Below, piece by piece: positions 1 to 42,839 of a stretch of DNA of 42,839 bases (the first letter of the stretch is position 1; every line of letters begins with the position of its first letter). The translations under genes and the position numbers were made by a program. Source of the DNA: a virus; IMG/VR virus record IMGVR_UViG_3300012928_000010, positions 1-42,839 of that record. One strand, given 5' to 3'. Below the pieces are notes generated by a model that saw only the letters and a list, made by a program, of their open reading frames with translations, was not told the origin of the DNA and ran no database searches.

Positions 1-86
1 GCAAGATCAATTATATACTGTAATCTATCATGACCTTCTAAAGGAGACATTTCTTCGCCTCTTGATTTTATCTTATCTATTATCAT
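1..86 (-). CDS. SufE-like protein, N-terminal fragment (cut by window edge)
   Basis: An ATG at 86-84 (minus) overlaps the TGA of gp46 as ATGA and opens a frame that runs off the left edge. Only 28 residues are visible. They contain a segment (SPLEGHDRLQYIIDL, residues 14-28) resembling the N-terminal helix of SufE/CsdE proteins, where an acidic stretch leads into a DRYxYLIELG-type motif. SufE proteins accept sulfur from cysteine desulfurase for Fe-S cluster assembly. The catalytic cysteine would lie outside the window, so function cannot be confirmed. The overlap implies co-transcription and translational coupling with gp46/gp47. The reading frame is fairly secure; the family call is tentative. 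Confidence 0.45.
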   Translation of the reverse strand, partial: MIIDKIKSRGEEMSPLEGHDRLQYIIDL

Positions 87-1858
87 TCATTATGTATTTC
101 CACATCATTTTCATATGATGTGAATCCGTTTTCCTTCAATACCTTTAATACGTGTGTTACTCTTCCAACAAGTTCGTCTTTGTGTGATATAAGATAAACA
201 TTCTTTTCACGTTCACGACCCATTTTCTTCAATATGGCCAACGAATTTTCAACACCACTGGTATCCATACCTGAATCAACAAGCTCGTCAATGAACAGTA
301 AGTTAATATTCTGATATAAACTCTCCCAAACATCGCGAAATGCGAAGCTCATTCCTAATATCAGTCTATTACGCTCACCTCTGGAAAGATTGTCAAAGTC
401 AAGATCTTGTCCAAGCTGTGTAATTTCAACACTTAGGTCATTCATAAACACAACTTGATGGGGCAGACCTAGCTTGTCAAGATAATGTGTAAGCCTGTTG
501 TTCAGATATGAAAGGTTTTGATCAATGATCTTCTTACGAATAAAGCTGTCTTTATTAGTAAGCAGTTTTAGTAAGAACTCTTGATGTTCTTTTAGATCAT
601 TGAATGCATTGATTGTTGACCAATCAATTTCTTGAATTCCTGTATTTGTTAAATCGTCAATCTGTTCTTGATAAGGATCAGTTTCAGTATTTGTATTTTG
701 CAATGCTTGTTGTAGCTGTGCAACATTTTGTTTATGATCATAAACTTCTTTTATAGTTTCATAAAAGGTATCAGGGCGTCCATTTATATCGCCTATATCA
801 CTTAATTGATCTGTTGCAATTTTTAATTTGTCTGTTATTTCTTTTTGATAGGCCAGGGCATCTTCGAGCTCTTTGGCTTTTTTATCTTCAATTTCTTTGA
901 CCTTATCTTCTTGTAGCTCTTGACCACAAGCATAACAAACAGCGTTGTCAAGTTCTGATATATCCTTTGTTACTTTATCTACTGATTTATCTGCTCTTAG
1001 TAATGCAGACTCGAGTGTGGAAGTTTCTTTCTTAAGGTTATTTATTTTTGTGTTTAACTCTTCCCAGTTTTGTAGTTTTTCATGCTTGTCAAGTTCAGAA
1101 TCTACATCAAGATGTTCTAACTCATCAATTCCCTTTTGTAATTTTTCAATATTTGTTTTCTTGGTAGATTCCCATGCACTTTGCTTTAGTTTTAAACTGT
1201 CAATAGTTTCTGTAATTCTTTCATTGCTTTGTTGTTGTGCATTTATTTTTGCATTTTCTTCTGTAATTGAATCTTTTGTTTCACGTATTTTTTCTTTTAG
1301 TTTTTCTGCTTTTTCTGAAAGTATTGTTATACCAAGTAACTGTTCAATGATATCTTTTTGATCGTTTACTTTCATGCTTAGGAAAGGTTCTGTATAAGTG
1401 TTCAATGCAAGAATGTGCTTGAACATGTTATGACTCATTCCAAGTAGTTCATTTATAGTTTCTTGTGTTTTTCTACTGTCACCTTGACTTTCGTCTATTA
1501 GTTCTTGTTCTTCATCATTTACAAAAAACTTTAGTACATTAGGACTTCTACCTCTTTCTACCTTATAATTTACATTATCTTTTTCAAATGTAAGTGTAAC
1601 CAACATGCCTTTATTGTTGGTTTTGTTAATTAAGTTATTTCTTTTGATATTTGTTAAAGCAACACCATATAAGGCGTAACTTAATGCGTTTATTATTGTG
1701 GTTTTACCAGTACCGTTTCTTGACCCCATATCATCACCACCTTGGTCAAGATTTTCACCAAGCACTAATGTTAATTGTTGTTTGTCAAAGTCAACAGCCT
1801 GGGTTTGATTACCCACACTCATAAAGTTTTTTACTGTTAAATTTTTTATCTTAATCAT
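83..1858 (-). CDS. 46: gp46-like recombination endonuclease subunit (Rad50/SbcC family ATPase)
   Basis: This 591-residue SMC-like ATPase forms the Rad50 half of the gp46/gp47 nuclease, which resects DNA ends for recombination-dependent replication and host DNA breakdown. Visible motifs are Walker A RNGTGKTT (47-54), a long charged coiled coil (about 180-400) interrupted by a zinc hook CYAC (C308, C311), an ABC signature LSRGE (491-495) and Walker B LLFIDE with catalytic E525. Length is close to T4 gp46 (560). The ATG overlaps the TGA of gp47 (ATGA), and the gene's own stop overlaps the next ATG, so at least three genes are translationally chained. All key motifs are present and the gene looks intact. 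Confidence 0.95.
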   Translation of the reverse strand: MIKIKNLTVKNFMSVGNQTQAVDFDKQQLTLVLGENLDQGGDDMGSRNGTGKTTIINALSYALYGVALTNIKRNNLINKTNNKGMLVTLTFEKDNVNYKVERGRSPNVLKFFVNDEEQELIDESQGDSRKTQETINELLGMSHNMFKHILALNTYTEPFLSMKVNDQKDIIEQLLGITILSEKAEKLKEKIRETKDSITEENAKINAQQQSNERITETIDSLKLKQSAWESTKKTNIEKLQKGIDELEHLDVDSELDKHEKLQNWEELNTKINNLKKETSTLESALLRADKSVDKVTKDISELDNAVCYACGQELQEDKVKEIEDKKAKELEDALAYQKEITDKLKIATDQLSDIGDINGRPDTFYETIKEVYDHKQNVAQLQQALQNTNTETDPYQEQIDDLTNTGIQEIDWSTINAFNDLKEHQEFLLKLLTNKDSFIRKKIIDQNLSYLNNRLTHYLDKLGLPHQVVFMNDLSVEITQLGQDLDFDNLSRGERNRLILGMSFAFRDVWESLYQNINLLFIDELVDSGMDTSGVENSLAILKKMGREREKNVYLISHKDELVGRVTHVLKVLKENGFTSYENDVEIHNE

Positions 1859-2865
1859 ATTTCGTCATAAATCCTCAACAGCAAGTTCTTGTCGTATTGT
1901 TCTGTGTCAATTGCAGTAATCTCCTTCGTGACAATCTGATCAACGCTTTCAAACTGACTTATATCAATGTCAGTGTGTATTTCTTCGTCCTGTTGGCTAG
2001 GAATTAGTGTTATTTCTCTACAGTCATAGTCGTTTACAAATGTTTCTTTAATAAAACTAGCTTCTTCGTATGATATTGGCAAGTCTAATGTAACTCTCAG
2101 ATACATTTTATCTTTTAACAGTGTGTCTTTTTCATCTAAGAGTTTAGAAAGTTTTATTGTACGATACTTAGGACAATTTTCCCAGTTGATGTATTCTGGT
2201 TCTTTGTTATTTTCTTTATCAAGTATCATCATGCCACGTTCATCATCCCATGCATCTGCATAGTTGTGCGGAAATGCATTACCCATGTAATGAATTTTTC
2301 CTTGAACTTGCCTTTTATGAAAATGTCCACTGAACACATAATCTTGATGTTTGAAATGTTCAGCTCTTAGTTCACCGTGTTCTGGCATCTTTACCATTGC
2401 ATTCATATAGAAGTGTGGTAATTCAAAATGTCCAAACATATACTTGGCTTTTATTTTAGAAATCTTTTTCCATTCTTCACCTACTAACCAAGGAACTAGA
2501 GCAACATTATCTTCTTCTACTATTTCATCAATATAAGTTATACCTGGAATATGTTTTCCAAACTCAAGAGAATAAATGTCTCGCTTATCTTTGTAATATA
2601 AGTCATGGTTACCAGCAAAGAAATAAAACTTATCAAATGCTTTTCCAAGTTTTTCTAAACATCTTGTTGTACTGTCAAGGGTCTGAACATTAATACTGTT
2701 TCTATTGTGATGCCAGTCGCCACAAAAGATACCAGTTTCGCAGTTGTTTTCTTTTGCTTTTTGGATAAACCAATCTACAAATTCTTCACAATCCTGCAAA
2801 TGAATTTTACTATTGGACTTTAAACCTAAATGGATGTCCGTAAATACCGCCGCTTTTTTAAACAC
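1855..2865 (-). CDS. 47: gp47-like recombination endonuclease subunit (Mre11/SbcD family)
   Basis: This 336-residue metallophosphoesterase is the nuclease partner of gp46. Metal-binding motifs appear in the expected order: D10-x-H12 (FTDIHLG), D50 in CGDWHHNR, N86-H87-D88 in AGNHD, then GHFELPH and SGHFHKR. Length matches T4 gp47 (339). The start is a GTG at 2865-2863, supported by a strong Shine-Dalgarno AGGAAGGA (plus-strand 2873-2880) seven bases upstream. A consensus sigma-70 promoter lies just ahead. The 3' end overlaps gp46 by four bases. Confidence 0.95.
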   Translation of the reverse strand: MFKKAAVFTDIHLGLKSNSKIHLQDCEEFVDWFIQKAKENNCETGIFCGDWHHNRNSINVQTLDSTTRCLEKLGKAFDKFYFFAGNHDLYYKDKRDIYSLEFGKHIPGITYIDEIVEEDNVALVPWLVGEEWKKISKIKAKYMFGHFELPHFYMNAMVKMPEHGELRAEHFKHQDYVFSGHFHKRQVQGKIHYMGNAFPHNYADAWDDERGMMILDKENNKEPEYINWENCPKYRTIKLSKLLDEKDTLLKDKMYLRVTLDLPISYEEASFIKETFVNDYDCREITLIPSQQDEEIHTDIDISQFESVDQIVTKEITAIDTEQYDKNLLLRIYDEI

Positions 2866-2885
2866 TTCGCAATCCTTCCTTTGTC

Positions 2886-2914
2886 ATTATAGCTTAAAAA
2901 TTGTATAATGTCAA
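2886..2914 (-). promoter_or_regulatory. Consensus sigma-70 promoter for gp47-gp46
   Basis: Read on the minus strand, TTGACA (plus 2909-2914) is followed by a 17-base spacer and TATAAT (plus 2886-2891). This is a perfect match to the bacterial housekeeping consensus. The -35 box overlaps the gp55 stop codon (2911-2913). Predicted transcription start is near 2879, giving a leader of about 14 bases that includes part of the gp47 ribosome-binding site. Confidence 0.85.
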
Positions 2915-3762
2915 GACTTTTCGGACGAAGTGGTTGGAGTAGTTACTTCACCGTGTCTTTCTTTTGATCTTTCCCATTCACCTTGAGCTTGTCTTGTGTA
3001 ACTAGGATTCATATTATTCATTTCTAGTATATCATCTCTAATGTTTTGGTTTCTTTTTTCAATATTGATTACTCTAACAAATGAATTAGTAACAGCCGCG
3101 GTGTAATATGCAAAAGGATTATTTGATTTTGATTCGTCAAACTGCAATCCAATTTGTGATAATTGTAAAATTGCTTGTCCTCGCATTTCGTCATTATAGG
3201 TATAACCCCTTACATTGCCTCTAGTAGCATACCTATCACACAGTTTCATCCACATCATAGCTAACTTATTTGTTGCCTGACCATGACCTTTGTTAAAGTA
3301 ACCGTTTTCCATTCCGCCTTCCCAATGGCTCTTGCCTATGCATACGAGCTCATCCTTGTCGTTAAATTTATAATGTTGAAACGGAGGAAAATTTAATTTT
3401 ACTTTTGTATCTGCAACTGTTTTCGGATTTTTCTTACGTCCTGGTTCTTCAGGTATATGATCAAAAGTCATAATTCTAAAGATCAAGTCATATTTGTCAA
3501 TCTTTTTGTAATCTATGGCAAATTCTGCCAATTTTACTCTTTTGTTTTGTGCTTTTGCTTCTTCAAATGCTTCTTGCTGTAATCTCTTTGCCTTATTTCT
3601 TTTTGCTTCTGCTATAGTTCTAATGTTAACTTTGTCTTTACTAGGTAATATTATGTCATATTTTGCATACTCTGGGTCTGTATAACTACAGAAAGTATTT
3701 TTGGACCTTGCTATTTCTGCCAATATGTCCTTGTTGTTTAAGTAATTAATGCGTTTGTTCAT
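2911..3762 (-). CDS. 55: gp55-like sigma factor for late transcription
   Basis: A 283-residue protein whose C-terminal half resembles the sigma region 2-like core of T4 gp55. That segment, about residues 190-250, includes YNDEMRGQAI, then FDESKSNNPFAYYT and a basic helix VRVINIEKRNQNIRDDIL. gp55 binds host core RNA polymerase and recognises the TATAAATA late box. Its position beside gp47/gp46, as in T4-like genomes, and the late boxes in this window support the call. It is about 100 residues longer than T4 gp55 (185); the extra part is N-terminal, Lys/Glu-rich and of unknown function. The C-terminus is hydrophilic (TTPTTSSEKS), without an obvious hydrophobic clamp-binding tail. ATG at 3762 follows GGAG (plus 3768-3771) at five bases. 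Confidence 0.85.
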   Translation of the reverse strand: MNKRINYLNNKDILAEIARSKNTFCSYTDPEYAKYDIILPSKDKVNIRTIAEAKRNKAKRLQQEAFEEAKAQNKRVKLAEFAIDYKKIDKYDLIFRIMTFDHIPEEPGRKKNPKTVADTKVKLNFPPFQHYKFNDKDELVCIGKSHWEGGMENGYFNKGHGQATNKLAMMWMKLCDRYATRGNVRGYTYNDEMRGQAILQLSQIGLQFDESKSNNPFAYYTAAVTNSFVRVINIEKRNQNIRDDILEMNNMNPSYTRQAQGEWERSKERHGEVTTPTTSSEKS

Positions 3763-3784
3763 GTTATCTCCAAGATTATATCAT

Positions 3785-3813
3785 ATTATAAACTACTCTG
3801 TTAATTTTGTCAA
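3785..3813 (-). promoter_or_regulatory. Consensus sigma-70 promoter for gp55
   Basis: On the minus strand, TTGACA (plus 3808-3813), a 17-base spacer and TATAAT (plus 3785-3790) form a perfect housekeeping promoter. Predicted start is near 3778, a leader of about 16 bases. A second TATAAT lies ten bases downstream (plus 3775-3780) but has no matching -35 and is probably incidental. The -35 touches the divergent late box on the other strand. Confidence 0.85.
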
Positions 3814-3820
3814 CTAAATA
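3813..3820 (+). promoter_or_regulatory. Late promoter for the baseplate operon (ACTAAATA)
   Basis: ACTAAATA differs from the T4 late box TATAAATA at the first two positions. It is placed to start transcription near 3826, leaving a leader of about 15 bases with the Shine-Dalgarno AGGAG (3828-3832) eight bases before the ATG. It is the only candidate promoter ahead of the first structural gene. Confidence 0.65.
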
Positions 3821-3840
3821 ATGTTATAGGAGATCCAATT

Positions 3841-4764
3841 ATGCCAACACTTTTTAAAAACGGAGTCATTTCAAAAAATGGTAAAAACATGGGGGTGTCA
3901 GTACCACCTGACGGTACAAATGCATCAGGACAGAATACTGCCTCTGGAAATGTGCCAGATTTTTTAAGTGGAGGAGTAGACAAAGTCAAAGATATTGGAC
4001 AAAAAATATTCAGTGGTGTTGGTGATACTGCTGAAAATTTCATGAGTAATATCCGTGGAAAGAATTTGCCAGGAAAAGCAACTGAAATATCATCAAAAGA
4101 AACAGCATACTGGGGATACGGAGATATCGAAGATCGAGATTGGCGTGTATCATTGAGCATGCCGGAACATAATGCATATAAACAGTCACCTTTAATGGAA
4201 CCCCTTAGACAAACAGGTGGTAGAATGGTATTTCCTTATACGCCCACAATCATTCTTAGTCACTCTGCGAATTATAATCAAATTCAACCTATACATAATA
4301 ATTATCCGTTCTTTGCATACAACAACTCACAAGTGGATCAACTTGTTATCACTGGACAGTTTTATTGTCAAAATGCTATAGAAGCAAGATATTGGATTGG
4401 TTGTTTACAGTATTTGAGATCAGTAACGAAAATGTCATACGGAGACGATACATTTGAAAAAAGTAATGTAGGTGCACCTCCTCCTATCGTAAAATTAAAT
4501 GGATACGGAGATTATGTGTTTAAAAATGTTCCTGTGTTAATTACACAGTTTACAGTTGACCTACCAAATGAAGTAGATTATCTCGGTACAGGATTTGCTG
4601 GAGAAGATGTTGACGAAGAAGGAGGTCACATGGACGTAACTTGGGCACCTGCAGAATCACAATTTACAGTAACTTGTCAACCAGTATACAGCAGATCAAA
4701 AGTACAGAAATTTGATTACAGCACATTTGTTCAAGGTAGTGATATAAGCAAAGGATATATTTAA
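3841..4764 (+). CDS. Baseplate tail-tube cap/initiator protein (gp48/gp54-like)
   Basis: A 307-residue protein that opens the baseplate operon. After a Gly/Ser/Asn-rich N-terminus (1-80) it has a compact domain beginning RMVFPYTPTIILSHSANY, with later segments QLVITGQFYCQNAIEARYW, PPPIVKLNGYGDYVFKNVPV and FTVTCQPVYSR. This pattern is familiar from the tube-like proteins placed just before gp53 in marine T4-like phages. In T4, gp48 and gp54 sit on the hub and nucleate the tail tube, and both have tube-protein folds. I cannot tell which of the two this is, or whether it does both jobs, so no symbol is given. Its stop overlaps the gp53 start (TAATG). Confidence 0.65.
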   Translation: MPTLFKNGVISKNGKNMGVSVPPDGTNASGQNTASGNVPDFLSGGVDKVKDIGQKIFSGVGDTAENFMSNIRGKNLPGKATEISSKETAYWGYGDIEDRDWRVSLSMPEHNAYKQSPLMEPLRQTGGRMVFPYTPTIILSHSANYNQIQPIHNNYPFFAYNNSQVDQLVITGQFYCQNAIEARYWIGCLQYLRSVTKMSYGDDTFEKSNVGAPPPIVKLNGYGDYVFKNVPVLITQFTVDLPNEVDYLGTGFAGEDVDEEGGHMDVTWAPAESQFTVTCQPVYSRSKVQKFDYSTFVQGSDISKGYI

Positions 4765-5054
4765 TGAGTAGCAGTCCTTATTCTAAAACAAACACAACAT
4801 TTGATAATACACTAGATATTTTGACAATCAGACCGGTGCCTGCATTTTCGAGTGATGCTTTATATACTATAGAGCCTCAATACCATCAAAGGCCAGATTT
4901 ACTTGCTTTTGATTTATATAAAGATTCAAGACTTTGGTGGATATTCGCTCAAAGGAATTTAGATGTAATGGAAGATCCTATTTACGACTTAACAGCAGGA
5001 AAACAAATTTATCTCCCTCAAGCAGACAAAGTCAAAGAAACCTTAGGAGATTAA
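4764..5054 (+). CDS. 53: Baseplate wedge protein gp53-like
   Basis: A 96-residue protein with the segment RPDLLAFDLYKDSRLWWIFA (43-62), then NLDVMEDPIYDLTAGKQIYLP. This is the typical gp53/LysM-like core (low-complexity start, RPDLLAYDLYGD-like, WWVFAxRN, DPIxDxxxGxxIxxP). It is about half the length of T4 gp53 (196). In T4, gp53 clamps wedges together around the hub. It starts inside the stop of the preceding gene (TAATG) and is followed one base later by the hub gene. Confidence 0.8.
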   Translation: MSSSPYSKTNTTFDNTLDILTIRPVPAFSSDALYTIEPQYHQRPDLLAFDLYKDSRLWWIFAQRNLDVMEDPIYDLTAGKQIYLPQADKVKETLGD

Positions 5055-5055
5055 A

Positions 5056-7854
5056 ATGGCCCAAGGGTATGTTTACTCAGGCACAGGTAGAAACAGAAAG
5101 TTTGTCAGAGACAGTAACGGCAATCCCGTTAGATCTGGCAAGGTAGAAAAAGAAGAACCAAAAAAGCAACTCACTCCTGAAGAACAAGAAGCAGGACGTC
5201 AACAATGGAATAGTTTAGTAGACGCAGGTGTTGTTCCGGCAGGACTTTATGTGGGCAAAGATGGAAGTCTTGGAAAGACTAATGTAATTAAACCTGCCGC
5301 TGTAAAAGAAGAAAGCAGTGTTGTTGGTGATACAGATACAGTTTATCAAGACGCTATCTTAAAAGCCGCCGCTAAAAAAATTACAGAGACTTTTGAGGGG
5401 AATACTCTTCCTCTTCCTAATGAATTAGAAAAATTTGCATCAATAAATCATATTTTTAGCTTTGGTTGTATTTCTAACGCTGAACTTAATTTTCCAGATA
5501 AAACATATAGAGTCAACGGACTACGTGCTGGCCAACAAGTTTTAAGAAGCGGAGGTATAGGAAATAAAAAACCACGCACCTATGCAGAAAAAGTTTACGG
5601 GACAGATACTGAATATTTTATAGATGAAGTGGAAATTGGAACATATATTGCTCCAAACCCTAAAAGTAGAGGTACAAACTTTTTTCAAATTAGTTTCAAG
5701 GTTACAGAACCTTACAGCATGGGACAGTTATTACAAACTATGCAGATTTGTGCAAGGAATGCCGGACATCAAAACTATCTTGAATCACCTTGGTTACTAA
5801 TACTTGAAACCATAGGATATGATGATAATCAAAATATAATACAAGGACCAAAAAGGATCTTTCCAATGAAGGTAGTATCAGTAAACTTCAATGTTACTAC
5901 TGAGGGAGCAGTGTATGATTTTGTTTGTAGTGCGTTTAATGATGAAGCATTTACGGATCAAGCTCAAGGACTTATGGTTAATGTAAACATATCAGGAAGA
6001 ACTGTAGAAGAAATATTACAGTCTGGACTCAACAGTTTATCAACAGCAATTAACACAGCAAAATTAAATGCACAGAAGGAATCTAAAAATCCTAAAATTG
6101 ATACGGATGAATACATAATTATTTTTCCAAAAGAACAAGCAAGTAAAGATTTTGCAAATGAATTTGGCACTACAGACACAAGTGCAAAAATTGGTGATAT
6201 AGCACAAAAAGAATTTACAGACGAACAACTAGATGATGCACTAACCACAGCAGATACAACACTAGCAAATCTTATGGACGATACAGGAAGAAAATATGTC
6301 ACTAAATTTGCAAAAAAGAAATTTGTAGAAAACCAACTTGGCTTTAGTGTTGAAAGAAGTAATCTAAGTGAAGCATTAAAGAAAAAATTTACAGGTATTG
6401 GCGGTGAGGTAAATGAAATAGGAACACAAAAAATACTAACCAAAGATAGTCTAAGTCCAGGTAATATGAATTTTGGACTTTCTCAGTTTGCTTATAATAA
6501 AGACACAAATATAATTGAACGTCAAGGTGTAAAAATAGATAAGACCGGAAGATCAATACAATTTAGAGCAGGCACAAAAATACAAAAAATTATAGAAGAG
6601 ATTGTTCTTTTAAGTGATTACGGAAACAAAATTACTGACAAAGGCGTAACAGCAAAACCAAATGGAATGATTGATTGGTTTAGAATACAATCAAATGTTT
6701 TTCAATTGGATAGTCCTGAACACGAATCAATATATGGTCGTCCGCCTAGAATTTATGTTTTTAGAGTTACACCTTATGAAGTACATAAAAGTGTATTCCA
6801 AATGCCAAATGACCCTCCTCCAGGATATGCAGAATTAGAAAAAGAAGCTGTAAAGCATTACAACTACATGTACACAGGACAAAACAAAGATATACTAGAA
6901 TTTGATTTACAATTTAACAATGCTTTTTACGCCGCAATTAGTAGTGCAAACAACGCTTTAAGTACTAAAGCAAGTGAAAAAGGTAAAGACAAAAAAGAAA
7001 CTGAATATGAAGCTACAGGAGAAATCAAAACTCAGTACAACGAAGCACAAAAAGCCCTGCATGATAATGCTCCGTCAAACTCAGAATCAGGAGGAGCCAC
7101 AGCTGAAGGACCAGAACAAAGAATTGCAAGAGCTTTCAATGAAGCTGTTATGAACAGTGATGCTGATTTAATCACAGGAACTATGACCATAATGGGTGAT
7201 CCTTATTTTCTTGCAGATAGTGGTGTAGGAAATTTCAATAGTGAAGCTACAAAATTTTTAAATTTAAATGCAGACGGTTCAATGAATCACAGCAGTAGCC
7301 AAGTTGACGTTTTAATTAATTTTAGAACTCCATTGGATATTACACAACAAGGACCACAGTTTGCAGGAAGTGCAATCGGAGTTAAGGATTTCAGTGGTCT
7401 TTATCAGGTAATTAGTGTTAATAATAGTTTTAGACAAAATGAATTTACTCAAGAATTACAAATGGTAAGACGTAAGAATTATCAGATGAAAGATGCACAA
7501 ACTTTGATTACAGAAAAACAGCAAGAAGTTAAAAAGAAATATGATGCGGCTGTTGCGGCGGCGAAAAAAGACGGTGACAAATATGATGTTGCTTTTGCGA
7601 AAGCTGATAAAAATGCTGACGGAAAACTTACTCTTGCAGAAGAAAGAGAATTTGCAACATTGGTTGGTGTAGATTCAGATGAATTTAAAAATGCAAAAAT
7701 TAAAGCAACAGGTCAAGCAGATGAAGCAAGAGCAAAAGACAAGGAAGCGAAAAAGAAAGCTGAACTTGATGCTAAGAACAAACAGATAGAATCAACCGGC
7801 GGCGGAAATTTAAGATTAAACAGGGATGGCACTACAAGAGGTAGAGGACTTTAA
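5056..7854 (+). CDS. Baseplate central hub protein, gp27-like by position and C-terminal motif, with EF-hand loop
   Basis: A 932-residue protein between gp53 and the gp5 spike. Residues about 128-320 form a conserved domain (from INHIFSFGCISNAELN through FKVTEPYSMGQLLQTMQI and NYLESPWLLILETIGYD). Residues about 750-820 end with FSGLYQVISVNNSFRQNEF and LQMVRRKNYQ, which resembles the terminal strand pattern of gp27/gp44/gpD hub proteins (F-G-Y-V-x-S-V-x-H-x-F). Hubs usually lie just upstream of their spike, as here. It is much larger than T4 gp27 (391). A Lys/Ala-rich tail (about 820-932) contains a canonical EF-hand loop (851-862). Shine-Dalgarno AGGAG (5045-5049) is six bases upstream. The virion role is well supported; gp27 equivalence is inference. 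Confidence 0.6.
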   Translation: MAQGYVYSGTGRNRKFVRDSNGNPVRSGKVEKEEPKKQLTPEEQEAGRQQWNSLVDAGVVPAGLYVGKDGSLGKTNVIKPAAVKEESSVVGDTDTVYQDAILKAAAKKITETFEGNTLPLPNELEKFASINHIFSFGCISNAELNFPDKTYRVNGLRAGQQVLRSGGIGNKKPRTYAEKVYGTDTEYFIDEVEIGTYIAPNPKSRGTNFFQISFKVTEPYSMGQLLQTMQICARNAGHQNYLESPWLLILETIGYDDNQNIIQGPKRIFPMKVVSVNFNVTTEGAVYDFVCSAFNDEAFTDQAQGLMVNVNISGRTVEEILQSGLNSLSTAINTAKLNAQKESKNPKIDTDEYIIIFPKEQASKDFANEFGTTDTSAKIGDIAQKEFTDEQLDDALTTADTTLANLMDDTGRKYVTKFAKKKFVENQLGFSVERSNLSEALKKKFTGIGGEVNEIGTQKILTKDSLSPGNMNFGLSQFAYNKDTNIIERQGVKIDKTGRSIQFRAGTKIQKIIEEIVLLSDYGNKITDKGVTAKPNGMIDWFRIQSNVFQLDSPEHESIYGRPPRIYVFRVTPYEVHKSVFQMPNDPPPGYAELEKEAVKHYNYMYTGQNKDILEFDLQFNNAFYAAISSANNALSTKASEKGKDKKETEYEATGEIKTQYNEAQKALHDNAPSNSESGGATAEGPEQRIARAFNEAVMNSDADLITGTMTIMGDPYFLADSGVGNFNSEATKFLNLNADGSMNHSSSQVDVLINFRTPLDITQQGPQFAGSAIGVKDFSGLYQVISVNNSFRQNEFTQELQMVRRKNYQMKDAQTLITEKQQEVKKKYDAAVAAAKKDGDKYDVAFAKADKNADGKLTLAEEREFATLVGVDSDEFKNAKIKATGQADEARAKDKEAKKKAELDAKNKQIESTGGGNLRLNRDGTTRGRGL
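7606..7641 (+). other. EF-hand calcium-binding loop in the hub protein
   Basis: Codons 851-862 of the hub gene encode DKNADGKLTLAE, which fits the 12-residue EF-hand loop: acidic or amide ligands at positions 1, 3 and 5, Gly at 6, hydrophobic at 8, Glu at 12. Flanking sequences are helix-prone (VAFAKA before, EREFATLVG after). Only one loop is seen; dockerin-like or single EF-hands occur in secreted proteins. Confidence 0.75.
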
Positions 7855-10547
7855 TGGCTAATTTAAAAAGAACAATAGGAGCAATGTCAAGAAAAATGCC
7901 TCCTGGTCCGTATGTGGCCAAGGTAGTCAGTCATCTTGATCCAAGAAGAGGCGGTGCATTAAGAGTAGAACTTTTATCAAATGTTACTGAAGGAAACAAA
8001 AGTTTAGAACCAGGAGAACTTTTCACAGCAAGATATTGCATGCCATTTTATGGTGTAACCAATGTAGAAACCAATACTAAAAATTTAGATTATAGTGCAA
8101 GTCAACAAAGCTATGGCTTTTGGGCTGTACCTCCTGATCCAGGCACAAAGGTTCTTGTAATATTTGCAGAAGGTCAATCCAATCAAGCGTATTGGATTGG
8201 TTGTATTCAAGATGAATTTATGAACTATCAGGTTCCACAAGGACAACCTGTAGATAAACCAGAAAACATTATACAAGACCAATTACCTAATGATTTAAAA
8301 AACAAAAGATTACCAGTTGGCGAATACAATAAAAAAAGAAACGATCTAAGAGGAGATGACCCAGATAAGTTCCGTAAGCCACACAATCCTTTTTATACTA
8401 GAGCAGTAGCAACACAAGGATTAATAAATGATGTAAACAGAGGACAATCAACTGCAAGTGCAAGAAGAGATGTTCCTAATACTGTATTTGGAATGAACAG
8501 TCCTGGACCTTTAGATAGGTCAGATGGTGCACCAAAAGGCACATACGGTGAACAAGGAAGATCAATTCAATATCCAAGAAGTAGACTAGGTGGATCTAGC
8601 TTTGTAATGGATGACGGTGATCAAGAAATATTTAGACAAGGAAATCCTGGAACAACAGGTTCTGTTTATTATGATTTAGGAGCAGAACCTAAAAATAATT
8701 CTAAGGTTGATAAATCATTTCCATACGGCGATTCATTAAGATTTAGAACGCGAACAGGTCATCAAATTTTAATGCATAACTCCGAGGATCTTATATACAT
8801 AGGAAATTCTTCAGGCAGTGCCTGGGTAGAATTAACGTCAAACGGTAAAATAGATATCTACGCAAATGACAGTATAAACATTAGAACTGAAACAGACCTC
8901 AACATAACAGCTGATAGAGACATCAATATTAGGGCAGGTAGAGACTATAACCTAACAACCGGTAGAGATAAGAAAGAGAACATAGGTGTAAACAATGATG
9001 TGATTATTGGTCAAAATGATACTAAAAATGTTGGAGTTAATCAAGATTTAAGAGTAAGTGGATCTAGACAAAAAGCAATTGGAGGAGATGAGGATGTTCA
9101 AATAGCTGGCACACAAAGATCTACAATTTCAGGCGACTATAATTTACAGGTTAGCCAAGACGGTCATATTGCCGTTAACGCAAACTTCCACAGTAAAGTA
9201 GTAGGAGATTATAGACAAACAGTAAATGGTAGCTTTAATTTGAATACAGTAGGAGACAATAAACTTACAAGTGGTTTGAATACACAAATTAAAAGTTCCC
9301 TTCGTAATAAAATGGATGCAGGAGTTGATACAGAAATACTGTCAGGAGGATTTCATATAGAAACTGCATCACAAATACACATGAATAGCAGTCCTGTTGC
9401 AACAGCTTCAGATACAGCAGATTCAATTGGTGATACATTTACAAAACCTGCTACAGAAGAATCAGTTGATGATAGCGATCAAGTTTTAGACAAAGACGGA
9501 AATCCTATTGCAGACTTACGTGTGACAGCAGATGCCACAAGAGCAGTTGAAGCCAAAGAAGCAAACACTCCAAGACGTGTGCCATTGCATGAACCTTGGC
9601 CAGAACACGAAAACTTGAATCCGTCTGCACATACTTCAGGCGAGACGGAAGCAATTATACAATCATCTCCTTCACTAAGACGTTCGTCACCGACGTTAGA
9701 AAAAGAATCAGACATGCCTGAACGTAACAGTACTTCGGGTGTATTTAGAGCAGGTGACACAGATCCAGCAGTGGTAGATATAAACAAGGTATTCAAGACT
9801 AATGATGACGGAGAGGTCGGAGCATTACCAGCAGAGCCAATATCAAGACGTGAGTCACAAAGATTTTTCTTAAGTGAACTTATTAAAGGCTTAGGCTTAG
9901 ATCCTGTGGAGGCATTAAAAAGCGGAGCTGTTGGAGGAGCCGGAGAAGCATTAGCTATGGCATGTGCTCAGATTAAAGCAGAAAGTAATTATGAACCACA
10001 AAGTGAAAATTTAAATTACAGTGCGAAAGGTTTACGAGCAACATTTAAAATGTTTAGAAAGCCAGGGGGATTTGAATTGTCTGAACAGCTTCATCGTAAG
10101 CCTGTTGAAATAGGTAGCGTGGTTTATGGAAGTAGAATGGGCAATGGTGGTCCTGAAACTGGAGACGGATGGAGATACAGAGGACGTGGCTTGATTCAAA
10201 TTACAGGTACAGATAACTATAAATTATATGGAGGATATGCCGGAGTAGACATTTATAACAATCCAGAGTTAGCTAATGATCCTAAGAATGCTTGTAAGTT
10301 AGCAGTAGCTTATCTTACAAAACCACCTAAGGCAAGATTTATTACTTGGACAGATACTGATTTTACTTCTCTAGCAAAACAATTTAAAAATGCAGTAGGA
10401 TATGCTGACCCATCTGGAAGCAAGACTGTTGAAAGAAGAAAATTAGGACAAGGTATTTGGCAACAAATTAAAAATGGTGATCTTACACCATTACCGGATG
10501 TATCATCGCCAACACCGATGGGTACAGGAACAGGACAGGTTATATAA
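7854..10547 (+). CDS. 5: gp5-like baseplate spike with C-terminal GH19 lysozyme domain
   Basis: An 897-residue membrane-puncturing spike. Residues about 16-140 form an OB-fold-like domain (GPYVAKVVSHLDPRRGGALR, later GFWAVPPDPGTKVLVIF), as in gp5/VgrG. Residues about 320-520 are a repetitive beta-helix with gp5/VgrG-type short repeats (IDIYANDSINIRT, DLNITADRDINIRAG). After a linker, residues about 667-885 are a GH19 chitinase-type lysozyme: candidate catalytic E710 in IKAESNYEP, E718 in ENLNYSA, then GDGWRYRGRGLIQITG. The domain should cleave peptidoglycan during tail penetration. T4 gp5 carries a GH24 lysozyme between OB fold and helix; here a different enzyme follows the helix. Start overlaps the hub stop (TAATG). 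Confidence 0.85.
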   Translation: MANLKRTIGAMSRKMPPGPYVAKVVSHLDPRRGGALRVELLSNVTEGNKSLEPGELFTARYCMPFYGVTNVETNTKNLDYSASQQSYGFWAVPPDPGTKVLVIFAEGQSNQAYWIGCIQDEFMNYQVPQGQPVDKPENIIQDQLPNDLKNKRLPVGEYNKKRNDLRGDDPDKFRKPHNPFYTRAVATQGLINDVNRGQSTASARRDVPNTVFGMNSPGPLDRSDGAPKGTYGEQGRSIQYPRSRLGGSSFVMDDGDQEIFRQGNPGTTGSVYYDLGAEPKNNSKVDKSFPYGDSLRFRTRTGHQILMHNSEDLIYIGNSSGSAWVELTSNGKIDIYANDSINIRTETDLNITADRDINIRAGRDYNLTTGRDKKENIGVNNDVIIGQNDTKNVGVNQDLRVSGSRQKAIGGDEDVQIAGTQRSTISGDYNLQVSQDGHIAVNANFHSKVVGDYRQTVNGSFNLNTVGDNKLTSGLNTQIKSSLRNKMDAGVDTEILSGGFHIETASQIHMNSSPVATASDTADSIGDTFTKPATEESVDDSDQVLDKDGNPIADLRVTADATRAVEAKEANTPRRVPLHEPWPEHENLNPSAHTSGETEAIIQSSPSLRRSSPTLEKESDMPERNSTSGVFRAGDTDPAVVDINKVFKTNDDGEVGALPAEPISRRESQRFFLSELIKGLGLDPVEALKSGAVGGAGEALAMACAQIKAESNYEPQSENLNYSAKGLRATFKMFRKPGGFELSEQLHRKPVEIGSVVYGSRMGNGGPETGDGWRYRGRGLIQITGTDNYKLYGGYAGVDIYNNPELANDPKNACKLAVAYLTKPPKARFITWTDTDFTSLAKQFKNAVGYADPSGSKTVERRKLGQGIWQQIKNGDLTPLPDVSSPTPMGTGTGQVI

Positions 10548-10834
10548 TGCCAGGAATTCACATACACGGACATGTTAGAACTTGCGGTGGAACAACAGTT
10601 GTTTCAGGACAAAGCAATGTATATGTCGAAACACAATTAGTATCAGTAGATCAAGACCAAAATAGTCACGGCTCTGGTAACCTTTCAGCAGGATCTAACA
10701 ATGTATTCATAAATGGCAAAGCAGTTGTAAATCATACGCCAGATACCGCTAGTGCTGATGATCTTTGTCCAGCTCCTGGACATTGTAATCCAGATACAGA
10801 TCAAGGAAGTGGCACAGTTTTTGTGGGTGATTAG
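10547..10834 (+). CDS. 5.4: PAAR-domain spike tip protein (gp5.4-like)
   Basis: A 95-residue protein with PAAR-like features: short, Gly/Val-rich, with a His/Cys-rich start (H5, H7, H9, C13), later H41, H63 and a C74-x4-H79-C80 cluster. FINGKAVV is a typical PAAR repeat strand. PAAR proteins form a metal-stabilised sharp cone on the tip of gp5/VgrG spikes. Here it overlaps the spike gene (TAATG), the expected pairing. The exact metal ligands cannot be assigned without structure. Confidence 0.8.
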   Translation: MPGIHIHGHVRTCGGTTVVSGQSNVYVETQLVSVDQDQNSHGSGNLSAGSNNVFINGKAVVNHTPDTASADDLCPAPGHCNPDTDQGSGTVFVGD

Positions 10835-10838
10835 GCAG

Positions 10839-10846
10839 GATAAATA
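10839..10846 (+). promoter_or_regulatory. Late promoter box (GATAAATA) ahead of gp25
   Basis: GATAAATA differs from the T4 late box by one base. It sits only five bases before the gp25 ATG (10852), so a standard start site would fall at or beside the initiation codon. The promoter may give a near-leaderless gp25 message, or mainly serve downstream genes. Confidence 0.55.
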
Positions 10847-10851
10847 TTAAT

Positions 10852-11286
10852 ATGGCACAGAACTTATACAAAGAAATATCGATTACACCAAAAAGAAGAC
10901 CAGAACCACCTGTCAAACAAAAAGCATACAGAGGGTTTAGCACGGTAAATCCTGAGAACAACAGTTTTCAGCAGTATGATTTGTCTTTAATCAAACAAGA
11001 CTTACTGAATCATTTCAACATACGCCAAGGTGAAAAGATAAACAATCCTGCATTTGGTTGCATTATATGGGACGCTTTGTATGAACCACTTACTACAGAA
11101 CTAAAAGATGCAATTACAGAAAATGTTACAAATATTGTAAATTTTGACCCAAGAACACAAGCCACAGCAGTAAGTGTAACAGAATTTGAAAAAGGAATTC
11201 AAATAGAATGTACATTACTGTATAAGGATTATAACATTAGCGAAAACTTACGTTTACAGTTTGATAAAGACATCGGTCTTCTGTGA
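10852..11286 (+). CDS. 25: Baseplate wedge protein gp25
   Basis: A 144-residue member of the GPW/gp25 family, the lysozyme-like sheath-initiator and wedge component shared by contractile tails and type VI secretion. The recognisable core is YDLSLIKQDLLNHFNIRQGEK followed by NPAFGCIIWDALYEPL (about 65-81), the conserved EPR-type region. It ends with the family's short beta-strand segment (NISENLRLQF). Length is close to T4 gp25 (132). Upstream AGGA (10837-10840) is eleven bases from the ATG, a long spacing, and lies in the late box region. Confidence 0.93.
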   Translation: MAQNLYKEISITPKRRPEPPVKQKAYRGFSTVNPENNSFQQYDLSLIKQDLLNHFNIRQGEKINNPAFGCIIWDALYEPLTTELKDAITENVTNIVNFDPRTQATAVSVTEFEKGIQIECTLLYKDYNISENLRLQFDKDIGLL

Positions 11287-11306
11287 TAGAATTAACCGCT
11301 AGTATT

Positions 11307-11323
11307 ATTAAATATCATAAATA
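11307..11323 (+). promoter_or_regulatory. Late promoter ahead of gp6, with a second overlapping-phase box
   Basis: CATAAATA (11316-11323) matches the late box at seven of eight positions and predicts a start near 11329. The leader is about 20 bases and holds AAAGGA (11338-11343) six bases before the gp6 ATG. A weaker box, ATTAAATA (11307-11314), lies nine bases upstream on the same strand. Confidence 0.7.
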
Positions 11324-11349
11324 CTGTAAGTTAAGATAAAGGATTACTG

Positions 11350-14300
11350 ATGTCATCTACCGATAGACAAAATAGACTATTACTAGCTGAGGATTGGCGT
11401 AAAATCTATCAAAGTTTTAGAAACGCTGAATTCAAAAGTTATGATTTTGATACCCTTAGAAGGGCAATGATTACCTATCTAAGGAATAATTATCCTGAAG
11501 ATTTCAACGATTACATTGAAACTTCTGAATATCTTGCGTTAATTGACATCATTGCATTTCTTGGACAAAATATTGCATATAGAGTTGATCTTAATGCAAG
11601 AGAAAATTATTTAGAATTAGCAGAACGTAGAGAATCTGTTTTAAGATTAGCTAGACTTTTATCATACAACCCAAAAAGAAACCAAGCGGCGAATGGACTG
11701 CTAAAATTTGAGACTGTCACTACAACAGAAAGTGTAGTAGATAGCAACGGAACAAATTTAGCAGAACAAACAATTACTTGGAATGATCCTTCCAACGCAA
11801 ATTGGGCAGAGCAATTTCAACGGGTTTTAAATTCTGCTTTACCTGAAAACAATATTATAGGAAAGCCAGGAAAGTCTACGCAACTTAATGGTGTGTTAAC
11901 ACAATCTTATAGATTCAATTCTTCAAGTGCAGATGTTCCAGTATTCAGTTTCAGTAAAGGAGTAAACGGACTTCCTACTACTTTTGAAATAGTATCAACT
12001 GATATAAATTTAGATAAAGATATAATCCAAGAAGAAATTCCATTACCAGGAAATCAAGTTTCGTTCTTGTATAGAGAAGATGGCAGAGGAAACGGAAGTA
12101 GTAACACAGGTTACTTTATGCATTTTAGACAAGGTTCTTTGAATTCTGGAGAGTTCAACGTAGACAGTCCAAGTGCTAATCAAAGAATAAACATCGAAGC
12201 TTCTAACATTAACGACACTGATGTCTGGTTGTATAAACTAGATGGAAACGGACAAGTTGAAAAATTATGGACGAAAGTTGATGCTATCGAAGGCAACAAC
12301 GCAATCTACAATGGATTAGCAAAAAATATTAGAGACTTTTACGTTGTACAAACGAGGAAAGATGATGAAATAACTTTTGTGTTTGCGGACGGAACTTTTG
12401 GTAATGTGCCAAATGGATTGTTTAGAACTTTTTATAGACAAAGTGCAAACAGATCTATGCGTATATCTCCTGAAGAATTAACTGATATTGATTTAAGCAT
12501 AGACTATGTTAGTAAGTCAGGTAAATTAGAAACTTTGACATTAGGTTTAGAATTAAAAGATGTTGTTACAAATGCTAGTATAACAGAAACAAGTGCTAGT
12601 ATTAGAACAAATGCACCACAAACTTACTACACACAAAATAGAATGATAACAGGTGAGGATTATAATATTGCTCCACTTACATCTAATCAGGAAATTGTAA
12701 AAGTAAAATCAACCAATAGAATTTCAAGTGGTATTAGTAGATATTTTGATTTAAAAGATGTGACTGGAAAATATTCTAGCACAAACCTATACGGATCAGA
12801 TGGTATACTTTATAGAGAATCTTATGTAGCTAAAAATAGTTTTACATTTAGTAATCAAACTGATATAGAAGGACAGATTGAAAACCTAATTTTACCTACC
12901 ATACAAAGCAGAGCAGTAAGTAATTTTTATTTTAGTAACTATGCAAAAATTATTGTTAGTGATCTAAATGCAGTTTGGGTACAAAGTACAAAATCTACTA
13001 ATCAATCAACAGGATTTTTAAACAGTGCTAGTAACAATCCATATCAAGTTGGAGCGTTTACAGGAGGTTCTTTAAAATATGTTGAAGCTGGTGCATTATT
13101 AAAATTTGTACCACCAGCAGGATTTTATTTTATAGGTCAAGGAGAACTGACTAGCGATGCAACTGCAAAAGGTGCAAGCAGTTACAAATGGGTAAAAGTT
13201 ATTAGTGTAAGTGGTGCAGGAACATCAGTTGATACAACAACTGGACAAGGACCTATAGTGTTTAATGAAATACTACCAAAAAATAGTGTGCTTGAAGAAG
13301 TAAAACCTAAACTTGTTAAAGATATTACAAGTGATGTAAGATCGCAAATAATTGATCAAGTCTTTGCATATAAAACTTTTGGATTAAGATATGATCAAGT
13401 CAATAGAATTTGGCGTGTAATTATTAATGAGAACCTAAATATTTACGATACATTTAGTAACGGTAAAACAGGTGATGTAACAAATAACCAATTAGATGCT
13501 AGTTGGATAATTCTATTTGAAACGAATGGTGAAAAGTATACAGTCACTAACAGAGGATTAAGATACATCTTTGAAAGTGATAAAGAATTATCTTTTTATT
13601 ATGACGGACAAAATAAAATTTATGATTCTGCAACAGGACAATTAGTAAAAGACAAAATTAGTATTATGAATTTTAATACTGTACCAGATGGTTTACAAAA
13701 TTTTAATAATGACATCAATTGGGAAATAGTAAAAGAATATAGAAATCTAGATGGATACGTGAATAGCAAAAAAGTAGAAGTCAGCTTTTTTGATCTTAAT
13801 GACGACGGATCAATTGACGATCCAGATATTTTTGATAATGTTGTTGCTCCTGAAACAAATAGCTTAACAAAATACATTTTCTTAAAAAGAGAACTTTCTG
13901 ATCAAGGATTTAACAAATACAATTACTATGATAGAGGATCTGAAATTATTGTAAAATCTAGCGAGGTTGAAATAGGTGCATATACCCAATACGAAAACGA
14001 TCCAACAATATTCTATATTGTAGATCAGAATAATTTTAAAATATTAAGCGGTGGTAGTTTAAGTTTGACAAGTGATTATACTGCATTTGTTGGTAGAGAT
14101 AATTTAAAATTTCATTACATTCATAGTGCTGATGAAAGCAATAGAATAGATCCAAGTGTATCTAATATAATTGATGTATACATGCTTACAAAAAGTTATG
14201 ACAGTGCCTTTAGAAGTTATTTAGACGGAACAAGTAGCGTGAAACCTTTACCGCCTAGCGTTGATTCTTTGTTTCAACAATACGGACAAAATATTAACAA

Positions 14301-14964
14301 GATCAAATCAATAAGCGATGAAGTAATTTACCATCCCGCAAAATACAAAATTCTTTTTGGAAGTAAAGCAGAAGAAAATCTACAGGCAGTTTTTAAAGTT
14401 GTAAAAAACACAGAGAATGTAGTTAATAATAATGATATTAAAGTAAGAGTAATTTCTGCAATTAATTCTTATTTCTCTTTACAAAATTGGGAATTTGGAG
14501 AAACTTTTCATTTTACTGAAATGGCAACATTTGTAATGAATGCAATGGCGCCAGACTTGTTAAACTTTTTAATTGTGCCTAAACAAGGTACATTAACTTT
14601 TGGTAGCTTGTACGAAATAAAAAGTGAAAACGATGAAATATTTGTAAGTGATGCAAAAGTTGCAGATGTTGAAATTATTGATTCTGTTACAGCGTCAAGA
14701 ATACAAGCCGCTGGAAATGTTGTATCAGCAACTAATACAAATAATACAGGTATACAAAGCCAGGCATTAAGCGTAACAACTACTTCAACTACATCCACAA
14801 CTACGTCCTCATCTACTCCGTCAACTTCAAGTACAAGTACATCAAGCAGTAATCAATCTAGCACAGGATCTGGATCAAGCGGAGGCGGTAGCAGTTCTGG
14901 AGGCGGTGGTAGTTCCGGAGGAGGAGGTTCAAGCGGCGGTGGCGGCGGAGGCTATGGATACTAA
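11350..14964 (+). CDS. 6: Baseplate wedge protein gp6 (baseplate J-like), with Ser/Gly-rich tail
   Basis: A 1204-residue wedge protein. The N-terminus is diagnostic: LLLAEDWRKIYQSFRNAEF, then DFDTLRRAMITYLRNNYPEDFNDYIETSEY and ENYLELAERRESVLRLARLL, as in gp6 of marine T4-like phages. gp6 forms the inner ring that joins wedges and drives baseplate opening. It is almost twice T4 gp6 (660). The last ~65 residues (about 1140-1204) are low-complexity Thr/Ser then Gly/Ser, ending YGY. A late promoter and a good Shine-Dalgarno precede the ATG. The stop overlaps the next start (TAATG), and the Gly codons supply GGAGG (14947-14951) as its ribosome-binding site. Confidence 0.9.
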   Translation: MSSTDRQNRLLLAEDWRKIYQSFRNAEFKSYDFDTLRRAMITYLRNNYPEDFNDYIETSEYLALIDIIAFLGQNIAYRVDLNARENYLELAERRESVLRLARLLSYNPKRNQAANGLLKFETVTTTESVVDSNGTNLAEQTITWNDPSNANWAEQFQRVLNSALPENNIIGKPGKSTQLNGVLTQSYRFNSSSADVPVFSFSKGVNGLPTTFEIVSTDINLDKDIIQEEIPLPGNQVSFLYREDGRGNGSSNTGYFMHFRQGSLNSGEFNVDSPSANQRINIEASNINDTDVWLYKLDGNGQVEKLWTKVDAIEGNNAIYNGLAKNIRDFYVVQTRKDDEITFVFADGTFGNVPNGLFRTFYRQSANRSMRISPEELTDIDLSIDYVSKSGKLETLTLGLELKDVVTNASITETSASIRTNAPQTYYTQNRMITGEDYNIAPLTSNQEIVKVKSTNRISSGISRYFDLKDVTGKYSSTNLYGSDGILYRESYVAKNSFTFSNQTDIEGQIENLILPTIQSRAVSNFYFSNYAKIIVSDLNAVWVQSTKSTNQSTGFLNSASNNPYQVGAFTGGSLKYVEAGALLKFVPPAGFYFIGQGELTSDATAKGASSYKWVKVISVSGAGTSVDTTTGQGPIVFNEILPKNSVLEEVKPKLVKDITSDVRSQIIDQVFAYKTFGLRYDQVNRIWRVIINENLNIYDTFSNGKTGDVTNNQLDASWIILFETNGEKYTVTNRGLRYIFESDKELSFYYDGQNKIYDSATGQLVKDKISIMNFNTVPDGLQNFNNDINWEIVKEYRNLDGYVNSKKVEVSFFDLNDDGSIDDPDIFDNVVAPETNSLTKYIFLKRELSDQGFNKYNYYDRGSEIIVKSSEVEIGAYTQYENDPTIFYIVDQNNFKILSGGSLSLTSDYTAFVGRDNLKFHYIHSADESNRIDPSVSNIIDVYMLTKSYDSAFRSYLDGTSSVKPLPPSVDSLFQQYGQNINKIKSISDEVIYHPAKYKILFGSKAEENLQAVFKVVKNTENVVNNNDIKVRVISAINSYFSLQNWEFGETFHFTEMATFVMNAMAPDLLNFLIVPKQGTLTFGSLYEIKSENDEIFVSDAKVADVEIIDSVTASRIQAAGNVVSATNTNNTGIQSQALSVTTTSTTSTTTSSSTPSTSSTSTSSSNQSSTGSGSSGGGSSSGGGGSSGGGGSSGGGGGGYGY
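14770..14961 (+). repeat. Low-complexity Thr/Ser then Gly/Ser coding tract at the gp6 C-terminus
   Basis: About 190 bases encode a Thr/Ser run followed by repeated Gly-rich units of GGGGSS type (14878-14955). The GGA/GGC/GGT codons make a local GC-rich patch in an AT-rich genome. The protein segment should be flexible and disordered. Confidence 0.85.
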
Positions 14965-17900
14965 TGGCGCAAGACGAAAAACCAATCCAGACTGGAAAAG
15001 ATGAAAAAAGAGAAGTAGCATCTTTACTTCCTAGATACTTTAGAACCACTGCAAACAGAAAGTTTCTAAGTAGCACACTTGATCAAATGATGCAACCAGG
15101 TGTCATTGAGAAAGTAGACGGCTTTATAGGAAGACGTGATGCAAAAGCATTCAAGGCTGATGACAACTACCTGTCTGACGTATCCGATGATAGAGAAAAT
15201 TATCAATTAGAACCTGTAGCTACAATTACAGACGATCTAGGTAATAATACATTATATAGAGATTATAGAGATTATGTAAACAGTGCTAAAATTAGAAATG
15301 CAGATACAAGCAATCATAGTCTTTTAAATAGCCAAGAATACTATGCTTGGGAACCACACATTGATTGGGATAAGTTTACAAATTTTAGAGAGTATTATTG
15401 GTTACCTACTGGTCCTAACAGCATTCCTGTTTATGGTACAGCAAGAGATATAGAAAGCACATTCAAGGTTACAAAACAAAATAATGTAGATAATGACGCC
15501 TACGCTTTCTCTGAGGAAAATATTGTTAGCAATCCAACACTTACATTATACAAAGGACAATCATATACATTTGATATAAATGCTACAGACATGCCGTTTA
15601 GCATTAGGACATCTATTAATGTTGACGATGATTCTAATCTTTACAATGAAGGAGTAAGCCAACAAAAAATTGAAAATGGAAAGATTACTTGGAAGATTGA
15701 TTTAGAAGCTCCTGATAGTTTATATTATGTTAATGGAAATGATATAGAAGCAAGCGGATTAATAATCATTAAAAATATAATAGACAATACTTTTTTAGAT
15801 GTAGACTTAGATATTGTAGGTAAGAAAACCTACAAAATGCAAAACGGATACGAGTTATCCAATGGAATGAAGTTAGAATTTTTTGGAGATGTATCTCCCT
15901 CTAAATATGGAGAAGGCACTTGGTACGTTGAAGGAGTAGGAGATAGTATAAAACTAATAGCTGAAAGTGATTTGAGTGTTAGTGCAGGCTATCTAAGTGA
16001 TATTAAAACACAATTTGATGGACAAGCATTTGATGCTTTACCATTTGACGATGCATTATCATACACAAACCAAAAAGATTATATTGTCATTAACAAAGGA
16101 TCTAAAGATAGAAACCAATGGAGTAGATATAACTTATGGACTCATAAATCTGTAATTGAAACAACTAGTGCAATTAATAACACAGCGGTAACTATTGATC
16201 AACAATTTAGAGCTACAAGACCTATTATTGAATTTGAAGCTGGATTAAAACTGTATAACTTTGGTACAGAAGCAAAGACAGCAGTTGATCTTGTAGATAC
16301 TGTGACAACAGATGTGTTTTCTGATATTGAAGGTCAAGTTGGTTACTTTGTTGACGGCACAGAACTAGTAACAGGTATGCGTGTTTTATTTACTGCTGAC
16401 CCAGACTCTCTTGTAAACGGAAAAATTTATACGGTAACATTTATAAATCAAAATGGTACAAATCAAATTGCCCTTAAAGAAACTACAGATACCACACCAT
16501 TATTAAATCAAACTGTGTTGGTAAAAGCAGGTACAAATTTTAGGGGAACAATTTTTTACTATGATGGAACTAGTTGGAAGCAAGGTCAAAACAAAACTGG
16601 TATTAACCAAGCGCCTGTTTTTGATCTGTATAATGATGCAGGTACACCACTTTCATCTTTAGAAGGAAGTACTTTTGCAGGTAATAAGATTTTTTCTTAT
16701 AAAACTGGTGTCGGATCTAACGACACTGAATTAGGTTTTCCTTTATCTTATAGAACGATTGAGAACAGTGGTGATATAACCTTTGATTTTAATTTACTGA
16801 ATGATACATATCAATATGATGTATTGACAGATGTTTTGACAGTAAAAACAGATACAGCATTACTTAGAAAATATACAGCCAGAACAACTTTTTCTAGCGT
16901 ATCGGGTTGGAAAAAAGCTCCTATGTTATCAGAGCAACCAGTTGTGTTGCAATACGTGTCAGGGCCAAGGACAAACAATTTTATTATAGATTGTTATCTG
17001 CGAAGCGGCGATCTAAATGATTTGAAAGTAAAAATTTATGTTGATAATGTAAGAATGTATGACACAACTGATTATACTATTTTTAGACAAAATGGTTATG
17101 CATACATTAAGTTCAACACTGATTTACAACTAAATCAAAAAGTAGTTATAGAATCAACATCTGCAACTTCAAAAAATCATAGAGGCTATTACAAGTTTCC
17201 TATTAACTTTGAAAAAAATCCTATGAACGAAAACGTAGTTGATTTTACGTTTGGTGAGGTTTTAGATCATGTAAGCAGTATAGTTGATAATGTAAATGAT
17301 TTTACAGGAAGTTTTCCAGGAGTTGGAAATTTAAGAGACTTAGGTCCGGTATCGCAATTTGGATTGCGTTTTGTACAACATTCTGGACCAATTAATCTTG
17401 CTTTGTTTAATTTAACAAGCAAAGATTACAATATGATAAAGGCAATTGAATATTCTGGTAGAGAATATATCAAACAAAAAAGAGAATTTCTAAGAATAGC
17501 AAATGAACTAGGTTTTGAATCAGATGATAAAACGCATGTAGATAAAATTTTATTAGAACTTACTAAGACTAGAGGCACAAAGGATCCTTTTTATTTTAGC
17601 GACATGATTCCATTTGGTGGAGACACAGTTCAAGAATATGAAATAGAAGATACAAGTCAAACAATTTTTAATCTTACAAGAACTGTATCATTTACAAATC
17701 TAAATGAAAACGCTGTATTGATATATCTTAATCTTGAACAATTAATAAAGGACAAAGATTATACTTTAAGCACAGATGGCTTTGTAACTATAACAACAAA
17801 TATTAAAGCAGGCGACAAAATCAAGATCGTAGAATACGAAACTACCGATGGTTGTTGGATACCTCCTACGCCAACTAAATTAGGATTATATCCTAAGTAC

Positions 17901-20900
17901 CAACCACAGATATTTTTAGACGACACTTATATCTCAACAATACCAGACAGTACAGGACCTTATAAAATTTACGGTATTGATTCTACAACTACCAAAGGAT
18001 ATAAAAACAAGCTAGGTTGGTTCTATCCATTGTTTACTGATGAAACTTCAGCACAGGCATTTGATAAAAACAATGGCGGAACAGGACTTGCTCATACTCA
18101 CAAGTTTGATGGCCATAACAGAATTTTCTTCATGCCAAATTCTTCCATGAGTCATGCTACTGGCGACACTATAGAATATCCTGAATGGGAAGTTGCGAAA
18201 CCTGTGCTTCAAGGTCATGATGGATCTATATGGAGATGCTTTGGTGATTTTAGAGATAAGTTGTTGTTGGAATATGAAAAAAGAATTTACAATAATTTAA
18301 AAATATCTTATGATGAAAACGTAATAGATTTAGCAGACTTTATTGAAACTGATTTTAGACCAACTGGATTTACTAGAAAAAATATTAGCAAGGTAATTAT
18401 ATCTGAATTTAACGCTTGGTTAGAAACTGTAGGAGTTCCAGATTATTCTACAAATAAAGTTTTCACTAGGGGTAATAGTTTTACATATAATTATTCTTAC
18501 TTTGGTAATCCATACAATAAACCACTTCCAGGATTTTGGAGATCAATTTATAAAGATATTTTCAACACAGATAGACCTCACACTCATCCTTGGGAAATAT
18601 TAGGATATAAATTAAAGCCAGACTGGTTTGACGATGTGTACGGTCCTGCACCTTATACAAGAAATAATAATTTACTATGGCAAGATTTAAGCAAAGGTAT
18701 AGTTAGAGAGCCTAATAAAAAAATTGTTTACAGAAATAAATTTAAAAATAGTGATATTTTAAAATATATTCCAGTTGATAAAAATGGAGATCTGTTGAGT
18801 CCTGCAGAAATTGGTTATGCACAGGGAGGAGTTGATAGCACATACGGAATAGATTTTAGATTTGGTGATGAAGGACCTGTAGAAACTGCTTGGAGAAGAA
18901 GTTCTCATTATCCGTTTGCACTAGTAAAGGCTTGGTCATTACTACAACCTGCACAGTATTTTGGGCTTGCATTTGACAGAAGTAGAATTGCTAGAAATGA
19001 AGCAGACCAATTAGTAAGAACCGATACGTCAAAAAGAATTGAATTGTCAACACTACAGTTTCCTAATAGTGCAAACGATCAAAATAGAGTTTTAACAGCT
19101 GGCCTTGTAAACTACATGCAAGGATATTTGTCTGCAAATGAAACGTTACGATTTAACGAATATTCAAATAAACTAAAACGCATAGAAAACAAGTTAGGTT
19201 GTAAGATTGGTGGATTTACACAAAAAAATAAATTTAGACTTATACTTGATAGTAGAACACCTACAAATGAAGGTAATATTTTTATTCCGGAAGAAAATTA
19301 CAATATAGTCTTAACAAAAAGTGTTCCTACTAATGTATATTCTTATAGTGGTGTCATTGTAGAAAAATTACCAAGAGGTTTTAAAGTATCAGGTTACGAC
19401 AAAGATAGTCCAACATTCAAAACATATCCTGTTCTAAAGAAAGCAACTGATCAAGTAGTTAACATTGGTGGTATAAGTGAAAACTTCTTAACATGGTCAA
19501 CAGGAAAAGTATATGAACCTGGACAAGTTGTTGACTTCAAAGGCACATATTATAGAGTGAAAATTGGTCATACTAGTAGTGATGCTTTTAATACAGATAA
19601 TTTTCAACAAATGGCAGACCTTCCAACAGAAGGTGGAGCCAATGCTACATTTGCTACTAACTTTGACAACGAAATTTTTGAAGTCAGCTACGGTACAGTA
19701 TTTCCAGAGATACAAGATGTAGTAGATTTCATGCTTGGTTATCAAGAATACCTACAAAGTTCAGGATTTATTTTTGACACATATAATAAAACACTGCAAG
19801 AAATTGAGAACTGGAAATTAAGTTGTAAAGAGTTTATGTTTTGGACTACGCAGAATTGGGGCGAAGGTGCTGTATTAACAATCAGTCCTAGTGCTAGACA
19901 AATTGCATTTACAAATCCATTTGCAGTGGTTGATGATATCTATGATAATTTTTATGATTACAGTCTTTTGAAAGCAGACGGTAAAAGATTACTTGCAGAT
20001 TTTGCAACAACAGAAAGAGATACAACAAACGATTTTGGAATGTATGTTAAGAATACTCAAGAAGGAATATATCATTTAAAAATTCCTACAGTACAAACTG
20101 AACATGCAATTATTATTGATAACCAAACAGTATTCAATGATAAAATTTATACCAGACCACAAGGATATAGACAAGAAAGAATCAAGGTAAAAGGATATAA
20201 AAGTGATGGCTGGAATGGAGGCTTAAATGTTCCAGGATTTATTTTCTCAGATGCAACAGTATACGAATGGACAGCTTGGCAAGATTATAAAATTGGTGAT
20301 TTAGTAAAATATAAGCAGTATTTTTATGTCGCTAATAGAAACATTGCAGGCTCTAGCGTATTTAATGATAGGGCATTTGTACTGTTAAACGGAAAACCTA
20401 AGTCAGAACTTCTTCCTAATTTTGATTACAAAGCAAAACAATTCGAAGATTTTTACGATTTAGATAGTGATAACTTTGATATAGAACAACAAAAACTTGC
20501 TCAGCATTTAATAGGATATCAAAAAAGAAAATATTTAGAAAACATTATTCCAGATGATGTTAGTCAGTACAAATTTTTCCAAGGTATGATTCAGGACAAA
20601 GGTACCAAAAATGTTCTTACAAAATTATTTGATAAATTAGGAAGCATCAACAAAGATAGCATAGAATTTTTTGAAGAATGGGCAGTAAGGGTAGGACGTT
20701 ACGGTGCAACTGAAGGTACTGATACTTTTGAAGTTTTATTGGATGAAAGTAAGTATAGATTAGAACCGCAAACAGTTGAACTAGTTGATGTAGTACCTCC
20801 ACAGGACACATCATTAGTATATAAAATTGATAGGAATAATGTTTACGTCAAATCTAAAAATTATGACCATAAGCCTTTACCTACAAAGTATTTTAATGAT

Positions 20901-23900
20901 GATAATATTTTTGTACCATCAGCAGGATATGTTAATCCAACAGACGTGTACACAAGTATTTTAAATTATTCACAACTTAAAGATCAAGATATTACAACTT
21001 TACAAGCAGGATCTTACATTTGGACTGCACTTGAAAAAGATCAAATAAATTGGGCAGTTTACAAATACATGGCTACCGATTTGAAAGTACAATCAGTTAC
21101 TGGTACCCAGAATGATGTATTTCAACTTACTTTAAATAACGAACCTGATTTTGAAATAGGAGATGTTATTGGAATCAAAGATGTTAACGATGAAACTGAC
21201 GGATTTTACACAGTCAATAAAATACAATTGAATGTATTATCCCTAGATTCAACAGACAGCATATCAGACTCAACAGCAGATTACACAGGTGAAGGATTCT
21301 TAACCAAGTATAAAAAAGTAAGAGTTTCAAATCTTACTGAAGCAAATGAAAACATAAAAGACGGAGGTATTACTCCGTTCTCATTAACAGGAAGTTCCGC
21401 GGCTGGCCAAACTATATGGGTAGATGATGACGACACAGGTAAATGGATTGTTTTAAAAAGTAAACAGGTATATGAACTTAAACCTAATATTTTGAATACA
21501 ACAGCAGGATTATTAGATAGCACTCAAAAAGATTTTGGATCAAGTGTAAGTGTAAGTCAGGATAATAATACTGTAGCAATTACAGCACCTAAAGATTTAA
21601 ATGGCAGTGTTTATGTCTTTACGAGGCCTAGTGATAATACAGAATTAGGATTATTGCAACAAATAGACGAACAGGCTTTCTTATATGATAGTAATGGTGG
21701 GTTTGGAACCAGTGTTTCTATCACACCTGATGGAAAATATCTTGCTATAGGGTCACCAAATGCATCAAATGTTAAATCAAAATTAAAAGGCGACTATGTC
21801 AATACAGAAGCATACGCTTCAGGAGATATAGTTTTATATAGTGATCAACTTTGGAGAGCAAAAAGAAATGTAACAGCAGATGCAATACAGACTTTTGAAA
21901 GTCATGCATCTAATCAACAAAGTATATCAGACGATTACAATGCAGAAACATCACAATATCCTGAAATAGTATTCATGATGCGTGGAAACTATAGTATGCC
22001 TACAGAAGCAACAGATCACGTTTTAATCAGAGCTGAAAAAGAACAATGGGAAGGAACCAAGCCAGGTGATAAACTTACACTGAAATGGAATCAGTTTACA
22101 ACAACATCAGCAGGAGGAGTATTGCCTTTCAACGGAGATCCTATTTTAAATGCAAACTTCTTTAACGGACAACATATCATTGTTGGTAAAGTTAAAATGG
22201 TTGTTGAAATTGTTAGTGCTTTGGCAACTCCTGATGTTGGCGACGAAATAACTACTGATACAGCAAGAGCAAAAGTACAATACAGATTTATTGACAATGA
22301 TAACAGGCTGATTCTTTACCTAAATGATGTAAATGGTCAACTAGAAACTTCTGGAACAATATTACAAAATAATATTACAATAGGAACTTATAATGCAGTC
22401 AACCATATTGCTGACAACTATCATACAGGTTGGTGGTACATAAATGTTGGAACATCATTTAACAGTACAAATTTACAAGAGACAAAGCCAAATCTAGTCG
22501 TACAAAATATTACACTCGAAGGCGATACTACAAACGATCCTGCTTTTACAAATATTCTTGATACTAAACAAAGCGAAGATATTGTAAACAATCCAACTAG
22601 AGCAAGTTATTACGCTGTTCTAAGTCACCAGCAAGGAGCAACTGAAATAAACCTCTTAGATTCAAGGTGGGTAATTAGAACAGAATTAGCACACGGAAAT
22701 AGTTTAACAGTTGGAGATAAATTTAGAACCTGGATAAACGACATATATGTAAGCGGAGTAAGACAAGATCCTTCAGCAATAGGTTTGGATTATACCTATG
22801 TAAACAACACTGAACATACTATTGCAGATATTTGGAATGGTTGGGTTGACGTACGACTTACAAATTTTGATTTGAATGGTGATCCCTTCTTACCTAACAT
22901 AGGAGATATAGTAACTGATACTGCTACAGGAAGCACAGCTGAAGTTGCTTATATTCAACGTTCATTTGCAATAGCAAGATTTTGGCTTAAAAATAGAAAC
23001 GGAACATGGTCAAGGGGAAGCGACTTTTCTGAACCAAGTAATTGTACATTTATCGAAAATGATTCAACAGTAAGAACTGTTGGTCCGATTAACAATACAC
23101 ATGTTGAAAATAATTTATCAGGACCATTACTGGTTGTAGACAAAGGATCAAACATAGAAATTCCTACAGGAAATAGCTTTATTCAAGATACAGAATATTG
23201 GATTTATTCTAGCAACACTATACAAGGAATATCAGATAGTGCAAATCCTCCAGGAGCATTAAATCTAGACTGGACTAGAGTTTATAACATACCTCTCAAC
23301 TCAAGCGGTTACACTGCGGCAAGTGATATGGATGCTCAAGGCACATTTGCTATATACGAAAAAAGAGGTGCAACCTATCAATTAATTAACTATTACACTG
23401 TTCCTAATGCACGATCTGGAAGAAGGTTAGGAAATAAAGTTGAGTTTAGACAGATAGACGCAGATACATATAAACTTTTTGTACATGCTAAAGGTGATGG
23501 AACAGAACACAATCAAGGTCGAATTTACTTTGTAGAAAAAAATGCTACTGAAGATTGGTCTTTAGGTATTGAAAGAAAATACAAAGGCTTTCATAGAACT
23601 TCTGCAGTTTATTTTGAAGGAGACCTAGTAAGGTTTGGCAATGAAATATATGAAGCAAACACTAACACTATTCCTGGAGCATTTAATTTAGCTTTATGGA
23701 CCCGTAAAACAAGCGGATTAGATTTGCTAGGATATGTGCCTAATGATACTAATTTTAGTATAAGTGAAAGTGTTTTAGAACAAAACAAATTGGAAGCATT
23801 TGGAGAAAACTTTGATGTAAGTAAATCTGCAGATGTTTTAATTGCATCATCTATGTATACGAGTCAATATCAAATTGATTCTACTGATGGAACATTATTA

Positions 23901-26900
23901 TATGCAGAAGGCGATGCAGTAGATAGTTCACTCGCCAGTACCAAAATAGTTGTATACAGAAAAGTTGCAGATCAATATGAATATAGTCAAATTCTTGAAC
24001 CTTTTAATCAGTTTGAAGATTATGGTAGAAGCATAGCTATATCAAATGACGGAAAGAAAATTGCAGTGGGAGCTCCGTTTAATAGTGAACTAGTTCCAAA
24101 CGGTGGTTGTGTATATATCTATGTGCAAAACGGAACAACATTTTCATATAGACAAACCATACGTCCGAGAGATAAACAGCCAAACACACGTTTTGGTTTT
24201 AAATTAGACTTTGACGGAAATACATTAGCAATTACTTCACGTGGCGGTGACTTAGAAAAAGTAACAACATTCGATCAATCTTCAACACAATTTGATAATG
24301 CAAGTACAGAATTTAAATTAATAGACAATGATAGCGGTCTAGTAAGTATATATGAAACAATCAACGATACATTATTGTATGCCCAAGACTTTGCATATAA
24401 TACAGATACGCAAGACTTTGGAAATATCATGCGTGTAAATGATAATCACATTTACTTAGGATTGCCTAAACAACAAGTCAATTTAACAAATGAAATTGAC
24501 AGAGGACTAGTCGCAGAATATAGAAAACCACAAGGTATGACAAACTGGACTATTGCTAGAAGTCCAGTAGATCCTGTAGACACATCAAAATTAAAAGGAG
24601 TATACTTATTTGATAAAACTGATAATAGTTTAGTTACATACTTAGATTACATAGATCCATTACAAGGAAAAATATCAGGCATAGCAGATCAAGAAATTGA
24701 TTTTAAAGTAAGTTATGATCCTGCGAGATATAGTGTCAGCACTATTGATTCTGTTACAGCTTATCCAATGGATTATACAGCAGAAAAATGGATAGGAAAG
24801 ATTTGGTGGGACATCGGAAGTGCTAAATTTATAAACTTCCATCAAGGAGATGTAATTGAATCCACACAAAACTTTAACAAATTATTTCCAGGTTCTGTTG
24901 TAGATGTTTATGAATGGGTAGAGACTACATTACTTCCTAGCGAATGGGATGAACAATCTGGTTCTGAAGCTGGATTAACACAAGGTATTAGTGGTACAAC
25001 AAAGTACGGTGACAGTGCATATAGTGTAAGACGAAGATACGATACAGCTACACAAACATTTACAAATTATTATTATTACTGGGTAAGGAATAAAGCTACT
25101 TTACCGTCAGTTGATACTAGAAGAACAAGTGCATTTGATGTGGCGGCCGCAATATCAGATCCAGCATCAGCTGGTACAAGATTTGTTGCTCCTTTAGGAT
25201 CAAACAGATTTAGCTTGTTCAATTGTGAACCATTCATTAAAGACAAAAATGTTGGTATAAGTTGGAATTGGTGGACTATAGAAAATCAAGAACAAAATAC
25301 ACACAATGAATATCAAATTATAACAGATGGTTTAGAAACAAGCATACCACGTGCAGATTTAGAACAGAAATGGTATGATAGTTTGGTCGGTTTTGACAAA
25401 AACGATAGACCAGTGCCAGATATAAATCTTCCAGTAAGACAAAAATATGGAAACTTAAATGAACCTAGACAATCTTGGTTCGTTAATAAAACTGAAGCTA
25501 GAAAGCAGTTTGTAGAAAGAATTAATAAAACATTAAAAGAAAATTTAATTGTTGATGATAAAGATTTAACAAAACTGACTAGAATAGATCCTTTGCCTAC
25601 AAGTGCAGAAGGAAAGTTTGATACTACTAGTGATAGCTTTGCAGAATTAAATTTTGTAAGTGTTGCTAAAGTTAAACAAGCCAGCCTTACACTAGAAGTT
25701 GAAAATGGTAACATCATAAACGTCATAATAAATGATGGTGGACAAGGATATATTAATCCTCCAACTTACACAATATCCGATACACAAGGAACAGGTTGTG
25801 AACTTAAATTTACACTAGATGCAAACGGTGCTATATCAGATGTTGAAATTGTTAGTGCAGGACAAAACTATACAAATAACGTTTCTATATTAATAAGAAA
25901 ATTCAGTGTCCTTGTGCAAAATGATGAGACAGTTGGTGGTAAATGGGCAATTTTTGAATGGATAGGTACCGAATGGCAAAGAACTCTTACACAAGCATAT
26001 GATGTTAATGCTTATTGGAAATACATTGATTGGTATGCAACAGGATTTAATCAATTTACACCTATATCTTTCCAGCTTTCGTCAAGCTATGAATTATCTG
26101 GATTAGGTGATAACATAGGAGATGTCGTAAAAATAGATAATGTTGGAACTGGCGGATGGTTACTGTTACAGAAAAAAGATAATCAAGAGACAGATGATTA
26201 TTCAATAAATTACAATACGATTGGAAGACAAAACGGTACTATTGAATTTTTGAATAGCTTGTATGATGTAACAAACGAAAATATTGCATATGATGGAGCA
26301 AGTTTTGATAAGATATTCTATGACACTGAGCCTGTTGAGGAATTTAGAGTTCTAATAGATGCAATTAAAAATGATATCTTCATAGATGAATTAGCAGGTA
26401 AATGGAACGAATTATTCTTTGCAAGTATTAGATACGTCTTTGCAGAACAACCAAATGTAGATTGGGTTTTCAAAACTAGCTTCATAAAAGCAAAACACAA
26501 TATCGGCGAATTAAAACAAAAAACTAATTTCCAAAACGATAATTTATCAAGTTACGAAAATTTTGTTGAAGAAGTTAAACCATACAAAACAAAAATTAGA
26601 GAATATCTAAGTTCGTATGAAAAGATTGATCCTTCTTCAACTGTAATGACCGACTTTGATTTACCTCCAGTGTACAATGCAGACGCAGGAAAAATAATTC
26701 CACAGAGTGTTCAAGTGATGGAAAATCAAATTGTTTCAGGAACTTCTGAAATAACAAAATATCCAAGCAAACATTGGGCAGAGAATGTTGGCTTTGAATT
26801 GTTAGAATTGAATATAGCTGATGCAGGTAGCGGTTACTCAATACCACCTCAAATTAAAATTTCCGGCGGAGGCGGCTCAGGTGCAGAAGCAAGAGCTTAC

Positions 26901-29900
26901 ATAGGTACTAATGGCAGGGTTACAACAGTAGAAGTAACTAAATCAGGAAGCGGTTATCTTTCACAACCAAATGTTGAAATTATCGGATCGTTGGAAGAAG
27001 GCGGAACTACTGCTAGATTAAGTCCTGTGTTAGGTAAAGGTAAAGCAAGAGGCATGCATGTAAGATGCAAGTTTGATAGAGTTACTGGAGTATATCTGTT
27101 TAGTAAACTTAATGAAACACAAACATTTACAAGTGTTATTAACCAACAGATATTTAATTTAAAATGGCCTGTTCAACTTAAATCTACAAGAATAAAAGTT
27201 ACAGTTGACGGACTTGATAGTTTACGTAGTGAATATACTTTTGAAAACATTAAAGACACTTCTAAAGGTTACACAAGATATTATGGAAGAATAACTTTTA
27301 CTCTTCCTTTAAGGACAGGTCAAAATGTTATTATAGAATACGATAAAGCACCAGACTTGTTACAAGCACAAGATAGAATTAATCTTTATTATAATCCAGC
27401 AACCGGAATGTATGGAAATGATTTAGGACAAATTTTAGAAGGAATAGACTATGGAGGAGTTGAAGTAAGCAGTTATAGCTTTGGTTCAGGAACTGGTTGG
27501 GATTCAGACGAATGGTTTACAACTACATATGATACTTTTGATACAACATTTGATGATGAAATATTCCAAATGGATGGTAGCACAGAAATATTTAATTTAT
27601 CAAAGCCTTTAGAAAATGGTGTTGTGTACAATGTATATCTGAACGGAACAAGAATTGATGATCCTAATTTTGGAACAAATGCACAAACGAATGCCAATGC
27701 AGTATTACAAAGTATAGTAGGTGCAGGACAAACAACAGTAGAAATTACAAATGATGTACAAAAATTTGTTGCTAATGATGTTGTGGTATTTAGAAAGACA
27801 ACATCAGATGGAGCATTTTTACCTGATCCAAGATCTTATGACACAATATTAAGTGGAGGAGATTTACAATTCTTCACTGCTAAAGGAATCAATCCAGAAG
27901 AGATTATTGTAGACGGAGATGGATTTGTAACACCTACAACATCTAAAGGACCTGAAGAGCAAGTTCCAGGACAAATTTTAGACACTGTAGATATAAGAGT
28001 TTTCCATAGACAAAGCAAAGGTGGAAGTCTATTGTCAAGTAACTCTTATAATGCCGACGGCGTAAATGTAGAATTTGGATTTGGAATACAACCGCAAAAT
28101 AAAGATGGTTTAATTGTTAGGGTAAACGAAATAATACAAAATCAAAAAACATACATTGTTGATTATAGACTTAAAAAAGTTAAATTTAGAACACCACCTA
28201 GTGCAGGAGATTTTATAAACATACTTTCTGTGAGCGGCAACGGTGATAACATTGTAGAGTTTGATGAATTCATTGGTGATGGTTGTTCAGTTCAATATGT
28301 TACAAAGGCTCGCTGGAGTGCTAATCTAGATTATTATGCAACTGTAAATGGCAAGCAGGTAGAATCAGTCTTAATTGCAAGTGATGATAGTGGAGCTGAA
28401 GATACCAAGGCAGTGCTATTCTTTGGTAGTCCACCACCTGATCAAAGTGTTATTAATTTTGCAATCTACAGTAAAATAGATAGTTTCAGTAAATTAGAAA
28501 CGCAAGAATTTACTGGTGATGGATCAACAGTAAACTTTACTCTTGCTAAAACTCCTTACAGTGCAAAACCAAACAGTCATAATGTTATTGTAAAACAAGG
28601 AAATAAAATTTTAAATCCTGGTTACAATCAACAATTTAATGTTGAAGATGGTGTGCGTGAATACTTTTTAGAAATTTGGCAAAGACCTATAGGAAGTTTT
28701 GACAACTCAGACGTGTTGGTATTGTTAAATGGTACTGAATTAAAAATTGCAACTGAATATAATATACGTCCTGCAAATAGTTCTATAATATTAGAACCTG
28801 GAATAGGCACAGACGGAGATAAATTAGAAGTTTATATTAGAACAGATGGGGATTATGCATTTGGTAGTATACAAGTTATAAACAATCAAAACACATGGGT
28901 CGATAGTGGTAATGTATTACAATTAAATACTGCTCCGGCAGAAGGAGAATTGCTGACAGTATATACATTTAACAAACATGATTTCCAAGACTTTGAAAGA
29001 ATTAATTTTGATGTTGTTGCTAGATCAACATTGTCAGTTGGAACCGATGATCATATTCAATACAATCATTTAAAGGCTGGATTAGTTAAATTACGTAACC
29101 CAGCAATAGATGCACAATTTGTTTGGTTGACAGTAAATGGTATTTTGAAAACTCCAAGCGTTGATTATAAATTAACTGATGATAAGAAATTTGTAAAATA
29201 TAATGGAATATTAAATGATAATGACGTAATAGAAGTAATACAATTCAGTGCAACAGGAGCAACAGAACCTAAGTTTGGATTTAGTCAGTTTAAAGATATT
29301 CTTAATAGAAACATATATAAACGTTTAGGTGATGTAGCACCAATCAAACTTGCACAAGATTTACTTGTAACAGACAAAGAAATTGTATTAGATGATGCAA
29401 GCACAATAAGTTCTCCTGATAAAACTAGTAGTGTACCAGGAATTATATTCATTAATGGAGAACGTATAGAATTCTTAATTAGACAGGGTAATACTTTACG
29501 CCAAATACAGCGTGGTACGTTTGGAACAGGTGCACCAGAAGTGCATTTTGCAGGAAGTGATGTATATAACCAAGGTATCCAACAAACTGCTCCATATGCA
29601 GATCAAACAATTACTGATACACAAATAGGTGACGGTTCAACTTCGGTATTTGATCTCGGATTCACACCTAATTCAGTAAATGAATTTGAAGTTTTTGTTG
29701 CTGGTAAACGTCTAAGAAAAACAGAAATTCAGGTATTTGATCCAACAAAAGATCAAGATAGTCCAGAAGCAGATATTACTGCTCCTGCAGAATTCTCAGT
29801 CACAGGTAATACGCCGGCAGTAACTTTGTTAAATACACCAGCAAGTGGTGTTAAGGTACAAATTATACGCAGACAAGGTACAGTTTGGGCAGATCCTGGA

Positions 29901-29972
29901 GTTTCGCTTAATGATTCGGAAAGTTCGGTAGCACGTTTCTTTAAGGCAGAAAAGGTGGAGCTACCAAAATAA
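14964..29972 (+). CDS. 7: Giant gp7-like baseplate wedge protein (5002 residues)
   Basis: One uninterrupted 15-kb frame right after gp6. The N-terminus (LLPRYFRTTANRKFLSSTLD, residues 22-41, then GVIEKVDGFIGRRDAKAFKADDNYL in two parts and EYYAWEPHIDWDKF) matches the start of the very large gp7-position proteins of marine T4-like phages. T4 gp7 has 1032 residues. Embedded modules: a conserved block with RPHTHPWEILGYKLKPDWF (about 1203); four short aromatic modules with Y-x2-GD-x-V-x-Y patterns (about 1508, 1767, 2275, 2872), resembling CBM5/12; FG-GAP-like blades (2191, 2245, 2943, 3018, 3073, 3151); GxGY-type pairs (3592, 3953, 3994); and GDGST-type beta modules (4202, 4362, 4436, 4517, 4888). 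It probably forms wedge arms with adhesive appendages. Virion role likely; direct gp7 equivalence moderate. Confidence 0.75.
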   Translation: MAQDEKPIQTGKDEKREVASLLPRYFRTTANRKFLSSTLDQMMQPGVIEKVDGFIGRRDAKAFKADDNYLSDVSDDRENYQLEPVATITDDLGNNTLYRDYRDYVNSAKIRNADTSNHSLLNSQEYYAWEPHIDWDKFTNFREYYWLPTGPNSIPVYGTARDIESTFKVTKQNNVDNDAYAFSEENIVSNPTLTLYKGQSYTFDINATDMPFSIRTSINVDDDSNLYNEGVSQQKIENGKITWKIDLEAPDSLYYVNGNDIEASGLIIIKNIIDNTFLDVDLDIVGKKTYKMQNGYELSNGMKLEFFGDVSPSKYGEGTWYVEGVGDSIKLIAESDLSVSAGYLSDIKTQFDGQAFDALPFDDALSYTNQKDYIVINKGSKDRNQWSRYNLWTHKSVIETTSAINNTAVTIDQQFRATRPIIEFEAGLKLYNFGTEAKTAVDLVDTVTTDVFSDIEGQVGYFVDGTELVTGMRVLFTADPDSLVNGKIYTVTFINQNGTNQIALKETTDTTPLLNQTVLVKAGTNFRGTIFYYDGTSWKQGQNKTGINQAPVFDLYNDAGTPLSSLEGSTFAGNKIFSYKTGVGSNDTELGFPLSYRTIENSGDITFDFNLLNDTYQYDVLTDVLTVKTDTALLRKYTARTTFSSVSGWKKAPMLSEQPVVLQYVSGPRTNNFIIDCYLRSGDLNDLKVKIYVDNVRMYDTTDYTIFRQNGYAYIKFNTDLQLNQKVVIESTSATSKNHRGYYKFPINFEKNPMNENVVDFTFGEVLDHVSSIVDNVNDFTGSFPGVGNLRDLGPVSQFGLRFVQHSGPINLALFNLTSKDYNMIKAIEYSGREYIKQKREFLRIANELGFESDDKTHVDKILLELTKTRGTKDPFYFSDMIPFGGDTVQEYEIEDTSQTIFNLTRTVSFTNLNENAVLIYLNLEQLIKDKDYTLSTDGFVTITTNIKAGDKIKIVEYETTDGCWIPPTPTKLGLYPKYQPQIFLDDTYISTIPDSTGPYKIYGIDSTTTKGYKNKLGWFYPLFTDETSAQAFDKNNGGTGLAHTHKFDGHNRIFFMPNSSMSHATGDTIEYPEWEVAKPVLQGHDGSIWRCFGDFRDKLLLEYEKRIYNNLKISYDENVIDLADFIETDFRPTGFTRKNISKVIISEFNAWLETVGVPDYSTNKVFTRGNSFTYNYSYFGNPYNKPLPGFWRSIYKDIFNTDRPHTHPWEILGYKLKPDWFDDVYGPAPYTRNNNLLWQDLSKGIVREPNKKIVYRNKFKNSDILKYIPVDKNGDLLSPAEIGYAQGGVDSTYGIDFRFGDEGPVETAWRRSSHYPFALVKAWSLLQPAQYFGLAFDRSRIARNEADQLVRTDTSKRIELSTLQFPNSANDQNRVLTAGLVNYMQGYLSANETLRFNEYSNKLKRIENKLGCKIGGFTQKNKFRLILDSRTPTNEGNIFIPEENYNIVLTKSVPTNVYSYSGVIVEKLPRGFKVSGYDKDSPTFKTYPVLKKATDQVVNIGGISENFLTWSTGKVYEPGQVVDFKGTYYRVKIGHTSSDAFNTDNFQQMADLPTEGGANATFATNFDNEIFEVSYGTVFPEIQDVVDFMLGYQEYLQSSGFIFDTYNKTLQEIENWKLSCKEFMFWTTQNWGEGAVLTISPSARQIAFTNPFAVVDDIYDNFYDYSLLKADGKRLLADFATTERDTTNDFGMYVKNTQEGIYHLKIPTVQTEHAIIIDNQTVFNDKIYTRPQGYRQERIKVKGYKSDGWNGGLNVPGFIFSDATVYEWTAWQDYKIGDLVKYKQYFYVANRNIAGSSVFNDRAFVLLNGKPKSELLPNFDYKAKQFEDFYDLDSDNFDIEQQKLAQHLIGYQKRKYLENIIPDDVSQYKFFQGMIQDKGTKNVLTKLFDKLGSINKDSIEFFEEWAVRVGRYGATEGTDTFEVLLDESKYRLEPQTVELVDVVPPQDTSLVYKIDRNNVYVKSKNYDHKPLPTKYFNDDNIFVPSAGYVNPTDVYTSILNYSQLKDQDITTLQAGSYIWTALEKDQINWAVYKYMATDLKVQSVTGTQNDVFQLTLNNEPDFEIGDVIGIKDVNDETDGFYTVNKIQLNVLSLDSTDSISDSTADYTGEGFLTKYKKVRVSNLTEANENIKDGGITPFSLTGSSAAGQTIWVDDDDTGKWIVLKSKQVYELKPNILNTTAGLLDSTQKDFGSSVSVSQDNNTVAITAPKDLNGSVYVFTRPSDNTELGLLQQIDEQAFLYDSNGGFGTSVSITPDGKYLAIGSPNASNVKSKLKGDYVNTEAYASGDIVLYSDQLWRAKRNVTADAIQTFESHASNQQSISDDYNAETSQYPEIVFMMRGNYSMPTEATDHVLIRAEKEQWEGTKPGDKLTLKWNQFTTTSAGGVLPFNGDPILNANFFNGQHIIVGKVKMVVEIVSALATPDVGDEITTDTARAKVQYRFIDNDNRLILYLNDVNGQLETSGTILQNNITIGTYNAVNHIADNYHTGWWYINVGTSFNSTNLQETKPNLVVQNITLEGDTTNDPAFTNILDTKQSEDIVNNPTRASYYAVLSHQQGATEINLLDSRWVIRTELAHGNSLTVGDKFRTWINDIYVSGVRQDPSAIGLDYTYVNNTEHTIADIWNGWVDVRLTNFDLNGDPFLPNIGDIVTDTATGSTAEVAYIQRSFAIARFWLKNRNGTWSRGSDFSEPSNCTFIENDSTVRTVGPINNTHVENNLSGPLLVVDKGSNIEIPTGNSFIQDTEYWIYSSNTIQGISDSANPPGALNLDWTRVYNIPLNSSGYTAASDMDAQGTFAIYEKRGATYQLINYYTVPNARSGRRLGNKVEFRQIDADTYKLFVHAKGDGTEHNQGRIYFVEKNATEDWSLGIERKYKGFHRTSAVYFEGDLVRFGNEIYEANTNTIPGAFNLALWTRKTSGLDLLGYVPNDTNFSISESVLEQNKLEAFGENFDVSKSADVLIASSMYTSQYQIDSTDGTLLYAEGDAVDSSLASTKIVVYRKVADQYEYSQILEPFNQFEDYGRSIAISNDGKKIAVGAPFNSELVPNGGCVYIYVQNGTTFSYRQTIRPRDKQPNTRFGFKLDFDGNTLAITSRGGDLEKVTTFDQSSTQFDNASTEFKLIDNDSGLVSIYETINDTLLYAQDFAYNTDTQDFGNIMRVNDNHIYLGLPKQQVNLTNEIDRGLVAEYRKPQGMTNWTIARSPVDPVDTSKLKGVYLFDKTDNSLVTYLDYIDPLQGKISGIADQEIDFKVSYDPARYSVSTIDSVTAYPMDYTAEKWIGKIWWDIGSAKFINFHQGDVIESTQNFNKLFPGSVVDVYEWVETTLLPSEWDEQSGSEAGLTQGISGTTKYGDSAYSVRRRYDTATQTFTNYYYYWVRNKATLPSVDTRRTSAFDVAAAISDPASAGTRFVAPLGSNRFSLFNCEPFIKDKNVGISWNWWTIENQEQNTHNEYQIITDGLETSIPRADLEQKWYDSLVGFDKNDRPVPDINLPVRQKYGNLNEPRQSWFVNKTEARKQFVERINKTLKENLIVDDKDLTKLTRIDPLPTSAEGKFDTTSDSFAELNFVSVAKVKQASLTLEVENGNIINVIINDGGQGYINPPTYTISDTQGTGCELKFTLDANGAISDVEIVSAGQNYTNNVSILIRKFSVLVQNDETVGGKWAIFEWIGTEWQRTLTQAYDVNAYWKYIDWYATGFNQFTPISFQLSSSYELSGLGDNIGDVVKIDNVGTGGWLLLQKKDNQETDDYSINYNTIGRQNGTIEFLNSLYDVTNENIAYDGASFDKIFYDTEPVEEFRVLIDAIKNDIFIDELAGKWNELFFASIRYVFAEQPNVDWVFKTSFIKAKHNIGELKQKTNFQNDNLSSYENFVEEVKPYKTKIREYLSSYEKIDPSSTVMTDFDLPPVYNADAGKIIPQSVQVMENQIVSGTSEITKYPSKHWAENVGFELLELNIADAGSGYSIPPQIKISGGGGSGAEARAYIGTNGRVTTVEVTKSGSGYLSQPNVEIIGSLEEGGTTARLSPVLGKGKARGMHVRCKFDRVTGVYLFSKLNETQTFTSVINQQIFNLKWPVQLKSTRIKVTVDGLDSLRSEYTFENIKDTSKGYTRYYGRITFTLPLRTGQNVIIEYDKAPDLLQAQDRINLYYNPATGMYGNDLGQILEGIDYGGVEVSSYSFGSGTGWDSDEWFTTTYDTFDTTFDDEIFQMDGSTEIFNLSKPLENGVVYNVYLNGTRIDDPNFGTNAQTNANAVLQSIVGAGQTTVEITNDVQKFVANDVVVFRKTTSDGAFLPDPRSYDTILSGGDLQFFTAKGINPEEIIVDGDGFVTPTTSKGPEEQVPGQILDTVDIRVFHRQSKGGSLLSSNSYNADGVNVEFGFGIQPQNKDGLIVRVNEIIQNQKTYIVDYRLKKVKFRTPPSAGDFINILSVSGNGDNIVEFDEFIGDGCSVQYVTKARWSANLDYYATVNGKQVESVLIASDDSGAEDTKAVLFFGSPPPDQSVINFAIYSKIDSFSKLETQEFTGDGSTVNFTLAKTPYSAKPNSHNVIVKQGNKILNPGYNQQFNVEDGVREYFLEIWQRPIGSFDNSDVLVLLNGTELKIATEYNIRPANSSIILEPGIGTDGDKLEVYIRTDGDYAFGSIQVINNQNTWVDSGNVLQLNTAPAEGELLTVYTFNKHDFQDFERINFDVVARSTLSVGTDDHIQYNHLKAGLVKLRNPAIDAQFVWLTVNGILKTPSVDYKLTDDKKFVKYNGILNDNDVIEVIQFSATGATEPKFGFSQFKDILNRNIYKRLGDVAPIKLAQDLLVTDKEIVLDDASTISSPDKTSSVPGIIFINGERIEFLIRQGNTLRQIQRGTFGTGAPEVHFAGSDVYNQGIQQTAPYADQTITDTQIGDGSTSVFDLGFTPNSVNEFEVFVAGKRLRKTEIQVFDPTKDQDSPEADITAPAEFSVTGNTPAVTLLNTPASGVKVQIIRRQGTVWADPGVSLNDSESSVARFFKAEKVELPK

Positions 29973-29975
29973 ATA
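29968..29975 (+). promoter_or_regulatory. Late promoter box (AATAAATA) ahead of the tail-fibre block
   Basis: AATAAATA matches the late consensus at seven of eight positions and overlaps the stop codon of the giant gene (29970-29972). Predicted start is near 29981, leaving a short leader with AGGA (29983-29986) seven bases before the next ATG. Confidence 0.7.
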
Positions 29976-29993
29976 CAGTTGTAGGAAAACATT

Positions 29994-30605
29994 ATGATTG
30001 ACAAACTTAAAGAAGAAAACGGAGTTTTACTCCAAGGACACATTAAAATAACCAACCCGGAAACAGGTGAAATATTAGTGGATAAACGCAATGCTATCCA
30101 TTATGAAAACATGAGTATTTCACTAGCAGAAAGTTTAGCTAATGCTGGAGAAGGTTTTATATATCAAATGGCATTTGGAAACGGTGGTACTAGTATCGAT
30201 CCTACAGGTATTATTACGTATCTAACACCAAATTCAACTGGTACAAATGCAAGTTTATACAATCAAACATTTATTAAGGTAGTTGACGATAGAAGTGTGA
30301 ATAACACAGATCCTGCTCGTAATAAGATAGAATCAAGACATGTAAGCGGAACTAACTACACGGACATATTAGTAAGTTGTTTACTAGATTATGGTGAGCC
30401 TACAGGACAGGATGCCATTGATAATGCAACAAACGCAGACAGTTTGTATGTATTTGATGAATTAGGTTTAGTAAGTTATAGTCCTTCCGGACAGGGAAGA
30501 TTGTTAACTCACGTAATTTTTCACCCAGTACAAAAGAGTTTAAATCGTCTGGTACAGATAGATTACACTGTAAGAGTACAAAGTTTATCAGGATTTAATG
30601 AATAA
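29994..30605 (+). CDS. Baseplate-associated protein at the gp8 position
   Basis: A 203-residue protein with no signal peptide or membrane segment. The opening GHIKITNPETGEILVDKRNA and NAIHYENMSISLAESLA, then FIYQMAFGNGGTSIDPTGII, is a pattern I associate with small conserved virion proteins following gp7 in marine T4-like phages. By position it could be a wedge component such as gp8, but T4 gp8 is 334 residues and I see no decisive motif. It has its own late promoter, and its stop overlaps the first tail-fibre gene (TAATG), so it belongs to that transcription unit. Confidence 0.5.
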   Translation: MIDKLKEENGVLLQGHIKITNPETGEILVDKRNAIHYENMSISLAESLANAGEGFIYQMAFGNGGTSIDPTGIITYLTPNSTGTNASLYNQTFIKVVDDRSVNNTDPARNKIESRHVSGTNYTDILVSCLLDYGEPTGQDAIDNATNADSLYVFDELGLVSYSPSGQGRLLTHVIFHPVQKSLNRLVQIDYTVRVQSLSGFNE

Positions 30606-32686
30606 TGGCTTATACTATTAATTACTCAGACAGCAACAAAGGTACTATATCAATTGAAGATAGTACAATTAATCAAGCTACCAGCTTAGATATTCCAGGA
30701 CGTAATACAACAAGTTATGGATCAGTTATTGCAGAGAGCTTTTTACACTTATTAGAAAATTTTGCAAATAACGCGGCACCACGTAATCCTGTGCAAGGAC
30801 AATTATGGTATGATAGTTCAACTGGTGTAAACACATTGAAGTTATATGATGGTACTGGTTGGATTAATGCAAGTGGATTGAAAAAAGGAAATAATGCTCC
30901 TGATGTGAGTTCTGCTTTGACTGGAGACCTTTGGTCAGATACAGATAATAATCAGCTTTATATTTTTACTGGTTCTGGTTGGACACTGGTTGGCCCAGAA
31001 TACAGTGACGGTTTATTGACAGGATCTAAGCCTGTTGTAGTTACAGGTAAAGATGAAATAAACTATACCATACTACAAGTTGAAGTTGGGGGAAGTCCTG
31101 TTGCAATTTATTCAACAAAAACTTTTCAACCTAAATCAACTATTGTTGGATTTACAATTATTCAACCAGGACTTAACTTATCAAATGCTGACATAGGTGG
31201 TGCCGGTGTAGGAAAATTTTTAGGAACAAGTGAAAAAGCAGAAAATTTAGTTATAGGCGGAGTCAGTGTTTCAGCTACAAACTTTTTAAGAAGTGATGTT
31301 TCAAGTACATCAAATGAACAAATTGTTATTAGTAACAACAAAGGTTTGCAAGTAGGACAAGATGCTATTGTTACATTTGACGTACAAGGCACGTCTGGAG
31401 TAATTACAAACTTAACGTCAGGTGCACCTATAGATTTCAAAGTTAACAATTTAGGAACACAAGCAAACGTAATTAGAATTGACTCAACAGAAAAGGTAGG
31501 AATTAATACTTTATCACCTGCTGAAGCATTAGACGTAGCAGGATCAATACAAGCAAGCACAAATCTTATTATTCAAGGTACTACAGATAGTGCAAGTATT
31601 GGTACAGGTGCAGTTAAGATATCAGGTGGTGTAGGAATTGCCAAAAAACTTTATGTAGGTACGGATTTAAATGTTGCTGGGACAAGTACAACTGGATCCA
31701 TTTTACCAGCAAACACACAAACTTCGAACTTAGGATCAAGTGACAAGAGATGGTCGCAAGTACATGCAGTTGAATTTAGAGGTAATTTAGTAGGAAACAT
31801 TACAGGTACAGTTACAGGTGGCGCGGCAAACGCAAACAAATTAACTAGTGCATCGACTTTTGAACTGACAGGAGACGTAAGTTCAAATCAAATTACCTTT
31901 GATGGACAAACTGGTGGTACTACAAAAACTTTTAACACATCTATAAGCAACACTTTTATTGCTAACAAAACTTTAACTACGACTCCAAATAATGATGATG
32001 AAATTATTATTAACAGAATATCAGGTGATGAAACAGGCGTATTTAAAATTTCACAACAAGCATTAGTAAGCTCGGTACCTGTTATTCCAATTGGAACTAT
32101 TGTGCCTTTTGCGGGTGTAAGCACTCCTGCAGGTTGGTTACTTTGTGATGGAACGGAAGTAAGAATAGCAGATTATTTAACATTGTTTAATACAATACAA
32201 TATCAGTTTAAAGATCAAAGCCAGGTTACATCGGGACAATTTGGTTTACCTGATTTACGTGGTAGATTTCCTCTTGGTGCTGACAACTTGGGTGGCACAA
32301 GTGCAAATAGAGTATCAGATGTAAACGCTGACACAGTTGGATTAGCATCTGGTGTTGAAAGTAGAGCAATTGATGTTAGAAATTTACCAGAACACGAACA
32401 CGATTTAAGATCACCAAAAGGTGCTCAGTTTTATGTTATCTTAGATGATAGTGGCACTCCACAAGATGCTGACACTATTTCTTATGATGCTCCTACTGGT
32501 ACAGGTGCAGGACAAGCTAGAACATCATCAGGTGGTGTGCTTAACAGAAGAAATATTGCATACAATCAAAATACAGGTGTTGAAGAATACCAAACATTTG
32601 ATATTACAGAACTTGGAACACCATACAACGTAATGAATCCGTTCTTGACAGTTAAGTATATCATTTATACAGGAGTTGGGGGCTAA
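30605..32686 (+). CDS. Tail fibre/adhesin protein with C-terminal phage tail collar domain
   Basis: A 693-residue fibre protein, first of three paralogues. Residues 1-170 form the shared module (MAYTINYSDS, SYGSVIAESFLHLLENFANN, PVQGQLWYDSSTG, GDLWSDTDNNQLYIF). The middle has shaft-like repeats with the fibre motif KVGINTLSPAEALDVAGSI (about 297-315). Residues about 491-570 are a tail collar domain (IPIGTIVPFAG, PAGWLLCDGTEV, FGLPDLRGRFPLG), followed by NLPEHEHD, a His-containing loop seen in short tail-fibre heads such as T4 gp12. It is probably a receptor-binding fibre or a baseplate-attached gp10/gp12-like protein. Start and stop both use TAATG overlaps. Confidence 0.8.
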   Translation: MAYTINYSDSNKGTISIEDSTINQATSLDIPGRNTTSYGSVIAESFLHLLENFANNAAPRNPVQGQLWYDSSTGVNTLKLYDGTGWINASGLKKGNNAPDVSSALTGDLWSDTDNNQLYIFTGSGWTLVGPEYSDGLLTGSKPVVVTGKDEINYTILQVEVGGSPVAIYSTKTFQPKSTIVGFTIIQPGLNLSNADIGGAGVGKFLGTSEKAENLVIGGVSVSATNFLRSDVSSTSNEQIVISNNKGLQVGQDAIVTFDVQGTSGVITNLTSGAPIDFKVNNLGTQANVIRIDSTEKVGINTLSPAEALDVAGSIQASTNLIIQGTTDSASIGTGAVKISGGVGIAKKLYVGTDLNVAGTSTTGSILPANTQTSNLGSSDKRWSQVHAVEFRGNLVGNITGTVTGGAANANKLTSASTFELTGDVSSNQITFDGQTGGTTKTFNTSISNTFIANKTLTTTPNNDDEIIINRISGDETGVFKISQQALVSSVPVIPIGTIVPFAGVSTPAGWLLCDGTEVRIADYLTLFNTIQYQFKDQSQVTSGQFGLPDLRGRFPLGADNLGGTSANRVSDVNADTVGLASGVESRAIDVRNLPEHEHDLRSPKGAQFYVILDDSGTPQDADTISYDAPTGTGAGQARTSSGGVLNRRNIAYNQNTGVEEYQTFDITELGTPYNVMNPFLTVKYIIYTGVGG

Positions 32687-34521
32687 TGGCATATCAAATT
32701 AATAAAACAAGCGGCGCTTTACTTGTAAATCTAGCAGACGGACAAATTGATGTAGCATCAACGGATATTACATTAATAGGAAAAAACTATTCAGGTTTTG
32801 GTGAAGCAATAAACGAAAACTTTGTAAAAATGTTGGAAAACTTTGCGAATGCAAGTGCTCCGGCAAATCCTTTAGCTGGTCAAATTTGGTGGGACACAGC
32901 ATCATCTAGATTGAAAGTATATACAGGTACTGCTTGGACTACTGGTGGAGGACCATTAGTAGGTCCGGCTAGACCAACAATGGTGGCAGGCGATCTTTGG
33001 ATTAACAATGATCAAAATCAATTATACTTTTTTGATGGAACTGATTTAGAATTAGCAGGTCCAATTTATAATGCTTTTCAAGGACGTTCAGGGCCGCAGG
33101 TTGTTACAGTTCTAGATAACACTGGAACAAGTAGAACTATTGTAAAATATTGGGTTGGAGGTACTCTAGTAGGATTATGGAGTAAGATTGCTTTCAGTCC
33201 GCAGAACATTGACACAATACCAGGCTTCACAGGAGATGTTGTAAAAGGATTTAATGTTGTAGATAGCGATTTTCTATTTGCAGGCACAGCAACAAGAACA
33301 CAATCGCTTATTGATGCACAAGGAAATGTAAGAACAGCAGGACAGTTCCTTGCTAGTGATTCAGATGATTCAACGAGTGGTGCATTAACTGTAAGAAACA
33401 ATAATGGAATGACAGTTGGATTGACTGATAACCATGTTGTCAAAGTCACTAATTTGGGTGTTGTTGCAGAGAATAACGTTAGTGGTGAAGATTATACGCT
33501 GAGAATGACTACTAGCACAGGCAAAGCAGATGCAGTTACAATTAAATCTGCATTAGGTAGAGTTGGAATCTTCAATACTAGTCCAACAGCTACACTAGAT
33601 GTTGGTGGCGATGTCAATATAACAGGTAATTTAAAGGTAAATGGTACGCAAACTATTATTGATGTTGACACTTTGCGTGTAAGAGATAAACAAATTCAAC
33701 TAGCAAGAGGTGACGATAGTACTTTATTAACAGATGCACAAGCAGATGAGTCAGGAATCACAGTAGAAGGTTTAAATGGAAACAAAGAATGGCTTTGGAG
33801 AAATGCAAATAATGCTTGGACAACAAATGTAAGTATAAATTTAACTGGTTCAGCAAAGCTAAAATACAACGGAATTGACTTAATTGATGGAACAAGTGCT
33901 CCTGGACTTACTAGTATTGGTAATTTGACACAGGCAAACATAGGAAACATCAGTTTTACTGGCGGAATAGGTATTAGCACAGGAGTTACAGACGCAAGTG
34001 GCAACGGCTTAAACTTAACATTAGCTGGAGACATGAACTATGTTAATCAAGTGAAAATTAGAAATGTAGCAGATCCTATTGCAGATCAAGATGTTGCAAC
34101 TAAAGCATACGTTGATAGCAGTATTGATTTAGAAGTTATTCCTTTGACGCTAGATATAACAGGTTTAGGTACAGGTTCTACGCTACACTCAAATATCGCT
34201 ACAATTATTAATGATATTGCTCCGAGTGCAACAAAAATAAACGGTACAGAAGCTAGAGTACACTGTACATCCACTGTAGGAGCCCAAGCAACACTATCTG
34301 CGGCGAATTTGAACACTAGTTTCAACAAAAGTTTAGAAGTAGTACAAAAATTAGACGGAAATGGTGCAGATGATGGGTCAGCATCTGTTATAGGAGATGC
34401 AACATTTAACGATGTTACTGGTGCAATTACATCAACAGTAGCAAGAACATTAAAATTATTTAGAGTAAACAACGGTTCCTGGGAGTATGTGCAAGACTTA
34501 ACTCCGGGCAATTTAGTATAA
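32686..34521 (+). CDS. Tail fibre-like virion protein, second paralogue
   Basis: A 611-residue paralogue of the preceding gene. The N-terminal module repeats SGFGEAINENFVKMLENFAN, NPLAGQIWWDT, GDLWINNDQNQLYFFDG. The shaft carries GRVGIFNTSPTATLDVGGD (about 288-306) and IIDVDTLRVRDKQIQLARGD. The collar domain of the first paralogue is absent. Instead the C-terminus has a different domain (from about residue 480, EVIPLTLDITGLGTGS) ending with WEYVQDLTPGNLV. Shared roots and different tips suggest the N-terminus docks to a common baseplate site and the C-terminus varies in binding. Translationally coupled to the first copy. Confidence 0.75.
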   Translation: MAYQINKTSGALLVNLADGQIDVASTDITLIGKNYSGFGEAINENFVKMLENFANASAPANPLAGQIWWDTASSRLKVYTGTAWTTGGGPLVGPARPTMVAGDLWINNDQNQLYFFDGTDLELAGPIYNAFQGRSGPQVVTVLDNTGTSRTIVKYWVGGTLVGLWSKIAFSPQNIDTIPGFTGDVVKGFNVVDSDFLFAGTATRTQSLIDAQGNVRTAGQFLASDSDDSTSGALTVRNNNGMTVGLTDNHVVKVTNLGVVAENNVSGEDYTLRMTTSTGKADAVTIKSALGRVGIFNTSPTATLDVGGDVNITGNLKVNGTQTIIDVDTLRVRDKQIQLARGDDSTLLTDAQADESGITVEGLNGNKEWLWRNANNAWTTNVSINLTGSAKLKYNGIDLIDGTSAPGLTSIGNLTQANIGNISFTGGIGISTGVTDASGNGLNLTLAGDMNYVNQVKIRNVADPIADQDVATKAYVDSSIDLEVIPLTLDITGLGTGSTLHSNIATIINDIAPSATKINGTEARVHCTSTVGAQATLSAANLNTSFNKSLEVVQKLDGNGADDGSASVIGDATFNDVTGAITSTVARTLKLFRVNNGSWEYVQDLTPGNLV

Positions 34522-34524
34522 ATA
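34517..34524 (+). promoter_or_regulatory. Late promoter, exact TATAAATA, ahead of the third paralogue
   Basis: An exact match to the T4 late box, overlapping the stop codon of the second paralogue (34519-34521). Predicted start is near 34530. The leader holds AGGGG (34541-34545) seven bases before the ATG at 34553. Confidence 0.8.
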
Positions 34525-34552
34525 CATGTAACACATGATTAGGGGTTAATAA

Positions 34553-36022
34553 ATGGCGTACATAATAAATTTAACAAATGGCACACAGTTAACTTCGGTT
34601 GAAGATGGAACTATCGACCAAAGCACAACGCTTAAATTAGTTGGTAAAAACTATGCTGGTTATGGTGAAATACAAAACGAAAACTTCGTCCATTTGCTTG
34701 AGAATTTTTCAAGTGCAAACCAACCTGCAAGTCCTTTGTCAGGACAGATTTGGTTTGATAGTGCAGTAAAAAAACTAAAATTTTACGACGGAACAAAATT
34801 TAGAACAACAGGCGGAGCGGAAGTATCCACTACACAACCAGTTGGACTTACAACTGGAGATTTTTGGTGGGATACCAATAACAATCAGTTATATGCACAA
34901 AACGCAAATGGTGGATTTGTCCTAATCGGTCCACAGTCCATAGGTGAAACAGTTTCTGCAATGGTTACAAGTATTGTACGCGACAATAACCAGGTAAACA
35001 GAACTATAATCAAAGGTACAGTTGATGATGGTGTTGTATTCATTATAAGTAATGCAGAATTTACAATTGATGCTACAGATCCAAGTAATGTTATTACAGG
35101 ATTTGATGTTGTAAGACAAGGTTTAACACTAAGAAACACAACAGCGGCTACAAATGGTGTAACAGCAACAGCTCACAGATTCCATGGTACTGCTACAAAC
35201 GCAGAAAGATTAAATGGTTTGCCTGCAAGTGATTATGCATTGGCAGGAAGTGCAAACTTTACAAGTATCACAAGATTTGCTGACGCAGGTTTTACAGTTG
35301 GTGCGGCAAATGACCTTGCTGTGTTTATTACCAACGGTGATGAAGGTGTAATAGAAAATACTGTTGGAACAAAAATTAGATTAAAGGTAAGATCAAGTGG
35401 AGGAGTTGCAACTGAACCATTCCATATTCAAAGTGTAGGATTAATTCCAACAACTACTAACACATTTGATATTGGTGATGTAAACTTCAAGTTCAGAAAT
35501 ATGTATGCTACTGCATTTAATGGATTAGCAACTAACGCAATTAACTTACAAGTTGGTTCTAACTATAGAACAGGTGACGTAAGTGCAACAAATAATACTG
35601 TAGCAGTAAGAGATTCAAGTGGTAATTTAGCGGCAAACGTTTTCAATGGTATATCTACACAAGCAAGATACGCTGACTTGGCAGAAAAATATACAACTGA
35701 TAAAAATTACCCTGTAGGAACACTAATGATGATAGGTGGAGAAGCTGAAGCAACTGCATGTGAAGATGAACATGGTATTTGTATTGGAGTAATCAGTACA
35801 AAACCTGCTTACTTAATGAATTCAGAAGCCGAAGGACAAGCCGTAGCGTTAGTCGGAAGAGTGCCAGTGCGTATAACAGGTCCGGTAAATAAAGGGGAGC
35901 CTGTACACGTTGCTAAAAACGGTACAGCAAGTGTTGATGGAAGCGGAGACATGATTGGTATTGCCTTAGAAAGCAATGACAGGCACGAAGAGACATTAGT
36001 TGAATGTATTTTGAAGTTATAA
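34553..36022 (+). CDS. Tail fibre-like virion protein, third paralogue, with DLAEKY-type C-terminal domain
   Basis: A 489-residue paralogue with the shared start (MAYIINLTNGTQL, GYGEIQNENFVHLLENFSS, SPLSGQIWFDS, GDFWWDTNNNQLYAQ). The shaft includes NTFDIGDVNFKFRNMYATAF. The C-terminal domain (about 372-489) begins YADLAEKYTTDKNYPVGTLM and contains GVISTKPAYLMN, VALVGRVPVRITGPV and IGIALES. This pattern is common at the ends of phage tail and fibre proteins; I recognise it but cannot assign an activity. The gene has its own exact late promoter, so its dose can differ from the two coupled paralogues. Confidence 0.75.
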   Translation: MAYIINLTNGTQLTSVEDGTIDQSTTLKLVGKNYAGYGEIQNENFVHLLENFSSANQPASPLSGQIWFDSAVKKLKFYDGTKFRTTGGAEVSTTQPVGLTTGDFWWDTNNNQLYAQNANGGFVLIGPQSIGETVSAMVTSIVRDNNQVNRTIIKGTVDDGVVFIISNAEFTIDATDPSNVITGFDVVRQGLTLRNTTAATNGVTATAHRFHGTATNAERLNGLPASDYALAGSANFTSITRFADAGFTVGAANDLAVFITNGDEGVIENTVGTKIRLKVRSSGGVATEPFHIQSVGLIPTTTNTFDIGDVNFKFRNMYATAFNGLATNAINLQVGSNYRTGDVSATNNTVAVRDSSGNLAANVFNGISTQARYADLAEKYTTDKNYPVGTLMMIGGEAEATACEDEHGICIGVISTKPAYLMNSEAEGQAVALVGRVPVRITGPVNKGEPVHVAKNGTASVDGSGDMIGIALESNDRHEETLVECILKL

Positions 36023-36036
36023 AATAAGGAAGTAAG

Positions 36037-36951
36037 ATGGCAGTAGGCGATACAATTACCGCGGCGAGATATAATATTATCAGAGCAAGGATAGCGGCTG
36101 TTCTAGGAAAAGGAGCAGGTGACGAAGGTTATGGACAAGCAATTACAAGTCAAACAGTAAGTGTCGGTGCTACAGTAACAGCACAGGACATGGCAAATTT
36201 GTTTGTTGATATTAATAAATGTAGAGTCCATCAAACAGGTAACGCAGTTACTGAAATAGCACAACCATCGATAGGCGATACTGTAGAAGATTCAAACACA
36301 ACTACAAAAGAAGGTTATGTGCAATATGAAGATTTAAGTATCACTGCTCAATCAGCAAGGTTAAACTTTGCATCCAATCAAGTAGGAATTGAATCAGGAG
36401 AAAGCAGTTCAAGAACAGCAGACTGGGCAACTGATATTAATCATATTGTTACTGTAACATTTCCAGGATATAGTGTAACTAATGGTGACGGAACTACAAC
36501 TGCAATGACAGGCGAAGATCATATGCGTGTATTTTTTAATGCAGGTGGTGCAATACTTTTCAGAGGAACAATTGGATCAGGTAATACTACAATTAATAAC
36601 GACTGGCGAAACTTAATGACTTCGGTTGGTACTGTAACTTTTGATAGAGATAATACAAGTAATGGTTCTGTAGGAACTAGTTTTGGTTTTGTAAACTTAC
36701 CTACAGGTTATACCACAATATTCAATAAGACAGCATCTGCTTATAGTGCAAACGACTATCTTATTGAAGGCAAGAAAAACGGAAATGTGCTTTCATTTAG
36801 AATAACATTTAACGAAGATAAAGGACCAAATCCAAATTTTGACGAAGCTGTAACAGCAACTACAGGAAGTATAGTTGAATGTAAACGTCCAAACAATATA
36901 AATTCCGTAAACATTGGCAAGCCAACTTTCAATACAACAAACAACCTATAA
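36037..36951 (+). CDS. Virion structural protein, unassigned
   Basis: A 304-residue protein of a type common next to tail-fibre genes in marine T4-like phages. Visible landmarks are MAVGDTITAARYNIIRARI at the start, a central GEDHMRVFFNAGGAILFRG and a strand-rich C-terminal half ending Asn/Thr-rich. No catalytic motif, signal peptide or membrane segment is apparent. AAGG (36026-36029) lies seven bases before the ATG. It follows the third paralogue by 14 bases and is probably co-transcribed with it. A fibre accessory or baseplate decoration is likely, but the function is unknown. Confidence 0.6.
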   Translation: MAVGDTITAARYNIIRARIAAVLGKGAGDEGYGQAITSQTVSVGATVTAQDMANLFVDINKCRVHQTGNAVTEIAQPSIGDTVEDSNTTTKEGYVQYEDLSITAQSARLNFASNQVGIESGESSSRTADWATDINHIVTVTFPGYSVTNGDGTTTAMTGEDHMRVFFNAGGAILFRGTIGSGNTTINNDWRNLMTSVGTVTFDRDNTSNGSVGTSFGFVNLPTGYTTIFNKTASAYSANDYLIEGKKNGNVLSFRITFNEDKGPNPNFDEAVTATTGSIVECKRPNNINSVNIGKPTFNTTNNL

Positions 36952-36952
36952 T

Positions 36953-36960
36953 ATTAAATA
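36953..36960 (+). promoter_or_regulatory. Possible late promoter (ATTAAATA) for the glycosyltransferase cassette
   Basis: ATTAAATA matches the late consensus at six of eight positions, two bases after the preceding stop. Predicted start is near 36966, with GGAG (36973-36976) seven bases before the next ATG. No other late box is visible in the downstream cassette. Confidence 0.45.
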
Positions 36961-36983
36961 GTAGTGCTTAATGGAGTATTACT

Positions 36984-37319
36984 ATGGATGAAAAGCTAGA
37001 AAAAGCTCTTGGTTTTTCTAATTTAGCAACTATTTTGAACAACCAAAAACGGATTCTAAAAGAACAGTATGATGAAGAATTGGTTTTTTATCATGCTGGC
37101 GGTAAGTTCAAAGCAGACCGAACTTTGTTTTCTTTTGTATGCAATCTTGACAGTGAAGATGCTGTAATTATAGATGAAAACAGTGTACCAGTCAAGATTG
37201 AAGTAGAAGAATTTAAAAATTTAGTAAAGTCTCATTACACAACAGCTAGTGATAATTTTCTCAGCAGATATAAAGCGATTAGCAACAAAAGAAGTGTTGA
37301 AGGTATAGTGGATGTCTAA
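36984..37319 (+). CDS. Small conserved hypothetical protein
   Basis: A 111-residue acidic, mainly helical soluble protein beginning MDEKLEKALGFSNLATILNN. It has a mid-protein strand (DAVIIDENSVPVKIEVEEF) and a helical end (LSRYKAISNKRSVEGIV). I recognise the pattern from marine T4-like phages, where it is uncharacterised. It overlaps the next gene by eight bases, so it heads the glycosyltransferase cassette. No function can be assigned. Confidence 0.6.
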   Translation: MDEKLEKALGFSNLATILNNQKRILKEQYDEELVFYHAGGKFKADRTLFSFVCNLDSEDAVIIDENSVPVKIEVEEFKNLVKSHYTTASDNFLSRYKAISNKRSVEGIVDV

Positions 37320-38118
37320 TGGCGTTTTATGTTTTGCTAACAATAATGAAATCAATTATATAAAGCAAGCTGAACAGTTAGCAATTCGAATCAAAAAATA
37401 CATGGGACTTCCTACATCGTTATGCACGTCAGATCAATATTCTAACAGTGGTAAAATTTTTGATAAGATAATAAAATTAAAAGAAGGCCAACCTAACAAT
37501 AAAAGATATTACGATACAGTTGACTTTAAAACTTTAAACTTCAAAAATTACAGTCGTTGTAAAAGTTATGATCTATCTCCATATGATAAAACATTAGTTC
37601 TTGATGTTGATTACATTATTACAAACAATAAATTATCTGATGCATTTATTAATGGGGATTTTAAAATTTACAGACATGGAGTAGATTTATGTCCATGGAG
37701 AAAATACAAAGAGTTTGATTTCATAAACGATAAAGGAGTTCCTTTTTATTGGGCAACATGTTTTTACTTTGTAAAAAATCAAGAGCATAAGATTTTCTTT
37801 GATCTTCTAAAACACATAAGTGAAAATTGGAATCATTACAAAATGGTATACGATATAGATGCAAGAAATTTCAGGAATGATCATCTTTTCAGTATTGGAA
37901 TACACATGATGAACGGATTTGAAGATAATGACTGGGCAAAACCTATGCCAGGAAAAATGTACTACACTCTTGATAGAGATGAATTAATTGAAATTGATAA
38001 AGAAAAATTAAAGTTCTTACTAGAAAAAGAACATACTCGTAACGAGTATATTTTAGGTTCGATACGTGATGCAAATGTTCATGTCATGAATAAATTTAGT
38101 TTGGAAAGATTACTATGA
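37312..38118 (+). CDS. GT-A-fold glycosyltransferase-like protein (GT8-like), copy 1
   Basis: A 268-residue protein with a nucleotide-sugar transferase layout: an N-terminal strand-helix unit (GVLCFANNNEINYIKQAEQL), then SPYDKTLVLDVDYII, where D98-x-D100 is the metal/UDP-sugar-binding DxD motif. Downstream are PFYWATCFYFV and a C-terminal VHVMNKFSLERLL, whose His could be the third metal ligand as in GT8 enzymes. It has no membrane segment. The start lies within the end of the previous gene, and its end overlaps copy 2 (ATGA). Donor, acceptor and target are unknown. Confidence 0.6.
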   Translation: MSNGVLCFANNNEINYIKQAEQLAIRIKKYMGLPTSLCTSDQYSNSGKIFDKIIKLKEGQPNNKRYYDTVDFKTLNFKNYSRCKSYDLSPYDKTLVLDVDYIITNNKLSDAFINGDFKIYRHGVDLCPWRKYKEFDFINDKGVPFYWATCFYFVKNQEHKIFFDLLKHISENWNHYKMVYDIDARNFRNDHLFSIGIHMMNGFEDNDWAKPMPGKMYYTLDRDELIEIDKEKLKFLLEKEHTRNEYILGSIRDANVHVMNKFSLERLL

Positions 38119-38927
38119 CAAAAGGATATGTAATGATAGCATCTGGGAAAGATTATGTAAAACAAGCGTGTCTATGTGCAATGTCAATCAAACTGACACA
38201 GAAAATACAGAATGTTTCAATTATAACAAATGATACAGTTGAAAAACAATTTGAAAACCTGTTTGATCATATAATTGAGATACCTTGGCATGAAGAAACA
38301 GTTTGTTTTTATGACACACAGAATAGATGGAAAGCATATCACGTAAGTCCATATGAAGAAACTATTGTTTTAGATACAGATATGTTATTTTTAAGTGATC
38401 TATCACATCACTGGGAAATATTTAATAGATACGATGTTTGCCTTGTTGAAAAAGTTAGAACATACAAAAATGAAACAGTAACCGATGATTACTATAGAAA
38501 AACTTTTACAGAAAATAATTTACCAAATGTGTATAATGCATATCAATATTTTAAAAAGAATGACAACAGTTTGGAATATTATAAAAATTTAAAACATATT
38601 GTTAGGAACTGGCAATCATATTACAAAGAATACCTGCCAAAAAATACACCTAGGTTAGATAGTATGGATGTTAACCATGCTATATGTATGATACACAATA
38701 ATAATAACAATTATAAAACGTCTAGTATTGATTTTGTTCATATGAAATCTAAAATACAGAACGTGGATTGGCAACAAGATAGTTGGGTAAATGAAATACA
38801 ATACTTTGTTGGAGATGATTTAAAGATAGGAAACTATAAACAACATGGACTGTTCCATTATGTAGATAATAATTTTTGTAATACAGTGTTTGAAACTTAT
38901 AAGGAAAAATACAATGCAATTAGTTGA
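38115..38927 (+). CDS. GT-A-fold glycosyltransferase-like protein (GT8-like), copy 2
   Basis: A 270-residue paralogue of the preceding protein with the same order of elements: KGYVMIASGKDYVKQACLCAMSIKLT in two adjoining parts, then SPYEETIVLDTDMLFLSDL with D87-x-D89 as the DxD motif, and a late FVHMKSKIQN carrying a candidate metal-binding His. Sequence is well diverged from copy 1 outside these motifs, so the pair probably has different substrates. It begins with an ATGA overlap and its end overlaps the next gene by 14 bases. Confidence 0.65.
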   Translation: MTKGYVMIASGKDYVKQACLCAMSIKLTQKIQNVSIITNDTVEKQFENLFDHIIEIPWHEETVCFYDTQNRWKAYHVSPYEETIVLDTDMLFLSDLSHHWEIFNRYDVCLVEKVRTYKNETVTDDYYRKTFTENNLPNVYNAYQYFKKNDNSLEYYKNLKHIVRNWQSYYKEYLPKNTPRLDSMDVNHAICMIHNNNNNYKTSSIDFVHMKSKIQNVDWQQDSWVNEIQYFVGDDLKIGNYKQHGLFHYVDNNFCNTVFETYKEKYNAIS

Positions 38928-39432
38928 AGTAGCAGTTTCCACACAACAATATGTAAATTATGATAAGAAGACTGGAGAAGTAAAATCAGTTGGGCCTAAC
39001 AAGGATTTAGACTATAGTAGCATTGAAGTATCTGAAAAAGAAATAGAACCGATTACGTCATTGAAAGAAACAATGTCTGATTACGCAGTTGTGCTTAATA
39101 CAAAAAAACAAAGATATGAATTACGAAAAATCACTTTAGATTTAGAACAGGATTTTCCTTTTGTAGAAGTAAAAGAAAACGATCAAGCAGACTTATTCTT
39201 AGTCATTGACAGAATTAATAAAACGTGTTACATAAAATTAAAAGAAGGTTTAGAAAATTTAATAAAAGAAAGACTAGCATTTAGTATTACTAAAAAAGGT
39301 GATCCTCATATGTTGTACACACATTTAAATTTTGATACACAAAAGCAACAAACGTATAAGTTTACTCTTGATAATTTTAGTGTATACACAAATTGTCTTA
39401 CAATAGACTGTGGAGTGAAATATGAAACTTAA
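38914..39432 (+). CDS. Hypothetical protein within the glycosyltransferase cassette
   Basis: I place the start at the ATG at 38914 (172 residues), which has AAGGA (38901-38905) eight bases upstream; an in-frame ATG at 38890 is possible but has no good ribosome-binding site. The protein begins MQLVEVAVSTQQYVNYDKKT. It is rich in charged residues and predicted strands (YAVVLNTKKQRYELRKITLD, ADLFLVIDRINKTCYIKL). No catalytic motif, signal or membrane segment is seen. I do not recognise the family. It is sandwiched by overlaps between transferase-like genes. Confidence 0.6.
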   Translation: MQLVEVAVSTQQYVNYDKKTGEVKSVGPNKDLDYSSIEVSEKEIEPITSLKETMSDYAVVLNTKKQRYELRKITLDLEQDFPFVEVKENDQADLFLVIDRINKTCYIKLKEGLENLIKERLAFSITKKGDPHMLYTHLNFDTQKQQTYKFTLDNFSVYTNCLTIDCGVKYET

Positions 39433-40324
39433 TGTCGGCGAAATAGATATAATATATCTTAGTTATGATGAACCAAATGCAGAACAAAATTATACAGACT
39501 TGTTAAGCAAGGTTCCTTGGGCAAAGCGTATACATGGAATAAAAGGATCAGATGCCGCTCATAAGGCCTGTGCAGAACTTTCAGAAACAGACAGATTTGT
39601 TACAGTAGACGGCGACAATACAGTAGATCAAAATTTTATTAATCAAGTTCTTGAATTCGATCCAAAGGAAAATTTAGAGAATAGTGTTATAAGTTGGTGT
39701 GGAAAGAATACAATTAATGGTTTGGTTTATGGAAACGGTGGGCTTAAATGTTGGCCAAAACAATACGTGTTGAATATGAAAACACACGAAAACGCAGACA
39801 AAGAAAACATAAACGCACAAATAGAATTTTGTTGGGACGCCAGATATGTACAGATGGCAGATTGCTTTAGTAATGTACATAACAATGCAACACCTTACCA
39901 AGCCTGGAGAGCAGGTTTTAGAGAAGGAGTCAAACTAGCATTAAATAGAGGAGCACGTATTCCAAAGGAGCAATTTTTAAAAAGCCATCAAAAAAATTTA
40001 GCCATGTTGTATATTTGGTGCATGGTGGGAGCAGATGTCAAAAACGGTTCTTGGGCCATATATGGAGCAAGGGAAGGCTTGTTCATGACAATGTGTAGTG
40101 ATTGGGATTATGTTAATGTAAGAGACTTTGATTGCTTAAATGAATTATGGGGAGGAAGAGACGAGCTTCCTGAAGATGTATTACATAGTGAAATTTTTAA
40201 TTTAGGTAATCAACTTATTGATAAACTTGAAATACCAATTGCAGTACAACCTCTTAATGAAGAACAAAGCAATTTTTTTAAAAGCGTAAATGATAGTACA
40301 GTTAGGAAAAACAATTACAAATGA
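39422..40324 (+). CDS. Glycosyltransferase-like protein with EPNAEQNY signature, copy A
   Basis: A 300-residue soluble protein. The N-terminus DIIYLSYDEPNAEQNYTDL resembles the first strand-helix of a GT-A fold. It is followed by RIHGIKGSDAAHKACAEL and FVTVDGDNTVD, where D63-G-D65 acts as a DxD-like motif. The C-terminal half has KNTINGLVYGNGGLKCWPK and a Trp-rich helical region (YQAWRAGFREGVKLAL). A shorter paralogue lies just after the radical SAM gene. Such proteins recur in marine T4-like phages, where to my knowledge they remain uncharacterised. GGAG (39412-39415) is six bases upstream. The transferase call rests on fold-like motifs only. Confidence 0.55.
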   Translation: MKLNVGEIDIIYLSYDEPNAEQNYTDLLSKVPWAKRIHGIKGSDAAHKACAELSETDRFVTVDGDNTVDQNFINQVLEFDPKENLENSVISWCGKNTINGLVYGNGGLKCWPKQYVLNMKTHENADKENINAQIEFCWDARYVQMADCFSNVHNNATPYQAWRAGFREGVKLALNRGARIPKEQFLKSHQKNLAMLYIWCMVGADVKNGSWAIYGAREGLFMTMCSDWDYVNVRDFDCLNELWGGRDELPEDVLHSEIFNLGNQLIDKLEIPIAVQPLNEEQSNFFKSVNDSTVRKNNYK

Positions 40325-41670
40325 CCAGTCCAGAAAAAGTAAAAGAAAAACTGAATCAAGTTGGACCAGGATTTTGTCTTGCAAAGTGGACACAGGTAAC
40401 TATTCATTTGGGTTCAGGAATAAATCATAGCTGTCATCATGTAAAAGCACATGCTATTCCTCTCAAAGAGCTGAAAGATAATCCAAACGTATTGCATAAT
40501 ACACAATTTAAGAAAAACACAAGACACTTGATGTTGCAAGGCGAACGCCCTAGTGAATGTGACTATTGCTGGAGAATAGAAGATAACACAGAAAATTTTA
40601 GTGATAGAATATACAAAAGTGCAGATGATTGGAGTTGGCCAGATTTTCATAAAATAAGAAAAGCTAATGCCCAAGAAGATTTTTATCCTAGGTATGTAGA
40701 AATAAGTTTTTCAAATGTGTGTAATTTTAAATGTGGGTACTGTGGTCCTGCATTTAGTAGTAAATGGGGAGATGAAATAAACAGGCATGGACCATATAAC
40801 TTTAAAGGACTCAGTTGGAAATATAATCAAATAGATGAATATCAAAAACAGATTCCTGAACGTGAAACTAATCCTTACATTGAAGCTTTTTGGAAATGGT
40901 TTCCAACAGCAGTAAAACACATGCATACTTTTAGAATTACAGGTGGAGAACCTTTAATGAGCAAACATACAAATAAAGTTTTAGATCATTTATTAGAAAA
41001 TCCACAACCAAATTTAGAATTTGCTGTAAACAGTAACGCATGTCCTCCTGGAAACAAATGGAAAGATTTTGTTAAGAAAATTAAAACTTTAGAGGATAAA
41101 AAATGTATTAAAAGATTTACATTGTTTGTAAGTGCAGAAAGCATGGGGGAACAAGCTGAATATAACAGATTTGGAATGGACTGGGATATGTTTTCTAAAA
41201 ATGTAAATTACTATTTAGAAAATACAAAAGCAGTTTGCGTCTTTATGAGTGCGTTCAACATATTAAGTTTTCCAACATTTTTTCCTTTTGTAAAGTATGT
41301 AGGAAATTTAAAGTACAAATTCAAACCTAGAATTTGGCTCAGTATTCCTTATGTAAGAAATCCTGGATTTTTAGATGCTAAAATTGCAACGAAACCTATG
41401 GTAGAAAAATACCTTTATCCAGCATTAAGTTACATGAAAGCAAACAAGGCAGTATTTGATAAAAAAGAAACTCAAGACTTAGATAGGATTATCAATGATT
41501 TAGAAACAAGATTTAAAAAACCAAACGAGTTTGGTACTATTGCACAGGAAAATAGAAGAATGTTTATTGAATGGATTGTTCAATATGATAAAAGGCGAGG
41601 AACTAAATTTCATAAAACTTTTCCTGAATTGCACGAATTTTGGTTGGAGTGTAAAAAATGTATGATATAA
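40321..41670 (+). CDS. Radical SAM enzyme with N-terminal accessory Cys motif (twitch/SPASM-like)
   Basis: A 449-residue protein with the radical SAM cluster motif C134-x3-C138-x2-C141 (SNVCNFKCGYCGP), which binds a [4Fe-4S] cluster and S-adenosylmethionine. The following RITGGEPLM (GGEP at about 208-211) is the SAM-binding GGE motif. The N-terminal part has INHSCHH (C38) and SECDYCW (C80, C83), resembling the auxiliary-cluster region of twitch/SPASM proteins but placed before the SAM domain. Substrate unknown; relatives modify peptides, sugars or RNA. It overlaps both neighbours, which are paralogues of each other, hinting at a joint pathway. The radical SAM call is secure. Confidence 0.85.
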   Translation: MTSPEKVKEKLNQVGPGFCLAKWTQVTIHLGSGINHSCHHVKAHAIPLKELKDNPNVLHNTQFKKNTRHLMLQGERPSECDYCWRIEDNTENFSDRIYKSADDWSWPDFHKIRKANAQEDFYPRYVEISFSNVCNFKCGYCGPAFSSKWGDEINRHGPYNFKGLSWKYNQIDEYQKQIPERETNPYIEAFWKWFPTAVKHMHTFRITGGEPLMSKHTNKVLDHLLENPQPNLEFAVNSNACPPGNKWKDFVKKIKTLEDKKCIKRFTLFVSAESMGEQAEYNRFGMDWDMFSKNVNYYLENTKAVCVFMSAFNILSFPTFFPFVKYVGNLKYKFKPRIWLSIPYVRNPGFLDAKIATKPMVEKYLYPALSYMKANKAVFDKKETQDLDRIINDLETRFKKPNEFGTIAQENRRMFIEWIVQYDKRRGTKFHKTFPELHEFWLECKKCMI

Positions 41671-42362
41671 TCTTTATATCTTATAATGAACCTAATGCTG
41701 AACAAAACTACAGTAATCTCTATGGCAGGTTCAATTACACTGGGACATTAGGAGCCAAAGTAAAAAGAGTTGATGGAGTAAAAGGAATACATCAAGCTCA
41801 TGTTAAAGCGGCTGAAATTGCAAACACAAATTATTTTTATGTAGTTGACGGTGACGCTGTAGTTGATTTAAATTTTAAATTTAATTTTATTGTACCTACA
41901 CCTTTGACAGATAAAGATAGGAATGAAAGCACAGTGTTCGTATATAAAAGTGTAAATCCTATTAATGATCTAGTATATGGTTACGGAGGTGTTAAAATAT
42001 TACCTAAACACAAAACACTAAAAATGGATATAAACACAAATGACATGACAACAAGTATATCAAAAAATTTTAAAGTTATAGACACAATATCAAATATTAC
42101 TGCATTTAACACTGATCCTTTTAACACATGGAAAAGTGCATTTAGAGAGTGTGCAAAATTAGCAAGTAAAACAATTGAAAGACAAAACGAGGAGGAAACA
42201 AATGAAAGACTCAAAACTTGGACAACCGTGGGACACGATAGACAGTATGGCGAATATGCTTTGGCAGGCGCTACCGCTGGTATGGAGTTTGGCTTTTCTC
42301 GGAGGACTGATCTTCGGCTGATAAACGACTTTGATTGGTTAAAGGAACAATTCAATGCTTAA
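41658..42362 (+). CDS. Glycosyltransferase-like protein with EPNAEQNY signature, copy B
   Basis: A 234-residue paralogue of the 39422 gene, sharing DIIFISYNEPNAEQNYSNL, RVDGVKGIHQAHVKAAEIA, FYVVDGDAVVD (D64-G-D66) and NPINDLVYGYGGVKILPK. It is 66 residues shorter, mainly through loss of the Trp-rich helical extension of copy A. The ATG lies inside the end of the radical SAM gene with GGAG (41646-41649) eight bases upstream, so expression is coupled. Activity unproven. Confidence 0.55.
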   Translation: MYDIIFISYNEPNAEQNYSNLYGRFNYTGTLGAKVKRVDGVKGIHQAHVKAAEIANTNYFYVVDGDAVVDLNFKFNFIVPTPLTDKDRNESTVFVYKSVNPINDLVYGYGGVKILPKHKTLKMDINTNDMTTSISKNFKVIDTISNITAFNTDPFNTWKSAFRECAKLASKTIERQNEEETNERLKTWTTVGHDRQYGEYALAGATAGMEFGFSRRTDLRLINDFDWLKEQFNA

Positions 42363-42839
42363 TATAGTTGTAACAAGTAAACCTGTAGATGGATTGTTTT
42401 ATTATAGTTATGAATATTGTTCATATCTTAATAGCAAAGGAATAAAGGCAAGAGTTATAGTTATCACACACAGAAATTTTACTCAACAAGATTATCTTAA
42501 CGTGTTAAAATACAAATACATACACCAACATAATGTTCTGTTTAATTCATTAGACGGTTGGACAGGTGACGCTACACTAATTATGGGTAGGAGTATGATG
42601 ACTCTCAGTTACCAAGACTTTGATAGTTACACAATTCAACAGCAAATGATTCTTAGAACCTTGTTTGGTGGCAATTTAATAAGCGTGTATTCGGAAAATC
42701 ACCCTGCAAAATATCCTTTGGCTGTAAAATTTTATGATCCTGCAAAGATAGTTGACTTATGTGATAAACAAGTATATCCAGAAGGCGTAGGTATACATTT
42801 TGAAAAAACAATTAATTTTGAAATATATAAACCACATAA
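42355..42839 (+). CDS. Hypothetical, possibly GT-B-like protein, cut by window edge
   Basis: An ATG at 42355, inside the end of the preceding gene and eight bases after AAAGGA (42341-42346), opens a frame that continues past the right edge; 161 residues are visible. It begins MLNIVVTSKPVDGLFYYSYE, then CSYLNSKGIKARVIVITHRNF, which looks like the first strand, glycine turn and helix of a Rossmann or GT-B N-terminal domain. The domain that would bind a nucleotide sugar is out of view. Operon position supports a role with the neighbouring transferase-like genes. Confidence 0.55.
   Translation, partial: MLNIVVTSKPVDGLFYYSYEYCSYLNSKGIKARVIVITHRNFTQQDYLNVLKYKYIHQHNVLFNSLDGWTGDATLIMGRSMMTLSYQDFDSYTIQQQMILRTLFGGNLISVYSENHPAKYPLAVKFYDPAKIVDLCDKQVYPEGVGIHFEKTINFEIYKPH

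Follow-up and report, generated by a model that had tools for sequence, protein, structure and literature searches.

The window analyzed here is a stretch of viral DNA of 42,839 nucleotides (IMG/VR record IMGVR_UViG_3300012928_000010, positions 1 to 42,839). Its right-hand end, from position 36984 to 42839, is occupied by eight genes (open reading frames A to H), all on the + strand and each overlapping its successor (A/B by 8 nt, B/C by 4, C/D by 14, D/E by 11, E/F by 4, F/G by 13, and G/H by 8). A preliminary description of this DNA had proposed a cassette overlapping end to start, and every gene that it named is present in that arrangement. Gene A (36984 to 37319) encodes a 111-amino-acid conserved protein of unknown function that opens the constant part of the block; its matches to PHROG and Pfam families do not rise above noise, and NCBIfam gave nothing convincing.

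When related loci are anchored on A, the order B-C-D-E continues to the contig limit in 79 of 79 (72 of these are complete), and exactly A-B-C-D lies upstream of E in 71 of 81 loci anchored on E. With an independent anchor, a tail gene, A is present in 48 of 54 loci and clearly absent in 2. The overlaps are conserved across loci as well, with a median of -8 nt for A/B, B/C, C/D, and D/E. The constant unit is A to E; the genes from F onward are variable additions, of which F and G are frequent. Conservation as a block, which the preliminary description had set as a check on its reading, therefore holds for A to E but not for F, G, and the genes beyond them. Proteins A or E are encoded in at least 500 viral contigs (>500), while a tblastn search with A, B, and E against 50,697 phage records gave zero matches, and the sole match in a nucleotide search of sequenced phages is 150 bp long, to Mosig. 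The cassette is common in a lineage for which the records searched contain no cultured representative. The earlier statement that its members recur in marine T4-like phages was not borne out, since only the downstream module beginning with H recurs, in Mosig.

Genes B (37312 to 38118, +) and C (38115 to 38927, +) encode GT8-like glycosyltransferases, B with a DxD motif and a C-terminal His and C as its diverged paralogue (E of about 1e-6). A combined B and C profile matches glycogenin (GT8) in the PDB with an E value of 4e-4 over about 110 N-terminal positions. D98, D100, and H257 are invariant in an eight-sequence alignment of B and C, and the DxD is found in 117/117 B members and 113/119 C members. 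C also matches phrog_1903 (1e-6), a family without an assigned function, and neither protein has a Pfam family above the cut-off.

Gene D (38914 to 39432, +; start at ATG 38914, with TTG 38890 possible) encodes a hypervariable, two-domain, all-beta protein with a mean pairwise identity of 26%, the lowest in the block. Its AF2 model has a pLDDT of 90.7, and a structure search with it returned weak FN3/Ig-like PDB matches (E 0.02) and otherwise only uncharacterized viral proteins. Pfam, PHROGs, and NCBIfam yielded nothing convincing for D, and it is not an obvious enzyme.

The two proteins with EPNAEQNY and DGD motifs, E (39422 to 40324, +) and G (41658 to 42362, +), are paralogues (phmmer E of about 1e-31; about 30 to 34% identity). 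Their DxD residues, D63 and D65, are invariant in the alignment, and DGD or DAD is present in 119/119 E proteins and 61/61 G proteins. The AF2 model of E, built from a shallow nine-sequence alignment, has a pTM of 0.79, and its top PDB matches are glycosyltransferases. In Foldseek it matches WrtF, ThuS/SunS, RmlT, and PBCV-1 A64R (E 1e-4 to 1e-3, probability 0.97 to 1.0), at a sequence identity of 9 to 12% and low TM-scores of about 0.3. On this model E is predicted to be a GT-A-fold, GT2-like glycosyltransferase, sharing its fold with PBCV-1 A64R and the bacterial GT2 enzymes WrtF, SunS, and RmlT, but with so low an identity and TM-score the donor and acceptor of those enzymes cannot be transferred to E. 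Pfam Glycos_transf_2 does not match E above the cut-off, and it matches 2 of 22 G members, below the cut-off, with a best E value of 0.005; neither PHROGs nor NCBIfam recognizes E or G above cut-off either. Profile comparison links E with B and C at the DxD region only. E is accompanied by a second, G-type protein in 14 of 15 long contigs, the two are fused in one relative (contig L207), and G of other relatives bears degenerate N-terminal repeats. The preliminary description's view of B, C, E, and G as transferase-like is thus upheld by a fold or motifs in each, and structure prediction, which it had named as a possible source of refutation, gave a transferase fold for E.

Gene F (40321 to 41670, +) encodes the radical SAM enzyme noted earlier for this cassette, which proves to be of the twitch-domain type (N_Twi_rSAM): it scores 313.4 bits against NCBIfam NF033640 over residues 17 to 440, above the curated cut-off of 170. 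Its CxxxCxxC motif (C134/C138/C141) is invariant in the alignment and found in 152/152 members, and the N-terminal Cys19, Cys38, Cys80, and Cys83 are invariant in the alignment also. We know of no reaction for the NF033640 subfamily. In other marine contigs, homologues of F lie between GT7 galactosyltransferases, NDP-sugar epimerases, and dTDP-sugar isomerases. Gene H (42355 to 42839, +) is cut by the window end. Extension to the right was another check proposed earlier: in contig L004, which is 99% identical, H is complete (12035 to 12889, 284 amino acids) and is the first gene of a sugar-tailoring module. In this module follow genes for a DegT aminotransferase (286 bits), a carbamoyltransferase, a nitroreductase, and a methyltransferase-like protein. 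H has no Pfam match and, by motif only, is possibly a GT-B-type transferase. No strongly hydrophobic, membrane-like segment was seen in the cassette proteins in a check limited to hydropathy, and for this reason the chemistry of the cassette looks cytoplasmic.

The 42-nucleotide leader of A (36942 to 36983, +) is predicted to form a hairpin in which 36960 to 36969 pairs with 36974 to 36983, masking the Shine-Dalgarno sequence GGAG. Across relatives, the leader of A has a mean MFE of -6.8 kcal/mol, compared with -2.1 to -3.4 kcal/mol for other genes, and a mean z of -1.45. Of 108 distinct leaders of A, 61% contain a near-consensus sigma-70 promoter (~60% of relatives); the same scan gave 0% for B, C, and D and for the genes lying two, three, or four places upstream of A. 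This promoter is absent ahead of A in the window and in the window's own clade; the window's perfect sigma-70 promoters sit ahead of the late-sigma gene and sbcD. The earlier remark that no late box occurs inside the cassette is correct, as no gene start in the block has the late box TATAAATA; the exact copy at 34517 belongs to tail genes, as does a AATAAATA at 29968.

The tail genes of the window are closest to those of the jumbo phages Atu_ph07 and Phosso (54% for the tail protein). Because of this, the source is an uncultured jumbo lineage related to Atu_ph07 and Phosso, unlike a standard marine T4-like phage. A T4-like (Kyanoviridae) genome with the island between VrlC and gp14, as expected for a pelagimyophage host recognition cluster, was considered, and this is not what the tail protein indicates. 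Directly upstream of A is a 304-amino-acid tail-type protein (36037 to 36951, +), a candidate acceptor whose family directly precedes A in nearly all relatives. The promoters of the tail genes are of the late-box type.

Based on these features, we give slightly less than an even chance to our preferred reading, in which the phage encodes an operon for cytoplasmic glycan assembly, the acceptor of which is most likely an adjacent tail-module protein. The glycan part of this reading is suggested by the transferase folds or motifs of B, C, E, and G with their conserved DxD, the invariant A-B-C-D-E order, the pairing and single fusion of E and G, the placement of F homologues among sugar genes elsewhere, and the DegT aminotransferase and carbamoyltransferase downstream. 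The GT8-like B and C and the GT-A pair E and G would add sugars stepwise, while F, H, and the module genes listed above that follow H may produce or tailor an unusual sugar. A virion acceptor is favored because the cassette constantly adjoins tail genes, also when an independent anchor is used, and it would most likely be the 304-amino-acid tail protein or D itself. What the computation shows is the order and conservation of the genes, the transferase fold and motifs, the family of the radical SAM enzyme, the fusion of E and G, and the pattern of promoters; enzyme activity, a single shared pathway, and a virion-protein acceptor are what we infer.

The main rival, which we regard as rather unlikely but deserving of weight, is that, in the early phase of infection, the operon remodels a glycan on the surface of the host, either lipopolysaccharide or capsule, and so blocks adsorption of competing phages or sticking of progeny to debris. 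Most relatives drive A by a sigma-70 promoter, as the window's early genes are driven, rather than by a late box, and a host-directed early function therefore fits equally; authors working on pelagimyophages likewise prefer O-chain modification for GT8 genes (PMC7029224). However, the cassette shows no evident flippase, polymerase, ligase, or membrane-anchored transferase (as judged by hydropathy only), the window's clade has no such promoter, and the linkage to tail genes is constant. That constant position could itself reflect a common insertion site, which counts against our preferred reading, as do the lack of a Pfam family above the cut-off for B/C and E/G and the correlation between tail protein and cassette distances, which is weak and shows no specificity for D. 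If hosts are decorated, the operon may be a superinfection-exclusion system.

It is improbable that F and its neighbors carry out a RiPP-like peptide maturation in which the transferases glycosylate the peptide, as in glycocins. SunS and ThuS, which are peptide S-glycosyltransferases, do rank with the nearest folds of E, but these are only two among many GT2 enzymes matched, and although radical SAM/SPASM proteins resembling peptide maturases occupy the corresponding place in Phosso and Atu_ph07, F is an N_Twi_rSAM protein of no peptide-maturase family and no Cys/His repeat tail was found in the marine loci. The free variation of F, G, and later genes would suit genes that form no single pathway and have nothing in common but their promoter and a tail-side insertion site, which we think very improbable given that A to E is unvarying in all 79 loci and that E and G are fused in one relative. 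Hypermodification of phage DNA by the transferases and the downstream carbamoyltransferase (e.g., 5-hydroxymethylcytosine plus a sugar or carbamoyl group) is disfavored as very improbable too. Phage DNA carbamoyltransferases exist (eLife 2021, PMC8670742), but in that work the DNA-modifying ones are paired with thymidylate-synthase homologues and others stand beside glycosyltransferases; a thymidylate synthase family is found in 1 of our 15 long contigs and was not found in a 262-kb one, although the contigs may be incomplete.

The genes and their function are, as the preliminary description supposed, unreported in the literature that we searched, in which we found no published function for the cassette, but tail-adjacent glycosyltransferase islands with radical SAM cassettes have already been described in pelagimyophages (PMC7029224). 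The host recognition cluster of pelagimyophages and cyanomyophages is likewise a variable island by tail-fiber genes, in which several GT8-type transferases accompany radical SAM cassettes, and pelagiphage Mosig has a homologue of H as well as radical SAM, aminotransferase, and carbamoyltransferase genes that match those of the downstream module described here. The present locus differs from that cluster in its fixed A to E block, with A, B, and E unmatched in sequenced phages, in its E/G transferases that fall below the cut-offs of the family collections, and in its Atu_ph07-like jumbo lineage. The A to E core block and the E/G family appear to be new. In mycobacteriophages, virion proteins are glycosylated by phage-encoded glycosyltransferases, according to the part of PMC12619734 that cites Freeman et al. 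2023; compared with that account, the hosts and phage type are different here, radical SAM enzymes are involved, and the acceptor is only putative. The moraphage paper reports jumbo phages of Bacteroidota, the core genes of which include several glycosyltransferases, and whose tie to the present lineage is not established.

In Agrobacterium phage Atu_ph07 and Sinorhizobium phage Phosso, the corresponding place, downstream of a giant structural protein, a 203-amino-acid protein, and the tail protein, holds a cassette without a convincing A to G homologue: radical SAM/SPASM enzymes surround a protein (in Atu_ph07 296 amino acids long and inferred to be CDS 170) with CHxSCHASCHxSRSRR as its strictly conserved C-terminus, which suggests that this tail-side place serves virion-protein modification. 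A homology between the 304-amino-acid tail protein and the Atu_ph07 CHxSCH protein was not detected (hhalign probability 0.1). It is conceivable, but doubtful, that jumbo phages related to Atu_ph07 generally use the tail-side place to modify virion proteins after translation, with radical SAM/SPASM enzymes acting on a CHxSCH-tailed protein in one branch and, in an uncultured aquatic branch, the A to E/G glycan operon and a sugar-remodeling radical SAM enzyme, G often carrying arrays of transferase-like repeats that lack the catalytic motif. Tail modification of this kind would be new among phages. If tails are decorated by the proposed glycan operon, this would account for some of the diversity in receptor binding among aquatic jumbo phages, and new transferases and radical SAM chemistry would be on offer. 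Since Atu_ph07 is a cultured relative, the virion side can be tested now. The Cys/His-repeat or CHxSCH-type C-terminal tail was found in none of the marine loci and only in Phosso and Atu_ph07, and a search of viral contigs with the CHxSCH protein gave a single match, in a 490,380-base record that equals Atu_ph07 in length.

Eight open reading frames on the same strand, A to H, occupy positions 36984 to 42839, and each junction overlaps by 4 to 14 nt, which bears out the preliminary description of at least seven genes overlapping end to start. H is truncated at the window edge and is complete (284 amino acids) in the 99% identical contig L004. There, H is followed by a radical SAM half of 215 amino acids and a separate SPASM half of 112 amino acids, then by a DegT/DnrJ aminotransferase, a nitroreductase, a second radical SAM protein, a carbamoyltransferase, another nitroreductase, and a methyltransferase-like protein, and finally by SGNH-type genes on the opposite strand. 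The labels "methyltransferase-like," "SGNH-type," and "radical SAM half" for the 215-amino-acid protein are putative and are our own reading of proteins for which Pfam gives no match.

The earlier proposal that these genes are co-conserved as a block holds for A to E and fails for the genes after E. Starting from A, the order B-C-D-E continues up to the contig end in 79 of 79 loci, 72 of which are complete. E-anchored loci with room upstream contain exactly A-B-C-D in 71 of 81 cases, and the remainder mostly differ by one unlabelled ORF. From P203, the 203-amino-acid tail gene product, 54 loci extend for 9 kb or more downstream. A is reached in 48 of these; four further loci end before the site where their kind carries A (compare contigs L063 to L066), and A is clearly absent in two (L252 and L260). 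Diversity among the loci is high: A is represented by 97 distinct proteins at 95% identity and by 54 at 70%. The samples are the best 80 matches of each search and are therefore biased toward near relatives. After E, most loci have at least one F-type radical SAM gene, while some continue directly with G and some carry other genes. Tandem runs of several F-type genes are present in bacterial and viral contigs (L105, L112, and L027).

A joint profile of B and C matches glycogenin (GT8) in the PDB with an E value of 4e-4, covering the nucleotide-binding part, and the B and C alignment shows no variation at the DxD motif or at a C-terminal His. An AlphaFold2 model of E from nine sequences (pTM, 0.79) matches the GT-A fold glycosyltransferases WrtF, ThuS/SunS, RmlT, and PBCV-1 A64R by Foldseek (E values of 1e-4 to 1e-3). 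Since the TM-scores are only about 0.3, the model supports the GT-A fold class for E and not a specific activity. G is a paralogue of E. Two E/G-type proteins are found in 14 of 15 long contigs; one of them resembles E closely, and the other, more distant, is G-type in the nine regions inspected. In contig L207, E and G are fused into one 535-amino-acid protein directly after D, and in several other contigs a shortened G module lacking DxD is repeated at the N terminus of G. These arrays (L204, L205, L206, L208, L209, and L212) consist of degenerate transferase-like repeats of ~100 amino acids, in open frames of up to 858 amino acids.

F scores above the NF033640 cutoff and keeps the cysteine motifs. 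On two marine contigs binned as bacterial, its homologues are flanked by genes for GT7 galactosyltransferases, NDP-sugar epimerases, and dTDP-sugar isomerases, a setting that links the subfamily with sugar pathways. The model of D (pLDDT, 90.7) has two beta domains, with weak FN3/Ig-like matches and otherwise matches to uncharacterized viral proteins only. D is the most divergent member, with a mean pairwise identity of 26%, compared with 62% for E and 33% for the tail protein. By hydropathy, none of the cassette proteins shows a clear membrane-like segment. Based on the four transferases, the radical SAM enzyme, and the sugar-tailoring genes, the best reading of the cassette enzymes is that they probably assemble a glycan.

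Loci of this kind are already known: pelagimyophages have islands next to the tail genes in which radical SAM cassettes accompany GT8 transferases, and O-chain modification was proposed for them (PMC7029224); virion glycosylation is reported for mycobacteriophages, as cited in PMC12619734; and DNA carbamoylation accompanies thymidylate-synthase homologues (PMC8670742), which were found here in only 1 of the 15 long contigs. The novelty appears to lie in the constant A-E/G block, in the new protein families that it encodes, and in the lineage that carries it. In the literature searched, no paper joins radical SAM, jumbo phage, and glycosyltransferase. A, B, and E have no tblastn match in 50,697 phage records, and A and E each have more than 500 relatives in IMG/VR.

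Upstream of the cassette are baseplate and tail genes, a gene for a 5,002-amino-acid structural protein, and, on the opposite strand, sbcC/sbcD and a late sigma factor. The 203-amino-acid protein (29994 to 30605) is 54% identical to those of Sinorhizobium phage Phosso and Agrobacterium phage Atu_ph07 (470 to 490 kb), and the surrounding gene order matches; the window phage is therefore a relative of these jumbo phages. By position, the 5,002-amino-acid ORF (14964 to 29972) is the counterpart of their proteins of roughly 4,450 to 4,555 amino acids. The tail protein at 34553 to 36022 has a C-terminal match, just under the Pfam cutoff, to the Peptidase_G2 autoproteolytic domain.

At the corresponding place beside the tail genes, Phosso (22653 to 30802 of L122) and Atu_ph07 (23424 to 31073 of L121) carry radical SAM/SPASM enzymes resembling peptide maturases around a protein of 296 to 306 amino acids. 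Each cassette has four radical SAM genes (three SPASM-type by profile) and a cupin-like protein. The 296- to 306-amino-acid protein, found in these phages only, has a nearly unchanged C terminus, CHxSCHASCHxSRSRR, at a whole-protein identity of 46%, and is a candidate radical-SAM-modified virion protein. The Atu_ph07 paper reports a cluster of virion proteins in CDS 170 to 215, and counting from gp181 in the gene order of the record, CDS 170 would be this protein.

This parallel, the fixed place after tail genes, and the lack of evident envelope-export genes lead us to favor a tail protein as the acceptor, a tentative reading that falls a little short of an even chance. The strongest alternative, that the cassette modifies the host surface, is less likely; it agrees well with the promoter data. 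The pattern TTGACA-N16-18-TATAAT with at most one mismatch is present in 61% of 108 distinct A leaders, versus 4% of shuffled sequences even with two mismatches allowed. It is found before 0% of B, C, D, and the genes two to four upstream of A, 9% of the genes immediately upstream, and 19% of E; the gene two upstream has an exact TATAAATA in 30%. Counted per A cluster (80% identity), the values are 45 of 72 before A versus 0 of 66 two genes upstream. In the window, the late-sigma and sbcD genes have perfect sigma-70 promoters in front of them; promoters of this type are therefore a mark of genes that do not belong to the late tail operon here. Most A leaders (window positions 36942 to 36983; about 100 loci) also have a predicted hairpin at the ribosome site (mean MFE, -6.8 kcal/mol; other genes, -2.1 to -3.4 kcal/mol). 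In many relatives it overlaps the -10/start region, and the dyad is kept despite sequence change; it could be a translational control element or an operator. Together, promoter and leader suggest that most relatives express the cassette early or under separate control, which does not decide between a virion and a host target. The window's own clade has no sigma-70 promoter in front of A; its members share a different leader, TAAATAGTTATAC... In another subgroup (L071, L073, L076, L082, L083, L086, and L088), a shared AGATAATTACTTG before A replaces the sigma-70 promoter.
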